A stretch of 64,000 bases of DNA from Bacteroidia bacterium (lineage in GTDB: Bacteria > Bacteroidota > Bacteroidia > Bacteroidales > GWA2-32-17). The translations under genes were made by a program, and so were the position numbers. The notes under the pieces were generated by a model. It saw only the letters and a program-made list of their open reading frames with translations. It was not told where the DNA came from and did not search any database. The stretch lies in assembly GCA_016218155.1 (NCBI GenBank), contig JACREQ010000050.1, forward strand, positions 1 to 64,000, given 5' to 3'. Positions within the stretch are counted from its first letter, which is position 1. Every line of letters starts with the position of its first letter. Of the stretch, positions 1 through 64,000 are shown piece by piece.

Positions 1-11
1 AAAAACAGAAA

Positions 12-1793
12 ATGACAATTGAAAATTTTCTTTGTACCGAGTTTTGTATAGCCATTAAGAATTTATATTCTCAGGAAATTGAAATAAAGCAAGTACAAAT
101 TCAGAAAACAAAAAAGGATTTTAACGGTGATTATACTGTTAATGTATTTCCTTTTTTAAAACTTTCTAAAAAATCTCCTGAACAAACGGCAACTGAAATA
201 GGAGATTTTCTTAAAAATTCTTTAAAAGAAATAAGCAATTACGAAGTAATAAAAGGATTTTTAAATATTAGTTTTTCAAATTCATTTTGGATTAGTAAAC
301 TAAATGGAATAATTTCCAATAATAAATCTGATTCATCTGACAATAAAAATATTTTAATAGAATACTCCTCTCCTAACACAAATAAACCATTACATTTAGG
401 GCATATTCGTAATAATTTACTGGGACATAGTTTATCAGAAATTTTAAAAGCAAATGGTAACAAAGTAACAAAAGTAAATTTGGTAAACGACAGAGGTATT
501 CACATTTGCAAGTCAATGCTTGCATGGCAAAAATGGGGTAATAACATTACACCCGAAAAAGCAGGAAAAAAAGGAGATAAACTTGTTGGAGATTTTTATG
601 TTTTGTTTGATAAGGAATATAAAAAACAAGTAGCAGAATTAATATCGCAAGGAAAAACACAAAAGGAAGCTGAGAATCAGTCTCAATTTATTATCGAAGC
701 TCGTGAAATGCTTCAGAAATGGGAAGCTCATGATCCTGAAGTTTTAGAACTCTGGAATAAAATGAATGGATGGGTTTATGATGGTTTTGAGAAAACATAT
801 GTTGAATTAGGAATAACATTTGACAAAATATATTACGAATCGCAAACATACGAACTGGGTAAAGACGAGGTAATAAAAGGTTTAACAAATGGTGCACTTA
901 TTAAAAAAGAAGACAATACTATTTGTGCCGATTTAACCAATGATGGTCTTGACGAAAAAGTACTTTTAAGAAGCGATGGAACTTCAGTTTATATGACACA
1001 GGATATTGGAACAGCCATTATGCGTAAGGAAGAGTTTAATGCCGATGAAATGATTTATGTTGTTGGTAACGAGCAAAATTATCATTTTCAGGTTTTAAAA
1101 CTTGTATTAAAAAAACTAGGAAAAGATTGGTCTGATCAGATTTCGCATTTATCATATGGCATGGTTGAATTACCCGAAGGTAAAATGAAATCACGCGAGG
1201 GAACTGTAGTTGATGCTGATGACTTAATTGAAGAAATGTATTCAACTGCAAAAACAATTTCCAATGAATTAGGAAAACTTGATGGCATTCCTGAAAATGA
1301 GAAAAATGAAATAATAAAAATGGTAGGACTAGGAGCTTTAAAATATTTTATTTTAAAAGTCGATCCTAAAAAGAATATGGTTTTTAATCCAAAAGAATCT
1401 ATTGATTTTGATGGTAACACTGGTCCGTTTATACAATATACCCATGCAAGAATAAAATCAGTATTACGAAAAGCAAATGATACAGGTATTACAATTCCAA
1501 ATAGTATTTCAGAAAATATTGAAATAAATGAAACTGAGAAATCAATAATTAAACAAATTGCAGAATATTATAATATTATTTCGGAAGCAGCAAAAGAACA
1601 AAACCCTGCAGTAATTGTAAATTATACTTACAACCTTGTTAAAGAATATAATCAGTTTTATCATAACCATACTATTTTAAAAGAAGAAAATTCGGAAATT
1701 AAAGGATTAAGACTTTTATTAAGTAATGTTACAGCAGAAAGAATAAAAGAGTCAATGAAACTTTTAGGAATAAATGTTCCTGAAAGAATGTAA
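12..1793 (+). CDS. argS: Arginyl-tRNA synthetase
   Basis: Class I aminoacyl-tRNA synthetase that charges tRNA-Arg with arginine in the cytoplasm. The 593-residue length is normal for bacterial ArgRS. The N-terminal ~110 residues fit the Arg-tRNA-synthetase additional domain. The HIGH signature reads HLGH at residues 128-131 (preceded by SSPNTNKP), and the KMSKS-like loop reads KMKSR at 391-395. The C-terminal ~120 residues are the helical DALR anticodon-binding domain, ending in the family-typical GINVPERM. The ATG at 12 gives a complete N-terminus, with only 11 bases of upstream sequence in the window, so the promoter is not visible. No terminator hairpin is evident directly after the stop. 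The identification is very secure. Confidence 0.98.
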   Translation: MTIENFLCTEFCIAIKNLYSQEIEIKQVQIQKTKKDFNGDYTVNVFPFLKLSKKSPEQTATEIGDFLKNSLKEISNYEVIKGFLNISFSNSFWISKLNGIISNNKSDSSDNKNILIEYSSPNTNKPLHLGHIRNNLLGHSLSEILKANGNKVTKVNLVNDRGIHICKSMLAWQKWGNNITPEKAGKKGDKLVGDFYVLFDKEYKKQVAELISQGKTQKEAENQSQFIIEAREMLQKWEAHDPEVLELWNKMNGWVYDGFEKTYVELGITFDKIYYESQTYELGKDEVIKGLTNGALIKKEDNTICADLTNDGLDEKVLLRSDGTSVYMTQDIGTAIMRKEEFNADEMIYVVGNEQNYHFQVLKLVLKKLGKDWSDQISHLSYGMVELPEGKMKSREGTVVDADDLIEEMYSTAKTISNELGKLDGIPENEKNEIIKMVGLGALKYFILKVDPKKNMVFNPKESIDFDGNTGPFIQYTHARIKSVLRKANDTGITIPNSISENIEINETEKSIIKQIAEYYNIISEAAKEQNPAVIVNYTYNLVKEYNQFYHNHTILKEENSEIKGLRLLLSNVTAERIKESMKLLGINVPERM

Positions 1794-1809
1794 GAGGAAA
1801 AGTTATAAA

Positions 1810-1900
1810 TGCCTTAAGTACTTAAAGTGCCTTAAGTATAAAAAATAAGATTCATAGACCATGTAAGTTTTTTCTTTTTAATTAGTGTCAATTAGTGTCA
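1810..1900. repeat. Short direct repeats in the argS downstream spacer
   Basis: Two 11-base copies of TGCCTTAAGTA lie at 1810-1820 and 1828-1838, forming an ~18-base tandem unit that also contains partial palindromes. Two adjacent 10-base copies of ATTAGTGTCA lie at 1881-1900. They sit between argS and the convergent small secreted gene. No function can be assigned. Confidence 0.6.
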
Positions 1901-1906
1901 GTATTT

Positions 1907-1940
1907 AAAAAAAAGACCCCCCATCTTTTACAATGGAGGG
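1907..1940 (-). terminator. Intrinsic terminator of the small secreted protein gene
   Basis: Read on the minus strand, the stem pairs 1933-1940 with 1917-1924 (eight pairs, one T-G wobble) around an 8-base loop and is followed by a run of about eight T. It lies just downstream of the stop codon at 1966. Confidence 0.8.
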
Positions 1941-1965
1941 TAGCTAAACTAACCAATGAACAAGA

Positions 1966-2310
1966 TTACTTGCTGAAGATAAACTTGTAAACAAACGACT
2001 TTTCGGTTAACTTAGACACTTTCTTGATTACTACTTTCTCAAGCTTTTCTTTTACGTAACTAACTAAATCAGGGCTACCATTAATTTCGTTAACAACAAT
2101 TTTTCCGTTTTCATTAACCCTAAAATCAACTGCAACGGTAGCAATTCCTTCAAAACACACTTCTGAATCTTTTGGATAATCTACAGCACTTGAAACTACT
2201 CTTTTAACTTTTCCTTCTTCATTTGTTGGATTTGAACCCGCAAATGATTGTACATTCATTAAGAGTAAAAAAAATGTACTTGTTACGATTAGAATCTTTA
2301 TTGTTTTCAT
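1966..2310 (-). CDS. Small secreted protein with TonB-C-like fold (hypothetical)
   Basis: A 114-residue protein with an N-terminal signal peptide (hydrophobic residues ~5-23, cleavage probably after QSFA). The mature ~90 residues contain CFEGIATVAVDFRVNENGKI and a C-terminal basic-hydrophobic segment. This resembles the beta-alpha-beta C-terminal domain of TonB, which Bacteroidetes often encode as free-standing secreted proteins, but it lacks the YP...A...G start of a typical TonB_C domain. It has no membrane anchor after cleavage, so it should be periplasmic or exported. It is monocistronic, with a clear terminator downstream and a palindrome about 40 bases upstream. A function in energy transduction is only a guess. 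Confidence 0.7.
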   Translation of the reverse strand: MKTIKILIVTSTFFLLLMNVQSFAGSNPTNEEGKVKRVVSSAVDYPKDSEVCFEGIATVAVDFRVNENGKIVVNEINGSPDLVSYVKEKLEKVVIKKVSKLTEKSFVYKFIFSK

Positions 2311-2347
2311 ATTACTTAATTTTTAATGTTTTAACAAATTTGATCGT

Positions 2348-2357
2348 ATGACGTCAT
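2348..2357. promoter_or_regulatory. Perfect palindrome ATGACGTCAT upstream of the secreted protein gene
   Basis: A 10-base perfect inverted repeat lies 38 bases upstream of the minus-strand start at 2310, in otherwise AT-rich sequence. The position fits an operator or a regulator half-site pair, but a single 10-base palindrome can occur by chance. No TAnnTTTG box is seen next to it. Confidence 0.3.
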
Positions 2358-2518
2358 CAAATATTTAAAAGTTACAAGTCAAACAATAAAATATTTTAAT
2401 AATCTCATATTCAGACATATTTACTTGTTAATATACATTAATAAAAAATAGTAAATCTTAATCGTTATTTTTTTATTTCTTTGTATAATTGTTATTCAAT
2501 TCTGAAAAAAACTGAACT

Positions 2519-5500
2519 ATGAGCGAATCCATTTTAAAAGCATTAATGAGGCTTTTTGCAATAATAGCCGATGTTGAAATTGGTGAAAACGGTGAAATTA
2601 ATAATCCTGGAAGAGTTATTGTTGCATCATATTTAAAACAACAACTTAATCAAGAACTTGTAGACGAATATTTAAAACTTTTTGACGAATATATTGCACA
2701 ACACCATAATAAAAAAGGCAAAAAACGTATGTCGGCTAATAGCGTTAAAGTTTTGGCTATTTGCTCACAGGTTAACGATGAACTTCGTCAGGAACAAAAA
2801 ATGCTTGTTCTTCTTAAATTATTTGAATTTATACATCATGGAAGTGACATTAAAGAGGAAGAACTGGAGTTTGTAAAAACAGTTGCAGATACTTTTAATA
2901 TTAACGAATTAGAATACAATAATTGCAAATCATTAATTCTAGACACACCTGATAAAATTCCACATAAAGAAAATCTACTTTTAATTGATGGTAATAAGGA
3001 ATTTTCTAATCCTGAAGTTAAACATATTTTTATTGAACACTTTGTAGGACAATTGGTTATTTTACATATCGAAAGTACAAACATGTATGCTTTTGGTTAT
3101 GTTGGCGAAGAAACATTCTACTTAAACAGTCAGGTTATTAACCCTATGAGGGTTTATGTGCTTGTAAAAGGTTCTTCAATCAGAAGCAGAAAAACCAGTC
3201 CTATTTATTACAGCGATATTGTTGGTGCATTTCTTAGCCAGTCAAAATCTGAGAAAATTATTTTCACTGCTAAAAATGTTGAGTTCAGATTTAAAAATTC
3301 GGATAACGGTTTACATTGTTTTAATTTCTCTGAAGAAACAGGTCAGTTAATTGGTGTTATGGGTGGAAGCGGTGCTGGAAAGTCAACGCTTTTAAATATT
3401 TTAAATGGTAACATTCAACCACAAAAAGGTGATGTTTTAATAAACGGTTATAATATTTACACTGAAAAAGAAGCTATCAAAGGCGTTGTTGGCTTTGTTC
3501 CACAAGATGACTTGCTTATTGAAGAGCTTACTGTTTACCAAAATCTTTACTATAACTCAAAACTTTGCTTTAGCGGATACACTGAAACCCAGATTGATGA
3601 TGCTGTAACAAAAGTCTTACAGGATCTGGATCTTTATGAAATAAGAAATTTAAAAGTAGGCGGTCCGTTAAATAAATACATCAGCGGTGGTCAGCGAAAA
3701 AGACTAAATATTGCACTTGAATTAATTCGTGAGCCAGATGTTATGTTTGTTGATGAACCGACTTCCGGGCTTTCTTCAATGGACTCCGAAATGGTAATGG
3801 ATTTACTTAAGGAAATTACCCTAAAAGGAAAACTTGCAATAATAAATATTCATCAGCCATCATCAGATATTTTTAAATTATTTGATAAAATATTAATTCT
3901 CGATAAAGGTGGGCACCCTATTTACTTTGGTAACCCTACCGAATCAATTGTTTATTTCAAAAAAGCAACCAACCATGTAAATGCAAACGAAGGCGAATGC
4001 ACAACTTGCGGAAATGTTAACCCAGAGCAGGTATTACAAATTATTGAATCGAAGGTAGTCGATGAATATGGAAAGTTAACAAAGAGCAGAAAGATTTCTG
4101 CAAAAGAATGGAATAAGCATTACATGGATACTCTTGATGTTAATTTTAAAGAAAAAGAGTATTCTAAGACTATTCCAAAAAACAACTTCAAAATTCCTAA
4201 CAAAATAAATCAGTTTAGAATTTTCACAGTTCGCGATGTACTCTCAAAGCTTACTAACAAACAATACATTTTACTAAATTTCCTTGAGGCTCCTCTTCTT
4301 GCATTTATTCTTGGATATTTTACAAAATATGTTGCAGGTGAGAAATTTTTATTCAGCGAAAATGAAAACCTTTACGCTTATTTATTCATGGCAATTGTTG
4401 TTTCATTATTCTTAGGAATGACAGTAAGTGCTGAAGAAATAATTCGTGACAGAAAGATATTACAACGAGAACGATTCTTAAGTTTGAGTCGCTTTAGCTA
4501 CATCAACTCTAAAGTAATGATAATGTTTATTTTATCAGCAATTCAAATGTTCACATTTGTAATTATTGGTAATTACATTTTGGGTATAAAAGGATTAACA
4601 TTCAATTACTTTATTATTTTATACAGTACATCATGTTTTGCTAATATGCTTGGATTAAACATTTCCTCGGCATTAAACTCTGTTGTAACAATTTACATTT
4701 TAATTCCTTTCATATTAGTTCCACAACTTCTTTTGAGTGGTGTTATTGTAAAATTTGACAAACTGCATAAATCATTTGCATCACATAAATTTGTCCCTGT
4801 TGTTGGTGATTTAATGACTTCCAGATGGGCATTTGAGGCATTAGCTGTAACACAATATAAAGATAACAAATGGGAAAAAAACTTTTTTGATATCGAAAAA
4901 AAGAAAAGCTATGCAGAATTCAGATTTAATTATCTTATTCCAGAGTTAATAAATAAACTTGACGGATGCCAAAGATATTTAGAACAACCTACAGCTGAAA
5001 TTAATATTAATAAGAACTTACTTATTCTTAAAAACGAAATTGAATTATTAGACAAAAGTTTTTCTAAAAAAACTTTTAAGAAATTAGATCAGCTTAATAA
5101 AAAATCTTTTAATAGTGAAGTAGCTGAATATACTTTAAATTATCTTGAATCGAAAAAGAAATATTTTAATAAAAAATATAACGAATCAACAATTGAAGCT
5201 GATAAAAAGTACACAGAACTTACAAAACAATATCCAAATAAAAATGATTTAATTACATTAAAAGAGGATTATTTCAGTAACGGATTATCTGATCTGGTAA
5301 CAAATAAAAATAGTTTTCAAACAATTTACGAAACAGATGACAGACTGATTCAGATGACCAAACCAATTTATAAAGATCCTGAATCAAATTACGGTCGTGC
5401 CCATTTCTACGCTCCATACAAAAATTTATTTGGAAAAAAGATAGATACATTATGGTTTAATACAGGATTTATATGGCTAACAACAATATTCATGTATCTT

Positions 5501-5581
5501 GCTTTAGTTTTCGACTGGCTTAAAAAGCTATTAAATATTGGCGATAAAATTAAGTTTGGTCGTAAAAAAGATCGTGACTAA
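2519..5581 (+). CDS. ABCG-like transporter: TerB-like domain, ATPase and ABC-2 permease in one chain
   Basis: A 1020-residue fused ABC transporter. Residues ~1-140 are helical and resemble the TerB domain. Residues ~150-250 form a beta-rich linker. The ATPase follows, with Walker A GGSGAGKST at 282-290, signature SGGQRKR at 389-395 and Walker B VMFVDEP at 408-414. A C-x2-C pair (C494, C497) in the sequence GECTTCGNVNPE comes next. An ABC-2 type membrane domain spans ~583-770. A long, mostly charged loop (~800-960, coiled-coil-like) leads to a last membrane segment near 975-995. The layout resembles eukaryotic ABCG half-transporters. The substrate is unknown; lipids, glycolipids or polysaccharides are possible given the overlapping glycosyltransferase. 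The stop codon shares one base with the next start (TAATG), so the two genes are translationally coupled. Confidence 0.9.
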   Translation: MSESILKALMRLFAIIADVEIGENGEINNPGRVIVASYLKQQLNQELVDEYLKLFDEYIAQHHNKKGKKRMSANSVKVLAICSQVNDELRQEQKMLVLLKLFEFIHHGSDIKEEELEFVKTVADTFNINELEYNNCKSLILDTPDKIPHKENLLLIDGNKEFSNPEVKHIFIEHFVGQLVILHIESTNMYAFGYVGEETFYLNSQVINPMRVYVLVKGSSIRSRKTSPIYYSDIVGAFLSQSKSEKIIFTAKNVEFRFKNSDNGLHCFNFSEETGQLIGVMGGSGAGKSTLLNILNGNIQPQKGDVLINGYNIYTEKEAIKGVVGFVPQDDLLIEELTVYQNLYYNSKLCFSGYTETQIDDAVTKVLQDLDLYEIRNLKVGGPLNKYISGGQRKRLNIALELIREPDVMFVDEPTSGLSSMDSEMVMDLLKEITLKGKLAIINIHQPSSDIFKLFDKILILDKGGHPIYFGNPTESIVYFKKATNHVNANEGECTTCGNVNPEQVLQIIESKVVDEYGKLTKSRKISAKEWNKHYMDTLDVNFKEKEYSKTIPKNNFKIPNKINQFRIFTVRDVLSKLTNKQYILLNFLEAPLLAFILGYFTKYVAGEKFLFSENENLYAYLFMAIVVSLFLGMTVSAEEIIRDRKILQRERFLSLSRFSYINSKVMIMFILSAIQMFTFVIIGNYILGIKGLTFNYFIILYSTSCFANMLGLNISSALNSVVTIYILIPFILVPQLLLSGVIVKFDKLHKSFASHKFVPVVGDLMTSRWAFEALAVTQYKDNKWEKNFFDIEKKKSYAEFRFNYLIPELINKLDGCQRYLEQPTAEININKNLLILKNEIELLDKSFSKKTFKKLDQLNKKSFNSEVAEYTLNYLESKKKYFNKKYNESTIEADKKYTELTKQYPNKNDLITLKEDYFSNGLSDLVTNKNSFQTIYETDDRLIQMTKPIYKDPESNYGRAHFYAPYKNLFGKKIDTLWFNTGFIWLTTIFMYLALVFDWLKKLLNIGDKIKFGRKKDRD

Positions 5582-6492
5582 TGGCTATGACTATTAGTGG
5601 CTTCACAATGGTGAGAAATGCCACACGTTTTTATTTTCCTGTAAAAGAGTCAATATTAAGTATATTGCCAATTGTTGACGAATTTGTTATTGCTCTTGGC
5701 AAAGGCGATGAAAGTGATAAAACCGAAGAAGAAATACTTTCAATTGGCTCACCAAAAATCAAGATTATTCATAGAGTCTGGGACGAATCAAGGTTTTTAA
5801 ACTCTGCTGTTTTTCGCGATGAAACAAATGCTGCATTAAAAGAATGTAAAGGCGATTGGTGTTTTTATATACAGGCAGATGAAGTAGTTCACGAAGACGA
5901 TCTAGAAGAAATAAAGAATGTTTGCCAAAAACATCTTAACAATAAAAAAGTGGAAGGAATACTTTTTAATTATTATCATTTCTGGGGCGACTACAATCAT
6001 TATTTACCTTTTCATGGTTGGTATAAAAATGAAATGAGGATAGTAAGAAACAATCCTGACATAGTTTCATATAAGGATGCACAATCGTTCAGAAAAAAAG
6101 ATAACTCCAAGCTAACAGTTGCAAGTTCTAAGGCACATATTTATCATTATGGCTGGGTACGACCGCCCGATAGAATGAAAAGCAAAAAGAAGGAACATGA
6201 TTCAATTCACAGAGGAAAAACAAATAACGAACAAGTTATAACTTATCAAGGTTTTGATTATGGTCCTTTAGGAAGAATTCCATTATTTAAAGGAACACAT
6301 CCTAAAGTAATGAATGAAAAAATAAAAGAGTTTTTCTGGAAGGATAAACTAAATTATGGCAATAAATTAACAAAGGACCATGATTTATATAAACACGAAA
6401 AAATAAAGTATAGATTAATTACATGGTTTGAACGAAATATATTTGGAGGAAAACAATTATTCGGATATTCTAACTGGAAACTAATAAAATAA
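5581..6492 (+). CDS. Family 2-like glycosyltransferase
   Basis: A 303-residue cytoplasmic protein with a GT-A type N-terminus: SGFTMVRNA at the start, the acidic stretch GDESDKTEEE, and the sequence IQADEVVHEDD near residues 97-107. The last of these matches the metal-binding DxD region of GT2 enzymes. It lacks membrane segments. The family transfers sugars from nucleotide donors to surface glycans or lipids; acceptor and sugar cannot be read from the sequence. Its ATG overlaps the TAA of the transporter by one base, and a strong terminator follows the stop, so the two genes form a two-gene operon. Co-transcription suggests that the transporter may handle the product or precursor of this enzyme (inference). 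Confidence 0.85.
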   Translation: MAMTISGFTMVRNATRFYFPVKESILSILPIVDEFVIALGKGDESDKTEEEILSIGSPKIKIIHRVWDESRFLNSAVFRDETNAALKECKGDWCFYIQADEVVHEDDLEEIKNVCQKHLNNKKVEGILFNYYHFWGDYNHYLPFHGWYKNEMRIVRNNPDIVSYKDAQSFRKKDNSKLTVASSKAHIYHYGWVRPPDRMKSKKKEHDSIHRGKTNNEQVITYQGFDYGPLGRIPLFKGTHPKVMNEKIKEFFWKDKLNYGNKLTKDHDLYKHEKIKYRLITWFERNIFGGKQLFGYSNWKLIK

Positions 6493-6519
6493 AAAAAGAG
6501 GCATTAAGCCTCTTTTTTT
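6491..6519. terminator. Bidirectional intrinsic terminator
   Basis: A near-perfect hairpin, AAAAAAAGAGGC paired with GCCTCTTTTTTT around a 5-base loop. It lies between the glycosyltransferase (plus) and the convergent lipoprotein gene (minus), with T runs on both strands. Confidence 0.9.
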
Positions 6520-6538
6520 ATTTTATTAAATATTGTTA

Positions 6539-7348
6539 TTACAATCTAGGTTTCAAAGTAGCGGTCTCAAAACCTTTTTCTGAGTATGAATCACCGGTAG
6601 AAACGCCATTACTAATAGTTGCAGTTTGAACTACATCATCAATATCACGTTCCATAACAATTTTCTTACTTCTTAATTCTCTTAATACCCAAGTCTGTGC
6701 AAATTCGCCATTTGAATATTTTCTTTCACTGCTTGTTACAAAAGTATTAAATGTATTTCCTGGAAGAGTAACTCCATTTTCATCTACCTGCCAGTATGTT
6801 AATACAGTTGTTTGAGTAATGTTATTAGATTCAAATATCAGACATAGTCTTTCTTTATCTTTATATTTATTTACACCATGTTTTTCAACACTGCTTAAGA
6901 AATTCCATGAACCGGCAGCTCTTTCAACATATGTATATACCATTTTATTGTAAGTTGTAATATTTGTAGCTTCATCCATTTTTGTCCATAATTTAGACAT
7001 TTCATAATGAAACAAATACTCCATTTTACTATTTTTATCGAAACGATAAAAATCTTCTTTAATAATACCATTTGTTGTTACTGAAGTGTCATGAGAAGTA
7101 TTAACTGAATCTACAATTTCAGCTATTTTATCATCCGTGACTTTAAAATTAATTTTGGCGGTAGTTCCGTCATTTAACAATTGGGTAACATTACGTTCCA
7201 TTGTTTCAATGGCCCAGTCACCTGTAACTCTTGCTTTGCGACTGCGAATAGAGAAAAACGGGTCATCATCTCCTCTTTTACAACCGTCAAATACCAAAAT
7301 GCTACTTAATACGATTAAAATTACTGCGTATCCAGATAGTCTTTTCAT
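6539..7348 (-). CDS. Lipoprotein of unknown function
   Basis: A 269-residue lipoprotein. A hydrophobic signal segment ends in the lipobox VFDGC with the lipidated cysteine at C23, followed by the acidic KRGDDDP, a typical Bacteroidetes lipoprotein export context. The body is beta-rich with evenly spaced tryptophans and polar strands, and resembles the lipocalin-like lipoproteins of this phylum only in general character. No catalytic motif is seen. It has its own terminator downstream (6491-6519) and a divergent proline dehydrogenase gene upstream, so it is probably monocistronic. The location is predicted to be the outer or inner membrane facing the periplasm, or the cell surface. The function is unknown. 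Confidence 0.8.
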   Translation of the reverse strand: MKRLSGYAVILIVLSSILVFDGCKRGDDDPFFSIRSRKARVTGDWAIETMERNVTQLLNDGTTAKINFKVTDDKIAEIVDSVNTSHDTSVTTNGIIKEDFYRFDKNSKMEYLFHYEMSKLWTKMDEATNITTYNKMVYTYVERAAGSWNFLSSVEKHGVNKYKDKERLCLIFESNNITQTTVLTYWQVDENGVTLPGNTFNTFVTSSERKYSNGEFAQTWVLRELRSKKIVMERDIDDVVQTATISNGVSTGDSYSEKGFETATLKPRL

Positions 7349-7592
7349 AGTTTAATCCTTTAATTATTAGGCACTTCTATGTTAGCGTTTAAAACCTTTT
7401 GAAAAACGTAAAATTATTCTATTTCTCTAATTAAACAAAAAAAAACATTTTTTTTTCAACATATAATTAACAAATAATTCACAATTCTACATTTACATGG
7501 CACAAATATAACAATTAAATAATTAAACTAAAGTAATTTAAAATTTATTTTCTACTGTTAAAAAAAGTTCATTTTTTTTCATTTTTCATTAG

Positions 7593-7600
7593 TAATTTTG
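7593..7600 (+). promoter_or_regulatory. Bacteroidetes -7 box (TAATTTTG) of the proline dehydrogenase gene
   Basis: An exact match to TAnnTTTG, 21 bases upstream of the ATG at 7622. It overlaps a possible TTG start at 7598, which would be untranscribed if this box is used. That decides the start in favour of 7622. The upstream -33 region is T-rich without a clear TTTG. Confidence 0.6.
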
Positions 7601-7621
7601 AAAATTCGAATAATCAATAAT

Positions 7622-8794
7622 ATGATTTCATTAGAAAATACAAAAGTTGCATTTGAAAATAAGTCTGTAAAAGACCTTAAGAGAATGCGTCTATTATTTA
7701 AAATGATTTCTAAAAATTGGATTGTAAATTCATCTAAATCACTAGTTAAAATTGCTTTATATATTCACTTTCCTATAAAATGGATTGTAAAGCCAACCAT
7801 CTTTAAACACTTTTGTGGTGGAGAAACTTTAGAAGATTGCTTCAATACTGTTAATAAGCTTTCAATTAATAATGTTTACTCAATATTAGATTTTTCTGCT
7901 GAAAGCACAAGTTCAATTGAAATAATTAATGAAGTTACTTTAGAAATTATTAGAAACATTAAAAATGCTGCAAATAATAAAAATATACCTTTTGCAGTTT
8001 TTAAGCCATCTGCTTTAATTCCAAACCAAATTCTTGAAAAAAAATCAAATGGTGAAGTTTTAAACGAAAACGAAAAAATTGAATTCGAGAAATTCGTACA
8101 AAGAATAAATTCCATTACTAATGAAGCATATAATAATAAAGTAAAACTATTAATTGACGCAGAATACTTCAGATTTCAAAACATCATTGATATTATTGTT
8201 TCAGACATGATGGAAAAGTACAATAAAGAAGAAGCTTTTGTTTTTAATACTTTGCAGATGTACCGTAAAGACAGATTACAATATTTGAAAAATGCTCATA
8301 AGATTGCTTTATCCAAGAATTACAAACTAGGTATTAAATTCGTTAGAGGCGCTTATATGGAAGAAGAAAGATTACTTGCTAAAAGCAATAATTATCCATC
8401 GCCAATTCATGATACAAAAGAAGAAACAGATAACGATTTTGACTCAGGTATTGAATATACAGTTAGTAATATTAACAGTATTGAAACTTTTTGCGGAACT
8501 CATAACGAAAAAAGCTGTTTACTTTTAGCTGAATTGATAATTAAAAACAACATAAAGTGTAACGATAAAAGAATTTGGTTCTCTCAATTATATGGAATGA
8601 GTGATAATATTAGTTACAACTTAGCTAAAGAAGGCTTTAATATTGTAAAATATATTCCATACGGGCCGGTTAAAAAAGTTTTACCATATTTAATAAGACG
8701 TGCAGAAGAAAACACTTCAATTAAAGGGCAAACAAATAGAGAACTTTCTTTAATTAATAAAGAACTAAACAGAAGAAAAAATGAAATTAGATAA
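7622..8794 (+). CDS. Proline dehydrogenase (monofunctional, FAD)
   Basis: Oxidises L-proline to pyrroline-5-carboxylate, passing electrons from FAD to the quinone pool at the inner membrane. The protein is about 390 residues, the monofunctional form typical of Bacteroidetes, without the P5C dehydrogenase half of PutA. Family signatures are visible: LQMYRKDRLQYL in the middle, KFVRGAYMEEER, GTHNEKS, and the C-terminal basic helix LPYLIRRAEENTS that binds the proline carboxylate. The frame is open from a TTG at 7598, but that codon lies inside the -7 promoter box, so ATG 7622 (MISLENTK) is preferred. The 3' end overlaps the next start by 14 bases. No P5C dehydrogenase gene is nearby. Confidence 0.93.
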   Translation: MISLENTKVAFENKSVKDLKRMRLLFKMISKNWIVNSSKSLVKIALYIHFPIKWIVKPTIFKHFCGGETLEDCFNTVNKLSINNVYSILDFSAESTSSIEIINEVTLEIIRNIKNAANNKNIPFAVFKPSALIPNQILEKKSNGEVLNENEKIEFEKFVQRINSITNEAYNNKVKLLIDAEYFRFQNIIDIIVSDMMEKYNKEEAFVFNTLQMYRKDRLQYLKNAHKIALSKNYKLGIKFVRGAYMEEERLLAKSNNYPSPIHDTKEETDNDFDSGIEYTVSNINSIETFCGTHNEKSCLLLAELIIKNNIKCNDKRIWFSQLYGMSDNISYNLAKEGFNIVKYIPYGPVKKVLPYLIRRAEENTSIKGQTNRELSLINKELNRRKNEIR

Positions 8795-9266
8795 CAAAGA
8801 TGCATATGATAGAATAAGAGGACAATTTGTTTTAGCAATTTTTATTGCTGCAACTCTGATTTCCTTTTCTGTATTCTACGATTATTTAACATTATATTTT
8901 ATACCTATCAGCAATCTTGCATATGCAATTATTTTTAGTTCTTTATTTATTATATATATTATATACAGACTTCAACTTAAATATCATTTTATAATTTATG
9001 ACGACGAAGGTGACAAAATAGTTATAAGATATTACCCAGTAACTTCATTTATCACTAAATACATTTCAATTGAAATACCTTTTGATTCTTTATTCAAAAT
9101 TGAAATTAAACGTACTTTCTTTAACCAAAGAGAAGAACTAATAGTTCATCAGACTACAAAAAAAGGAATTGCAAAGTATAAACCTATTCCATTAACAGCC
9201 TTAACAAATAACCAAAAAAGGGATTTAATTAACGCTTTAAATTCATTAGCAAAAGTAAAAATGTAA
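8781..9266 (+). CDS. Small membrane protein with a PH-like C-terminal half
   Basis: A 161-residue protein. Residues ~12-60 hold two hydrophobic segments, probably two membrane helices with a short turn. The remaining ~100 residues alternate strand-like stretches (YHFIIYDDEGDKIVIRYYP, ISIEIPFDSLFKIEIKR) and end in a helix (ALTNNQKRDLINALNSL). This pattern resembles the bacterial PH-like domains that follow two membrane helices in many small proteins. It overlaps the proline dehydrogenase gene by 14 bases and shares one base (TAATG) with dprA, so it is translationally coupled to both. The function is unknown and no enzyme motif is present. Confidence 0.75.
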   Translation: MKLDNKDAYDRIRGQFVLAIFIAATLISFSVFYDYLTLYFIPISNLAYAIIFSSLFIIYIIYRLQLKYHFIIYDDEGDKIVIRYYPVTSFITKYISIEIPFDSLFKIEIKRTFFNQREELIVHQTTKKGIAKYKPIPLTALTNNQKRDLINALNSLAKVKM

Positions 9267-10402
9267 TGAGCGAACAATCAGATCTCTTTAAAATCGCAAT
9301 AAAGCTTATTCCTCTTGTTGGTGATATAGTTGCAAAACGTATTATTGGATATTGTGGTAGCCTTGAAGCGGTTTTTACAGAAAAAGAAAGAAATCTTGCT
9401 AAAATTCCAGGAATAGGAACTATTATAGCTTCATCAATTGCTAACAATTCTAAGAAGAAAGAAATTTTTAAGATAGCAGAAAAAGAAGTAGCATTTAATA
9501 TTAAATACGGAGTAAGAACTGTGTTCTTTCTTGATGAGGATTATCCGAGAAGATTAGTTCATTGTGAAGATTCACCTGTAACAATCTTTGTATTAGGAAA
9601 TATTGATTTAAATCACCCAAAAGTTTTAAGTATTGTTGGCACAAGAAAAGCTACACAATATGGAAAAGACTTTTGCAATAAATTAATTTCAGACTTTAAA
9701 GACTTAAATATTAATGTTCAAATTATTAGCGGACTTGCTTTTGGTATTGACATTGCTGCACATAAAGCTGCCATGGAGTTTAATCTTTCAACAGCTGGAA
9801 TTTTAGCACATGGCTTAGATAAAATATACCCGGCTTTACATAGAAAATATGCTAAACAAATGATAGAAGAAGGCGGATTAATTACCGAATTTATTACTAA
9901 TACAACACCCGACAAACAAAATTTTGTAAAAAGAAATAGAATAATTGCAGGCCTTGCTGATGCTACACTTGTTGTAGAATCGGGTAAAAAAGGGGGTTCA
10001 CTTATTACAGCGGATATTGCAAACTCATATAATAGAGATGTTTTTGCAGTTCCAGGCAGAACAATTGATCCATGGTCATCCGGAACAAATTATTTAATAA
10101 AAACAAACAGGGCTGCACTTGCAGAATCAGCTTCTGATATTGCCAATTATTTAAGCTGGGAAACAAATTTAAAAAGTAAAAATATACAATCACCACTCTT
10201 TATAGATTTTGAACCCGACGAACTTTTAATTGCACAACAAATTGAAAAACAAGGAGATTTAACAATAGACATATTGTCATTACTTTGTAAAATGCCAGTA
10301 AGTAAAATCTCAGCTACACTTTTAGGAATGGAATTTAAAGGAATTGTAAAATGCCTACCAGGAAAAGTTTTTCAATTGTGTGTAACCATACCTAAAAATT
10401 AA
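9266..10402 (+). CDS. dprA: DNA processing protein DprA/Smf
   Basis: DprA binds incoming single-stranded DNA during natural transformation and loads RecA. The 378-residue protein shows the usual order. An N-terminal helix-hairpin-helix region (KIPGIGTIIASSIAN) comes first. The Rossmann-like core follows with SIVGTRKATQYG, ISGLAFGIDIAAHKAA and KRNRIIAGLADATLVVE...KKGGSLITA. A C-terminal winged-helix domain (DILSLLCKMPVSKISATLLGMEF) closes the chain. The start shares a base with the upstream stop. Most Bacteroidetes carry dprA whether or not they are known to be competent. The identification is secure; a transformation role in this organism is not shown. Confidence 0.96.
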   Translation: MSEQSDLFKIAIKLIPLVGDIVAKRIIGYCGSLEAVFTEKERNLAKIPGIGTIIASSIANNSKKKEIFKIAEKEVAFNIKYGVRTVFFLDEDYPRRLVHCEDSPVTIFVLGNIDLNHPKVLSIVGTRKATQYGKDFCNKLISDFKDLNINVQIISGLAFGIDIAAHKAAMEFNLSTAGILAHGLDKIYPALHRKYAKQMIEEGGLITEFITNTTPDKQNFVKRNRIIAGLADATLVVESGKKGGSLITADIANSYNRDVFAVPGRTIDPWSSGTNYLIKTNRAALAESASDIANYLSWETNLKSKNIQSPLFIDFEPDELLIAQQIEKQGDLTIDILSLLCKMPVSKISATLLGMEFKGIVKCLPGKVFQLCVTIPKN

Positions 10403-10421
10403 ACATTTTATTTTTTTATTT

Positions 10422-11189
10422 ATGTTTATTGATACCCATACACATATATATGCTGAACAATTTGATACTGACAGATCGGAAGCTATTAAAAGAGCTGTTA
10501 ATGATGGCATAAAATCTTTACTATTACCTGCAATTGATAAAAGTACACAAAATTCATTATTAGATTGTGTAAGAAACTTTCCAGAAAATTGTTTACCAAT
10601 GACTGGACTCCACCCTACTTCTGTAAAAGAAAATTATCTTGATGAACTGGATTTTGTAAAAAACGAATTAAAAAATAACAAATATCACGGAATCGGTGAA
10701 ACTGGATTAGATTACTATTGGGACAAAACATATATTAAAGAGCAGGAAATTGCTTTAAGAGTACAAATTGAATTAGCTTTGGAATATTCACTTCCAATTG
10801 TTCTTCATTCACGTAAATCTTTAAATGAACTTTTTAACATTATACGCGAATATAAAAATACCGGACTTACAGGGGTTTTTCATTGCTTTCCCGGAAATAT
10901 AATTGAAGCACAAAAAGCCATCGATTTTGGGTTTTATCTTGGAATTGGAGGAGTAGTAACATACAAAAATTCAGATATGGCTGAAGTGGCAAAAAATGTT
11001 TCATTAAGTAACATTATACTCGAAACAGATTCACCATATTTAACACCTGCTCCTTTTCGTGGAAAAAGAAATGAAAGTTTGTATATTAAAAATATAGCAG
11101 AAAAAATTGCAGAGCTTAAAAATATAACATTAAACGAAGTTGCAGAGATAACAACAAAAAATGCAAAGCAATTATTCAAATTAAGTTGA
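10422..11189 (+). CDS. tatD: TatD-family metal-dependent deoxyribonuclease
   Basis: Cytoplasmic TIM-barrel hydrolase of the TatD/YcfH/YjjV family with 3'-5' DNase activity in characterised members. The metal ligands typical of the family are present: the HxH pair in FIDTHTHIYAEQF (H6, H8), GETGLDYYWD, VLHSRKS, FHCFPG and ETDSPYLTPAPFRGKRN. The length of 255 residues is standard. It lies 19 bases after dprA and 4 bases before the asparaginase gene, so it probably belongs to the same operon. The specific subfamily (TatD, YcfH or YjjV) cannot be settled without an alignment. Confidence 0.93.
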   Translation: MFIDTHTHIYAEQFDTDRSEAIKRAVNDGIKSLLLPAIDKSTQNSLLDCVRNFPENCLPMTGLHPTSVKENYLDELDFVKNELKNNKYHGIGETGLDYYWDKTYIKEQEIALRVQIELALEYSLPIVLHSRKSLNELFNIIREYKNTGLTGVFHCFPGNIIEAQKAIDFGFYLGIGGVVTYKNSDMAEVAKNVSLSNIILETDSPYLTPAPFRGKRNESLYIKNIAEKIAELKNITLNEVAEITTKNAKQLFKLS

Positions 11190-11193
11190 TTTT

Positions 11194-12231
11194 ATGAAAG
11201 AAAATAAACCTTCAATACTTATTATTTACACTGGTGGGACTATTGGAATGATAAGAGATCATGAGACAGACTCTTTGCAACCGTTTGATTTTTCAGGAAT
11301 CGAAAACAAAGTGCCAGAAATTAAAAAATTCGGTTACCAGATTGATACAATTTCTCTAAAACCATTAATTGACTCATCAAATATAAATATCAGTTCATGG
11401 GTAAAAATGGCAACCGTTATAAAAGAGAATTATAATAACTATGATGGTTTTGTGGTTTTACATGGTACCGATACTATGTCATATTCGGCATCTGCATTAA
11501 GTTTCATGCTAGAAAATCTTGAAAAACCAATCATATTTACTGGATCTCAATTACCTATAGGAACTCTTAGAACTGATGGAAAAGAAAATCTTATTACATC
11601 TATTGAGATTGCAGCAGCAAAACTAAACGGAACTGCAATTGTTCCCGAAGTATGTATTTATTTTGAAAATAAACTTTTCAGAGGTAACAGAACTACAAAA
11701 CACAGCACAAAAAATTTCAGTGCATTTATTTCAGACAATTATCCCCCACTTGCAATTGCCGGAATTGAAATTGAATATAATTTAAGTGCAATTCATTACC
11801 CAACATCAGCTGGAAAGTTCAGAATTTATAACAAATTAAACGAAAATGTAATTATCATAAAATTATTCCCCGGATTAAGTAAAGAAGCATTCTCGTCAAT
11901 TCTTTCTATTCCAAATTTAAAAGGCATAGTGTTAGAAACGTATGGATCAGGGAATGCTCCTACCACAAAATGGTTTCTTTCTCTTTTAAAACAAGCTATT
12001 GAAAATGAAATAATAATTTTAAACATTACACAATGTGACTCTGGTGGTATAAATATGGGAAAATACGAAACCAGTCGAGAATTATTAAGGATGGGAGTTG
12101 TAAACGGTGCCGATTTAACAACAGAGGCAGCATCAACAAAACTCATGTTTATTTTAGAAAAACAATTAACATATAACGAAATCAGAAATCAATTACAACA
12201 TTCAATTCGTGGAGAAATGAGTGAATCATAA
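11194..12231 (+). CDS. ansA: L-asparaginase, type I (cytoplasmic)
   Basis: Hydrolyses L-asparagine to aspartate and ammonia. The first catalytic threonine lies in ILIIYTGGTIGM at the N-terminus, and the second catalytic motif is VVLHGTDTMSYSAS with the Thr-Asp pair. ITQCDSGGINMGKYETS and a C-terminal helical tail follow, as in the AnsA family. There is no signal peptide, and the 345-residue length fits the cytoplasmic type I enzyme rather than the periplasmic type II. It is the last gene of a run from proline dehydrogenase onward with gaps of 20 bases or less. No terminator is obvious in the 117 bases before the tRNA gene. Confidence 0.95.
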   Translation: MKENKPSILIIYTGGTIGMIRDHETDSLQPFDFSGIENKVPEIKKFGYQIDTISLKPLIDSSNINISSWVKMATVIKENYNNYDGFVVLHGTDTMSYSASALSFMLENLEKPIIFTGSQLPIGTLRTDGKENLITSIEIAAAKLNGTAIVPEVCIYFENKLFRGNRTTKHSTKNFSAFISDNYPPLAIAGIEIEYNLSAIHYPTSAGKFRIYNKLNENVIIIKLFPGLSKEAFSSILSIPNLKGIVLETYGSGNAPTTKWFLSLLKQAIENEIIILNITQCDSGGINMGKYETSRELLRMGVVNGADLTTEAASTKLMFILEKQLTYNEIRNQLQHSIRGEMSES

Positions 12232-12348
12232 TGCACTATTTAGCTCTTAAACACAACAAAAAATTAAAAATAAAGTTTTATAGGTTAAGTTTTATTTAGT
12301 ACTTTCACGCTCTTAAAAAAAGTTCTTTTTTTTAATCTTAAAATAATT

Positions 12349-12439
12349 GGAGAGGTGTCCGAGTGGTCGAAGGAGCACGCCTGGAAAGTGTGTATACCTC
12401 AAAAGGGTATCGGGGGTTCGAATCCCTTCCTCTCCGCCA
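12349..12439 (+). tRNA. tRNA-Ser (anticodon GGA)
   Basis: A 91-nucleotide type II tRNA with an encoded CCA end at 12437-12439. The acceptor stem pairs GGAGAGG (12349-12355) with CCTCTCC (12429-12435), with discriminator G at 12436. The anticodon stem CACGC/GTGTG flanks the loop CTGGAAA (12381-12387) with anticodon GGA at 12383-12385. A long variable arm (about 12390-12412) and a standard GGTTCGAATCC T-arm follow. It reads UCC and UCU serine codons. Confidence 0.97.
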
Positions 12440-12458
12440 GAAATTAATAAATGACAAA

Positions 12459-12686
12459 ATGCCAAATCATTTTTCATTTTCTAATATAATGTTTTATTTC
12501 GGGCTTATAATGATTTTATTTTACATTGGAGCCGGACTAATACTTATTTTTGCATCAGTATTACCAAATACTCCAAAAGAGTTTAAAGTAATATTTGGCA
12601 TTTTCTTTGTCCTTTATGGAATATTTCGCTTTGTAAGAGTATACCCAAAACTAAAAAACCGCAATCAAGATGAAGAAAATGAGTAA
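12459..12686 (+). CDS. Small two-helix membrane protein (hypothetical)
   Basis: A 75-residue protein starting at the ATG at 12459 (MPNHFSFSNIMFYFG). The same frame is open back into the tRNA gene, but that extension encodes the tRNA and is not a credible protein. Two hydrophobic segments, ~9-34 and ~41-58, are separated by a short turn (LPNTPKEF) and followed by a basic then acidic tail. The end overlaps the start of the binding lipoprotein gene by 17 bases, a sign of co-translation with it. The function is unknown; its position at the head of the binding protein-TPR group suggests an accessory role there. Confidence 0.65.
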   Translation: MPNHFSFSNIMFYFGLIMILFYIGAGLILIFASVLPNTPKEFKVIFGIFFVLYGIFRFVRVYPKLKNRNQDEENE

Positions 12687-13614
12687 ATTATGTTACCTAG
12701 CATTGGTTATTTTATTATTTTCTTGTAACCAACAACCAAGTCAGACTTATGACGAAACTCCAACTCGAGGAAATATAAAAATCGCCTGCGACGAATCTTT
12801 CAAACTTCTTTTTGATACTGAGATATATACATTTGAAAGTTTATACAAATTCGCAAAAATTAATCCAACATATTTACCTGAAAATGATTTATTCAATCTG
12901 TTTTTCAATGACTCTGTTAGATTAATTGTAACCACAAGAAAACTTACAAAAAGTGAAGAAGATGGATTGGTTGGCAATAATATAGTACCAAAAACTACTG
13001 TTATTGCTTACGACGCATTAGCGTTTATTATTAATAATGATAATACTGATACAACAATTATATATAGTAATATTAAAAAAATATTTACAGGAGAAATTAA
13101 AACCTGGAAAGATTTAAATCCTAAATCAGAATTAGGCGATATTGCTATGGTATTTGATAACGAAAAATCAGGCAATGTCAGATATATCAATGAAAAATTT
13201 GAATTAAAACAAGGATTTCCTTCAACCTGTTTTGCAGTTAATTCTAATGAAGAAGTTATTAATTATGTAGAAAAAAATAAAAACGCAATTGGATTATTAA
13301 GCGTAAATTACATAAGTGACAGACACGATTCTTTAACTATAAACTTTTTAAATAGAATTAAAGTACTTGCAATTAGTGCTGAAACAGATGATGGCACTAC
13401 TGGTTATTATTTTAGACCATATCAGGCTTATATCGCAAATGTATCTTACCCATTCAGACGAGATGTATATATTATTAGTCGTGAAACATTTACAGGACTT
13501 GGCTCAGGTTTTAAACAATTTGTTGCGGGTGAAGTTGGTCAGAGAATTATTTTAAAATCAGGACTTGTTCCTTCTAATATGCCTATTAGGTTAATACAAT
13601 TATCAAATGAATAA
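12670..13614 (+). CDS. Phosphate-binding-like substrate-binding lipoprotein
   Basis: A 314-residue periplasmic binding protein of the PstS-like group. The signal segment ends in a lipobox LLFSC (C19), so it should be membrane-anchored in the periplasm. The fold-typical pattern is visible: GNIKIACDESF, the 'IVTTRKLTKSEEDGL' strand-helix, the PstS-like IVYSNIKKIFTGEIKTWKDLNP segment in modified form, and late strands with YPFRRDVYIIS and GSGFKQFVAGEVGQRIILKSGL. No PstCAB transporter genes are nearby. In Bacteroidetes this type of protein sits beside a TPR protein and exbB/exbD/tonB genes, as here, so a role with the TonB system is possible. ATG 12670 overlaps the upstream gene; ATG 12679 is an alternative start. 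Confidence 0.85.
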   Translation: MKKMSKLCYLALVILLFSCNQQPSQTYDETPTRGNIKIACDESFKLLFDTEIYTFESLYKFAKINPTYLPENDLFNLFFNDSVRLIVTTRKLTKSEEDGLVGNNIVPKTTVIAYDALAFIINNDNTDTTIIYSNIKKIFTGEIKTWKDLNPKSELGDIAMVFDNEKSGNVRYINEKFELKQGFPSTCFAVNSNEEVINYVEKNKNAIGLLSVNYISDRHDSLTINFLNRIKVLAISAETDDGTTGYYFRPYQAYIANVSYPFRRDVYIISRETFTGLGSGFKQFVAGEVGQRIILKSGLVPSNMPIRLIQLSNE

Positions 13615-13625
13615 TTTTTTGTAAT

Positions 13626-15347
13626 ATGACAAAAAGAATTTTAATTTTAGTCGCATTAGTTAGTTTACTAAGTTTTAGTAGTTTTAAAAGTCAGTCACAA
13701 ACTTTAACTGATGCTATTCGCTTAATGCAAAGCGAACAATTTGATGCTGCAAAAAAAGCATACAAAAGTGTAATTTCTAAAGAACCAAGAAATGGTGATG
13801 CCTATTTTTATTTTGGGCAATGTTATCTTTATTCATTTATTGTTGATTCGCTTTCATATTCATTAGATGAAGTAGCCGATTCTGCTTATTTTTACTACAA
13901 AAAAGGTACAGAATCAGATCCACTCAATCCTCTTAATTACACAGGTTTGGGAAAAGTAGAATTACTTAAAAAAAATGCAGCAAATGCAAAAGCAAGTTTT
14001 GATAAAGCCATTTCATTACTTCCAAGTAAAACTAATAAAAACAGCGAAATATCAAAAGAAAAACAAGCATTAACCTATGCTAAAATTGCTGAAGCATATG
14101 CCCAGGTTACTCCATCACAAATGAAAGAGGCATATGCTTACTTGCAATCAGCCCAGTCATATTCAATTCAAGATCCTGCAATATATATCATTACAGGTGA
14201 TATTTACTTAGAGGATGGAGATGCAACTAATGCAATATTAAACTATAAAAAAGCTCAGGATTTATTACCAAATTCTCCATTAGCAAAAATAAAAATTGGA
14301 AACATTTACGTTCGTGGCAGAAACCTAAAAGCAGCCATACCTTATTTTGAAGAGGCTCAAGTAATAGACCCAAAATTTGCTCCGGTATATCGCGAAATGG
14401 GCGAATTATATATAAAATCAGGCAATAACGAAAAAGCTAAAGAGAATTTCTCAAAATTCTTAGAATTATCTAACAAAAATATTGCTGCAAGAATTAAATA
14501 TATTTATGCACTTTTCCTTTGCAAAGATTATAACAATGTACTTGTTCAGATTAACGAAGTATTTGCGACAGACACATCATCAACTATTCTTAATAGGCTT
14601 GCTGGATATTCATATTTTGAAACTACAAAATATAATGAGGCTAAGAAATCAATGGATGTTTTCTTTTACAAAACCAAACCAGAACGCATAATAAGCAGCG
14701 ATTTTGCATATTACGGACGTATCCAGAGCAAATTAGGAAGTGATTCACTTGCAATCGAAAGCTTTAAAAAAGCAATTTCTAAAGATACTTCTAACTATGA
14801 TCTACTAACAGAGACAGCAAACATCTTAACAAAGCAAAAAAGAAATAATGAAGCTATTGATTTGTTTAATAAAAAAATAAATTCGGGTAAAGCAACTTCA
14901 CTAGACTACTATTACCTGTCAAAAATATATTATGGTTTATTTGTTAATATAAGTTCCAAACCAGAATATCCAAAAACAGATAGTTTAAAAGTTAAAGCAA
15001 TTGAATATTTAACTAAAGCAGACACATTATGTGGAAGTTTTATAGCCGACCAACCATCTTCTATGCAAGGACTTCAAAGACGCGCTCAGATTAAAGCTGC
15101 ATTAGATCCCGAATTTAAAGGTTTAGCAAAACCATTTTATGAAAAAGTATTGGAAAAAGCTCAGGCAGACTCTGTAAAATATACTAAAGAATTAATGGAT
15201 TCATATGAGTATATGGGATGGTATAATTATATTACAACTCAAAACTATGCAGTTTCTAAAATGTATTACAATAGAATTTTAGCCATCGATCCAAAAAATG
15301 CAAAAGCTAAAAAAGTGTTGGAACTGCCAAAACTTAAGAATTTATAA
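13626..15347 (+). CDS. Secreted TPR-repeat protein
   Basis: A 573-residue protein with a signal peptide (hydrophobic ~5-20, cleavage near SFKSQSQ) and tetratricopeptide repeats over nearly its whole length. At least eight are recognisable, for example around AAKKAYKSVISKEPRNGDAY, AKASFDKAISL, AILNYKKAQDLLPNSPLA, AIPYFEEAQVIDPKFAPVYRE, AKENFSKFLEL and, at the end, YNRILAIDPKNAKAKK. TPR arrays bind partner proteins, and this one should do so in the periplasm. It lies 11 bases after the binding lipoprotein gene and is closed by a strong terminator, so the two form one unit just upstream of exbB. The same gene pair adjoins exbB/exbD/tonB in other Bacteroidetes. The partner is not known. Confidence 0.88.
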   Translation: MTKRILILVALVSLLSFSSFKSQSQTLTDAIRLMQSEQFDAAKKAYKSVISKEPRNGDAYFYFGQCYLYSFIVDSLSYSLDEVADSAYFYYKKGTESDPLNPLNYTGLGKVELLKKNAANAKASFDKAISLLPSKTNKNSEISKEKQALTYAKIAEAYAQVTPSQMKEAYAYLQSAQSYSIQDPAIYIITGDIYLEDGDATNAILNYKKAQDLLPNSPLAKIKIGNIYVRGRNLKAAIPYFEEAQVIDPKFAPVYREMGELYIKSGNNEKAKENFSKFLELSNKNIAARIKYIYALFLCKDYNNVLVQINEVFATDTSSTILNRLAGYSYFETTKYNEAKKSMDVFFYKTKPERIISSDFAYYGRIQSKLGSDSLAIESFKKAISKDTSNYDLLTETANILTKQKRNNEAIDLFNKKINSGKATSLDYYYLSKIYYGLFVNISSKPEYPKTDSLKVKAIEYLTKADTLCGSFIADQPSSMQGLQRRAQIKAALDPEFKGLAKPFYEKVLEKAQADSVKYTKELMDSYEYMGWYNYITTQNYAVSKMYYNRILAIDPKNAKAKKVLELPKLKNL

Positions 15348-15368
15348 AATAGCTATTCATAACAATTA

Positions 15369-15403
15369 AAACCCTTATGTTATTATCAGCATAAGGGTTT
15401 TTT
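15369..15403 (+). terminator. Intrinsic terminator after the TPR gene
   Basis: An 11-pair stem, AAACCCTTATG (15369-15379) with CATAAGGGTTT (15390-15400), 10-base loop, followed by further T. Confidence 0.92.
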
Positions 15404-15781
15404 ATTTTTATTAGTACAACTATAGTACGATATAAAACAATAAAATTTAATAAAAGAAGTTTTTATCACAACAGAATTTATCAGTAAAAAATCTCTGTAT
15501 TTTTTGATTTTAATTTTAGATAATTATTAAACATATTTTAAATGAAAAAAAGTACATCTGTTAAAACTCTAATAAGTTGCAAATCATTAATATTTTACTG
15601 ATTTAAAAAAAGGATGGCAAATTTGATTTTTATAAAATCATATATTATATTTGCGACGATAAAAAGCGCATTGGAATTAATTTTTAGGCGATTTTTATTC
15701 TCTTTTCATAATTTAAAATTGTTTAATTTCAACAATATTATTTCAATCATTAATTAAAAATAACCTTTAAATCAAACAGTA
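15404..15781. other. Intergenic region upstream of exbB
   Basis: About 380 AT-rich bases without a credible ORF. It contains the exbB promoter (15622-15653) and a leader of roughly 120 bases. Within the leader an imperfect hairpin can be drawn: seven A-T pairs, one mismatch and three G-C pairs, using 15659-15669 and 15688-15698. I see no riboswitch that I can name and nothing else in the first 220 bases. Confidence 0.6.
15622..15653 (+). promoter_or_regulatory. Consensus Bacteroidetes promoter for exbB
   Basis: A -33 element TTTG (15622-15625), a 20-base spacer and an exact -7 box TATATTTG (15646-15653), matching TTTG-N(19-21)-TAnnTTTG of the phylum's primary sigma factor. The predicted transcription start is near 15660, about 120 bases before the exbB ATG. 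Confidence 0.75.
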
Positions 15782-16594
15782 ATGAGTAAAAGTGGTCAAT
15801 CTCTGAAAGATGCTCTGCAATCGGTATTTGCTGGCGGCGCAATAATTATTGCTTTAATAATTGCTTATTTAGTTTTTAAATTTGTAATGGGAAACCCTGT
15901 TAATTTTCAGGGAGGAAACCCAGATGGCGAACCTATGCCTGGTAACTATTTAGCTATTATCTACAAAGGGGGTGTAATTGTTCCTATTTTAATGGCTTTA
16001 ATTATTATTCTTATTACTTTCACTATCGAAAGATTTTTATCTATTCGTCGTGCTCGTGGAAAAAAACGTTTAAATGTTTTTGTTAAACAATTACAAGGTC
16101 TTCTTGCAGAAGATAAAATTGAAGAAGCTTCAGCAGCTTGTGATAAACAAAAAGGATCATTAGGTAATGTAATGAAAGCTGGTTTACACAGATATCGTTC
16201 ATTAGAAAACGAAACCAATTTAAACAAAGATCAAAAGATTCTTGCGCTTCAGAAAGAAATTGAAGAAGCTACAGCATTAGAACTTCCTATGCTTTCAAAG
16301 AATCTAGTAATTCTATCAACCATTGCTTCTATCGCCGTTCTTATCGGTCTTATTGGTACTGTATTAGGTATGATTAAAGCTTTTGCTGCTCTTGCTCAAG
16401 CTGGTGCTCCAGATGCTCTTGCTTTAGCAACCGGTATTTCTGAAGCTCTTATTAATACAGCTTTTGGTATTGGTGGTTCAACTTTAGCTATCATTCTTTA
16501 TAACTTCTTCTCTACAAAGATTGATGCAATGACATTCAAAATTGATGAAGCAGGATTTAGCTTAACACAAACATTTGCTTCTAAAGTAAAATAA
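15782..16594 (+). CDS. exbB: Proton channel protein ExbB/TolQ/MotA family
   Basis: Inner-membrane subunit of the proton channel that energises TonB. The 270-residue protein has a membrane segment near the N-terminus (~18-36), a second at ~62-84 followed by a cytoplasmic helical domain, and two long helices at ~175-200 and ~220-245. The MotA/TolQ/ExbB signature is clear: STIASIAVLIGLIGTVLGMI and, in the last helix, GISEALINTAFGIGGS. The extra N-terminal helix is usual for Bacteroidetes ExbB. It heads the operon exbB-exbD-exbD-tonB behind a consensus promoter, with a 21-base gap to the first exbD. The identification is secure. Confidence 0.95.
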   Translation: MSKSGQSLKDALQSVFAGGAIIIALIIAYLVFKFVMGNPVNFQGGNPDGEPMPGNYLAIIYKGGVIVPILMALIIILITFTIERFLSIRRARGKKRLNVFVKQLQGLLAEDKIEEASAACDKQKGSLGNVMKAGLHRYRSLENETNLNKDQKILALQKEIEEATALELPMLSKNLVILSTIASIAVLIGLIGTVLGMIKAFAALAQAGAPDALALATGISEALINTAFGIGGSTLAIILYNFFSTKIDAMTFKIDEAGFSLTQTFASKVK

Positions 16595-16615
16595 TTTAGC
16601 AAATTATAGCTAAAA

Positions 16616-17266
16616 ATGTCTAAAATTAAGATACATAAGAGTAGTCCGCACATCGACATGACGCCGATGGTAGACTTGTTTGCTCTGCTTCTTACATTTT
16701 TCATGCTTACTTCAACGTTTCGTCCTCAAGAACCTGCAGTTATTGATACACCTGCTTCTATTTCCGAAAAACAGGCACCTGATAAGGAAATATTAAGCAT
16801 ATCTATTGATAAACTAGGTAAAGTTTATTTCAATCTTGATAATGGACCAGATACAACAACGAAGTTTCGTGAAAAAGTGCTTGAAAAAATGGCCGAGCAA
16901 TACAAATTAACTTTCACACCCAAGCAGTATGAAACATTTGCTAAGCTTGGTGCGTTTGGTATGCCTGTTCAGCTTCTAAACCAATGGATTGACAAAAAAG
17001 ATCCTACTGAAAGAGATAAATTTCAGAAACAATTGGTTGAAGCAAAAAAAGATGGCATCCCAACCGACTCTGTTGATAACCAGTTAGCATGGTGGATACT
17101 AATTACTAGACAAGTTGATCAGAATATTCAGGTTGGTATTAAAGCCGACATGGAAACCGATTATAAAGTGGTAAAAAAGGTTCTGGATATTTTGCAAGAC
17201 AAGAAAGTAAATAAGTTTAATCTTACTACCAACCTTGAAAAAGTTGAAGTTAAAGTTGAAAACTAA
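16616..17266 (+). CDS. exbD: ExbD/TolR family protein, first copy
   Basis: Second subunit type of the TonB-energising proton channel. A short cytoplasmic N-terminus is followed by one membrane helix (~20-36) with the family signature HIDMTPMVDLFALLLTFFM; the conserved channel aspartate is D20. The periplasmic part is longer than that of classical ExbD (216 residues against about 140), because a helical insert of some 70 residues (from TKFREKVLEK to NQLAWWILI) interrupts the domain before the final strand-helix-strand with VGIKADMETDYKVVKKVLDIL. The second copy has an insert in the same place but with different sequence. It overlaps neither neighbour; the gap to the second exbD is 14 bases. 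Confidence 0.93.
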   Translation: MSKIKIHKSSPHIDMTPMVDLFALLLTFFMLTSTFRPQEPAVIDTPASISEKQAPDKEILSISIDKLGKVYFNLDNGPDTTTKFREKVLEKMAEQYKLTFTPKQYETFAKLGAFGMPVQLLNQWIDKKDPTERDKFQKQLVEAKKDGIPTDSVDNQLAWWILITRQVDQNIQVGIKADMETDYKVVKKVLDILQDKKVNKFNLTTNLEKVEVKVEN

Positions 17267-17280
17267 AAAAAGGAAATGGT

Positions 17281-17916
17281 ATGGCACAAATAATAGAAAA
17301 TAATGCCGGTAAAGGCGGAGGCGGTAAAAGAAAACCTAAAAAACATTCGACAGCCATAGATATGACTCCTATGGTGGATTTGATGTGTCTCCTTATTACA
17401 TTTTTCATGTTAACAACTGCTTTCAGTAAACCAAAGGTTATGGAAATAGTTTTACCTGAAAAAGATGTTGATACAACTAAAACTAAATCACCTCCTGTAG
17501 ATAAAAAGAGAGCTGTTACAATTATTCTTGCAGAAAATGATATAGTTTACTATTATGAAGGTTTAGCAAAACCTGACTCACTTCCTGCATTAATTAAAAC
17601 AGATTATAGTAAGGATGGAATTCGTAAATTTTTACTAAAACGCAACAAACCTCTTTTTGACAAAATCATTGAATTAAAAGAAAAGATTAAAAAAGGAGAG
17701 CTTGTACTTCCTAAGGATTCTGTTAGTTCAGAATTGAAGAAATTAAAAAATGATGACCATGTAGGTCCTATCGTATTAATTAAAGCAGCAGATAATATTA
17801 AATATAAAAATTTCGTAGATATTATCGATGAAATGGCTATTACAAATATTGCTCGTTATGCTGTTGTTGATTTAAATGCTTTAGAACTTAAAATGCTCGA
17901 ACTTGCACCTAAATAA
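17281..17916 (+). CDS. exbD: ExbD/TolR family protein, second copy
   Basis: A second ExbD-type subunit of 211 residues. A glycine- and lysine-rich cytoplasmic N-terminus (GKGGGGKRKPKKH) precedes the membrane helix with AIDMTPMVDLMCLLITFFM; the channel aspartate is D33. The periplasmic domain again carries a charged helical insert (~100-150) before the closing PIVLIKAADNIKYKNFVDIIDEM segment. Two exbD genes in tandem are common in Bacteroidetes and may form mixed dimers inside the ExbB pentamer (inference). It sits 14 bases after the first exbD and 11 bases before tonB in the same operon. Confidence 0.93.
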   Translation: MAQIIENNAGKGGGGKRKPKKHSTAIDMTPMVDLMCLLITFFMLTTAFSKPKVMEIVLPEKDVDTTKTKSPPVDKKRAVTIILAENDIVYYYEGLAKPDSLPALIKTDYSKDGIRKFLLKRNKPLFDKIIELKEKIKKGELVLPKDSVSSELKKLKNDDHVGPIVLIKAADNIKYKNFVDIIDEMAITNIARYAVVDLNALELKMLELAPK

Positions 17917-17927
17917 CTACTAAAACT

Positions 17928-18695
17928 ATGTCAACAATAACAAGTGTTAAAGTAGAAAAATTGGATGAGATCGTATTCGCGCATCGTAATAAAGAATACG
18001 GAGCATATGAACTAAGAAAAAAGTACAATAAAACTGTTACCAGAGCTTTGTTCATTGCTTTTGTAGTTTTAATTATCACTGCCGGAACACCATTCATTAT
18101 GGCTCTTAAAAACAGTGGAAACAATAAAATAGTTGATGAAACTATTCAGGCTAATCTTTTAGATGTTAAAAATCAGGAAGAAGAATTGCCACCTCCTCCA
18201 CCTCCTCCTCCTCCTCCTGCTTTGGAACAACAGGTAAAATATACTGCTCCTGTAGTAGTAGATTCAGTTGACGAAAAAGTTGAAATAGCAACAACTGATG
18301 AACAGGTTAATACTGCTGTTAATGAAGAAGTAACTGAAGAAGTAGTAGAAACTAATCAGGCTATTCAGGAAGAAGAAGTAATTAACTTTTATGTAATTGA
18401 AGAGAAACCTGAATACCCAGGCGGTATAGAGGCAATGAATAAATGGATTGCAGAAAATGTAAAATATCCTGAAATTGCTAAAGAAAATGGTGTAACAGGA
18501 AAAGTTTTTATTCAATTTGTAATTGATAAAGACGGTAAAGTCTCAAATGTTCAATTACTAAGAGGCGTAGATCCTTATCTGGATAAAGAAGCTTTACGTG
18601 TTATCTCAGCTATGCCATCATGGACACCTGGAAAACAACGTGGAAAAACAGTTAAAGTATCATTCCAGATACCGATTAACTTCAAACTTAATTAG
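17928..18695 (+). CDS. tonB: TonB energy transducer, copy 1 (operon copy)
   Basis: Spans the periplasm and passes proton-motive force to outer-membrane TonB-dependent transporters. The order is: N-terminal cytoplasmic segment with LDEIVFAHRNKEYGAYELRKKY (a Bacteroidetes TonB hallmark), one membrane helix (~41-60), a proline run of ten after EEEL, an acidic spacer with KYTAPVVVDSVDEKVEIA, and a C-terminal TonB domain (YPGGIEAMNKWIAENVKYP ... KVFIQFVIDKDGKV ... SWTPGKQRGKTVKVSFQIPI). It is the last gene of the exbB operon and is followed by a terminator. Two close paralogues follow downstream. Confidence 0.95.
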   Translation: MSTITSVKVEKLDEIVFAHRNKEYGAYELRKKYNKTVTRALFIAFVVLIITAGTPFIMALKNSGNNKIVDETIQANLLDVKNQEEELPPPPPPPPPPALEQQVKYTAPVVVDSVDEKVEIATTDEQVNTAVNEEVTEEVVETNQAIQEEEVINFYVIEEKPEYPGGIEAMNKWIAENVKYPEIAKENGVTGKVFIQFVIDKDGKVSNVQLLRGVDPYLDKEALRVISAMPSWTPGKQRGKTVKVSFQIPINFKLN

Positions 18696-18712
18696 AATTA
18701 ATAATCTATTTT

Positions 18713-18744
18713 AAACCCTCTGATTAATAATCAGGGGGTTTTTT
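18713..18744 (+). terminator. Intrinsic terminator closing the exbB operon
   Basis: Stem AAACCCTCTGA (18713-18723) with TCAGGGGGTTT (18731-18741, one wobble), 7-base loop, followed by a T run. Confidence 0.9.
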
Positions 18745-18865
18745 ATTTTGTAATATTTTAGTTTGCAAACAATATGAAGTATAGATTTACGTTTTAATTT
18801 AAAACCAACTCAAATTATTATTTATGATGGCATAAATACATTAAATGTTCTGTATTAATAAACCT

Positions 18866-18885
18866 TAAACATTAATGTTATGTCA
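18866..18885 (+). promoter_or_regulatory. Palindromic leader before tonB copy 2
   Basis: The 12-base perfect palindrome AACATTAATGTT (18868-18879) directly abuts the ATG at 18880. The same palindrome with the same flanks abuts the ATG of copy 3. Folding it in RNA would place the start codon next to a stem, so it could affect translation. It could also be an operator. Confidence 0.5.
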
Positions 18886-19659
18886 ACAAATAAAAAAAAC
18901 AGAGAAGAAAACCTGGATGAAATTGTTTTTGCCCAAAGAAACAAAGAGTATGGTGCATATGAACTTAGAAAAAGGTATAAAAAGAATGTAATTAAAGCAC
19001 TAAGCTTTTCATTTTTTCTTTTATTGGTTATTACTATAACACCATTAATTATGGCATTTACCGGCTATAATAGTAACATTTTTATTCCTGACATAACAGA
19101 ATATGGCTTTACAGAAGTTACAGAAACAGAAACTGTAACACCACCCGAAGCTCCACCACCTGTAGCTAAAGTAGACATTGAAGCAGTTAAATTTACTACA
19201 CCGATAATTGTAGAAAATTCAAAGGATACAGTTGAAATGGGCTCAACTGATAATTTAATTGAGAATACTGAAAATCCTGAAATTACTGAAGAACCATATG
19301 TTGAGAAGAAAAATGCAGCTATTGATGATGAAAAATCATTTGAATATTCATGGATAGAAGAAAAACCAGAGTTCCCTGGTGGCGAGGAAGCATTACTAAA
19401 GTGGATTGCTGACAACACCAAATTTCCTGAATCTGCAAAAGAGATTGGAGTATCTGGTAAAGTTTGTGTAAATTTTATAATAAATAAAGAAGGAAAAGTA
19501 GTTAATGTTGAACTTTTAAATAGTGTTGATGAATACTTAGATAAAGAAGCATTAAGAGTAATTTCGTCAATGCCCGACTGGAAACCCGGAAGAAATAATG
19601 GAAGAGCAGTTAATGTTTCTTATAGAGTACCAATAAAATTCACGCTTTGCAATAAATAA
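18880..19659 (+). CDS. tonB: TonB energy transducer, copy 2 (divergent)
   Basis: A 259-residue paralogue of the operon TonB. The N-terminal motif LDEIVFAQRNKEYGAYELRKRY, the membrane helix (~39-60) and the C-terminal TonB domain (FPGGEEALLKWIADNTKFPE ... GKVCVNFIINKEGKV ... DWKPGRNNGRAVNVSYRVPI) are all present. It is the most divergent of the three. The long proline run is reduced to PPEAPPPVAKV, so the rod-like periplasmic spacer is shorter in proline and may behave differently. The spacer instead repeats acidic and polar residues. It has its own terminator and a leader shared with copy 3. It probably serves a subset of TonB-dependent receptors (inference). Confidence 0.93.
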   Translation: MSTNKKNREENLDEIVFAQRNKEYGAYELRKRYKKNVIKALSFSFFLLLVITITPLIMAFTGYNSNIFIPDITEYGFTEVTETETVTPPEAPPPVAKVDIEAVKFTTPIIVENSKDTVEMGSTDNLIENTENPEITEEPYVEKKNAAIDDEKSFEYSWIEEKPEFPGGEEALLKWIADNTKFPESAKEIGVSGKVCVNFIINKEGKVVNVELLNSVDEYLDKEALRVISSMPDWKPGRNNGRAVNVSYRVPIKFTLCNK

Positions 19660-19661
19660 TT

Positions 19662-19700
19662 AAAAAAATCCCCTTGAAAAAACCAAGGGGATTTTTTTTT
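19662..19700 (+). terminator. Intrinsic terminator of tonB copy 2
   Basis: Stem AAAAAATCCCCTTG with CAAGGGGATTTTTT around an A-rich loop, followed by more T. Confidence 0.92.
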
Positions 19701-19863
19701 GCACATTATTTTAATTTGTATTATGGAAAAAAAAAATTAATGCATCATAAATTCAAAATTAAAAACAATAAGAAGTAGAGTAGTTACGTTCTTAATAGAA
19801 ACTAACCAAAACCTGTACAATTTGAGGACATAACTACATTAATATTTCAGCAATTACAAACCT

Positions 19864-19883
19864 TAAACATTAATGTTATGTCA
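19864..19883 (+). promoter_or_regulatory. Palindromic leader before tonB copy 3
   Basis: AACATTAATGTT (19866-19877) abuts the ATG at 19878, in the same context as before tonB copy 2. The first bases of the coding region are also conserved. Confidence 0.5.
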
Positions 19884-20648
19884 AAAAAGAAGAAGACCAG
19901 AGAAGAAAACATGGATGAAATTGTTTTCGCTCACAGAAACAAAGAGTACGGAGCATACGAACTCAGAAAAAAGTATAATAAAAATGTAGTTAAATCAATG
20001 GGATTTGCATTCTTCCTATTGTTATTAACTACCATTACGCCATTAATTATGGCATTGAATGACAGTATTGGCAACAGCATTGTTGACGAGACTGTAACTG
20101 CAAACTTATTAAAAATTGATAATCCTATTGATGTGCCTCCTCCACCACCACCTCCTCCACCTGACCCTGTGCAGGAAGAACAAAAAGTAAGATATACTGC
20201 TCCCGAAATTGTTGATTCTGTTGATAAAGATATTGTTATGTTATCAAATGACGACCTAATAAAAAAGACTGTTCCGGATGACATTCCAACTGATGTACCA
20301 GAAACAAATGATGTTATTAAAGGAGATGATGTAGTTAATTTTTATGTTATTGAAGAAAAGCCTTCTTTCCCAGGTGGAGAAAAAGCGATGATGGAATGGA
20401 TTGCTAACAATACAAAATATCCTGATGTTCCTAAAGAAAGTGGAGTAACCGGAAAAGTTTTCGTGAAATTTATTATTGATAAAGAAGGAAAGGTTACAGA
20501 TGTTGAACTACTTAATAATGTAGATCCTTATCTTGACAAAGAAGCATTAAGGGTTGTTTCTGAAATGCCATCATGGACACCTGGCAAACAACGTGGAGAA
20601 ACAGTTAAAGTTTCCTTTCAGATACCTATTAAATTTATGCTGTACTAA
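19878..20648 (+). CDS. tonB: TonB energy transducer, copy 3
   Basis: A 256-residue TonB close to copy 1. It has the N-terminal motif MDEIVFAHRNKEYGAYELRKKY, a membrane helix (~40-60), nine consecutive prolines after DV, the spacer YTAPEIVDSVDKDIVML, and the C-terminal TonB domain with FPGGEKAMMEWIANNTKYP, GKVFVKFIIDKEGKV and SWTPGKQRGETVKVSFQIPI. The C-terminal third is nearly identical to copy 1, while its leader matches copy 2. It therefore looks like a product of tandem duplication and later exchange. It has its own terminator and is expected to be an independent transcription unit. Confidence 0.95.
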   Translation: MSKKKKTREENMDEIVFAHRNKEYGAYELRKKYNKNVVKSMGFAFFLLLLTTITPLIMALNDSIGNSIVDETVTANLLKIDNPIDVPPPPPPPPPDPVQEEQKVRYTAPEIVDSVDKDIVMLSNDDLIKKTVPDDIPTDVPETNDVIKGDDVVNFYVIEEKPSFPGGEKAMMEWIANNTKYPDVPKESGVTGKVFVKFIIDKEGKVTDVELLNNVDPYLDKEALRVVSEMPSWTPGKQRGETVKVSFQIPIKFMLY

Positions 20649-20660
20649 AAAAGTTTAATA

Positions 20661-20691
20661 AAAAACCCCTTGAGATCTCAAGGGGTTTTTT
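20661..20691. terminator. Bidirectional terminator, perfect 30-base palindrome
   Basis: 20661-20690 is a perfect inverted repeat (AAAAACCCCTTGAGA mirrored exactly). It has T runs on both strands and lies between the convergent tonB copy 3 and riboflavin synthase genes. Confidence 0.93.
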
Positions 20692-20717
20692 ATTAATATT
20701 AAAATTTATTAAATAAA

Positions 20718-21329
20718 TTAAACCTGTTTCTTCCAGTTTTCCAACTGAGCCATCATAATTTTCTGAATATATTTTCCAATAATATCAAACTCAAGATTCA
20801 CAACAGTTCCTTCTTTTATCTGATGAAAATTAGTTATATCGTATGTAAAAGGAATTATTGCAACAGAAAATTTATCTTCTCTTGAATTTACTACTGTTAA
20901 GCTAACACCGTTCACAGAAATTGAACCTTTTTCAACAGTAATATTACCTTTTGTTTGATCATATTTAAAAGTGAAATACCAGCTTCCATCAGCCTCCTTA
21001 ACCTCAGTACAAACAGCCGTCTGATCAACATGCCCCTGAACTAAATGACCATCTAATAATTTATCAACTGTCATACTTCTTTCGAGGTTAACTTTACTAC
21101 CAACCTGAAGTAATCCTAAATTAGTTTTATCAAGTGTTTCCTGAATTGCAGTAACAGTATATGTTGAATCAGTTGTTTTAACAACTGTCAGACATACTCC
21201 GCTATGCGCAATACTCTGATCGATTTTCAAATCTTTAGTAAACGAACATTGCATGGTAATATGAAGGTTACCACCATCTTTTTCTAATGCAACCACTTGA
21301 GCTGCTTCTTCTACTATTCCTGAAAACAT
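20718..21329 (-). CDS. ribE: Riboflavin synthase, alpha subunit
   Basis: Dismutates two molecules of 6,7-dimethyl-8-ribityllumazine to riboflavin and the pyrimidine precursor, the last step of riboflavin synthesis. The protein is 203 residues and consists of two similar lumazine-binding barrels: the first begins MFSGIVEEAAQV and contains HSGVCLTVV, the second begins GHLVQGHVDQTA and contains KGSISVNGVSLTVV. A C-terminal helix mediates trimerisation in the family. It is a stand-alone gene with no other rib genes nearby and no visible FMN riboswitch in the 178 bases to the divergent antiporter gene. Confidence 0.96.
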   Translation of the reverse strand: MFSGIVEEAAQVVALEKDGGNLHITMQCSFTKDLKIDQSIAHSGVCLTVVKTTDSTYTVTAIQETLDKTNLGLLQVGSKVNLERSMTVDKLLDGHLVQGHVDQTAVCTEVKEADGSWYFTFKYDQTKGNITVEKGSISVNGVSLTVVNSREDKFSVAIIPFTYDITNFHQIKEGTVVNLEFDIIGKYIQKIMMAQLENWKKQV

Positions 21330-21448
21330 ATATATTTTTTTTGGTAAAATTAGTAAAAAACATAAGAATCAAACTTGATTTTAGCTTTTAAAAAGTTGAT
21401 ATTAATTAAAAACATATAAATAAATTATAATAGAAGCCTACAATAGTA

Positions 21449-21456
21449 TATTTTTG
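21449..21456 (+). promoter_or_regulatory. Candidate -7 box (TATTTTTG) of the antiporter gene
   Basis: Matches TAnnTTTG about 50 bases upstream of the ATG at 21508. No TTG is seen at the -33 distance, so support is partial. Confidence 0.4.
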
Positions 21457-21507
21457 TAAAAAAAATTAAAGCATATAATTTTAATTTACAAATCAAGAGC
21501 TTTTTAA

Positions 21508-23661
21508 ATGGACACATCATATTTTGAAAATCTCTTAAAAGAATTCCACAGACCTTTACACGATCCTGTATTAGTGTTTTCAGTTATTCTGATGATTATA
21601 TTGTTTTCACCAATTGTTTTAAGAAAACTAAGAATTCCCAGTATTATCGGACTGATTATCTCTGGATTAGCCTTAGGTCCTCATGGAATAAATTTACTTG
21701 AAAAAAACTCTGCTGTTGATCTTTTTTCCACTATAGGTCTGCTTTATATTATGTTTATTGCAGGATTGGAACTTGACATGAACGAGTTCAGAAAAAACAA
21801 ACATAAAAGCATCATTTTCGGATTCTTATCTTTTACAGTTCCATTTGTATTTGGCTTTCTTATATCTAAACATTTATTTAATTATGAATGGAATACATGT
21901 TTACTAATAGCAACATTGTTTTCTACACATACTATGGTTGCATATCCTATTATCAGCAAATACGGATTGGCTAAAAATGAAGCTGTTGCCATAACTGTTG
22001 GCGGAACTATTTTAACAGATACTGCTGTTCTTATAATACTTGCAATAAATTTAAGTTCAGCTCAGGGAGAACTAAATAGTGATTTCTGGATAAGAATGGG
22101 AATATCTCTTCTGGTTTTTCTTATAATTATGTTTTTTGTGATTCCAAGAATTGCCAAGTGGTTTTTCATGAAACTTGAAAGTGAAAAAACTTCACATTAC
22201 ATTTTTGTTTTATCTGTAGTTTTTTTTGCTGCCTTTCTTGCAAAATTATCAGGATTAGAACCAATTATTGGAGCATTTGCTGCCGGATTAGCACTTAACA
22301 GGTTAATTCCACATTCATCTACATTAATGAATAGAATTGAATTTATAGGAAATTCCATTTTTATTCCATTTTTCCTAATTAGTGTAGGAATGGTAGTTGA
22401 TCTCAGGGTATTCTTAAATGGAACAACAGCTATAATTATTGCAACTATTTTTACTATTGCTGCATTAACTTCAAAATGGCTTGCAGCTGCTATTACACAA
22501 TTAATATTCAGATATTCAAGCAATCAACGACAATTAATTTTTGGATTGAGTAGTTCTCATGCAGCTGCAATTCTTGCTGTAGCTTTAGTTGGTTATAATT
22601 CCCATATTATTAACGAAGAAGTATTAAACAGCGCAATTATAATTATTCTGGTAAGTTGTATTGTGGCATCATTTGTTACAGAAAGAGTTGCAAGAAAAAT
22701 AATTCTTAACTCAACTACTGATGACGATAAAACCATTTCTTTAAAACAAAAAAACTACGAACATATACTTTTACCTTTAGCAAATTTCAGTAATATGGAA
22801 AATTTGCTTGACTTTGCTTCGTTACTTAAAAATAAAAAGTCGAATAATCCAATCACAATATTATCAATCGTTCCGAACGATAAAGAAGCTGAATTAAATT
22901 TACAAAAAGCAAAGCAAAATCTTGATTCTTTAGCAAAACATGCTTCAGCAAATGAAACTCATGTAAACGTTGTTGCAACAATTGACCATAATGTTGCAAG
23001 TGGAATTGTAAGGACATCAAAAGAAATAATGGCAGATATTATTATTCTGGGGTGGCCAAAGAAATCAAGCTTAGTAGATAAATTAATGGGAGAAAGAACA
23101 GACTCTATATTAAACGAATCAGATAAAAATATTTTCCTATGTAATATCGACAAGCTACTTATAACCGGAAAAAGAATAGTTTTAATAGCACCTCCTTTTT
23201 CGGAACTGGAAAACGGATTTGAAACATGGTTACAAAAAACAATTAAGTTAGCAAATGAATTAACACTTACTATTACTTGTTTTTCTAATAAAAAAACAGA
23301 AGAGGCAATACAATTATCAATTGCTAATTCTAAATCAGGAAATATTTTATACAATAATTTTAATGATTGGGAAGATTTTCTGATACTTTCCCGACATATC
23401 AATGATGATGATATCATTGTTTTTATATCAGCCAGAAAAGGCTCTGTATCGCATCATGATTACATGGAAAATCTTGCTAACAAATTAGAAAAGTTTTTTC
23501 CAAACAACTCGAAATTCTTAGTTTACCCACAAAGAAATGACAGTGATAACAAATATACAGAGTATAACGATGTAAATTCAGAGACTATAACAAAGAGCCT
23601 AACAACTCTAAAAAAGGTTGGTAAAGAATTAAAAGTATTTATACAAAAGAAAAACAAATAG
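21508..23661 (+). CDS. CPA2-family Na+(K+)/H+ antiporter with C-terminal USP-like domains
   Basis: A 717-residue cation/proton antiporter. Residues ~20-395 hold about 12-13 membrane helices of the Kef/CPA2 type, with GLIISGLALGPHGINLL, YIMFIAGLELDMNEF, GGTILTDTAVLIILAI (paired acidic residue in helix 5), GLEPIIGAFAAGLALNRLIP and FFLISVGMVVDLRVF. The cytoplasmic C-terminal ~320 residues do not show a TrkA-N domain. They resemble two universal-stress-protein folds in tandem (IVRTSKEIMADIIILGWPKK... for the first, GKRIVLIAPPFSELE for the second). Such tails are thought to gate transport in response to nucleotides. The ion specificity is not readable. It is a single-gene unit with a terminator. 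Confidence 0.92.
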   Translation: MDTSYFENLLKEFHRPLHDPVLVFSVILMIILFSPIVLRKLRIPSIIGLIISGLALGPHGINLLEKNSAVDLFSTIGLLYIMFIAGLELDMNEFRKNKHKSIIFGFLSFTVPFVFGFLISKHLFNYEWNTCLLIATLFSTHTMVAYPIISKYGLAKNEAVAITVGGTILTDTAVLIILAINLSSAQGELNSDFWIRMGISLLVFLIIMFFVIPRIAKWFFMKLESEKTSHYIFVLSVVFFAAFLAKLSGLEPIIGAFAAGLALNRLIPHSSTLMNRIEFIGNSIFIPFFLISVGMVVDLRVFLNGTTAIIIATIFTIAALTSKWLAAAITQLIFRYSSNQRQLIFGLSSSHAAAILAVALVGYNSHIINEEVLNSAIIIILVSCIVASFVTERVARKIILNSTTDDDKTISLKQKNYEHILLPLANFSNMENLLDFASLLKNKKSNNPITILSIVPNDKEAELNLQKAKQNLDSLAKHASANETHVNVVATIDHNVASGIVRTSKEIMADIIILGWPKKSSLVDKLMGERTDSILNESDKNIFLCNIDKLLITGKRIVLIAPPFSELENGFETWLQKTIKLANELTLTITCFSNKKTEEAIQLSIANSKSGNILYNNFNDWEDFLILSRHINDDDIIVFISARKGSVSHHDYMENLANKLEKFFPNNSKFLVYPQRNDSDNKYTEYNDVNSETITKSLTTLKKVGKELKVFIQKKNK

Positions 23662-23669
23662 CTTAAACA

Positions 23670-23705
23670 AAAAAACTCCGGTTATTACTAACCGGAGTTT
23701 TTTTG
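23670..23705. terminator. Bidirectional intrinsic terminator
   Basis: Stem AAACTCCGGTTA with TAACCGGAGTTT around a short loop, A run before and T run after. It serves the antiporter gene and the convergent lipoprotein gene. Confidence 0.92.
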
Positions 23706-23717
23706 TTTATTTTTAAA

Positions 23718-24569
23718 TTATTGTATCACTACATTATAAGTCTGACCATATATTGTAAAACTTGCATTTCCGTCACAAGCACCGGTTCCATAATCAACTA
23801 ATATTGACGGTTGGTTACCAACCACAATAGTAAGTTTTCCTTGTTTTATAAAACGGCATGTCCAACTGGTAAGCAAAGGATTAGCACTATCAATAGTTAT
23901 TGTATAACTTTCATTAGCTGTTGTAACTCCACTTGCAGAACCTGTTGTTGAAAATTCATCATCCCATGGATATATTGGAGTTCCTTGACCACTTAACCAT
24001 TCAGTAACTCTATCGGTTGTCCATGTGTGATGTTCACCAGCAGGGTGTGTAATTACGCCATTTGTAACAACTACATGATAAGTTAAATGTTGGCTGGCAT
24101 TTAAACCCTGATTCGTTATGGTTTTTGTACCTTCAACTTTGTAATCGTTTACATAATAATTATTTGTTGTTACAGTACAAACTGAACCAGCTTCATGCAT
24201 CCAGTTAGATGCGGTATAAATTACTTTACCTTTTCTGGTTACACCGTAACTATCAGTACATCCTGTACCAAAATCAACAGTAATATGTTTTGGCCAGGTA
24301 GTTAAATTAAACTCGCCTGCACCTAATGTTATTGTAGCACAGGGATATGCACTTATAGATTTTTTTCCAGCACAAGAATCTTTCATATAAGATGATGAAT
24401 AATCAACTTGTTTGTAAACATCATCAAACATAGAGCTAGCTATAGAATTGTTTGTTGCTGCATTCATATTAGATGTAGCATTGAACGGATCCTGCTTTGT
24501 TTCATCAGCTTTCTTACAAGAAATTAAAGCTACAAAAGCAATAAACAGACAAAGATTTAAGATTTTCAT
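23718..24569 (-). CDS. Lipoprotein of unknown function
   Basis: A 283-residue lipoprotein with signal lipobox ALISC (C18) followed by KKADETKQDPF. The mature protein is rich in Gly, Thr and aromatic residues. Two similar stretches with paired cysteines stand out, one near ITVDFGTGCTDSYGVTRKGKV and one near the C-terminus (SILVDYGTGACDGNASFTIYG). They suggest an internal duplication of a beta-sandwich unit: both carry a D-[FY]-G-T-G core followed by a strand. No enzyme signature is visible. A TATATTTG box lies 45 bases upstream of the start. The function is unknown; it is likely surface-exposed or periplasmic. Confidence 0.78.
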   Translation of the reverse strand: MKILNLCLFIAFVALISCKKADETKQDPFNATSNMNAATNNSIASSMFDDVYKQVDYSSSYMKDSCAGKKSISAYPCATITLGAGEFNLTTWPKHITVDFGTGCTDSYGVTRKGKVIYTASNWMHEAGSVCTVTTNNYYVNDYKVEGTKTITNQGLNASQHLTYHVVVTNGVITHPAGEHHTWTTDRVTEWLSGQGTPIYPWDDEFSTTGSASGVTTANESYTITIDSANPLLTSWTCRFIKQGKLTIVVGNQPSILVDYGTGACDGNASFTIYGQTYNVVIQ

Positions 24570-24613
24570 AATATTATATATTTTTTGGTTAGGTTTTAAA
24601 TTAATATGTATTA

Positions 24614-24621
24614 CAAATATA
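24614..24621 (-). promoter_or_regulatory. -7 box (TATATTTG) of the lipoprotein gene
   Basis: An exact TAnnTTTG match on the minus strand, 45 bases before the ATG at 24569. No clear -33 TTG at the expected spacing. Confidence 0.45.
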
Positions 24622-24664
24622 AGGACTGTTTTTAGATAATAATAGTTGCTTTGAATTTACAAGT

Positions 24665-25435
24665 TTATTTGGTTTGTATATTATCACAATACAATTTATA
24701 TTTTTCTGTAATTTTTAATACAATTTCGTAATCAGTAGCCGACAATAAATAATCTTTACTAAAATTACACCACGACATAAACTTAATAGTTTCATTGCCT
24801 TTTAATCCAGTAACTCTTTCTACAATAAATTTATTGTATTTCTGGTCTATTGCATACACATTCCATTTATCATTTTCTAATTCATGATATCTTCTTATGC
24901 TTTTTTCGCGCTGACTAAAATTGTAATACAGATATGATATTGGACTAGAAACAGCAAAAGCTAAGCTTTTTACATATTTTTCATTTTCAAAATTATGTAT
25001 TGTAGTTCTATTTTTTAATGTAATTCCGGGAATTACATAATTATCTTCCTTAGTTTTTAATGCTAAAAACTGAGTTTTAAACTCATTATAATTTGAAAAA
25101 GGTAAAACAGTTACTTCATTCAATTTTACAGTATCAACCGAAAGACATAGAAATTGTTTTTCGTTCATTTGATTTTCAGAAATAATCAGAAATTTTGTTT
25201 TGTATCCAACTGATGTAAATCTTAAAATATCATCTGCTTTAACCTTAATTTGAAAGTTTCCCTGAGAATTGGTTGCAACAGCATAACCAGCAGTTTCATT
25301 AACTATATTTATAGATGCTAATGCTTTACTGTCTTTGCAATCTAAAACATTTCCATTAAAATAGAAATAATTATCTCCCTGGGAATACCCAAAAAGTGAA
25401 ATTAAAACTATAAATATCAGCAGATAATATTTCAT
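24665..25435 (-). CDS. Secreted protein with carboxypeptidase-regulatory-like domain
   Basis: A 256-residue protein with a signal peptide (cleavage near GYSQ). Residues ~25-105 match the carboxypeptidase D regulatory-like (transthyretin-like) domain that begins many Bacteroidetes outer-membrane receptors: NGNVLDCKDSKALASINIVN...GYAVATNSQGNFQIKVKADDILRFTSVGYK, ending with VKLNEVTVLPF. In TonB-dependent receptors this is followed by a plug and barrel. Here only ~150 polar residues follow, as in the stand-alone family. The function is unknown. A TATATTTG box almost abuts the start, so it probably has its own promoter. Confidence 0.8.
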   Translation of the reverse strand: MKYYLLIFIVLISLFGYSQGDNYFYFNGNVLDCKDSKALASINIVNETAGYAVATNSQGNFQIKVKADDILRFTSVGYKTKFLIISENQMNEKQFLCLSVDTVKLNEVTVLPFSNYNEFKTQFLALKTKEDNYVIPGITLKNRTTIHNFENEKYVKSLAFAVSSPISYLYYNFSQREKSIRRYHELENDKWNVYAIDQKYNKFIVERVTGLKGNETIKFMSWCNFSKDYLLSATDYEIVLKITEKYKLYCDNIQTK

Positions 25436-25443
25436 TGTTATTG

Positions 25444-25451
25444 CAAATATA
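25444..25451 (-). promoter_or_regulatory. -7 box (TATATTTG) very close to the start codon
   Basis: An exact TAnnTTTG match on the minus strand whose end lies 8 bases before the ATG at 25435. Transcription would start within a few bases of the start codon, giving a nearly leaderless mRNA. No -33 TTG is visible. Confidence 0.35.
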
Positions 25452-25496
25452 AGACGAAAAACTATTCGCTTTGTTACATTAAATTAATTTAACAAG

Positions 25497-25985
25497 TTAT
25501 TCTTCAGTTTTTTCGGGTACTGAATTAAGCAATTCTTCAACAATTTGTATGACTACTAGTTCGCACGATTTTTTAAGTAAAGCATCTTTATATGCTTCTT
25601 TACCTTCTTTCATATAAACTCTGATTCTAATTCCACGTTTCTCATTACTTTTTAATTTTCCGACCTTTTCAGGTGAGCAAACTTTAAATTTTAACTGAGT
25701 ATCTTTAGTTGTCCAGATGCCATGTATCATAGTTATTTTAACTCCTTTTCCGAGACTGTCAAGTTCTATTCCGCTCCAGTTATAAACCCCGTCAACTTCT
25801 TCTACTTCTCCAAATCTTTGTTGAATTGCATCTATAAACAAATCAATACTATCATTAACATCAATATATGATTCAACTTTATTATTTTCTAAAATAATTC
25901 TATTTATATGCACTCTTAAACTATCTTCTTGTGAATAAACAGAATAACTTATAGAGATTAAGATGATTACTAATATTTTTTTCAT
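25497..25985 (-). CDS. Small secreted protein (hypothetical)
   Basis: A 162-residue protein with a signal peptide (residues 1-18, cleavage after SVYS). The mature part is charged and mixed alpha-beta, with an asymmetric run of basic residues (KSNEKRGIRIRVYMKEGKEAY) and an acidic end (VPEKTEE). One cysteine pair (CSPEK and KKSCELV) could form a disulfide. It contains no motif that I recognise. It lies 16 bases downstream of the GNAT gene on the same strand, so it is probably the last gene of the alaS-led unit. Periplasmic location is inferred from the signal peptide only. Confidence 0.7.
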   Translation of the reverse strand: MKKILVIILISISYSVYSQEDSLRVHINRIILENNKVESYIDVNDSIDLFIDAIQQRFGEVEEVDGVYNWSGIELDSLGKGVKITMIHGIWTTKDTQLKFKVCSPEKVGKLKSNEKRGIRIRVYMKEGKEAYKDALLKKSCELVVIQIVEELLNSVPEKTEE

Positions 25986-26001
25986 GAGGTTGTATTATCA
26001 A

Positions 26002-26583
26002 TTAGAATACCATTTCGCTCCAGGAATTTCTCATTTTAAATTCACTTTTTAATAATGAGAACATTATTGAGTTTTTAAACGTTCCATCAATTAAAAAATT
26101 TTGTCGAAGTATTCCTTCTTTTTTAAATCCCAGCTTTTTATAAAGTTTTATTGATGCAGTATGCTCTGTATAAATCTGAGCTTCAATCCTATTTAAGTTA
26201 AGTTTATTAAATGCAAACCATAAAACTGGTTGCATTGCTTCTGTCATAATTCCCTGTTTCCAAAAAGATTTCCTTAAAAAAGTACCCACCGAAGCATATT
26301 TGTGTTTCATATCAGGATGCAAAGAAATATCTCCAATTACTTTATGACTTTGTTTATCCTGAACTGCCCAGAATATCATTTTACCCTCTGAACTTGCTTC
26401 AGTTACAGTTTTAATAAATAACAATGTGTCATCAAGAGTTTTATGTGGATCGGGACCTGCCCACTTCATAACATCCTCATCACTATACCAACTAAATGCA
26501 TCGTGAGCAAACCTAGCCGAATAACGAATTAAACGAACTCTGTGAGTTTCAAATTCGGTAAATGGAAGTTTTGAATTATTCAT
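26002..26583 (-). CDS. GNAT-family N-acetyltransferase (RimJ/RimL-like)
   Basis: A 193-residue acetyltransferase that should use acetyl-CoA to acetylate an amino group, in the RimJ/RimL group that modifies ribosomal protein N-termini and small molecules. Motifs: FETHRVRLIRYSARFA at the start, FWAVQDKQSHKVIGDISLHPD for the central strands, and GTFLRKSFWKQGIMTEAMQPVLWFAF for the acetyl-CoA-binding beta-bulge and helix. NRIEAQIYTEHTASIKLYKKLGFKKEGILRQ closes the fold. The gene follows the ABC-F gene by 11 bases. The substrate is unknown. Confidence 0.9.
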   Translation of the reverse strand: MNNSKLPFTEFETHRVRLIRYSARFAHDAFSWYSDEDVMKWAGPDPHKTLDDTLLFIKTVTEASSEGKMIFWAVQDKQSHKVIGDISLHPDMKHKYASVGTFLRKSFWKQGIMTEAMQPVLWFAFNKLNLNRIEAQIYTEHTASIKLYKKLGFKKEGILRQNFLIDGTFKNSIMFSLLKSEFKMRNSWSEMVF

Positions 26584-26594
26584 AATGGTAATAT

Positions 26595-28544
26595 TTAGTT
26601 ACCCTTTTTTAATGTTTCCAATTCTTCGTTTAATTGTTCCCACTCCCCCATTTTTTTCTCCAAATTTAGCTTTATTTCGTTATATCTTTCAAAAACTTTT
26701 GGATCTGAAGCTACTTTTTTAAATTCCTCAGGATTAATCAATATCTCATCCATCTTTTGCATTTCAAGTTCGAGTTCACCTATCTCTTTCTCACATTGTG
26801 CAACTTTATTTTCTGCCTTTTTTAATAGTTTATCAAATTCTTTTTTCTGAGCAAATCTTTGTTTATTATCTTCTTTTGCTGAAGTTGGCTTTGCAAGCTT
26901 CACCTGAACTTTTTTTCTATTAAGTTCATTAAGTGTTTCAACTTTCTTGCTTGCCAAAAACTCCCAGATATTATTGGAATATTCTTTTAACTTTTTATCC
27001 TTTACTTCAACAATTCTTGTAACAAGACCATCTAAGAAATCACGATCATGAGATACAATTAACAACGTGCCATCATATTTTTGTAGTGCTTCTTTTAAAA
27101 CCTCTTTTGATATCATATCAAGATGGTTTGTAGGTTCATCAAGAATTAGTAAATTAACAGGTTCAAGTAAAAGTTTAGCCAAAGCAAGTCTACTGCATTC
27201 GCCACCAGAAAGCACTTTAACTTTTTTATCAACATCTTCACCACTAAAAAGAAAAGCACCTAAAATTCTTCTGATCTTTGTTCTTACTTCACCAACTGCG
27301 ATATCGTCTATAGATTGTAAAACAGTTCTATCTTTATCTAAAATCTGATCCTGATTCTGTGCATAATATCCAATTTTTACCTGATAACCACATGTTCCGG
27401 TTCCTTCGAATTCAAGTTCCCCTTTTATCATTCTCATTAAAGTAGTCTTGCCTTCACCGTTTCTACCAACTAACGCCAGCTTATCACCTCTTTCGATAAT
27501 TAAATCAACGTTTTTCAGTACTTCATTTGTACCGTAACTTTTAGAAACTTCTTTAAATTCATATACTACAGAACCTGATCGCGGAGAAGGCGGAAAAGCA
27601 ATATTCATTGACGACACATCTTCCTGATCTACTTCAATTCTTTCTACTTTATCTAATTGTTTTATTCTTGATTGAACCTGAACAGATTTTGTAGCTTTAT
27701 ATCTAAAACGCTCAATAAATTTTTCAGTATCATCAATCATTTTCTGTTGATTCTTAAATGCTGATAGCTGCTGCTCACGACGTTCTTCACGCAATGCTAC
27801 AAACTTAGAATAGGGAACTTTATAATCATATATCTTCCCTAATGAAAGTTCAACAGTGCGAGTTGTTACATGATCAAGAAAAGCTTTATCATGAGAAATT
27901 AATAACACAGCACCATTATATTCTTTTAAAAAATCTTCAATCCACTGAATTGCCTCAATATCTAGATGGTTTGTAGGTTCATCTAATAAAAAAACATCCG
28001 GCATTTGTAAAAGAATTTTGGCAAGTTCTATTCTCATTCTCCAACCACCACTAAATTCTGTTGTTTGCCGGGTAAAATCTGTACGCTTAAAACCAAGACC
28101 AATAAGAACTCTTTCAGTTTTCTCTTCTATATTGTTACCATCTAAATAAATCAACCTTTCATTAAGCTCTGACAGTTCAGTAGCTAATTGTATTGATTTA
28201 TTTGAATTATCATCTACTAAAGAAGTAAGTTCATCATGTAATTCATCAATTCTTTTCTGAATATTGTTAACTTCTTTAAATGCAGTAATTGTTTCTTCCC
28301 AAACTGAAGTACTATCGCTATAATCTAATAATTGAGGCAAATATCCAATAGTTAAACCCGAAGGTTTACTTATTACGCCTTCATCTGGAGTAACTTCACC
28401 TATTATTAATTTAAAAAGTGTTGATTTTCCTGCGCCATTCCGACCAACTAATCCAACTCTGTCTTTTTGCGATACAAGAAAAGAAACTCCTTTAAAAAGC
28501 TCAAAACCACCAAATGAAAGGCTTACATTATCTAATGAGATCAT
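26595..28544 (-). CDS. ABC-F family ATPase (translation factor type)
   Basis: A 649-residue soluble ABC-F protein with two ATPase domains and no membrane segments. The first domain has Walker A GRNGAGKST at 34-42, signature FSGGWRMR and Walker B VFLLDEP. The second has Walker A GRNGEGKTT, signature LSGGECSRLALAK and Walker B LLILDEP. The inter-domain linker (P-site tRNA interaction motif region) contains many Arg and Lys (FIERFRYKATKSVQVQSRIKQL). The C-terminal ~110 residues form a charged coiled coil, as in Uup/YheS-like members. ABC-F proteins bind the ribosomal E site and relieve stalled or antibiotic-blocked ribosomes. Its ATG directly abuts the alaS stop codon. Confidence 0.93.
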   Translation of the reverse strand: MISLDNVSLSFGGFELFKGVSFLVSQKDRVGLVGRNGAGKSTLFKLIIGEVTPDEGVISKPSGLTIGYLPQLLDYSDSTSVWEETITAFKEVNNIQKRIDELHDELTSLVDDNSNKSIQLATELSELNERLIYLDGNNIEEKTERVLIGLGFKRTDFTRQTTEFSGGWRMRIELAKILLQMPDVFLLDEPTNHLDIEAIQWIEDFLKEYNGAVLLISHDKAFLDHVTTRTVELSLGKIYDYKVPYSKFVALREERREQQLSAFKNQQKMIDDTEKFIERFRYKATKSVQVQSRIKQLDKVERIEVDQEDVSSMNIAFPPSPRSGSVVYEFKEVSKSYGTNEVLKNVDLIIERGDKLALVGRNGEGKTTLMRMIKGELEFEGTGTCGYQVKIGYYAQNQDQILDKDRTVLQSIDDIAVGEVRTKIRRILGAFLFSGEDVDKKVKVLSGGECSRLALAKLLLEPVNLLILDEPTNHLDMISKEVLKEALQKYDGTLLIVSHDRDFLDGLVTRIVEVKDKKLKEYSNNIWEFLASKKVETLNELNRKKVQVKLAKPTSAKEDNKQRFAQKKEFDKLLKKAENKVAQCEKEIGELELEMQKMDEILINPEEFKKVASDPKVFERYNEIKLNLEKKMGEWEQLNEELETLKKGN

Positions 28545-31169
28545 TTATTTAATGTATTTTTCTGCAGACAAAAATGCTGAATGTATTCCTTCTGGCTTTG
28601 TTCCACCTGCTGTTGCAAAAAATGGTTGACCACCACCACCTCCATTTATCTCTTTTGAAATATCTTTTATAATATTTCCGGCATGTAGATTTCTTTCTTT
28701 TACAAGATTATCTGAAATAAATACAGCAACATGTGCTTTACCTTCAATTTCAGTTCCCATAACTAAAAATAAATTTTCAGTTTCTGCCTTTAACTGAAAG
28801 GCTATATCACGAAGCAAACTTAAATCAGGAATTGAAATTTTACAAAAAGCTGTATTTAATCCGTTTGATGATACAATTTGTTGTTTTATTTCATTTTTAA
28901 TCTGAATAGATTTTTCTTTTAAAAATCCATCTAAAGATTTACTGAGTTTTTCATTATCTGCAATTAAAGACTCTACTGATTTCAAAATTTCTTTTGGATT
29001 TTTTAAAAGTTCTTTAATCTGTAACATCTGGCTTTCAATATTTTTGTAATATGTTACTGCTTTTTCTCCAGTGACTGCCTCTACTCTTCTTATACCAGTT
29101 GCAATTGATGCTTCAGATAAAATTTTAAATAATCCGATTTTTGCAGTATTTTCAACATGAGTACCACCGCAAAGTTCTATAGATTCTCCAAATTTAATAA
29201 CACGCACATGATCTTCATATTTTTCGCTAAAAAGTGCCATTGCACCTAATTCCTTAGCCTCTTCTATTGGAATACTTCTGCTTTCTGTTAATACGATTCC
29301 TTTTCTTATCATTTCATTTACTAGAACCTCTACTGCTTCTACTTCCTCAGCAGACATTTTCTGCATATGTGAAAAATCGAAACGAAGATGATCAGGTCCT
29401 ACCAATGAGCCTTTTTGCTCAACATGATTTCCTAGTACTTTTCTTAATGCAAAATGTAATAAATGAGTTGCTGAATGATTTTCCTGAGTTCTGTTTCTTC
29501 TGGAATTATCAACTATAGCAACACATTCTCCAGAAAAACCATTAGGTAATTCATTTAATATGTGATTTGTTAAATTATTCTCTTTTTTTGTATCAACAAC
29601 TTCTAATTTATTTCCATTCCATTCAATCCAGCCTGTGTCACCAAGCTGACCACCACTTTCACCATAAAAAGGAGTTTTAGCTAAAACAACCTGATAATAA
29701 GATTTTCCTTTTTGCTCTACTTTTCTGTATTTTATTATTTCTGTTGTTACAGAAGTTTCATCATATCCAACAAATTCTGTTTTTTCAATTTGCTTTAATA
29801 TTGTCCAATCTCCTGTTTCGACTACTGATGCTGACCTTGAACGATCTTTTTGCTGTTTTAAACATTCGTCAAAACTTTTTGTATCAACAGAAAGTTCATT
29901 CTCACGAGCAAGAATTTGAGTTAAATCTAAAGGAAATCCGAATGTGTCAAATAATTCAAAAGCAAAATTTCCTGGAATAACTTTAGTTTTAGCAAGGTTA
30001 TTTTTTTCTTTTAAAATATATCCTTCAAATTTCTGAATACCTGTTTCAAGAGTTCTTAAAAATGAAATTTCTTCTTCCTGAATTACTTTAGCAATAAAAG
30101 CCTTCTGGCTTTGCAATTCTTTAAAGTATTCTCCCATGTTTGACTCAAGAACTGCAACAAGCTTATAAATAAAAGGCTCGTTAAAACCTAAGAATGTATA
30201 ACCATAACGAATTGCACGACGCAAAATTCTACGAATAACATAACCTGCACCGGTATTTGAAGGCAATTGACCATCAGCAATGGAGAAGGACACAGCACGC
30301 AAATGATCAGCAATTACACGCATTGCAATATCATCAGAAACTTTTACACCATATTTTTTATTTGACAGATTTCCAATTTCCGATATGATAGTTTGAAAAA
30401 CATCAGTATCGTAATTTGATTTTTTATCTTGAACAACCATACACAATCGCTCGAATCCCATCCCAGTATCAACATGCTTTGCAGGTAATGATTCTAATGC
30501 ACCATCTGCTTTACGATTAAACTGAATAAACACTAAGTTCCAAATTTCGATAACTAAGGAATGACCAGTATTTACAAGACTTGCACCAGGAACTTTATTT
30601 CTTTCACTATCATCACGTAAATCAATATGAATTTCTGAACATGGACCACAAGGGCCTGTATCACCCATTTCCCAGAAATTATCCTTTTTGTTACCAAAAA
30701 TAATATGGTCTTCGGGCAAATATTTTTTCCAAAATTCTAAAGCTTCTTTATCAGCTTCGATATTCTCAGCTGGACTTCCTTCAAAAACGGTAGCATATAA
30801 ATATCTTTTATCAATTTTTAATTTTTCAGTTAAAAATTCCCATGCCCAATCAATTGCTTCTTTTTTAAAATAATTACCAAACGACCAGTTTCCAAGCATT
30901 TCAAACATGGTATGATGATACGTATCATGACCAACTTCCTCTAAATCATTATGCTTTCCCGATACGCGAAGACATTTTTGTGAATTTGCAACACGAGGAT
31001 ATTTTGCTGGAGAATTTCCCAGAAATATATCTTTAAACTGGTTCATTCCTGCATTGGTAAACATTAAAGTAGGGTCATTCTTTACTACCATAGGTGCAGA
31101 TGGAACAAATGCATGTTCCTTAGAATTAAAAAAATCGATAAATGCTTTGCGAATTTCTTTTGAGTTCAT
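28545..31169 (-). CDS. alaS: Alanyl-tRNA synthetase
   Basis: Class II synthetase that charges tRNA-Ala and edits mischarged Ser and Gly. It is full length at 874 residues. The N-terminal catalytic part begins with KEIRKAFIDFFNSKEHAFVPSAP and includes TFTNAGMNQFKDIF-like motif 1 (LMFTNAGMNQFKD). The editing domain has the zinc-binding NHSATHLLH and CGGTHV. The C-terminal DHHA1 part ends GGGGGQPFFATAGG. The ABC-F gene follows with no gap, so the two are probably co-transcribed together with the GNAT gene. The gene is transcribed divergently from the M23 peptidase, with a TAAATTTG box in the shared 105-base spacer. Confidence 0.98.
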   Translation of the reverse strand: MNSKEIRKAFIDFFNSKEHAFVPSAPMVVKNDPTLMFTNAGMNQFKDIFLGNSPAKYPRVANSQKCLRVSGKHNDLEEVGHDTYHHTMFEMLGNWSFGNYFKKEAIDWAWEFLTEKLKIDKRYLYATVFEGSPAENIEADKEALEFWKKYLPEDHIIFGNKKDNFWEMGDTGPCGPCSEIHIDLRDDSERNKVPGASLVNTGHSLVIEIWNLVFIQFNRKADGALESLPAKHVDTGMGFERLCMVVQDKKSNYDTDVFQTIISEIGNLSNKKYGVKVSDDIAMRVIADHLRAVSFSIADGQLPSNTGAGYVIRRILRRAIRYGYTFLGFNEPFIYKLVAVLESNMGEYFKELQSQKAFIAKVIQEEEISFLRTLETGIQKFEGYILKEKNNLAKTKVIPGNFAFELFDTFGFPLDLTQILARENELSVDTKSFDECLKQQKDRSRSASVVETGDWTILKQIEKTEFVGYDETSVTTEIIKYRKVEQKGKSYYQVVLAKTPFYGESGGQLGDTGWIEWNGNKLEVVDTKKENNLTNHILNELPNGFSGECVAIVDNSRRNRTQENHSATHLLHFALRKVLGNHVEQKGSLVGPDHLRFDFSHMQKMSAEEVEAVEVLVNEMIRKGIVLTESRSIPIEEAKELGAMALFSEKYEDHVRVIKFGESIELCGGTHVENTAKIGLFKILSEASIATGIRRVEAVTGEKAVTYYKNIESQMLQIKELLKNPKEILKSVESLIADNEKLSKSLDGFLKEKSIQIKNEIKQQIVSSNGLNTAFCKISIPDLSLLRDIAFQLKAETENLFLVMGTEIEGKAHVAVFISDNLVKERNLHAGNIIKDISKEINGGGGGQPFFATAGGTKPEGIHSAFLSAEKYIK

Positions 31170-31204
31170 TTACTGTTATAAAAAAGGTTAAATAAAATTT
31201 TAGA

Positions 31205-31235
31205 TTGCAAATTTAGATTTTTTACGCTAAATTTG
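31205..31235 (+). promoter_or_regulatory. Promoter of the M23 peptidase gene
   Basis: TTG (31205-31207), a 20-base spacer, then an exact -7 box TAAATTTG (31228-31235). The start codon is at 31275. It overlaps the alaS promoter region. Confidence 0.7.
31208..31215 (-). promoter_or_regulatory. -7 box (TAAATTTG) of alaS
   Basis: An exact TAnnTTTG match on the minus strand, 38 bases before the alaS ATG. It lies inside the spacer of the divergent peptidase promoter. The nearest TTG on this strand is 25 bases away, longer than usual. Confidence 0.5.
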
Positions 31236-31274
31236 TCATGCAACATGCAGTTTATCGAAAAACATTTATAAGAA

Positions 31275-32252
31275 ATGTCTAAAATTAAATATAGATTTAA
31301 TCCCGAAACACTCAGCTATCATAAAATTGAGATTGGCATAAGAAAAAGGCTAATCAGGTTGTTACCTTCAGTAATTTCAGCTTTTGTTTTTGCTTTGGCT
31401 GGTATAGTAATTTATACTTATACATTTGATTCACCTAAGGAACGTCAGTTAAAAAGAGAAAACAGACAACTTGCTGTTCAATATGAGATTCTGTTAAAAA
31501 AAATAAACCAAAGTGAAAATATTCTTGCAGATTTAAGATATCGCGATGATAATATTTACAGAACAATTTTTGAAGCAGAACCCATACCTGAGTCTATGCG
31601 AAATGCTGGATTTGGTGGTGCTAACCGATATGAAGAATTAGAAGGATATGATAATTCTGAATTAGTAATTTCTACTTCTAAAAGACTAGATAAACTTATG
31701 AAACAGATTACAATCCAATCTAAATCATATGACGAAATTGTAAAGTTAGCAAAGAGTAAAGAAAAATGGCTTGCTTGTATGCCGGCAATTGTACCAATAT
31801 TAAATAAAGATCATTATAAATTTTTATCACATTTTGGAACAAGATATGATCCTGTTTATAAGAATACTGTTAAAATGCATGAAGGAATTGATTTAGCCGG
31901 CGCTACCGGAACCAATATCAGAGCAAGCGGTAATGGAGTTGTAAAATCAGCAGAATATTCAAAAGGCGGATATGGAAACGAAATTATTATAGATCATGGC
32001 TTTGGATATACAACAAGATATGCTCATTTAAGCAAAATATTAGTTCATACCGGACAAACGATTACACGTGGTGAAGTAATCGGAAAACTTGGAAGTACTG
32101 GTAAATCAACTGGTCCACATTTACATTATGAAGTAAGAAAAAATAAAATTGCATTAAATCCTATTCATTTCTTTTATCAGGACTTATCTCCTGCTGAATA
32201 TGATAAGATGATTGAATTATCTGCTCAGGAAGGTGGTATTGCTCTTGATTAA
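31275..32252 (+). CDS. Membrane-anchored M23 peptidase (LytM-like)
   Basis: A 325-residue cell-wall endopeptidase candidate. A cytoplasmic N-terminus with an RKRLIRLLPS segment precedes one membrane helix (~32-52), then a coiled coil (KERQLKRENRQLAVQYEILLKKINQSEN) and the LytM domain. Zinc and catalytic residues are intact: H202 and D206 in HEGIDLAG, H282 and H284 in GPHLHYEV, plus TRYAHLSKI. It should cut peptidoglycan crosslinks, or if coupled through the coiled coil, activate partners during growth or division. The promoter is clear, and the MerR-type gene follows by 36 bases, possibly in the same transcript. Confidence 0.93.
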   Translation: MSKIKYRFNPETLSYHKIEIGIRKRLIRLLPSVISAFVFALAGIVIYTYTFDSPKERQLKRENRQLAVQYEILLKKINQSENILADLRYRDDNIYRTIFEAEPIPESMRNAGFGGANRYEELEGYDNSELVISTSKRLDKLMKQITIQSKSYDEIVKLAKSKEKWLACMPAIVPILNKDHYKFLSHFGTRYDPVYKNTVKMHEGIDLAGATGTNIRASGNGVVKSAEYSKGGYGNEIIIDHGFGYTTRYAHLSKILVHTGQTITRGEVIGKLGSTGKSTGPHLHYEVRKNKIALNPIHFFYQDLSPAEYDKMIELSAQEGGIALD

Positions 32253-32288
32253 TCAGTTAAAATTTAAATTTAATAAGTTTATTAATAA

Positions 32289-32657
32289 ATGGCACCATAC
32301 AAAGAACCAAAAATAGAAAAAATCTTTTTCCCTATTGGTGAAGTTGCTGAAATGTTTAATGTAAATCAATCGTTAATAAGGTTTTGGGAAAAAGAGTTTG
32401 ATATACTAAAACCACAGAAAAACAAAAAGGGAAATCGATTATTTACTAAACAGGATATAGAAAATCTAAGATTAATTTTTCATCTTGTTAAGGAAAGAGG
32501 AATGACACTAAATGGAGCCAAACAAAAACTAAAGAATAATATTGAAGATACTACCAAAAATTTTGAAGTAGTAAAGAAATTACAAAATATCAAATCACAA
32601 CTTCTAAATATTAAGACTGAGTTAGACGAACTTAAATCGAACCAAGTACCTTCTTAA
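32289..32657 (+). CDS. MerR-type transcriptional regulator
   Basis: A 122-residue regulator with an N-terminal MerR winged helix: FFPIGEVAEMFNVNQSLIRFWEKEFDIL for the helix-turn-helix, KNKKGNRLFTKQDIENLRLIFHLVKERGMTLNGAKQKL for the wing and second helix pair. A short coiled coil follows (VVKKLQNIKSQLLNIKTELDEL) for dimerisation. There is no ligand-binding C-terminal domain or metal-binding cysteine, so the signal is unknown. This short type is conserved in Bacteroidetes next to an M23 peptidase gene. The last 26 bases overlap the convergent HEAT-like gene. Confidence 0.9.
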   Translation: MAPYKEPKIEKIFFPIGEVAEMFNVNQSLIRFWEKEFDILKPQKNKKGNRLFTKQDIENLRLIFHLVKERGMTLNGAKQKLKNNIEDTTKNFEVVKKLQNIKSQLLNIKTELDELKSNQVPS

Positions 32658-33162
32658 CTCTAGTTCTTACAGCCATTGAGTTATCTTCCTTAACTAAATC
32701 TAAAACTGAAATAAGTTCATTTTTTAATAAAGGTTCGGCTTTACAAGCATTACATATTACATCAATTGCATATACTTTAATTGCTGGGTTCTCATTTTGA
32801 GAAACAATCCACTCAAAACATTGATTAATTAATAGTCCACTATCATTTAGGTTAATAATATCAGGCAATTCAGAAATTATTTTTAAAAAGCTCCTTCTTA
32901 CTCCTTCTATTTTAGTGCTTAAAGTATAATTAACAAGATTCTGTAAATAAGGAGTAATTAACAAACTATTATTCTCTACACAAAACTGCACAGCTCTTGC
33001 AGCCCTCATACTTACAGGGTAAGGTTTTGTTAAACAATAGTCAAAAATAATTTTAAAATATTCTGGATTATCTCCAACTTCTCCGATAATAATTTCTGCT
33101 ATAGCTCTAGAACTATCTGTTTCTAAAAGTTCAAGAAAATGTTTTTCGATTGATGGATTCAT
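32632..33162 (-). CDS. HEAT/armadillo-like helical protein (hypothetical)
   Basis: About 176 residues of regular helix pairs resembling HEAT or armadillo repeats: SRAIAEIIIGEVGDN, SMRAARAVQFCVEN, GVRRSFLKIISELPD, AIKVYAIDVICNACK and AVRTRVKKVLGS at the C-terminus. Such repeats mediate protein binding; no enzyme motif is seen. The frame opens at a TTG (33171), but ATG 33162 (MNPSIEKHFLEL) is the more likely start. The 3' end overlaps the MerR gene by 26 bases in a tail-to-tail arrangement without a separate terminator. The function is unknown. Confidence 0.75.
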   Translation of the reverse strand: MNPSIEKHFLELLETDSSRAIAEIIIGEVGDNPEYFKIIFDYCLTKPYPVSMRAARAVQFCVENNSLLITPYLQNLVNYTLSTKIEGVRRSFLKIISELPDIINLNDSGLLINQCFEWIVSQNENPAIKVYAIDVICNACKAEPLLKNELISVLDLVKEDNSMAVRTRVKKVLGSI

Positions 33163-33237
33163 AAAAATCAATAATTCATAGAATTTTATTATTTTGCAAT
33201 AAAATTAAATTATAATTTTCATAAACTAATATAATTA

Positions 33238-35454
33238 ATGAAGAAAGTTTTTTTTCTTATTTTCACAATAATTATCAATTTTAGTTTAAACGCTCAATCA
33301 ACTATAACTGATAGTTTATTGAAAATTGTTAAGACCTCTAAAAATAATATCGAAAAAACTAACGCCTTAAATTCATTATTTATACATTATGAATTTGACG
33401 ATACAATAAAAGCAAAACAATATCTTATTTCAGCATTTGAATTGGCAAACAAAATAAATTATGTTGAAGGGAAAGCTGTATCATATACTCAATTTGGTTT
33501 TTACTATGAGGACCATGGTGACTTTAACAAAGCATTACATTATTACAATCTTTCTTTAAAAGAATATACATTTTTAAAAGAGTCTAAAGTTACTTCAATT
33601 TCATTAGTCGGCGAGAATGGGATTGCAGGATGTTATATCAATATGGGTAACGCTTTTATTTACTTATCAAATTACCCACTTGCGTTAAATAATTATCAGA
33701 ATGCTTTAAAAATTTATGAAAAAATAGTTCTTAAACAAAGTGGAAAAATTATTAAAGATAAAATTGCATCATGTAATAACAACATTGGTAATATTCATTT
33801 TTATCAAGCAAACTATAATCTAGCTTTAAATTATTATAAAAAGTCGTTACAAATAAATGAAGAAACCAAAAACAAGAATGGGGTCGGACAATGCTACGTT
33901 AATATAGGTGCAACTTTACTTCAACTGCATAATGATTCATTAGCATTAGAATATGAGAATAAAGCATTATTAATTCACAATGAACTCGGAAACAAAAACG
34001 ATGCTGCTAATTGTTATTTAAACATCGGTGACATTTATTTAAAATGGGGAAAATTTAATTTGGCAATAGATTTTTTTCAAAAGGCATATGACATAAGTAT
34101 GGAGGCTGGTAATAAGAGTATGTTATCATCTGTTTCGGGAAGTTTATCCACATGCTATTTGAAAATAAATAAAAATAAAGAAGCGATAGAATATGCTCAT
34201 AAAAGTTTAACAATTGCAAAGGAAACAGGTTCTTTAGAAAGACAGAAAGCAGCATATACAAATCTCTCTATCGCATATGAAGATATTGGAAAAATCAAAG
34301 AAGCTTTAGAATATTATAAATTAGAAAGAATTTTTAATGATAGCACATATAATAAAGAAAAGCTTTCACAGCTTTCAGAAATGGAAGCTATTTATCAAAA
34401 TGATAAAAAAGAAAAAGAAATTGAGTTATTAAATAAGAATAAAATTTTACAAGACAAAGAAATAGAAAAACAAACACTTTTAAGAAATTCATTCATTATT
34501 GGATTTATTTTAATATTTGTTATTGCTGTAATAATACTGGTTTTTGCATTAATTATTTTAAGATATTATCGACAGAAAAGAAAAATAAATCAAATATTAA
34601 CAATAAAGAATATTGAAATCGAACAACAGAAAGAAGAGCTTCTTACTCAAAGTGAGATGCTTATAGAGACTAACACATTATTGGAAAATAGAAACCTCCT
34701 TATAACTGATAGTATCAGATACGCCAAACAAATTCAGGATGCAATTTTACCTTCTGAAGAATTCATAAAACAATACTTTCAGGAATCATTTATATTTTTT
34801 AAACCCAAAGACATAGTTAGCGGAGATTTTTACTGGTTTACAACAACAGAAGATTATATTTTTATTGCTGTTGTAGACTGTACAGGACATGGTGTTCCTG
34901 GTGCTTTTATGAGTATGATTGGAAACACACTATTAAATCAAATAATAATTCAGAAAGGAACATATAATCCCGAAAAAATATTAACAAAGCTTGATGAAGG
35001 TGTAAGTTACTCATTACTTAACCAAGGAAATAAACAACATGCACAAGATGATGGAATGGAAATATCGCTTTGTAGAATAGATAAGAAAAATAAAGAATTA
35101 CAAATAGCATGTACAAATCAACTCGCAATTGTTATAAAAGATAATGAGTTCATTGAAATAGAAAACAACATACACTCAATTGGTGGAAGTTTAAGTAAAA
35201 ACAAATCATACAAAACTCAAAAAATTAATTATAACACTGAAGCTCTGGTATATTTATTTACTGATGGATTTCAAGATCAGTTTGGAGGCTCATATAACAA
35301 TAAGTACCTTTCAAAACAAATAAAAGAATTAATCGCTTCTAATAAAAACAAAACTATCAGCGAACAAAAAACCATTTTTGAAACTTCATTAAAAGAATGG
35401 ATGGGTAATAACGTGCAGGTTGATGATATAACAATTGTTGGAATAAAAATTTAA
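33238..35454 (+). CDS. Membrane-anchored TPR-SpoIIE/PP2C serine phosphatase 1
   Basis: A 738-residue signalling protein. A signal peptide (1-19) is followed by an exported array of about seven TPRs (~45-370), a juxtamembrane helix with KKEKEIELLNKNK, one membrane helix (~417-443), a cytoplasmic coiled coil (~444-490) and a SpoIIE-type PP2C domain (~495-738). The phosphatase core shows SIRYAKQIQDAILPS, SGDFYWF, VVDCTGHGVPGAFMSMIGN, DDGMEIS and LFTDGFQDQFGG, so the metal-binding aspartates are present. SpoIIE/RsbU enzymes dephosphorylate anti-sigma factor antagonists; the target is not encoded nearby. It is the first of three paralogues and lies 10 bases before the LCIB-like gene. Confidence 0.92.
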   Translation: MKKVFFLIFTIIINFSLNAQSTITDSLLKIVKTSKNNIEKTNALNSLFIHYEFDDTIKAKQYLISAFELANKINYVEGKAVSYTQFGFYYEDHGDFNKALHYYNLSLKEYTFLKESKVTSISLVGENGIAGCYINMGNAFIYLSNYPLALNNYQNALKIYEKIVLKQSGKIIKDKIASCNNNIGNIHFYQANYNLALNYYKKSLQINEETKNKNGVGQCYVNIGATLLQLHNDSLALEYENKALLIHNELGNKNDAANCYLNIGDIYLKWGKFNLAIDFFQKAYDISMEAGNKSMLSSVSGSLSTCYLKINKNKEAIEYAHKSLTIAKETGSLERQKAAYTNLSIAYEDIGKIKEALEYYKLERIFNDSTYNKEKLSQLSEMEAIYQNDKKEKEIELLNKNKILQDKEIEKQTLLRNSFIIGFILIFVIAVIILVFALIILRYYRQKRKINQILTIKNIEIEQQKEELLTQSEMLIETNTLLENRNLLITDSIRYAKQIQDAILPSEEFIKQYFQESFIFFKPKDIVSGDFYWFTTTEDYIFIAVVDCTGHGVPGAFMSMIGNTLLNQIIIQKGTYNPEKILTKLDEGVSYSLLNQGNKQHAQDDGMEISLCRIDKKNKELQIACTNQLAIVIKDNEFIEIENNIHSIGGSLSKNKSYKTQKINYNTEALVYLFTDGFQDQFGGSYNNKYLSKQIKELIASNKNKTISEQKTIFETSLKEWMGNNVQVDDITIVGIKI

Positions 35455-35464
35455 AATCAAATTT

Positions 35465-36235
35465 ATGCGTAAAACACATCACAGTGAAACTTCAGAAAAA
35501 ACTTTACCAGCAGTTCGTAAATATTATCCCAATGCAATAAATATAGATAAAATTACTGATGAACTTTTTGCTATATTCAAATCAGAACTTGGTTTAAAAC
35601 CAAATCAGATTATTCATGCCGATAGTATATGCAGTGATGACGTTAACAATATAGAGTATCCCGAACATGCCAGACAAATGCTTGGTCCATTTAATTTAGG
35701 TGGATTATGTGGCTTTCCTTTCACAGGAGTTACAGGAATTACTGCCTTTGCACATCATGTTCCTAAAAATGGTGCCGTAATGATTTATTATGGTCCACAT
35801 ATAGGTGTTTCAAAACAAGGTGAAGTCGGAAAGTTATTAAGAGTAGGACAAAACATACATTCTTCCTGTTGCGGAGCAGTAAATGCAGCAATTAAAAAAC
35901 TTTTCAAAAACGAAATCAAAAAAGATGAAATTACTGAATTAGATTATCAGCAAAATATAATTGAACAAATTTTATTATTAAATAAAGAAAAGATTAAAAA
36001 TGCTGAGCATCCTATTTTTGAAGCAACAGAAGTTTTATATAATGCTATTGAAGATCGCATAAATGAGTTAGCCACTAAGACAGATTATCCTTGTAAGCAC
36101 ATTATTCTAGTTGGTGGAATTATTATTAATTCTGATTACGATGCAGGCTCATATTTTGAATGCAGAACTTTTAAGATTATTGATACCGAAACAGACAGAA
36201 TTAAAGACGTGTTATCCCTAATCAATGTTTCATAA
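35465..36235 (+). CDS. LCIB-like (theta-type) putative carbonic anhydrase
   Basis: A 256-residue cytoplasmic protein that resembles the LCIB/LCIC family of algae and bacteria, a beta-carbonic-anhydrase-like (theta) group that interconverts CO2 and bicarbonate. Supporting motifs: DSICSDDVNN with C56 and D58, HARQMLGPFNLGGLCGFPFTGVTG, FAHHVPKNG, YYGPHIGVSKQGEVGKLLR with H112, and SSCCGAVNAA with C135/C136. Candidate zinc ligands are C56, H112 and C136, with D58 and R70 as active-site partners. The assignment rests on my recall of the family pattern, not on a search. It probably shares a transcript with the upstream phosphatase. An alternative is an uncharacterised zinc protein of similar fold. 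Confidence 0.6.
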   Translation: MRKTHHSETSEKTLPAVRKYYPNAINIDKITDELFAIFKSELGLKPNQIIHADSICSDDVNNIEYPEHARQMLGPFNLGGLCGFPFTGVTGITAFAHHVPKNGAVMIYYGPHIGVSKQGEVGKLLRVGQNIHSSCCGAVNAAIKKLFKNEIKKDEITELDYQQNIIEQILLLNKEKIKNAEHPIFEATEVLYNAIEDRINELATKTDYPCKHIILVGGIIINSDYDAGSYFECRTFKIIDTETDRIKDVLSLINVS

Positions 36236-36663
36236 ACAATTGTTCAAAAGAAAAAATATTAAATTTCAAAAAGCATTATAACTTTAATTCAACAGAAATA
36301 TTAAAGACTGTACTTAACATATGATTTAGAGAAAAATAACATAACAACTGCATAAACAATAATTTAACTTATTAAATTATCAATAATAGATATTTAAAAA
36401 CATAGTTTTAATTTTACAACCACACACTTAAAGAACCATAGCTCATAATATCAAACACATACAAATAAAGTATTTACATTAAGTTTTAATTATTTGTGAA
36501 AATAAAACTTGGATTCTTTTTAAATTACTTTAGACATTAACTAAATACCAATTACTTACATTAATATAATTTTCGAAAATATGCTTTGCAACTTAAATTG
36601 TATTTTCAATTATTATTATTTATAATTTTGAATCCTTTTTAAAACTTAAAAAACTTAGTAATT
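36236..36663. other. AT-rich intergenic region before the aminotransferase
   Basis: About 430 bases, strongly AT-rich, without a credible ORF on either strand and without a clear hairpin terminator. The only recognisable element is the -7 box at 36623-36630. Confidence 0.6.
36623..36630 (+). promoter_or_regulatory. -7 box (TAATTTTG) of the aminotransferase gene
   Basis: An exact TAnnTTTG match 33 bases before the ATG at 36664. A TTG lies at 36598-36600, 22 bases upstream, slightly longer than the usual spacer. Confidence 0.55.
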
Positions 36664-37884
36664 ATGACTATCAGTTTGATTGGAAGAGGAGTTTGCGAAT
36701 CTGCAACGTTAAAATTAAACGAAACCTTTTCAATTCTAAAAGCCAAAGGCGAACCTGTAATACATTTAGGTGGCGGTGAGCCAAAATGCAAAGCACCTTT
36801 TGATGCTTTAACAACTGCAGCAGGACTGCTTAATTCAGGCGAAATAAGATATGCACCTGTTGACGGAACTGTAGAAATGAAACAAGCTATTATCCGTTAT
36901 ACATATGAGTTTTATGGAAGAAAAGTAACACCTGAAAATGTAATAGCTTCAAGTGGTGCAAAACAAGCAATTATGGTAGCAATGCAAGCCATTTTAAATC
37001 CTCAGGATGAAGTTATTTTTATGGCTCCATTCTATGTTAGCTATCCTGAAATGATTAAACTTTGTGGTGGAATTCCAGTACCAACATATGCTGAAGATGG
37101 CACATTCTACCCAACAATTCAAGACGTTACAAGAAATGTAACATCCTATACTAAATTAATTATTATTAATAGTCCAAATAACCCAACCGGTGCTATTTAT
37201 TCTGCTGATTTTATTAAACAAGTAGTTGAATTCTGCGAAGAAAAAGGTATTTACCTAATGATGGACGATATTTATCATCGTTTAATTTTTGACAACAAAA
37301 AAGTTGTTAATCCTTTTGATTTTACTAATAAAGATTTAGAAAATTCTAAACTTATTATTATTAATGGAGTTTCTAAACAATATGCTATGACTGGTTTCAG
37401 AATTGGTTGGGCAGTTGCAAATAAGAAACTTATAAAAGTTATGTCAAACATTCAGGGACATCAAACTTCTGGTCCATCAATTTTATTACAAAAAGCTGCT
37501 ATTGGTGCAATCAATGGCTTACAGTCATATGTTGAAAGTTTAAGAATAACATTAGAAAACAATAGAAATGTTTTAATGCAGTATTTAAGAACTATGGACG
37601 GTTTAAAAATTACTGTACCTGATGGAACATTTTACTCTTTTATAGATTTTAGTGCATATTATAAAGATTCTACAGCATTATCAAAGCTTTTACTTGATAA
37701 AGTTAGAGTTTTAACAGTTCCAGGTATTGAATTTGGTGCCGAAGGTCATTTAAGAATTTCATTCTGTGGCTCAATTAAAGACATTACAGAAGGTGTTGAA
37801 AGAATTAAATGGGCTATTGATCCAAGTTCTTCGAATGAATTATTTATTGGTCAGCGTAAATTAATCAGAGACTGGAAAAACTAG
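36664..37884 (+). CDS. Class I/II PLP aminotransferase (aspartate aminotransferase-like)
   Basis: A 406-residue PLP-dependent aminotransferase of the AspC/PatA-like fold type I group. Motifs: HLGGGEPKCKAPFDAL near the N-terminus, ASSGAKQAIMVAMQAIL for cofactor phosphate contacts, SPNNPTGAIYSADF (substrate and PLP loop), MMDDIYHRLIF with the PLP-contacting Asp-Tyr pair, and the PLP lysine K238 in GVSKQYAMTGFRIGWA. GAEGHLRISFCGS with the substrate-carboxylate arginine closes the domain. Most likely it transfers the amino group between aspartate and 2-oxoglutarate. That would fit the pckA gene 86 bases downstream, as both act on oxaloacetate. Exact specificity cannot be read. Confidence 0.9.
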   Translation: MTISLIGRGVCESATLKLNETFSILKAKGEPVIHLGGGEPKCKAPFDALTTAAGLLNSGEIRYAPVDGTVEMKQAIIRYTYEFYGRKVTPENVIASSGAKQAIMVAMQAILNPQDEVIFMAPFYVSYPEMIKLCGGIPVPTYAEDGTFYPTIQDVTRNVTSYTKLIIINSPNNPTGAIYSADFIKQVVEFCEEKGIYLMMDDIYHRLIFDNKKVVNPFDFTNKDLENSKLIIINGVSKQYAMTGFRIGWAVANKKLIKVMSNIQGHQTSGPSILLQKAAIGAINGLQSYVESLRITLENNRNVLMQYLRTMDGLKITVPDGTFYSFIDFSAYYKDSTALSKLLLDKVRVLTVPGIEFGAEGHLRISFCGSIKDITEGVERIKWAIDPSSSNELFIGQRKLIRDWKN

Positions 37885-37970
37885 TTAACTATTTAACCAA
37901 AATCATTATAATTAAAGTGAGATTACATAAAGAAATACCTCACAAACAAATAACTTAAAAAATAACAATT

Positions 37971-39620
37971 GTGGCTAAATATTTAGAATTTGAAACTCCT
38001 GCACAAAAACAAGCAGCAGAATTTAAAAGCGAATACGGACTAAAAAATCACGGTTTAGTTCATCTTGACAGAGTTTTCTGGAATTTACCTGAAGCAGCTT
38101 TATATGAAGAAGCTATTTTTCGTGGTGAGGGTAAATTAGTTACAGGCGGAGCTTTTCTTGTTCACACAGGAAAATGGACTGCCAGAGCAGCTAATGACAA
38201 ATACTTTGTAAGCGAAAATTCAACCGATGAGCATATTGACTGGGGTAAAAACAACCGTCCGATTTGTCAGGAAAAATTTAATGGAATACTTCATAGAATG
38301 CAAGCTTTTCTTCAGGGTGAAGAGCTTTTTGTTCAGGATGTATATGCTGGAGCTGATCCTAATTACAGACTTGGGATTAGAGTAATTACAGATAAAGCTT
38401 GGCAAAGTCTTTTTGTCAGAAATGTTTTAATTACTGAGCCAGATCCTAACAAATTAAAAACATTTATTCCTGATTTTACTATTATTGTTTCACCATCCTT
38501 TAAACTTGATCCAAGAATTGATGGAACTCAAACAGAAACCGGAATAATTATCGATTTTTCTAAAAAAGTTGCAATTATTGCTAACTCGTGTTATGCAGGC
38601 GAAATAAAGAAAAGTGTTTTCACAATAATGAATTATTTATTGCCTTTGCAGGATGTAATGGCAATGCATTGCTCTGCAAACGTTGGGAATGCTGGTGATG
38701 TTGCATTATTTTTTGGTTTGAGCGGAACCGGAAAAACTACTTTATCTGCAGATCCAAATCGTCAATTAATTGGTGATGACGAGCATGGATGGAGTGATAA
38801 TTCAGTTTTTAATTTTGAAGGCGGTTGTTATGCAAAAGCAATTCGCTTATCACAAGAACAAGAACCAGAAATTCACGCATGTACACATCGCTTTGGTACC
38901 ATACTAGAAAATGTAGTTTTCGATAAAGCATCACGTATTATTGACTTAGATGATGAAATCATTACTGAAAATACACGTATGTCCTACCCTCTTCACTTTA
39001 TTCCAAATGCAGTAAAGGAGAAAATGGTTTATAAACAGCCTAAAAATATTATATTTTTAACATGTGATGCTCAAGGCGTTATGCCTCCTATCGCTAGATT
39101 AAACCCTGAACAGGCTATATACCATTTTATTAGTGGCTACACTTCTAAAATTGCAGGAACTGAACTTGGTTTGGGAATTGAACCTGAAATAACATTCTCT
39201 GCTTGTTTTGGTGCACCATTTATGGTACATCACCCATATTTTTACGCTAACTTACTTAGACAAAAAATGGAAAAAAACAATGCAACAGTTTGGTTAGTTA
39301 ATACCGGATGGGTTGGTGGAAAATTTGGAATTGGTAAACGTATTAGCATACGCCATACAAGAAATATGTTAAATGCAGCTCTTGATGGAAAGCTTGACAA
39401 TATTGAATTCCGCACTGATAAAGTATTTGGATTTGAAGTTCCTTTATCATGTCCAGGTGTTCCTGATGATGTTTTCGAACCATCAAATGCTTGGGGTAAT
39501 AAAGATGAATACTGGAGAAAATTTGAAGATTTAGCATCTCGATATATTGAGAATTTTAAAATGTATCAGGAAGACGTACCACAAGAAATTATTAATGCTG
39601 GACCAAAGCGTCTGAATTAA
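37971..39620 (+). CDS. pckA: Phosphoenolpyruvate carboxykinase (ATP)
   Basis: Interconverts oxaloacetate + ATP and phosphoenolpyruvate + CO2 + ADP; in many Bacteroidetes it runs as a CO2-fixing anaplerotic step in fermentation. The protein is 549 residues. The kinase-1a P-loop is SGTGKT at 251-256, within LFFGLSGTGKTTLSADPNR. Further signatures are IGDDEHGWSD (metal-binding Asp pair), FNFEGGCYAKAI and YPLHFIPNA. The lid region contains TWVLVNTGW-like VWLVNTGWVGGKFG and ISIRHTR. The start codon is GTG at 37971; no upstream ATG gives a better N-terminus. A strong terminator follows. Confidence 0.97.
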   Translation: MAKYLEFETPAQKQAAEFKSEYGLKNHGLVHLDRVFWNLPEAALYEEAIFRGEGKLVTGGAFLVHTGKWTARAANDKYFVSENSTDEHIDWGKNNRPICQEKFNGILHRMQAFLQGEELFVQDVYAGADPNYRLGIRVITDKAWQSLFVRNVLITEPDPNKLKTFIPDFTIIVSPSFKLDPRIDGTQTETGIIIDFSKKVAIIANSCYAGEIKKSVFTIMNYLLPLQDVMAMHCSANVGNAGDVALFFGLSGTGKTTLSADPNRQLIGDDEHGWSDNSVFNFEGGCYAKAIRLSQEQEPEIHACTHRFGTILENVVFDKASRIIDLDDEIITENTRMSYPLHFIPNAVKEKMVYKQPKNIIFLTCDAQGVMPPIARLNPEQAIYHFISGYTSKIAGTELGLGIEPEITFSACFGAPFMVHHPYFYANLLRQKMEKNNATVWLVNTGWVGGKFGIGKRISIRHTRNMLNAALDGKLDNIEFRTDKVFGFEVPLSCPGVPDDVFEPSNAWGNKDEYWRKFEDLASRYIENFKMYQEDVPQEIINAGPKRLN

Positions 39621-39639
39621 TAAAACAAAAAAGACCATA

Positions 39640-39676
39640 AAAAAAGAGAAGCATACTTTATGCTTCTCTTTTTTTT
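39640..39676 (+). terminator. Intrinsic terminator of pckA
   Basis: Stem AAAAAGAGAAGCATA paired with TATGCTTCTCTTTTT around a 3-4 base loop, extended by a T run. Confidence 0.92.
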
Positions 39677-39767
39677 GTTTAAATAACAAACTACATTACT
39701 ACCCATCTCAAATATTAGGTTTTAAAACATAAAATAAGTAATTTTATATTTTAAATTTCTAAAATAA

Positions 39768-42104
39768 ATGAAGATTATACTCGCAATAATACTCTCAATT
39801 ACAGCACTTCTAAAAACAGAACTTGTTCTTTCAAATAACAGTCCTACACAAATTGACAGTTTAATTTCTGTTTTGAATAACTCTAAAGCTGATACAACTA
39901 AGGCAAGGTTAATGAATATTATTGCTGCAAAACTTATATTCTCAGATTCGCAAAAAGCAATTGAATACGCAAATAAAGCTCTTAATCTTAGTATAAAAAA
40001 TCACAATATTGTTGAGCAAGGTGCTGCATATAATTCCATCGGAACATTTTTCTATTTAAAAAAAGAACTTGACTCTGCTTTATATTACTATCATAAAGCC
40101 AGAAAATTATTTGATTTATCTAATGAAAAGAACAGATCTACAAAATCACTAATGAATATTGCTGTAGTTTATTCAGAAAAGAGTGATTATAATAAAGCCA
40201 TTAAATACAATCAGGAAGCATTAAAAATAAAAATATCACTAAAAGATTCTATTGGAATAGCAACAATATACAATAATCTTGGAAATTGTTATAACTTAAT
40301 GGGCGATGTTAATAATGCTATGACTAACTTTTTAAAAAGTATTAATATATATGAAAAACTTGACGATAAAAATGGCTTATCTACTGCATATTACAATTTA
40401 AGTTCAGTAAATTATTATAAAGAAAGTTATGATATAGCATTAAAATATTGTGATCAATCTTTAAAAATAAGAGAAGAAATAAATAACCCATACGGTATTG
40501 CATATTCTCTTTTACTTAAAGGTGCTATTTATGAACGTACAAAGGATTATCAGAAAGCAATAGAATGTTTTAACAAATCTTTAAAAATTGAAAGAGAATT
40601 AAGCGACAAACAAGGAATTGCAAGTGTCTTAACAAATTTATCAAGGGTTTATCAATCACAAAACAAATATGATCTTGCAAAAAAAATGAGCATTGAAGCA
40701 TTAAGCATATGTCGTGAAACCGGAATAGTAAGATTAGAATCTTCAATATTAAGTGATTTAGCTGCATTAGAGAGCAACTCCGGCAATCCAAAGGCAGCCT
40801 TAACATACTACAATCAATCATTAACACTTGCAAGAAACAATGGAAATAAGGCTGAAGCAAGAGATGCATTAAGCGGATTATCTGATGTATACTCTCAATT
40901 AAAAGATTATAAAAATGCTTACGAATATCATAGAATGTTTTTATTTTTAAAAGACTCATTATTTAACGAAGAAAAAAATAAGCAATTGGCAGAAATGGAT
41001 GCCAAATATCAAAGCGAAAAAAAAGAAAAAGAAATACAGCTTTTAAATAAAAATAAAGAACTACAAAAAGTTGAAATTGAGAAAAAACAGGCACAAGTAA
41101 ATAAGCAACGTCTAATAATTTTTGGTTTTATTGGGGTATTTGTTATTATTATTGTTTTTTCGTTTATAATACTACGTTTATATAATCAAAAGAAAAAAGC
41201 AAATTTTATTCTGGCAAATAAAAATGAAGAAATACTTCAGAAAAATGAAGAAATAACTGCGCAACGTGATGAAATTGAAGCGCAACGTGATGAAATATCA
41301 AATCAACATTCTATTGTAACAATACAAAAGGAAAAAATAGAAGAAATACACAAAGAAATTACAGACAGCATCCAATATGCTAGACGCATACAAAGAGCTA
41401 CCTTACCTAAAACTGAAACTCTTAAATCTCATTTTACAGATTCATTTTTATTATTTAAACCAAGAGACATTGTTAGTGGTGACTTTTATTGGATTGCAGA
41501 AGTTGAAAATCATCTTATTGTTACAGTTGCTGATTGTACTGGTCACGGTGTGCCAGGAGCTTTTATGAGCATGCTTGGAATGTCAATACTTAAAGAGGTA
41601 GTAATTAAAGAATATATAACTCACCCTTCGTTAATTTTAAAAAGATTAAGAAAAGAAATTATTAATGCCCTTCAGCAAAAAGGGGAATTTGGAGAGCAGA
41701 AGGATGGAATGGATATGGCACTTATTAGCATTGACCTTTCTACTAACATACTACAATTTGCAGGAGCAAATAATCCATTATACATTGTTACAAACAATGA
41801 ATTAATAGAATTAAAAGGCGATAAGATGCCTATTGCAATTCATGAACACATGGAAGCATATACAACACAAGAATTTTCTTTAAAAAAGGGAGAATGCTTA
41901 TATTTGCTTAGCGATGGTTTTGAAGATCAGTTTGGCGGTCCAAACAATAAAAAATTCAAATCTAAGCCTTTAAAAGAATTATTATGCTCGATATCTGAAT
42001 TACCTCTTGAAGATCAAAAAAATGAACTTGAACAAGAGTTAATTAAATGGATGGGAACTAATGAACAAATAGATGATATAACTATATTAGGAATTAAAAT
42101 ATAG
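39768..42104 (+). CDS. Membrane-anchored TPR-SpoIIE/PP2C serine phosphatase 2
   Basis: A 778-residue paralogue of phosphatase 1. Signal peptide (1-22), about eight TPRs (~35-400; for example ALYYYHKARKLF, AIKYNQEALKI, AIECFNKSLKI, ALTYYNQSLTLA), a membrane helix (~447-469), and a coiled coil containing a short repeat of QRDEIEAQRDEIS. The SpoIIE domain begins at DSIQYARRIQRATLP. Core motifs: SGDFYWIA, VADCTGHGVPGAFMSMLGM, KDGMDMALIS and LLSDGFEDQFGGPNNKKF. It has complete metal-binding residues. It is separated from phosphatase 3 by only 67 bases with no terminator between, so the two are probably co-expressed. Confidence 0.92.
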   Translation: MKIILAIILSITALLKTELVLSNNSPTQIDSLISVLNNSKADTTKARLMNIIAAKLIFSDSQKAIEYANKALNLSIKNHNIVEQGAAYNSIGTFFYLKKELDSALYYYHKARKLFDLSNEKNRSTKSLMNIAVVYSEKSDYNKAIKYNQEALKIKISLKDSIGIATIYNNLGNCYNLMGDVNNAMTNFLKSINIYEKLDDKNGLSTAYYNLSSVNYYKESYDIALKYCDQSLKIREEINNPYGIAYSLLLKGAIYERTKDYQKAIECFNKSLKIERELSDKQGIASVLTNLSRVYQSQNKYDLAKKMSIEALSICRETGIVRLESSILSDLAALESNSGNPKAALTYYNQSLTLARNNGNKAEARDALSGLSDVYSQLKDYKNAYEYHRMFLFLKDSLFNEEKNKQLAEMDAKYQSEKKEKEIQLLNKNKELQKVEIEKKQAQVNKQRLIIFGFIGVFVIIIVFSFIILRLYNQKKKANFILANKNEEILQKNEEITAQRDEIEAQRDEISNQHSIVTIQKEKIEEIHKEITDSIQYARRIQRATLPKTETLKSHFTDSFLLFKPRDIVSGDFYWIAEVENHLIVTVADCTGHGVPGAFMSMLGMSILKEVVIKEYITHPSLILKRLRKEIINALQQKGEFGEQKDGMDMALISIDLSTNILQFAGANNPLYIVTNNELIELKGDKMPIAIHEHMEAYTTQEFSLKKGECLYLLSDGFEDQFGGPNNKKFKSKPLKELLCSISELPLEDQKNELEQELIKWMGTNEQIDDITILGIKI

Positions 42105-42171
42105 TTTTAAAACAAGTAACTTTTATATTCATGTTACGTTTCAAATAAAGTTAAAATTGTTATATTTATTG

Positions 42172-44379
42172 ATGCAAAAATTAAAGCATTTATTACTTTT
42201 ATTTTTTTTAATAGCCTTATCAACTACTATTAAAGCAGATGTTATTGACAGCTTAACTAATCTGCTAAATATTTCAAAAGCAGACACTATTAAGATTCGC
42301 TTATTAAACACTCTTTCAGAGAAATACTATAATATAAATATTGATTCATCCATTTCATTTGCTAACAAAGCACTTATAAAAGCAAAAAATGTGAACTTCA
42401 AAAAAGGAATGGCTGATGCATATTCAAATATTAGTGATGCATTATATTATAAAGGTGAATATAAAACTGCTATAAAAAATATTCAGGAAGCAATAAATTT
42501 ATATGAGACAGAAAACATTGTAAACGGGCTGATTGATTCTTACATAAGCCTTGGTCAAACATGGAAAGAACTGGGTGACTTACCCAAATCAATGGATAAT
42601 TATTTACTGGCATTAAAAGCTGCTGAAAAAGTAAAAGAAGATAACAGAATAGGGCGAACAATGATTGCAATTGGAGTTCTACTTTTAGATCAAGGAAAAT
42701 ATGATGAAGCTTTAAAATACTCGAAGGATGCTTTACCACATTTAAAAAAAGCTAATGTAAAATCAAGCATTGCTAATGCTTATGCACGTATTGGGAATGT
42801 TTTTGGAAATAAACAAAATCCAAAATACAATAATGATTCTACACTCTTTTACTATAAAATTTCTTTAGAACTTTTTACAGAAGCAAACATTCCCAGAGGT
42901 ATCGGTGTAATTTATAATAACATTGCCAGCATTTACATTGATCAGGGTGAAACAGATAAAGCAATAGAATGTTATAAAAAGGCTTTTGAAATAAGAAATA
43001 AGCTTGGAGATCAGAATGGGATGGCTATTATATTAAATAACATGGGATCAGTTTATAAAGGCTTAAAACAATATAATCTCGCTTTAAAATATTTAAATCA
43101 AAGTCTGAAAATATCAATTAAGATTTCAAAACCAGAACAAACAATTGATAATTACAATAACATTGCATCTTGTTACGAAGCTTTAGGGGATTATAAAAAT
43201 GCATATTACTATAAAAATTTATATATTTCATATAAAGACAGTTTGTTTAATGACAATAACAGTCGGCTAATTACAGAGATGCAAACTAAATACGAAACTG
43301 AGAAAAAAGAAAAGGAAATAGAATTATTAAATAAGAATAAAATTGTAAGCGATCAGAAAGATAAAGAACAGCAAGAAAAGCTATTATTACAAAAATATAT
43401 CATCTATGGTTCTATAATAGTAATTATTATAGTCTTATCACTTTCATTCTTTTTATTAAGATTATTTTTCCAGAAAAGATCAGCAAACAAATTGCTTAAG
43501 GAGCAAAACATTGAAATCACACAACAAAAAGAAGAAATAATAACCCAACGTGACGAAATAGAGGCGCAAAGAGATTTGGTAACAAAGCAAAAAGATCATA
43601 TTGAAGAAATTCATGAAGAAGTAACCTCAAGTATCAGATATGCACAACGAATACAAGATGCAGTACTACCTTCTAACGATCAACTTAATGATATTTTAAC
43701 CGATTACTTTATAATATATAAACCATGTGATATAGTATCTGGTGATTTTTACTGGGTAACAAAATTAAAAAATTGGATATTATTTTGTGTTGCCGACTGC
43801 ACCGGTCACGGAGTACCAGGCGGATTTATGAGTATGCTTGGCATATCTTTCCTAAATGAAATTGTTAGAAAAGAAGAAGTCACTAATGCTTCAGAAATTC
43901 TTGATCACCTTAGAGATTATATGATTTTATCTCTAAAGCAGAAAGGTCATATTGAGGAACAAAAAGACGGTTTAGATATAGGGCTTTGCGCAATTAATAG
44001 CGATAATTTGTTATTACAATATGCAGGAGCATATAATTCATGTTACATTGTTAGAAAACAACATTCCGAAGTTACACTTCACGAAATTAAAGGAGATAAA
44101 ATGCCTATTGCTATACATCAACATATGGAATCGTTTACATTAAATGAATATCAGTTACTAAAAGATGATAATATTTACATATTTAGCGATGGTTTCGCAG
44201 ATCAATTTGGAGGACCAAAAAGAAAAAAATATCTAGCTAACAATCTTCGTAATACATTAAAAAATATAAACAATTTTAAACTCTCTGAACAAAAAAATAA
44301 ATTAGAAGAAATATTTTCAGACTGGAAAGGCAATTACAATCAGGTTGATGATGTAACAGTTCTGGGAATTAAAATTTAA
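42172..44379 (+). CDS. Membrane-anchored TPR-SpoIIE/PP2C serine phosphatase 3
   Basis: Third member of the family. The frame opens at TTG 42157, but ATG 42172 gives a proper signal peptide (MQKLKHLLLLFFLIALSTT) and is preferred, for 735 residues. About seven TPRs (~45-370) precede a membrane helix near 408-432 and a cytoplasmic coiled coil with QRDEIEAQRDLVTKQ. The SpoIIE domain has SIRYAQRIQDAVLPS, SGDFYWV, VADCTGHGVPGGFMSMLG, KDGLDIGLC and IFSDGFADQFGGPKRKKY. Compared with copies 1 and 2 an Ala is replaced by Gly in the GVPGGF motif; the metal ligands are kept. The SUI1/YciH gene begins 9 bases later. Confidence 0.92.
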   Translation: MQKLKHLLLLFFLIALSTTIKADVIDSLTNLLNISKADTIKIRLLNTLSEKYYNINIDSSISFANKALIKAKNVNFKKGMADAYSNISDALYYKGEYKTAIKNIQEAINLYETENIVNGLIDSYISLGQTWKELGDLPKSMDNYLLALKAAEKVKEDNRIGRTMIAIGVLLLDQGKYDEALKYSKDALPHLKKANVKSSIANAYARIGNVFGNKQNPKYNNDSTLFYYKISLELFTEANIPRGIGVIYNNIASIYIDQGETDKAIECYKKAFEIRNKLGDQNGMAIILNNMGSVYKGLKQYNLALKYLNQSLKISIKISKPEQTIDNYNNIASCYEALGDYKNAYYYKNLYISYKDSLFNDNNSRLITEMQTKYETEKKEKEIELLNKNKIVSDQKDKEQQEKLLLQKYIIYGSIIVIIIVLSLSFFLLRLFFQKRSANKLLKEQNIEITQQKEEIITQRDEIEAQRDLVTKQKDHIEEIHEEVTSSIRYAQRIQDAVLPSNDQLNDILTDYFIIYKPCDIVSGDFYWVTKLKNWILFCVADCTGHGVPGGFMSMLGISFLNEIVRKEEVTNASEILDHLRDYMILSLKQKGHIEEQKDGLDIGLCAINSDNLLLQYAGAYNSCYIVRKQHSEVTLHEIKGDKMPIAIHQHMESFTLNEYQLLKDDNIYIFSDGFADQFGGPKRKKYLANNLRNTLKNINNFKLSEQKNKLEEIFSDWKGNYNQVDDVTVLGIKI

Positions 44380-44388
44380 TTATATATC

Positions 44389-44727
44389 ATGAAAAAGAAG
44401 ACTAACTCAGGAATTGTATATAGTACTAATCCAAGTTTTAACTTTATTAAAGAAGAAAATGAGATTATTAATACTCTTGCTCCTCAACAACAAAGCCTTA
44501 TTATTTTTTTAGACAAGAAATCCAGAGCAGGAAAAGCAGTTACACTGGTTAAAGGATTTATTGGTAAAGAAATTGACTTGCAAGAATTAGGAAAGTTTAT
44601 TAAAACTAAATGTGGAGTTGGTGGAAGTGTAAAAGAAAATGAAATTTTAATCCAAGGCGACTTTCGTCAAAAAATAAAGTTACTTCTAGAAGAAAAGGGA
44701 TATAAAGTTAAAATATCCGGAATATAG
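44389..44727 (+). CDS. yciH: SUI1/YciH-type translation initiation factor
   Basis: A 112-residue homologue of eukaryotic eIF1 (SUI1), related to E. coli YciH, which affects the fidelity of start-codon selection. The C-terminal 75 residues carry the SUI1 pattern: IFLDKKSRAGKAVTLVKGF, LGKFIKTKCGVGGSVKENEILIQGDFRQKIKLLLEEKGYKVKISG. The N-terminal ~35 residues are the usual Bacteroidetes extension (GIVYSTNPSFNF). It lies 9 bases after phosphatase 3, which suggests one transcript, although the functional link is unclear. Confidence 0.95.
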   Translation: MKKKTNSGIVYSTNPSFNFIKEENEIINTLAPQQQSLIIFLDKKSRAGKAVTLVKGFIGKEIDLQELGKFIKTKCGVGGSVKENEILIQGDFRQKIKLLLEEKGYKVKISGI

Positions 44728-45061
44728 ATAACTAAACTTTTTTTACATTTTTTTTATTATTCTACTTATTCATTTGAGAATTAAACTGTGATATATTATA
44801 TACATATTTAGATTTATCTATTGTTTATTTAAATTACCATATTTTACAACACTTTTAGTCAATTATAATGAAACCTTTTTTGTGATAAAGCGTTAAAAAA
44901 AACAAGTTAAATCTTAAAAAATCATAATAAAAAAATCATTTTAATTTTTAAAATCAAAGGTTTAATTATTGCATCAATGAAATATTCGTATATCATTGAT
45001 AATTTTCATTTTGCATTAACAGAAGGCATTTAACATGAATTTTTAAATAAAATTATATATT
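44728..45061. other. Intergenic region before the giant adhesin gene
   Basis: About 330 strongly AT-rich bases with no credible ORF. A TCATTTTG at 45006-45013 is one mismatch from the TAnnTTTG box and lies 48 bases before the ATG, but no -33 element is seen at the right distance. No clear terminator follows yciH. Confidence 0.5.
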
Positions 45062-48000
45062 ATGATGAAACTATACCGTTTCAAAGCGCTATATATTGCA
45101 ATTTTAATTTGCATATATAATTTAACATTCGGACAAACAACTACTGTACTAATAAATGCTTCAGGAAATTGGACATGTCCTCCGGGAGTAAATTCTGCGA
45201 CTATTGAATGTTGGGGAAGTGGTGGTGGAGGCGGTGGTGCTACTGGGAACATTGCTGGCGGCGGCGGTGGATCAGCAGGTAGTTATTCAAAAAGCATTAT
45301 TGCAGTTACACCATTAACAAATTATCCAGTAACAGTTGGAGCTGGAGGTACAGGTACAACTGCTGCCGGTGGTAATGGAAATCCTACTTGGTTTAATACC
45401 GTTGGAACAGTATACGCTGTAGGTGGATTAGGTGGCTCTCAGGCAACAGTTAATGGAACATCTACAGCAGGAGGTGCAGCTGTAGTTGCAGGAAATATTG
45501 GAACAACAATATTTTATGGAGGTGCAGGTGGAACAGGCGCAACCGGTGCTACTGCTGGCGGCGGCGGTGGAGCAGCAGGAACAAATACTACAGGAAATGA
45601 TGGAGGAGTTACAATCGGAGGAATAGGTGGTGATATAGGTGGAGGAAATGGAGGAAATGGAGGATTAACATCCGGAACAGGCGGCAATGGAAATGCAGGT
45701 ACTAGTCCAGGTGGAGGCGGCGGAGGTGGTCGCGCAGGTAGTGCTACTGATAGAAATGGCGGTACAGGTGGAGCAGGATTAATAAGGATAACTTATTTAA
45801 CTCCTCCCAACATTACCCCATTTTCAGATTTATCTTTTTGCGGAGGAGCTTATCCTACTGCATATCAAACTGTTAATTTTTCACTAAAAGAAAGATTAGC
45901 TACCGATTTTACTAGAAATCAGACAACCGGCAGAACTATTATTCTAACTTTACCAGCTGGATTTGAATTTAACCCTGCTGCTGCACATTCTGTTACTAAA
46001 AATGGTGGAGGTAGCGATATTACAACATTAACCTTAACAGGTGTAACTACTACCACAATAACTATTACAGTTAACACAAGTATTGCTAATCCAAACACAA
46101 ACTTTGATGAAATATTTTTTAATAATTTTCAAATAAGGGCAACAGCAATTGGAAGTGGAAATTTATTAAGATTATCTACAAATCCGGGTACTTTCTTAAT
46201 TAACACTACAACCCAAAACCCACTTTCTTCAGAATCCTTTGGATTTATGTATTCAAATGCTGCAACTGTTTATAACAGCAGTTCAGTTTCGCAATATACA
46301 ACAGATAATATTAATCGTAATTGTGCATCAAGCAGAAATGCTGTTATTAGCAGGTTGAGAATTAGTGTAACTGGTGGTTGTCCACCCCCTGATGTAACAC
46401 AATTTAATTTCAATACAAACGGTGATGCAGGTTTTTCTCAAAATCCTTTAACAAATATATCTTCAGCAAAAGTATATTTTAATGGTCTTTTAGAAGGCGC
46501 ACCTGTAATTACAGCAAGTACTTCTGTTTTTGGTACTATAAGTAATCCAAACGGTGCTTTCACCATAAACGGATCACAAAAATTAAACCAAGGTCCAGGT
46601 GATTATTATTTCTTTCTTGTATACGATGTTCCGGTTACTGCAAATGTTGGTGATGGACTTGATGCTTCTTTAACATCTTTTGTTATGGATGGTAGTACTA
46701 TTTCCAATATGACAACGCCAAATCCTACCGGAAAAAGAACAATTGTTGATGAGATTTGTTATACACCTGACGAACCTAATCCCCCATCTAATATAGAAAC
46801 TATTCCACTTGGCTCCTATGTAATTCCAATGGATAACAATAATCAAGCATTAGTAGCTCCTTTTAATTTAAGGTCATATGGTTTAGTTCATAGTTTATTA
46901 ATGAATGATATTCCAGTTAAGTGGGTTATACTTTCAGGAAAAGCTAAAGATGCTGTTGATTTTACAGCCAATGCATCTCGTGTCTATCCATCAGCTGTTG
47001 CTTCAGCACCAGTTTCATTTATTGCAAGTGCATTCATTATTGACAGTACATGGATAAACAAATCCTTTTATAGTACAGGAAAAACTGCTACTCAAGTAAT
47101 CACAGATTATTATGCCCTAGGTGCAGGATACAATCAGGTTACAGTTTATAGATTAACAAATAACGAAAATCTTAATGTAAGATATACACTTCATCAAAGA
47201 CCAAAAATTGCTGTTTTTAGCAATGGTGGAAATCAGGCAATTCATCAAACAATGCTTGATAATGCTGGTATAACAAATTATTTTATTCAAAATGCTGGAA
47301 ATTTCTTAGGTCTTGCAGAATGTTATACATTCTGTTCTGAAGCTCATTGGGATTTTAATACTAATCCCGATATTAATCCTGTTCAAAATGTTTTGAAATT
47401 TGTAAACGAAGGAGGTAATTTTCTCGCACAATGCGCAGGTATTGACCTCTACGAAGATCACCAGCCCGGGGGTGGACATTTCCACTCATCACATGGAATA
47501 AACTTTTCTAATGTTGCTACAACAAATACATACTCTAATACTGACATGGCATTTAATCAGTATCATGGTGTTGTAACAACAGATATGGGAAGTACAATCA
47601 GATTATTTTGGCCTGGAGTAGCTTCAGCATTTCAACCCAACATGTATCCATGTATAAGTGCACCATTACCAACAACAAATATGGTTGCAACTGCTGCTCA
47701 CGTTGGCCCTCAAGATTCAATCGGAGGTAATGTTTTCTATTTAGGAGGTCACAATTATTCAAATGACAATTTAATTCAGCATGTAAATGGTGTAAGAATG
47801 TATTTAAATGCAACACTTGTACCAGCAGCACGACCAACAGCTTTTACACTTGATGCAGGAGCTAATAGAGCAATTTGTATTGGACAAAGCACAACATTAG
47901 GTGGAAGCCCCACCGGAGGTTCTGGTGCAACTAATTATATTTGGTCGCCTACAACCGGTTTAGATGATCCTAATTCAGCCAATCCAATAGCAACTCCAAC

Positions 48001-51000
48001 TACTACAACGACCTATACAGTTATTGCAAATGATAATGGTTGCCCAGGTGGACCAGCAACTGTAACCGTAACTGTAAACGCATTACCTACTCCTACTGCT
48101 TCTAATACAGGACCATTCTGTGAAGGTGGAACTATTCAATTAAATGTTACTGCCGAAACTTCATATAACTGGTCTGGACCAGGTGGATTTACAAGCACCT
48201 TACAAAATCCAACCATTTCTGGCGCAACTCTTGCCATGGCTGGGGTATATTCAGTAACTGTTACAAATGCCGAAGGATGTACTGCAATTTCTACAACAAC
48301 AGTTACAGTAAATGCAATTCCAACTCCTATAGCAACAAACACAGGACCATATTGCGAAGGAAACACAATACAATTGAGTGTTACCTCTGCTACCTCATAT
48401 AGCTGGTCAGGTCCAAATGGATTTACAAGTACAATACAAAATCCTACAATATCAGGAGCAACTCTTGCTATGGCAGGATTATATTCTGTTACAGTAACTA
48501 ATGCTGCAGGATGCACTGCCAGTACAACAACAACAGTTACAGTAAATGCGTTACCTGTGCCTACTGCTTCAAACACAGGACCTTATTGCGAAGGAACAAC
48601 TATTCAATTAAATGTTACTGCTGCTACATCTTATAACTGGTCAGGACCTGGTGGTTTTTCCAGCATCTTACAAAACCCTACAAGAGCAGGTGCGACGCTA
48701 GCTATGGCTGGATTATATTCAGTTACAGTCACTAATGCCGCTGGATGTACTGCTGTTACAACAACCACTGTTACTGTAAACGCTGCACCAACTCCCGTTG
48801 CTTCAAATACAGGTCCATATTGTGAAGGAGCTACAATACAATTAAATGTCAATGCAGCTATATCATATAATTGGTCAGGACCAGGAGGATTTACAAGTGC
48901 CCTACAAAATCCAAATATTGCAGGATCAACACTTGCTATGAGTGGAATTTATTCTGTAACTGTAACTAATGCCGCTGGATGTACTGCAGTTTCCACAACA
49001 ACAGTTACTGTAAACGCTATTCCAACTCCAACTGCTACCAATACAGGTCCATATTGTGAAGGCAGCACAATTCAATTAAACGTTACTGCTGCTACATCAT
49101 ATAACTGGTCAGGACCTGGTGGATTCACAAGTACATTACAAAACCCAACCAGAGCGGGTGCTACTTTAGCAATGAATGGAATATATTCTGTTACAGTTAC
49201 TACTGCAGGATGTTCTGCAATAACAACTACTACAGTAACTGTAAATGCAGTTCCAGCTCCTGTTGCATCAAATACAGGACCTTATTGTGAGGGTGCAAAT
49301 ATTCAATTAAATGTTACAGCAGGAACTTCTTATAACTGGTCGGGACCTGGTGGTTTTTCGAGTGCTTTACAAAACCCAACCAGAGCAGGTGCTACACTTG
49401 CTATGGGCGGTGTATATTCTGTAACTGTTACAAATGCAGGATGTGCTCCTGTTTCTACAACAACCAATGTAATTGTAAATGCATTACCTACCCCTACAGC
49501 ATCTAATACCGGACCATATTGTGAAGGTAGTACTATTCAATTAAATGTTACAGCATCTACTTCATATAATTGGTCAGGACCGGGTGGATTTACAAGTGCT
49601 TTACAGAACCCCACAAGAGCAGGTGCAACTATGGTAATGACTGGAATTTATTCTGTTACCGTTACCAATGCTGCTGGATGTACTGCTATTACAACAACAA
49701 CAGTTACAGTTAATGCTAATCCAGTACCTACTGCTTCTAACACAGGACCTTATTGCGAAGGAAATACAATACAATTGAATGTTACTGCTGCTACTTCATA
49801 TAACTGGTCAGGACCAGGTGGATTTACAAGTGCACTACAAAATCCAACAAGAGCAGGAGCTACACTAGCTATGGCTGGCATATATTCTGTTACCGTTACA
49901 AATGCTGCAGGATGTACTGCCATTGCGACAACAACAGTTACAATAAATGCTAACCCCACCCCTACTGCATCCAACACAGGACCTTATTGCGAAGGAAATA
50001 CTATTCAATTAAACGTAACAGCAGCTACTTCTTATAACTGGTCAGGGCCAGGTGGTTTTTCAAGTGCTTTACAAAATCCAACAAGAGCTGGAGCTACACT
50101 TGCAATGGGTGGTGTATATTCGGTTACTGTAACAAATGCTTCAGGATGTACTACAGTTACTACTACTACTGTAATAGTTAATGCAATACCTACACCTACC
50201 GCATCTAACACTGGACCATATTGTGTTGGTAACACTATTCAACTAAATGTTACTGCAGCAACATCATATAACTGGTCTGGACCGGGAGGTTTTTCAAGTG
50301 CTTTACAAAATCCGACAATAGGAAGTGCAACAGTTGCTATGAGCGGTATTTATTCTGTTACCGTAACAAATGCAGCTGGCTGTACTGCAATTTCTACAAC
50401 AACAGTTACAGTAAACAACTTGCCTACTCCGACTGCTTCTAATACCGGCCCATATTGTGAGGGTTCAACTATTCAATTAAATGTTACAGCAGCCACATCA
50501 TATAACTGGTCAGGTCCAGGTGGTTTTTCAAGTGCATTACAAAATCCAACCAGAGGAAGTGCAACAGTTGCTATGAGCGGTATTTATTCTGTTACTGTTA
50601 CAAATGCAGCTGGTTGTACTGCAATAACAACAACAAATGTTATAGTAAGCGCCGTTCCGGCTCCTACAGTAACTAACACAGGTCCTTATTGTGAAGGTAA
50701 CACTATTCAATTAAACGTTACAGCTGCTACCACATATAACTGGTCAGGACCCGGAGGATTCTCAAGTGTATTACAAAATCCAACAAGAGCTGGTGCAACG
50801 CTTGCTATGGCTGGTGTTTATTCTGTAACTGTTACAAATGCTGGGTGTGCTCCTGTATCCTCTACAACAACAGTTATTGTAAATGCTTCACCAACACCTA
50901 CAGCATCAAATACAGGTCCTTATTGCGAAAGCGCTACTATTCAATTAAATGTTTCAGCAGCGTCGTCTTATAATTGGTCAGGACCAGGTGGCTTTACAAG

Positions 51001-54000
51001 TGCACTTCAAAATCCAACAATATCTGGAGCTACATTAGCTATGGCCGGTATATATTCTGTTACTGTTACTAATGCTGCTGGTTGTACAGCTATTACAACA
51101 ACAACAGTTACAGTTAACGCTAATCCAGCACCTACAGCTTCTAATACAGGACCTTATTGCGAAGGAAATACAATACAATTGAATGTTACTGCTGCTACTT
51201 CTTATAACTGGTCAGGGCCAGGTGGCTTTACAAGCACATTACAAAATCCGACAAGATCTGGTGCAACACTTGCAATGACTGGTTTATATTCTGTTACCGT
51301 AACAAATGCTGCAGGTTGTACTGCAATTTCTACAACAACAGTTACAATAAATGCCATTCCAACTCCTACTGCATCAAATACAGGACCATATTGCGTTGGA
51401 AATACTATTCAATTAAATGTTACAGCAGGCACATCATACAGTTGGTCTGGACCTGGTGGATTCACAAGTGTTGCACAAAATCCTACAAGAGCCAGTGCTA
51501 CATTAGCTATGGGAGGAGTATATTCTGTTACTGTTACTAATGCTGCGGGATGTACAGCCATTACAACAACAACAGTTACAGTTAATGCTAATCCAGTACC
51601 TACTGCTTCTAACACAGGACCTTATTGCGAAGGAAATACTATTCAGTTAAATGTTACAGCAGGCAGTTCCTATAACTGGTCAGGACCTAGTGGATTTACG
51701 AGTACTTCACAAAATCCAACAAGACCAGGATCAACATTAGCTATGGCAGGCATATATTCTGTTACTGTTACTAACGCTGCAGGTTGTACAGCTGTAAGAA
51801 CAACAACAGTAACAGTTAACACTTTACCAACACCAACTGCATCTAACACAGGGCCTTTCTGTGAAGGAACAACTATTCAATTAAATGTTACTGCTGCTAC
51901 AACTTATAACTGGTCAGGACCAGGAAGTTTCACCAGTACATTACAGAACCCTACCAGGACAGGAGCATCTATGGCTATGGCCGGATTATATTCTGTTACA
52001 GTTACCAACGCTGCAGGTTGTACTGCAGTTTCTACAACTACCGTAGTTATTGATGCAATACCTACTCCCACAGCAACCAATACAGGCCCTTATTGTGAGG
52101 GAAATACTATCCAACTAAATGTTACTGCTGGCACTTCATACAATTGGTCAGGACCTGGTGGCTACACAAGCACTTTGCAAAATCCAACAATAGCTGGGTC
52201 AACTCTTGCAATGGCCGGATTGTATTCTGTAACTGTTACTAATGCTGCAGGTTGTACTGCTTTATCAACTACAACAGTAATAGTAAATGCCTTACCTATT
52301 CCAACAGCCTCCAATACGGGACCTTATTGCGAAGGTAATACAATCCTGTTAAACGTTACAGCTGCCTCGTCTTATAATTGGTCAGGGCCAGATGGATTTT
52401 CAAGTGCATTACAAAATCCTACAATATCCGGATCTACTCTTTCCATGAACGGAGTTTATTCAGTTACTGTCACTAATGCTGCAGGATGTACAGCAATTAC
52501 TACAACTACTGTTGCGGTAAATGCATTACCTTCTCCTACAGCATCCAACACTGGACCATATTGTGAAGGAACCACAATACAATTTAATGTAACAGCAGCA
52601 AGTTCATATAACTGGTCGGGTCCCGGAGGATTTAGCAGCACATTACAAAATCCTGTAATTACGGGCGCAACACTAGCAATGGCGGGAGCTTATTCTGTAA
52701 CTGTTACCAATGCTGCAGGATGTACAGCAATTACTACTACAAATGTTACAATTAACCCTATTCCTGCAACTCCTTCTGCCAATGGAACATCAATATGTAT
52801 TAACACTTCAACTAACATTACAGCTACTGCACCAGGTGGAACATATGAATGGTATGATGCTTCTTCAGGTGGCACACTTTTATTCACAGGAGCAACATTT
52901 ACATCACCTGTATTAGTAACAAATACCACATATTATGTACAGACTACAATATCTGGATGTACCAGTATTAGAAAAGCTGTAAATATAATTGTAAGTCCCG
53001 TACCAGCATCTCCGACAGCATCAGGTACAGGTATTTGCACAGGAACAACTGCAACAATAACAGCTACTGCTCCAGGTGGAACATACCAATGGTATGACGC
53101 TTCTTCTGGTGGCACATTGTTAATTACTGGAGCTAGTTATACTACTCCGGCTCTTTTTGTCCCTACTACTTATTATGTACAAACTACTATTGGAGGATGC
53201 GCAGGACCTAGAACAGCAGTTGATGTTAATGTTAACCCACCTCCTGCAGCTCCAACAGCATCGGGAGCTACCATTTGTCAAAATAATTCAACAACTTTGA
53301 GTGCTACAGCTCCAGGCGGAGTGTACGAATGGTTTAATGCTGCATCAGGTGGCACATTGTTATACACTGGATCAGATTTTACAACACCCGTATTAATTGC
53401 AACAACTACATATTATGTTCAATCAAATGTTTTCGGTTGTATTGGACCAAGATCAGCAATTACGGTAACTGTAAATCCTATACCTGCACTACCTACTGCT
53501 CCTGGCACATCTATTTGCACTGGAAATACTGCCATATTAAATGCATCGGCTCCCGGTGGAACATATGAATGGTATGATGCTTCTTCAGGTGGCACACTAT
53601 TACAAACAGGTTCTTCCTATACAACCCCTGCCCTTATTTCTACTACAACATATTATGTGCAAACTACAATTAGCGGCTGTACAAGTGCACGTAGAGCAGT
53701 TACAGTAACAGTTAATCCCTATCCGAATGCACCTTCTGCATCAGGCACTACGATTTGCGAAGGGACTACTGCTATACTTTCTGCCACAGCGCCAGGAGGT
53801 ACCTATAGATGGTACAATGCTCCAACTGGTGGCACATTGTTATTTACGGGAGCTAATTATACAACACCCCCTCTTTCGGTTTCAACTGATTATTACGTTC
53901 AGACTACCGTACTCGGATGTGTAAGCACAAGAACCCTTGTTACAGTTACAGTTACCCCTACCCCAGTTGCACCAACTGCTTTAGGAACTACAATTTGTCA

Positions 54001-57000
54001 AGGAACAAATACAATTTTATCAGCAACAGCTCCGGGAGGTTCTTATGATTGGTATGATGCTGCTACTGGAGGCAACTTACTATCAAATGGAGTTAACTAT
54101 ACTACTCCAAACTTAAATTCAACTACAACCTATTATGTTCAGACTACTATTTCTGGCTGTGCAGGACCAAGAACTGCAGTTCAGGTAACAATAACCCCAA
54201 CTCCAGCTGCACCAACCGCTTCAGGAACTACAATATGTGAAGGATTTACTGCAACATTAACAGCAACTGCACCAGGAGGTTCATATGATTGGTATGATGC
54301 TGCTACTAGTGGAAATCTTCTTTCTTCTGGTTCAACATATACAACTGCTGCCTTAACTTCAACAACATCATTTTATGTTCAGACTACTGTTAGCGGATGT
54401 ACAGGTCCAATGTCAACAGTTACTGTTAATGTAACTCCAACCGACGACCCGTCTTTCTCATATCCATTGGGAACATATTGTATTACAGGAACTAATCCAA
54501 TACCCACTATTACCGGAGGTTTTCCGGGATCATTTACCTCATCACCTGCTGGTCTTGTTTTCGTAAGTACCACAACAGGAGAAGTAAATCTTGCTGCATC
54601 AGCATTAAACACTTATTCTGTTACTTATACAACAACAGGTCCATGTCCAGATTCATATTCTGCAAATTTGACTATAACAATTGCTCCGGATGCAAGTTTC
54701 TCATATAGCAATCCATATTGCCAGGAGGGCATTAATCCTATTCCAACATTTGGCCCAGGAACCAGTGCTGGAGTTTTCACCTCAAGTCCTTTTGGTTTGA
54801 CTTTTATTAATCCTTCTACAGGGGAAGTAGATTTACAAAATACATTACCGGGGCTATATACTATTACAAATACAATTCCAGCCGGTGGTGGTTGTGCTTT
54901 AACAATTGCTACTAACAATTTAACAATTAACACTTCACCAACTGTAGATGCAGGGCTAAATCAAACCATTTGTGAAAATTCTCAGGCAACAATTTCAGGA
55001 ACTATTGGTGGATCTGCTTCCAGTGCTACATGGACAGCATCTTCAGGTTCATTTGCTAATGCAAATAATCTTAACACGGTTTACACAGCACAAGCAGGTA
55101 TTTCGTCTGTTTGGTTACATTTAACTACAAATGACCCAGCAGGACCTTGCTCTTCAACAAATGACAGTCTTCATTTAACTATTACTTCTCTTCCAGCAGC
55201 ACCAACTGCAAATGGAAATACTATTTGCTCCGGAACAAGTACAACATTAACAGCTACATCACCCGGAGGAAGTTATGAATGGTATGATGCTGCAGTTGGT
55301 GGAACTTTGTTAGCATCCGCTGCTTCTTACAATACACCAGTATTAATGAGTACTACAACTTATTATGTTCAAACTACTGTAAATGGATGTGCCGGACCTA
55401 GAACTCCAGTTATTGTTGATGTTACACCATTACCACCTGCTCCAACAGTTGCTGACGCTTCAATTTGCGATGGGGATTACATAACATTAACTGCCACAGC
55501 TCCCGGAGGAATTTATGAATGGTTTGATGCCTTATCTGGAGGCATTTTACTTGCAACAAATGCAAACTATACAACTCCTGTTCTAAATACATCAACTTCA
55601 TACTTTGTTCAGACTACTGTATCAGGTTGCTCAGGACCAAGACAGGAAGTAGTTGTGACTGTAAATCCTATCCCAATTACTCCAACAGCTTCAGATATAA
55701 GTATTTGTTTTGGCAATACCGGAACACTGGCAGCAACAGCACCAGGCGGAACATATCAATGGTACGATGACATAATAGCTGGAACTCTATTATTTACAGG
55801 CAGTTCATATACCACTCCTGTATTATTTTCAAACATTTCTTATTATGTAGAGTCAACCATATTAGGTTGTACAGGTCCAAGAACTCAGGTAGATGTAACT
55901 GTTAATCCTATTCCAGATGCTCCTACTGCTTCCGGAACAACAATATGTTCTGGTGAAACAGCCAACATTACCGCTACAGCTCCGGGTGGAACTTATAATT
56001 GGTATTTAACTCCTACTGGAGGTATTTCACTTTTTACAGGAGCATCCTTCACTACACCAGCTCTAACAACTAATACAACATATTATGTTGAAGCAACTGT
56101 TTTAGGTTGTTCCAGTTCATCAAGAACAGCAGTAACAGTTAATGTAACACCATTACCAGATTCACCTACTGCATCAGGAATCTCCATATGTGATGGTGAA
56201 AGTACTATCCTAACAGCTACCGATCCCGGTGGTTTTTATGAGTGGTTTGATGCCCCGACAGGCGGAACTCTTTTAGCTTCCGGAAATTCATTTTCTACAC
56301 CAATTTTAAACATCACTACATCCTATTTTGTTCAAACAACATTAACGGGTTGTACAGGACCAAGAACTGAAGTAATTGTAACAGTTAATCCAATTCCTGT
56401 TTTACCTACTGTTAATAATATTTCAATATGTGATGGTAGTACAGGTACTTTAACAGCAACAGCTCCAGGCGGAACATATCAATGGTACGATGCTGCATCA
56501 GGTGGCACATTGTTATATACTGGTAATAGTTTTATAACACCACCACTAAATGCAACTACAACCTATTACGTTCAAACAACAGTTACAGGATGTACAAGTG
56601 GAAGAAAAGCAGTTACAGTTACAGTTAAACCTATACCAAACACTCCAACAGTTTCAGATGAAACAATTTGCGAAGGAGATTTTGCAATATTAACAGCTAC
56701 AGCACCAGGAGGAACTTACAGATGGTATGCTTTACCAACAGGTGGCACCCCATTATTCACAGGCGCATCATTTAATTCACCTCCTTTATTTGCTACAACC
56801 ACTTACTATGTTCAAACAACAGTTCTTGGATGTACAAGTCCTAGAACACCTGTTTTAGTTACAGTAAATCCAATTCCTTCTGCACCTACTGCACTTAGTG
56901 CAACTATTTGCGAAGGTTTTACAACAACATTAAATGCAACAGCTCCAGGTGGAAGTTATGAATGGTTTGACCTTACTATCGGGGGAAATAGTCTTGGAAC

Positions 57001-60000
57001 AGGCAGTAGCTATACCAGCTCAGTTTTAACAACAGACACATCATTCTTTGTTCAAACAACAATTCTAGGTTGTGCTAGTCCAAGAACAGAAGTTATTGTT
57101 ACTGTAACTCCAACAGATGATCCTACATTTAACTATTCTTCAGGCACATTCTGTGTTTCTGGTGTTAACCCTATTCCAACAATAACCGGAGGTTTCCCTG
57201 GATCATTTACTTCCAATCCGGCAGGATTGACGTTTGTTAATGCCAGTACTGGTGAAGTTGACCTTTCTTCCACTTTGTTAAATACATATAACATAACTTA
57301 TACAACTACTGGTCCCTGCCCTACAACACGAACAGAAATAATAACAATTACAGATGCACCTTTAGCAACATTCATATATAATACTCCATTCTGTCAATCA
57401 GGAAGTAATGAATTACCTTCATTTGGAGTTGGTGCAAGTGCAGGTGTATTTAGCGCGTTACCAGCGGGATTAAATTTTATTGATGCTATTTCAGGTGAGA
57501 TTGATATGGCAAATAGTACTCCAGGAAATTACACTATCACTAATTTCATTGCTGCATCAGGAGGATGTGCTCAGGCTACTGCAACATATGACATTGTTAT
57601 AGATCAACCTGCTACAGTTTCTGCCGGTATTAACATTCAAACATGTGAAGGATTCAATGTACCGCTTTCTGGTTCAATTGGCGGATCTGCAATAAATGCT
57701 ATCTGGACAGGTGGTACAGGAACTTTTAATGACAATACCTTATTGAATGCAATTTATACTCCTTTTGCAGGAGAAAGTTCTGTTACTTTAACATTGACTA
57801 CAGATGATCCTTCAGGACCATGCCCAAGTGTAAGCAATAGTATTAATGTAATATTTAACTCAATACCTTCTTCTCCAACAGCACTAGGTGCAACTGTTTG
57901 TGAAAACAATTCTACTATTCTCACTGCAACTGCTCCCGGAGGTTTATATGAATGGTTTGATGCAGTTACCGGAGGAAATTTACTTTCAAGTGATAGTATT
58001 TTAACCACACCAATATTAATAGTAACAACTGACTATTATGTTCAGTCAACAATAAATGGATGTACAAGTCCAAGAATACAAGTTACTGTAAATGTTAATC
58101 CTTCACCGACGGTAGATGCAGGTCTAAGTGATACTCTTTGTAGTAATAATGCCATTTCAACACTTGCAGGAATAATTGGAGGAAGTGCATCTCAGGGAAT
58201 CTGGACAACAAGTGGCTCAGGTAACTTTACACCAGATGCAACAACCTTAAATGCTACCTATTCTCCTAGTTCTGCAGATACATTAGCTGGGTTTGTAACA
58301 CTATTCTTAACAACTACAGATCAGCCTGCCGAATGTTTATCAGTAGCCGATTCAATAATTATTACATATACTGATGCTCCTAGAGTTTTTGCCGGAAACG
58401 ACAAAAATATTTGTATTGGTAACAATGCAAATATAAACGGACAGGTATTTTCAATTTCAGGAACCGGAACTTGGACATCTACCGGAGATGGTACTTTTAC
58501 AAATCCTAATAATCTTGTTACAGTATACCAGCCAGGAGCAGGTGATATCTCATCAGGAAATGTATTTCTTATACTAACCTCAACAAATAACAACACTTGT
58601 AATCCTGTTTCTGATACTTTAAAGGTAAATCTGGTTGTTCCACCAACTGTTAATGCAGGTTCAGACCAGACTGTATGTTCAAATGTTCCTGCATTATTAT
58701 CAGGGTCAGTAAGCGGAACATCAACTACAGGGTATTGGTCAACAACTGGTAGCGGAATTTTTACTCCAGATAGCACAAATCTTAGTGCTTCTTATCAACC
58801 TAGTGCTACTGACATTACTAATGGTTCAGTTACTCTCACTCTTAATTCAACTAATTCCTGTCTTGTTCAGGACCAACTTGATTTAACGTTTATATTAGCA
58901 CCGACTGTAAATGCCGGAAATAATCAGGTTGTTTGTGCTGATGTAACTCAGATTAATCTAAATGGTAACATTGCAGGATTAACAACTACCGGAATTTGGT
59001 CAACAACTGGTAGCGGAATTTTTGTTCCAGATAACACTACACTTAATGCAACTTATCAGATAAGTCAACAGGACAGCATAGATGGATCTATATCTATTAT
59101 TCTAACGTCAACAAACAATGGAATCTGTAATGCAGAATCTGATGGATTAACTCTTACAATAACAACAGTCCCAACAGTCAATGCAGGAGGCAATCAAACT
59201 TTCTGCGCAAATAACACTTTAAGCCTAAGTGGAATTATCCTAGGTGGGTTAGGAACAGGACAATGGACAACCAGTGGAACAGGAACATTTACTCCATCTG
59301 ACACCTCGTTAAATGCAACTTATAACCCTAGTATTTCAGACACTTCATCAGGGAATATAACAATAACTCTAACAACTACAGGATCATGTGTAAATGTTAG
59401 CGATGCAATTAATGTAACTATAACTCCTGGTCCATGGGTTGATGCAGGAACAGATATAGCAGTTTGTGCAAATAATTCCACTGTTGTTCTTACAGGATTA
59501 ATTTCAGGTGCAACAACAACAGGTCAGTGGACTACTAATGGTACGGGCGTTTTCATTCCAACTGATACAGATTTAAATGCCAATTACATTCCAAGCCCTT
59601 CTGATACAGCAAATGGTTCAGTTGTTATTTACCTTGAAGCTACAAATTACGGAACGTGCTTACCAGCAAATGATTCTATTGTTGTAACAATTACCTCATC
59701 ACCTACAATTAATGCAGGAAATAATTTAAGTATCTGTAATGGGAACAATGCTGTTCTTAATGGGGTTGTAAGTACATTATCCGGGCATTGGACAACAAGT
59801 GGCACAGGTACATTCACCCCTTCAGACACAATATTAAATCCTGTATACCACCCATCCGCAGCAGATACAATTGCAGGCTCTGTTATTTTAACATTATGGT
59901 CAGATAACAATGGTGGTTGCAATCAGATTAGCGATAACATCACCTTAACAATGGTTACATTCCCTATAGTAAATGCGGGGATTGATCAAACTGCGTGTTC

Positions 60001-62302
60001 AAACGTACCGGTAACATTAAACGGTAGTATTACTGGAGGTAATGGTAACGGATACTGGACAACTTCCGGAAATGGAACTTTTAGTCCGGATAGCAGTGCG
60101 TTAAATGCAAATTATAATATAAGTTCTGACGATTTAACAACTGGATTTGTAACATTAACACTTACAGCATCCGGTGGGTGTAGTACAAACGATTCTGTAA
60201 GAATAGACATTTTACCGGGTCCTATTTCTGATGCAGGCTCTAATCAGGCAGTATGCAATACACAAACTCAGGTAACCCTTAATGGAAGTATCACAGGATC
60301 TACCAATACTGGAATTTGGACTTCTACTGGAAGCGGCACATTTATTCCAAACGATTCTACTCTTAATGCAACTTATATTTTCAGTTTATCTGATAGTATA
60401 GCAGGAATCGTAAATCTAATACTTACATCAACTCACAATGGAAATTGCCCGCCAGCAATAGATACTATGGTAGTAAATATAAACTCAGCACCAACTGCTA
60501 ATGCCGGAGCTGATATTACTGCATGCGCAAATAGTACTGTAACACTTTCTGGAATAGTCTCTTCCGGCAGTTCGTTCTGGAGCACATCAGGCTCAGGAAC
60601 ATTTAGTCCTGATAGTTCTGATTTAAATGCTACATATCATTTCAGTAACGCTGATACAACATCAGGAAATGTAACATTAACTCTAAATGTTATAAATGCC
60701 TGTAGCAATACCAGCGATAGTCTTTTAATTACAATAACACCTGCTCCATATGTTGATGCAGGAAATAATCTGACTACATGTACCTCAAGCAGTGAAGTTG
60801 CACTTTCAGGTATTGTTAGTGCCGGTGCATCTACAGGAATATGGAGTACAAACGGAACAGGAGCATTCTTCCCTTCAGCAAACGATTTACTTACTAATTA
60901 TATACCAAGTGCTGATGATACTACTGCAGGATTTGTAACATTATACCTTACTTCAACTAATAATGGCAACTGTAATCCTATTAGTGACTCACTTGTTATT
61001 ACATTTATTCCGACTCCAATTGTAAATGCCGGAGAGAGCTTTACTGTATGTAATGGTAACATTGCTAATTTAAACGGAACTATTACCAGTATTTCAGGAA
61101 CAGGAATATGGACAAGCAATGGAACAGGTATATTTTCTCCTTCAGACACTCTTTTAACAACATCTTATAATGCAAGTACACAAGATATTGATTTAGGCTT
61201 TGTTGATTTAATACTAACCTCAACTAATCTTGGAAGTTGTTACATTTCTGATACTGTTCATGTATTATTCTTATCAGGAAGCGCATCTATTGAAGCCGGA
61301 CCCGACAAAACTATTTGCTGGAATGACAGTATTTTCATTACACCAACTATTTTAGGTGACACAGGCACATTCTTATGGACAACTCAAGGCAATGGAACAT
61401 TTTCACCAAACGATACTGCATGGAATGTCACATATATTCCTGATAGTACAGACTTAGATAGTGGAAGCATTTACATTTATGTCAGATATCAATTTACTTG
61501 CGGAACAAGACTTGACTCATTATTATTAACAATTAACCCATTACCTGTTGCAGGATTCACAAGTATTGCAAATTGTTCTAACACAAACATTGTATTTAAT
61601 GACACATCATTAATTACAAATGGAACAATTGATACATGGTTATGGAATTTTGGGGATGGGATGGGAAATAATACCTCTAACCCTACCCACTTATATTCTA
61701 ACTCAGGTGACTACAATGTTACCTTAATTGTACATTCGAATGCAGGTTGTTCAGACACAGCACTTGCTTCTGTACATATTTATCCGGTAATTAGCGCAGA
61801 CTTTAGCGTTTCAGACAGTATAATAAACACAGGCAATCAGGTTCAGTTTACCGACTTGTCATTAAATCCAGTTAGCTGGATATGGACATTTGGAGATGAA
61901 ACAGGAACTTCTGATTTACAAAATCCGCAGTATTTGTATAATACAATGGGAAGCTATACTGTCTGGTTATTTGTTAACGGTGAGAATGGATGTACAGACA
62001 GTACATCACAAACAATTACCGTTAACTCTAACGGATATGCTATACCAACTGCATTTTCGCCAAATGGTGATGGTCTGAATGATTACTTCTTTGTAAGAGG
62101 TGGACCTTTTATAGAGTATGAATTGCGAATATTTAATGATTGGGGACAACAAATATTTATTTCTAATAATCAATCTGCAAAATGGGATGGAACCTTTAAG
62201 GGTAAAGAACAACCTGAAGGAACCTATATATACATTTTTAATGGGAAACTTACAGATGGAACCGATTTAAATATTTCAAGTGATATTTCATTAATCAGAT
62301 AA
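45062..62302 (+). CDS. Giant T9SS-secreted multi-domain surface protein (adhesin-like)
   Basis: A 5746-residue cell-surface protein. Order by residue: signal peptide 1-24; glycine-rich segment ~50-245; beta-sandwich region ~250-560; linker ~560-713; class I glutamine-amidotransferase-like domain ~714-915 with C791 in AQCAGID and H897 in LGGHNY; one Ig/PKD-like unit ~922-1005; 20 'A' modules of ~78 residues (1006-2564); seven 'B' modules of 80 residues (2565-3124); spacer D1 (3125-3375); eight B (3376-4015); D2 (4016-4265); one B (4266-4345); 13 'C' modules of ~88 residues (4346-5491); two PKD domains (5492-5660); T9SS type B C-terminal domain (5661-5746), beginning IPTAFSPNGDGLND. Each A and B module carries one cysteine pair. 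It is probably an adhesin or gliding-type filament, with its own PorP/SprF partner 12 bases downstream. ATG 45065 is an equal start. Confidence 0.9.
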   Translation: MMKLYRFKALYIAILICIYNLTFGQTTTVLINASGNWTCPPGVNSATIECWGSGGGGGGATGNIAGGGGGSAGSYSKSIIAVTPLTNYPVTVGAGGTGTTAAGGNGNPTWFNTVGTVYAVGGLGGSQATVNGTSTAGGAAVVAGNIGTTIFYGGAGGTGATGATAGGGGGAAGTNTTGNDGGVTIGGIGGDIGGGNGGNGGLTSGTGGNGNAGTSPGGGGGGGRAGSATDRNGGTGGAGLIRITYLTPPNITPFSDLSFCGGAYPTAYQTVNFSLKERLATDFTRNQTTGRTIILTLPAGFEFNPAAAHSVTKNGGGSDITTLTLTGVTTTTITITVNTSIANPNTNFDEIFFNNFQIRATAIGSGNLLRLSTNPGTFLINTTTQNPLSSESFGFMYSNAATVYNSSSVSQYTTDNINRNCASSRNAVISRLRISVTGGCPPPDVTQFNFNTNGDAGFSQNPLTNISSAKVYFNGLLEGAPVITASTSVFGTISNPNGAFTINGSQKLNQGPGDYYFFLVYDVPVTANVGDGLDASLTSFVMDGSTISNMTTPNPTGKRTIVDEICYTPDEPNPPSNIETIPLGSYVIPMDNNNQALVAPFNLRSYGLVHSLLMNDIPVKWVILSGKAKDAVDFTANASRVYPSAVASAPVSFIASAFIIDSTWINKSFYSTGKTATQVITDYYALGAGYNQVTVYRLTNNENLNVRYTLHQRPKIAVFSNGGNQAIHQTMLDNAGITNYFIQNAGNFLGLAECYTFCSEAHWDFNTNPDINPVQNVLKFVNEGGNFLAQCAGIDLYEDHQPGGGHFHSSHGINFSNVATTNTYSNTDMAFNQYHGVVTTDMGSTIRLFWPGVASAFQPNMYPCISAPLPTTNMVATAAHVGPQDSIGGNVFYLGGHNYSNDNLIQHVNGVRMYLNATLVPAARPTAFTLDAGANRAICIGQSTTLGGSPTGGSGATNYIWSPTTGLDDPNSANPIATPTTTTTYTVIANDNGCPGGPATVTVTVNALPTPTASNTGPFCEGGTIQLNVTAETSYNWSGPGGFTSTLQNPTISGATLAMAGVYSVTVTNAEGCTAISTTTVTVNAIPTPIATNTGPYCEGNTIQLSVTSATSYSWSGPNGFTSTIQNPTISGATLAMAGLYSVTVTNAAGCTASTTTTVTVNALPVPTASNTGPYCEGTTIQLNVTAATSYNWSGPGGFSSILQNPTRAGATLAMAGLYSVTVTNAAGCTAVTTTTVTVNAAPTPVASNTGPYCEGATIQLNVNAAISYNWSGPGGFTSALQNPNIAGSTLAMSGIYSVTVTNAAGCTAVSTTTVTVNAIPTPTATNTGPYCEGSTIQLNVTAATSYNWSGPGGFTSTLQNPTRAGATLAMNGIYSVTVTTAGCSAITTTTVTVNAVPAPVASNTGPYCEGANIQLNVTAGTSYNWSGPGGFSSALQNPTRAGATLAMGGVYSVTVTNAGCAPVSTTTNVIVNALPTPTASNTGPYCEGSTIQLNVTASTSYNWSGPGGFTSALQNPTRAGATMVMTGIYSVTVTNAAGCTAITTTTVTVNANPVPTASNTGPYCEGNTIQLNVTAATSYNWSGPGGFTSALQNPTRAGATLAMAGIYSVTVTNAAGCTAIATTTVTINANPTPTASNTGPYCEGNTIQLNVTAATSYNWSGPGGFSSALQNPTRAGATLAMGGVYSVTVTNASGCTTVTTTTVIVNAIPTPTASNTGPYCVGNTIQLNVTAATSYNWSGPGGFSSALQNPTIGSATVAMSGIYSVTVTNAAGCTAISTTTVTVNNLPTPTASNTGPYCEGSTIQLNVTAATSYNWSGPGGFSSALQNPTRGSATVAMSGIYSVTVTNAAGCTAITTTNVIVSAVPAPTVTNTGPYCEGNTIQLNVTAATTYNWSGPGGFSSVLQNPTRAGATLAMAGVYSVTVTNAGCAPVSSTTTVIVNASPTPTASNTGPYCESATIQLNVSAASSYNWSGPGGFTSALQNPTISGATLAMAGIYSVTVTNAAGCTAITTTTVTVNANPAPTASNTGPYCEGNTIQLNVTAATSYNWSGPGGFTSTLQNPTRSGATLAMTGLYSVTVTNAAGCTAISTTTVTINAIPTPTASNTGPYCVGNTIQLNVTAGTSYSWSGPGGFTSVAQNPTRASATLAMGGVYSVTVTNAAGCTAITTTTVTVNANPVPTASNTGPYCEGNTIQLNVTAGSSYNWSGPSGFTSTSQNPTRPGSTLAMAGIYSVTVTNAAGCTAVRTTTVTVNTLPTPTASNTGPFCEGTTIQLNVTAATTYNWSGPGSFTSTLQNPTRTGASMAMAGLYSVTVTNAAGCTAVSTTTVVIDAIPTPTATNTGPYCEGNTIQLNVTAGTSYNWSGPGGYTSTLQNPTIAGSTLAMAGLYSVTVTNAAGCTALSTTTVIVNALPIPTASNTGPYCEGNTILLNVTAASSYNWSGPDGFSSALQNPTISGSTLSMNGVYSVTVTNAAGCTAITTTTVAVNALPSPTASNTGPYCEGTTIQFNVTAASSYNWSGPGGFSSTLQNPVITGATLAMAGAYSVTVTNAAGCTAITTTNVTINPIPATPSANGTSICINTSTNITATAPGGTYEWYDASSGGTLLFTGATFTSPVLVTNTTYYVQTTISGCTSIRKAVNIIVSPVPASPTASGTGICTGTTATITATAPGGTYQWYDASSGGTLLITGASYTTPALFVPTTYYVQTTIGGCAGPRTAVDVNVNPPPAAPTASGATICQNNSTTLSATAPGGVYEWFNAASGGTLLYTGSDFTTPVLIATTTYYVQSNVFGCIGPRSAITVTVNPIPALPTAPGTSICTGNTAILNASAPGGTYEWYDASSGGTLLQTGSSYTTPALISTTTYYVQTTISGCTSARRAVTVTVNPYPNAPSASGTTICEGTTAILSATAPGGTYRWYNAPTGGTLLFTGANYTTPPLSVSTDYYVQTTVLGCVSTRTLVTVTVTPTPVAPTALGTTICQGTNTILSATAPGGSYDWYDAATGGNLLSNGVNYTTPNLNSTTTYYVQTTISGCAGPRTAVQVTITPTPAAPTASGTTICEGFTATLTATAPGGSYDWYDAATSGNLLSSGSTYTTAALTSTTSFYVQTTVSGCTGPMSTVTVNVTPTDDPSFSYPLGTYCITGTNPIPTITGGFPGSFTSSPAGLVFVSTTTGEVNLAASALNTYSVTYTTTGPCPDSYSANLTITIAPDASFSYSNPYCQEGINPIPTFGPGTSAGVFTSSPFGLTFINPSTGEVDLQNTLPGLYTITNTIPAGGGCALTIATNNLTINTSPTVDAGLNQTICENSQATISGTIGGSASSATWTASSGSFANANNLNTVYTAQAGISSVWLHLTTNDPAGPCSSTNDSLHLTITSLPAAPTANGNTICSGTSTTLTATSPGGSYEWYDAAVGGTLLASAASYNTPVLMSTTTYYVQTTVNGCAGPRTPVIVDVTPLPPAPTVADASICDGDYITLTATAPGGIYEWFDALSGGILLATNANYTTPVLNTSTSYFVQTTVSGCSGPRQEVVVTVNPIPITPTASDISICFGNTGTLAATAPGGTYQWYDDIIAGTLLFTGSSYTTPVLFSNISYYVESTILGCTGPRTQVDVTVNPIPDAPTASGTTICSGETANITATAPGGTYNWYLTPTGGISLFTGASFTTPALTTNTTYYVEATVLGCSSSSRTAVTVNVTPLPDSPTASGISICDGESTILTATDPGGFYEWFDAPTGGTLLASGNSFSTPILNITTSYFVQTTLTGCTGPRTEVIVTVNPIPVLPTVNNISICDGSTGTLTATAPGGTYQWYDAASGGTLLYTGNSFITPPLNATTTYYVQTTVTGCTSGRKAVTVTVKPIPNTPTVSDETICEGDFAILTATAPGGTYRWYALPTGGTPLFTGASFNSPPLFATTTYYVQTTVLGCTSPRTPVLVTVNPIPSAPTALSATICEGFTTTLNATAPGGSYEWFDLTIGGNSLGTGSSYTSSVLTTDTSFFVQTTILGCASPRTEVIVTVTPTDDPTFNYSSGTFCVSGVNPIPTITGGFPGSFTSNPAGLTFVNASTGEVDLSSTLLNTYNITYTTTGPCPTTRTEIITITDAPLATFIYNTPFCQSGSNELPSFGVGASAGVFSALPAGLNFIDAISGEIDMANSTPGNYTITNFIAASGGCAQATATYDIVIDQPATVSAGINIQTCEGFNVPLSGSIGGSAINAIWTGGTGTFNDNTLLNAIYTPFAGESSVTLTLTTDDPSGPCPSVSNSINVIFNSIPSSPTALGATVCENNSTILTATAPGGLYEWFDAVTGGNLLSSDSILTTPILIVTTDYYVQSTINGCTSPRIQVTVNVNPSPTVDAGLSDTLCSNNAISTLAGIIGGSASQGIWTTSGSGNFTPDATTLNATYSPSSADTLAGFVTLFLTTTDQPAECLSVADSIIITYTDAPRVFAGNDKNICIGNNANINGQVFSISGTGTWTSTGDGTFTNPNNLVTVYQPGAGDISSGNVFLILTSTNNNTCNPVSDTLKVNLVVPPTVNAGSDQTVCSNVPALLSGSVSGTSTTGYWSTTGSGIFTPDSTNLSASYQPSATDITNGSVTLTLNSTNSCLVQDQLDLTFILAPTVNAGNNQVVCADVTQINLNGNIAGLTTTGIWSTTGSGIFVPDNTTLNATYQISQQDSIDGSISIILTSTNNGICNAESDGLTLTITTVPTVNAGGNQTFCANNTLSLSGIILGGLGTGQWTTSGTGTFTPSDTSLNATYNPSISDTSSGNITITLTTTGSCVNVSDAINVTITPGPWVDAGTDIAVCANNSTVVLTGLISGATTTGQWTTNGTGVFIPTDTDLNANYIPSPSDTANGSVVIYLEATNYGTCLPANDSIVVTITSSPTINAGNNLSICNGNNAVLNGVVSTLSGHWTTSGTGTFTPSDTILNPVYHPSAADTIAGSVILTLWSDNNGGCNQISDNITLTMVTFPIVNAGIDQTACSNVPVTLNGSITGGNGNGYWTTSGNGTFSPDSSALNANYNISSDDLTTGFVTLTLTASGGCSTNDSVRIDILPGPISDAGSNQAVCNTQTQVTLNGSITGSTNTGIWTSTGSGTFIPNDSTLNATYIFSLSDSIAGIVNLILTSTHNGNCPPAIDTMVVNINSAPTANAGADITACANSTVTLSGIVSSGSSFWSTSGSGTFSPDSSDLNATYHFSNADTTSGNVTLTLNVINACSNTSDSLLITITPAPYVDAGNNLTTCTSSSEVALSGIVSAGASTGIWSTNGTGAFFPSANDLLTNYIPSADDTTAGFVTLYLTSTNNGNCNPISDSLVITFIPTPIVNAGESFTVCNGNIANLNGTITSISGTGIWTSNGTGIFSPSDTLLTTSYNASTQDIDLGFVDLILTSTNLGSCYISDTVHVLFLSGSASIEAGPDKTICWNDSIFITPTILGDTGTFLWTTQGNGTFSPNDTAWNVTYIPDSTDLDSGSIYIYVRYQFTCGTRLDSLLLTINPLPVAGFTSIANCSNTNIVFNDTSLITNGTIDTWLWNFGDGMGNNTSNPTHLYSNSGDYNVTLIVHSNAGCSDTALASVHIYPVISADFSVSDSIINTGNQVQFTDLSLNPVSWIWTFGDETGTSDLQNPQYLYNTMGSYTVWLFVNGENGCTDSTSQTITVNSNGYAIPTAFSPNGDGLNDYFFVRGGPFIEYELRIFNDWGQQIFISNNQSAKWDGTFKGKEQPEGTYIYIFNGKLTDGTDLNISSDISLIR
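48077..52753 (+). repeat. 20 tandem copies of the ~234-bp 'A' module
   Basis: Codes for residues 1006-2564 of the giant protein. Each ~78-residue unit contains TASNTGPYCEG, TSYNWSGPGGF, LQNPT and YSVTVTNAAGCTA. Copies 5, 6 and 12 are shorter by one residue or more near the second cysteine. Copies 10 and 15 share a Glu-to-Val change after the first cysteine. Higher-order similarity (copies 6-8 like 12-14) and an 80-base identical stretch between 49688-49767 and 51560-51639 show recent exchange between units. Confidence 0.95.
52754..54433 (+). repeat. Seven tandem 240-bp 'B' modules, first block
   Basis: Exactly 560 residues in seven 80-residue Ig-like units with the pattern ATAPGGTYEWYDA-SGGTLL ... 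TTYYVQTTISGC. It resembles the Ig-like (Ig_7 type) domains of T9SS surface proteins. Confidence 0.93.
54434..55186 (+). repeat. Spacer unit D1 (first copy of a ~250-residue duplication)
   Basis: Begins TPTDDPSFSYPLGTYC, includes a Gly/Pro/Phe motif (ITGGFPGSFTS) and a second F-S-Y unit, and ends with one isolated 'C' module. A second copy lies at 57107-57856. Confidence 0.9.
55187..57106 (+). repeat. Eight tandem 240-bp 'B' modules, second block
   Basis: Exactly 640 residues as eight 80-residue units of the B family. One unit (the fourth) carries an extra serine near its second cysteine, balanced by a shorter first unit. Confidence 0.93.
57107..57856 (+). repeat. Spacer unit D2 (second copy of the ~250-residue duplication)
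   Basis: Begins TPTDDPTFNYSSGTFC, with ITGGFPGSFTS conserved, and ends with an isolated 'C' module, in the same order as D1. A final single B module follows at 57857-58096. Confidence 0.9.
58097..61534 (+). repeat. 13 tandem ~264-bp 'C' modules
   Basis: Codes for residues 4346-5491. Units of ~88 residues follow the pattern P-VNAG-[ND]Q-VC, then W-T-[ST]-GTGTF-P, LNATY-PS-D, and a closing C-N--SD strand. They are more diverged from each other than the A modules, so this block is older or under less exchange. Confidence 0.92.
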
Positions 62303-62314
62303 AAAAAAGAAATT

Positions 62315-63319
62315 ATGAAAACAAATAAAATAATATTCGGTATATGTTTTATATTAAGCATATTTCTTTTCACTAAAGCTTATTCACAAGACCATCATTT
62401 TTCGCAATTTGATGCAACTTTACAGGCATTAAATCCAGCCCTCTGCGGAATGTCGTGGGGCGATGAATTTGCATGGAGGGCAAATACTAGTTACAGATCT
62501 CAATGGCGAGGAATTGCTACCAAGCCATTTAATAACCAGCTTTTAAGTTTTGACATGCCATACAAAGGATTTGGAATAGGTGGTTATTTGTTGAATACAA
62601 GATCTGGTGCAGGTTTTTTAAACACTTTAAATTTTATGGTTGGTGGTGCTTATGAAATAACTTTAGATCCGAAAAATGAACATAATCTTTTCGGGGGATT
62701 GCAAATCGGGTTATTTAACAGAAGTATTAAAGTTGATAACTTAATCTTTGACAGTCAATATTCATATGCCACAAATTCTTACGATGAAAATATAATAAGT
62801 GGTGAAATATTAGAAAATAAAAGTATTTATCGATTTGATGCCAATATGGGATTTTATTATAAATACCGGAAAAACGGACTTAAAGTAAGTCCACATGTAG
62901 GTTTATCATTATTTCATGTAACAATGCCAAACGAATCCTTTACTTCAGAAAAAAGTAGAATGCCTATCAGATACGTTTTAACCGGAGGATGTGAATACCA
63001 TATTAACGAACAAATGTACATTCAGCCAAATATTTTAACGATGTTTCAGGCAAAGGCAACTGATTTAGTATTTTCAACTCTTTTCTATTACAAAATAAAT
63101 GACACTCCATATCAAACAATTGCAGGATTAGCATATAGAAATAAAGATGCAGTAATGATACATTTAGGATTAAAATATAATCAATGTGTATTCAGATTAA
63201 GCTATGACATAAACACTTCTTATCTAAAGAAATATACTAATGGTAGAGGTGGGCTTGAAATCTCAATTATTTATGTTCAAAAAGCTAAGAAAACTGTGAA
63301 TAGAACAATTATCCATTAA
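62315..63319 (+). CDS. PorP/SprF-family T9SS outer-membrane protein
   Basis: A 334-residue outer-membrane beta-barrel protein of the PorP/SprF family, which partners with T9SS to export specific cargo. It has a signal peptide (1-~22) and begins the mature part with QDHHFSQFDATLQALNPALCGM, the family's start. RANTSYRSQWRGIATKPFNNQLLSFDMPYKGFGIGGYLLN and the C-terminal barrel strands (LGLKYNQCVFRLSYDINTS) follow. It starts 12 bases after the adhesin stop with no terminator between. This pairing of a type B-CTD adhesin with an SprF-like gene is known from SprB/SprF in gliding Flavobacterium, and suggests that this protein is needed to secrete or anchor the giant protein. Confidence 0.94.
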   Translation: MKTNKIIFGICFILSIFLFTKAYSQDHHFSQFDATLQALNPALCGMSWGDEFAWRANTSYRSQWRGIATKPFNNQLLSFDMPYKGFGIGGYLLNTRSGAGFLNTLNFMVGGAYEITLDPKNEHNLFGGLQIGLFNRSIKVDNLIFDSQYSYATNSYDENIISGEILENKSIYRFDANMGFYYKYRKNGLKVSPHVGLSLFHVTMPNESFTSEKSRMPIRYVLTGGCEYHINEQMYIQPNILTMFQAKATDLVFSTLFYYKINDTPYQTIAGLAYRNKDAVMIHLGLKYNQCVFRLSYDINTSYLKKYTNGRGGLEISIIYVQKAKKTVNRTIIH

Positions 63320-63347
63320 AACAGCCGAAATTTCATAAATTTATTTT

Positions 63348-63384
63348 GAGCCAGATATAATAAAATATTTATCTGGCTCTTTTA
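63348..63384 (+). terminator. Intrinsic terminator of the adhesin-SprF operon
   Basis: Stem GAGCCAGATA (63348-63357) with TATCTGGCTC (63370-63379), a 12-base AT loop, then TTTTA. The reverse strand lacks a good T run, so it serves the plus strand. Confidence 0.85.
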
Positions 63385-63395
63385 TTTATTAGTAT

Positions 63396-64000
63396 CTAAT
63401 TTCTTTTAGGGCAAAATGGAAGCTGGTTTTCGGGTTGAGTAATAAAATTTCTCAACTCGTCACAGTCTTCAGGATTACAACAAACATGACAAACTCTTTT
63501 AATTGCTTTAAAGCTAGTTAATTTAACATCCGAAGAAATAAAATTGCTTTTTTCGCTTTCCTCACAAAGTAAATTTGTACTTAAATATTTCTTATTATCA
63601 TCTGAAAATACTGTAACAACAATTGAATCCTCTCCTAATTCCTCCTGAACTTTTAATGCCCCAAGAAAATTAGCACCAGATGAAATTCCGACACCTATTC
63701 CTAACTCGCAAGCAAGTTTCTGTGCCATAATAATTGAATCTCCATCATCAACAGCTACTACATGGTTTAATTCATCTAATTTTACAATAGAAGGAATAAA
63801 CTCATCAGAAATACCTTGAATTCTATGCTTACCAACCTTATAACCTGTGGTTAATGTAGGAGAATTTGATGGTTCTAAAGGATAAATTTTAATGTTCTCG
63901 AATTTACTTTTTAAATATTTTCCAACTCCCATAATTGTTCCACCAGTACCCACACCTGCAATAAATGCATCAGGTTCTAATGATTTATATTTTAATTGCC
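63396..64000 (-). CDS. Cysteine synthase/cystathionine beta-synthase family PLP enzyme (3' part, cut by window end)
   Basis: The minus-strand frame stays open to the end of the window, so the N-terminal part lies beyond 64000. The visible C-terminal ~200 residues start with [29 protein letters not shown], whose glycine-rich PLP phosphate-binding loop (GVGTGGT) is diagnostic for cysteine synthase (CysK/CysM) and [34 protein letters not shown] and [17 protein letters not shown] follow. The last ~60 residues go beyond the usual fold and carry four cysteines in [12 protein letters not shown], plus one more near the end (FCPKRN). The enzyme should make cysteine from O-acetylserine and sulfide. The tail may bind metal or act as a redox switch (inference). 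Confidence 0.9.

Follow-up and report, generated by a model that had tools for sequence, protein, structure and literature searches.

A conserved cysteine- and histidine-bearing head with an amidotransferase-like fold on a giant stalked surface protein of a Bacteroidia bacterium: a candidate exported enzyme

A giant protein encoded in a 64,000-nucleotide stretch of a Bacteroidia bacterium genome (contig JACREQ010000050.1, positions 1 to 64,000; analysed whole and hereafter called the window) carries near its N-terminus a two-part head, in which a small domain precedes one predicted to adopt the class I glutamine amidotransferase-like (GATase-like) fold, and behind it a long Ig-like/PKD-like stalk that leads to a type IX secretion system (T9SS) sorting domain. 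We are inclined to regard the head as an exported enzyme of Cys-His type, borne on an Ig stalk that the T9SS displays, a reading that we consider just about probable. It is supported by a confident structural model with a GATase-like fold, a strand-Cys-helix elbow and a histidine past the last core strand, by the retention of C791, H897 and R912 (77/77 aligned rows) and of H762 (76/76 readable rows) across three clades and a lone row, and by the low dN of the head, its export part being supported by a type B tail and an adjoining PorP/SprF gene. It is weakened by the absence of a glutamate two residues after H897, by a negative profile comparison with GATase and ThuA domains, and by the existence of apparently non-catalytic proteins that share the fold. 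The head belongs to a recurring family, nameless in the databases searched, probably of enzymes or ligand-binding heads on long stalks.

The gene, its motif strings and the two residues singled out in the original prediction (C791 and H897) were all recovered as described, and the two residues recur in relatives. The layout of the gene and its downstream neighbour is as follows.

45062..62302 (+): T9SS type B surface protein, whole gene, 5746 aa (open reading frame list; TIGR04131 and CHU_C tail)
45062..45136 (+): putative signal peptide, residues 1-25 (from the hydrophobic N-terminus)
45167..45796 (+): glycine-rich domain (Gly_rich_2), residues 36-245 (Pfam PF21722, E 3.4e-14)
45797..46774 (+): pre-head region, residues 246-571 (no Pfam hit in the scanned part)
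46775..47197 (+): N-terminal small alpha/beta domain of the head, residues 572-712 (predicted by model and conservation)
47198..47839 (+): class I glutamine-amidotransferase-like domain, residues 713-926 (predicted by model and fold matches)
47840..61543 (+): Ig-like/PKD-like stalk (Ig_7 PF19081, E 4.3e-185 and 1.4e-203; motif count)
61544..61765 (+): PKD domain, the better of two stretches (PF18911)
62042..62245 (+): CHU_C / T9SS type B sorting domain (PF13585 E 3.6e-17; TIGR04131 E 5.6e-13)
62315..63319 (+): PorP/SprF outer-membrane protein (PF11751 E 1.1e-32)

The tail scores 48.8 bits against TIGR04131 (cut-off 35), and the gene at 62315-63319 provides the linked PorP/SprF-like protein looked for beside T9SS type B cargo, so the earlier description as a T9SS surface protein is supported. 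This PorP/SprF protein is probably the dedicated partner of the giant protein. Type B cargo binds PorP-like proteins according to the available extract of PMC9143113, and two type B substrates need cognate PorP/SprF shuttles in that of PMC12618676. We envisage that the giant protein is exported by the T9SS via its type B tail, recognised here by profile, that the neighbouring PorP/SprF-like protein would hold it at the cell surface, as related systems suggest, and that the long Ig/PKD stalk would carry the two-part head. In the stalk, a module of ~78 aa repeats from residue 1015 on (20 copies counted by motif), and 19 Ig_7 stretches (9 + 10) are individually above threshold; the "about fifty" Ig-like modules proposed earlier fit its length, though only these 19 stretches and 20 motif copies were counted. 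No Pfam family matched residues 246-926 above its cut-off, and none of NCBIfam matched residues 1-1000 at E<=1. By eye, the text of residues 246-571 resembles the pre-head stretch of one long relative (L005) and of some others. Two adjoining proteins encoded upstream of the giant gene (39768-44379) combine TPR repeats with a SpoIIE-type phosphatase domain. A paralogue sought in the same genome yielded a single further match, a standalone frame of 428 aa.

Residue 714 corresponds to position 47201, and the segment runs from PKIAVFSNGG through GGNFLAQCAGIDLYED (with C791) to FYLGGHNY (with H897). An amidotransferase-like part does lie at residues ~714-915, where a domain had been placed, but the conserved unit is longer, residues ~572-926 (46775-47839), and starts with a second, small domain. 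The unit is more than chance, since profiles of relatives pick it up across many genomes. In a tree of 77 rows, built by a quick method (SH-aLRT 98-100; the position of long rows is unsure), group A (30 rows, including the window), group B (16) and group C (30) are separate, and a lone sequence, L049, stands on a long branch. For the pairs A-B, A-C and B-C the median identities are 24%, 19% and 18%, and the profile-profile probabilities 99.9%, 96.9% and 86.3%. In groups A and B the unit forms part of a longer protein that appears to be secreted; group C members are standalone frames, mostly of ~420-490 aa, with an N-terminus that looks signal-peptide-like by eye. The A-to-C profile alignment spans the first part of the unit and ends just past C791; for H897, equivalence in group C is therefore judged from the multiple alignment and a GGH motif. 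The conserved residues of the GATase-like part are listed below.

47345..47347 (+): H762, after the third strand of the GATase-like part; 76/76 readable rows
47432..47434 (+): C791, at the nucleophile-elbow position; 77/77 rows; strand-C-helix in DSSP
47453..47455 (+): E798, acidic (E or D) in 75/77 rows (47/48 and 28/29)
47750..47752 (+): H897, after the last core strand; 77/77 rows
47795..47797 (+): R912, in the last helix; 77/77 rows
47807..47809 (+): N916, in the last helix; 76/77 rows

C791 and H897, whose conservation was among the tests proposed for the original prediction, are identical in all 48 aligned members and in all 29 members outside the modelled alignment, several of the latter being near-copies of aligned rows; since the rows were picked by similarity, members without the conserved residues may be under-represented in these counts. 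The same 29 also keep R912 and N916 (29/29 each) and H762 (28/28 readable). Two residues after C791 an A, G or S stands in 77/77 rows. Behind H897, E is found at H+2 in 0/77 rows and at H+3 in 30. The N-terminal head domain has its own constant positions, with Y606, G607 and W621 in 76/76 rows and F658 in 75/76. Compared with the nearest relative (L002), the head has a dN of 0.092 and its flanks 0.185-0.362, which makes it by dN the most constrained portion of the N-terminal region; dS is 1.05-1.92, near saturation, and for this reason no dN/dS ratio is quoted.

An AlphaFold2 model of residues 572-935, built from the 48-row alignment, reached a mean pLDDT of 90.7 and a pTM of 0.91. Its residues 142-352 (713-923 of the window protein) match class I amidotransferase-like folds at Z 12-13; the rows at Z>=12 align 164-203 residues, with Foldseek E values from 2.0e-05. 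Structure prediction and fold search thus support the flavodoxin-like amidotransferase fold that had been proposed from the letters. Representative matches are:

Pdx2 (2iss): Z 13.1, rmsd 2.6, 168 residues aligned
GMP-synthetase glutaminase (7yc6): Z 12.3, rmsd 2.8, 174 aligned
ThuA-like (1t0b): Z 12.3, rmsd 3.1, 190 aligned
GH42 enzyme (5xb7): Z 13.3, rmsd 2.6, 174 aligned
levan SGBP (8aa2_G): Z 12.1, rmsd 3.0, 195 aligned
IFT52 (5fmr): Z 11.3, rmsd 3.0, 182 aligned

An oligosaccharyltransferase (OST) subunit is also among the fold matches of this part. In the extra domain of GH42 enzymes, in IFT52 and in the OST subunit the fold is not known to be catalytic. According to DSSP, C791 (C220 in the model) sits between a strand and a helix, i.e., in a strand-Cys-helix elbow, H762 lies two residues past the third strand of the GATase-like part, and H897 (H326 in the model) three residues past the last core strand. 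Active-site residues of the class I amidotransferase-like fold lie at the positions of C791, H762 and H897, and the modelled placement of C791 and H897 is, by topology, consistent with the two coming together. The N-terminal half of the head, predicted alone, is equally well defined (pLDDT 92.4, pTM 0.89), and gave no Foldseek match at E<=0.001 (best VIA Z 4.1); we do not claim a new fold for it. PDB sequence searches with the domain, the 48-row profile and the standalone relative returned nothing meaningful, and a viral structure library gave four matches, to proteins of phages or giant viruses, at E<=0.001.

The term "glutamine amidotransferase-like" used in the original prediction therefore suits the fold and not the family. 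Class I amidotransferases have a catalytic Cys-His-Glu triad with the Glu at H+2. The head does have a cysteine, the predicted nucleophile, at the elbow after a core strand in every row, and lacks the glutamate throughout; among 48 members not one gave a PF00117 match at E<=1 (eight families matched any member at all), and on these two counts the head was not assigned to the class I glutamine amidotransferases as a family. With the H-x-E glutamate absent and no synthetase domain found fused to the head by Pfam in the scanned parts of the protein, it is probably not a true glutamine amidotransferase, although a synthetase might be a separate subunit. Neither did the ThuA model (PF06283) match any of the 48 members at E<=1. 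BPL_N (PF09825) matched 4/48 weakly (best E 0.0055) and is the sole Pfam trace in the window head (E 0.14 over 20 residues around the GG..C elbow), where it stays below its cut-off (11.5 bits vs 24.2); the HisH model NF010608 matched 1/48 weakly (E 0.025). In Pfam and NCBIfam no family reached significance for the members scanned, including the standalone relative, and PHROGs gave no significant family for the window and phage-contig copies of the head. Profile-profile comparison with 23 class I GATase and 4 ThuA domains of related genomes, part of 35 loci fetched, yielded a probability below 2%, a weak negative because the control comparison of GATase with ThuA failed too (4.7%). Taken together, these tests place the head outside the GATase and ThuA families, with their fold and part of their active-site plan. 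The label "asparagine synthetase B" considered for the standalone relative is unsupported here; the Tannerella AsnB described in the available extract of PMC6120980 (605 aa) belongs to another family.

Under the enzyme reading, C791 would attack an amide or ester with H897 as its base, H762, E/D798, R912 and N916 would shape the pocket and orient the substrate, and the small first domain of the head may cover or select it. The substrate is likely to lie outside the cell, as an amide or ester of a polymer or peptide, and the activity at the tip would be that of a Cys-His hydrolase or acyl-transferase; the head is not expected to supply ammonia to a synthetase. The strongest rival holds that the head is a non-catalytic ligand-binding domain, e.g., for glycans, at the tip of an adhesin, as is the ThuA-like domain of the levan-binding SGBPlev, whose structure (8aa2_G) superimposes on the model over 195 residues at Z 12.1 and rmsd 3.0; the stalk, too, appears to resemble those of adhesins. 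We nevertheless regard a binding head as rather unlikely, since so strict a set (one Cys, two His, an Arg and an Asn), kept in three clades, would seem to exceed what a surface for changing ligands needs, and since the standalone relative retains the same residues. A less probable alternative is that C791, H762 and H897 form a metal or cofactor site at the edge of the sheet, in a metal-binding or redox domain. Both histidines and the cysteine do come shortly after strands of the sheet, where further His and acidic residues occur in the standalone group (HxHHED), but a cysteine at the elbow and a histidine past the last strand are typical of class I amidotransferase-like enzymes, and we think such a site improbable. 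That C791 is structural, in a disulfide with C754 or another cysteine at an oxidising surface, we consider very unlikely: C754 is common in the secreted groups (45/77 rows over all groups), but the standalone group keeps C791 without C754, and the two would lie at opposite ends of the parallel sheet, given that C754 precedes the third strand and C791 follows the fourth.

A scan of GTDB contigs gave one 85% relative (L002), one in a Chitinophagia MAG (L003), the frame list of which shows two copies, and a distant one (L004); step-wise profiles were then used to extend the head family. In a sample of the phylum, a single-sequence query and a four-row profile each found only the window itself (1/395). 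A mixed profile (A2) had at least one match in at least 350 of 395 sampled genomes of the class, and, among the matches listed, most were frames of group C size. The profile of groups A and B (E<=1e-30) gave 35 matches in at least 29 of the 395 class genomes, 26 of them in frames of at least 1000 aa, the longest being the window's own (5751). Both genome counts are likely to be underestimates, since scoring took in no more than five first-look candidates from each genome. The original remark that no such architecture is known cannot stand against this recurrence, and SGBPlev is similar as described in the available extract of PMC7618045. In the order of the window, matches occur in 93/168 genomes, and six have them in frames of at least 900 aa (G000, G420, G421, G433, G462, G479). 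As for the same genus, four genomes were searched: one (G920) has a head frame of 1333 aa, two gave matches of other kinds, and the fourth, which is 74% complete, gave no match. A search of the open-licence literature with a few terms found no account of the head family.

In the long relatives the head either follows the N-terminus closely or has other N-terminal domains in front of it; in the close relatives L057 and L062 it comes ~1,100 residues in. Among the 22 C-termini of frames ending within the fetched DNA (four further frames leaving it were set aside), T9SS tails at E<=0.01 were of type B in 10 and of type A in 9. By eye, type B tails belong to the group A giants and type A tails to group B and the short group A proteins, and L002, L049 and L068 align with neither tail type. 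Of 10 group A loci inspected, 9 have a PorP/SprF gene downstream at a distance of up to ~2.6 kb; at L064 none was recognised within 5.5 kb. In the closest relative (L002:8339-17170) a 1319-aa frame and a separate second frame, which leaves the fetched DNA, replace the giant gene. Downstream of one group B gene (L060) lies a 503-aa frame that by eye has the N-terminal domain and a T9SS-like tail, without the Cys-bearing half. The group B protein of one genome (G771; L052:14999-16021) is unusually Cys-rich where its relatives differ and has an odd letter make-up. The standalone relative adjoins a dnaB-like gene (by eye) in three loci (L069:6603-7868, L004, L012), including that of the window's own genome.

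Two copies came from IMG/VR contigs. One (L018:1018-2643, IMG/VR 3300032223_002226) is a group A protein of 542 aa that ends in a type A-like tail. It lies on a phage-like contig, where PHROGs matches include dUTPase, dCMP deaminase and thymidylate synthase, and is possibly a phage-carried copy. The other, the lone tree row (L049:4923-10535, IMG/VR 3300002821_000302), has a divergent head on an 1871-aa protein with other repeats; its frame, which has no T9SS tail match, ends at the very end of the contig, and two recombinase-like frames and an amidase-like frame (by eye) lie upstream. It perhaps belongs to a mobile element outside Bacteroidota. Tblastn searches of phages with these two and the standalone relative returned nothing, nor did those of plasmids, for which L049, the standalone relative, a group B domain and the domain of the window protein served as queries, and viral contigs scanned with group B held no relative.

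Tentatively, and with less conviction than for the window protein itself, we propose an unnamed family of Cys-His enzymes that combine the GATase-like fold with an N-terminal domain of no recognised fold. A standalone branch of ~420 aa would be an exported housekeeping protein widespread in the class, and two further branches would have become the catalytic heads of repeat proteins, often giant ones, that the T9SS displays, i.e., adhesin-like fibres tipped with an enzyme, with copies also on phage-like and recombinase-bearing contigs. Long T9SS adhesins are usually regarded as sticky fibres. The recurring head with its conserved Cys-His-His-Arg set would mean that some T9SS adhesins are surface enzymes, or else that they bear a new class of ligand-binding tip. 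The same fold acts in Bacteroides as a receptor for levan, so that the head allows one to test directly how a scaffold switches between catalysis and binding, and the standalone relative is a good handle on the chemistry of the head family.

None of the three elements (fold, display by T9SS, Ig stalk) is new, and a related head-on-stalk design exists in SGBPlev. With class I glutamine amidotransferases (Pdx2/YaaE, the glutaminase of GMP synthetase and component II of anthranilate synthase) the head has the fold in common (Z 11.8-13.1), as well as the elbow cysteine, a small residue at Cys+2 and a histidine past the last core strand; it differs from them in having no H+2 Glu, PF00117 match or fused synthetase, in its extra N-terminal domain and in its presumed export. 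ThuA-like proteins (PF06283; 1t0b, 4pxy) also have the fold (Z 12.1-12.3), and by eye three of four ThuA stretches compared have a GH motif at the end of the last strand region, the fourth stopping short, while all four have His and not Cys at the elbow. The likeness to BPL_N (PF09825) is a weak one of sequence near the GG..C elbow (11.5 bits over 20 residues). SprB-like T9SS type B adhesins resemble the window protein in being giant repeat proteins with a type B tail and an adjoining PorP/SprF gene, and differ by the GATase-like head, none being described for them in the extracts of open-licence literature available. A parallel in design is SGBPlev (Bt1761) at the Bacteroides surface, where, in the available extract of PMC7618045, a ThuA-like domain behind two Ig-like domains binds levan via tryptophans. 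Both proteins carry a GATase/ThuA-like domain on Ig-like domains (Z 12.1), for the window protein presumably also at the Bacteroidota cell surface, but SGBPlev is a lipoprotein of a SusCD utilisome with two Ig-like domains and its head at the C-terminus (same extract), whereas the window protein is of T9SS type and bears its head near the N-terminus.
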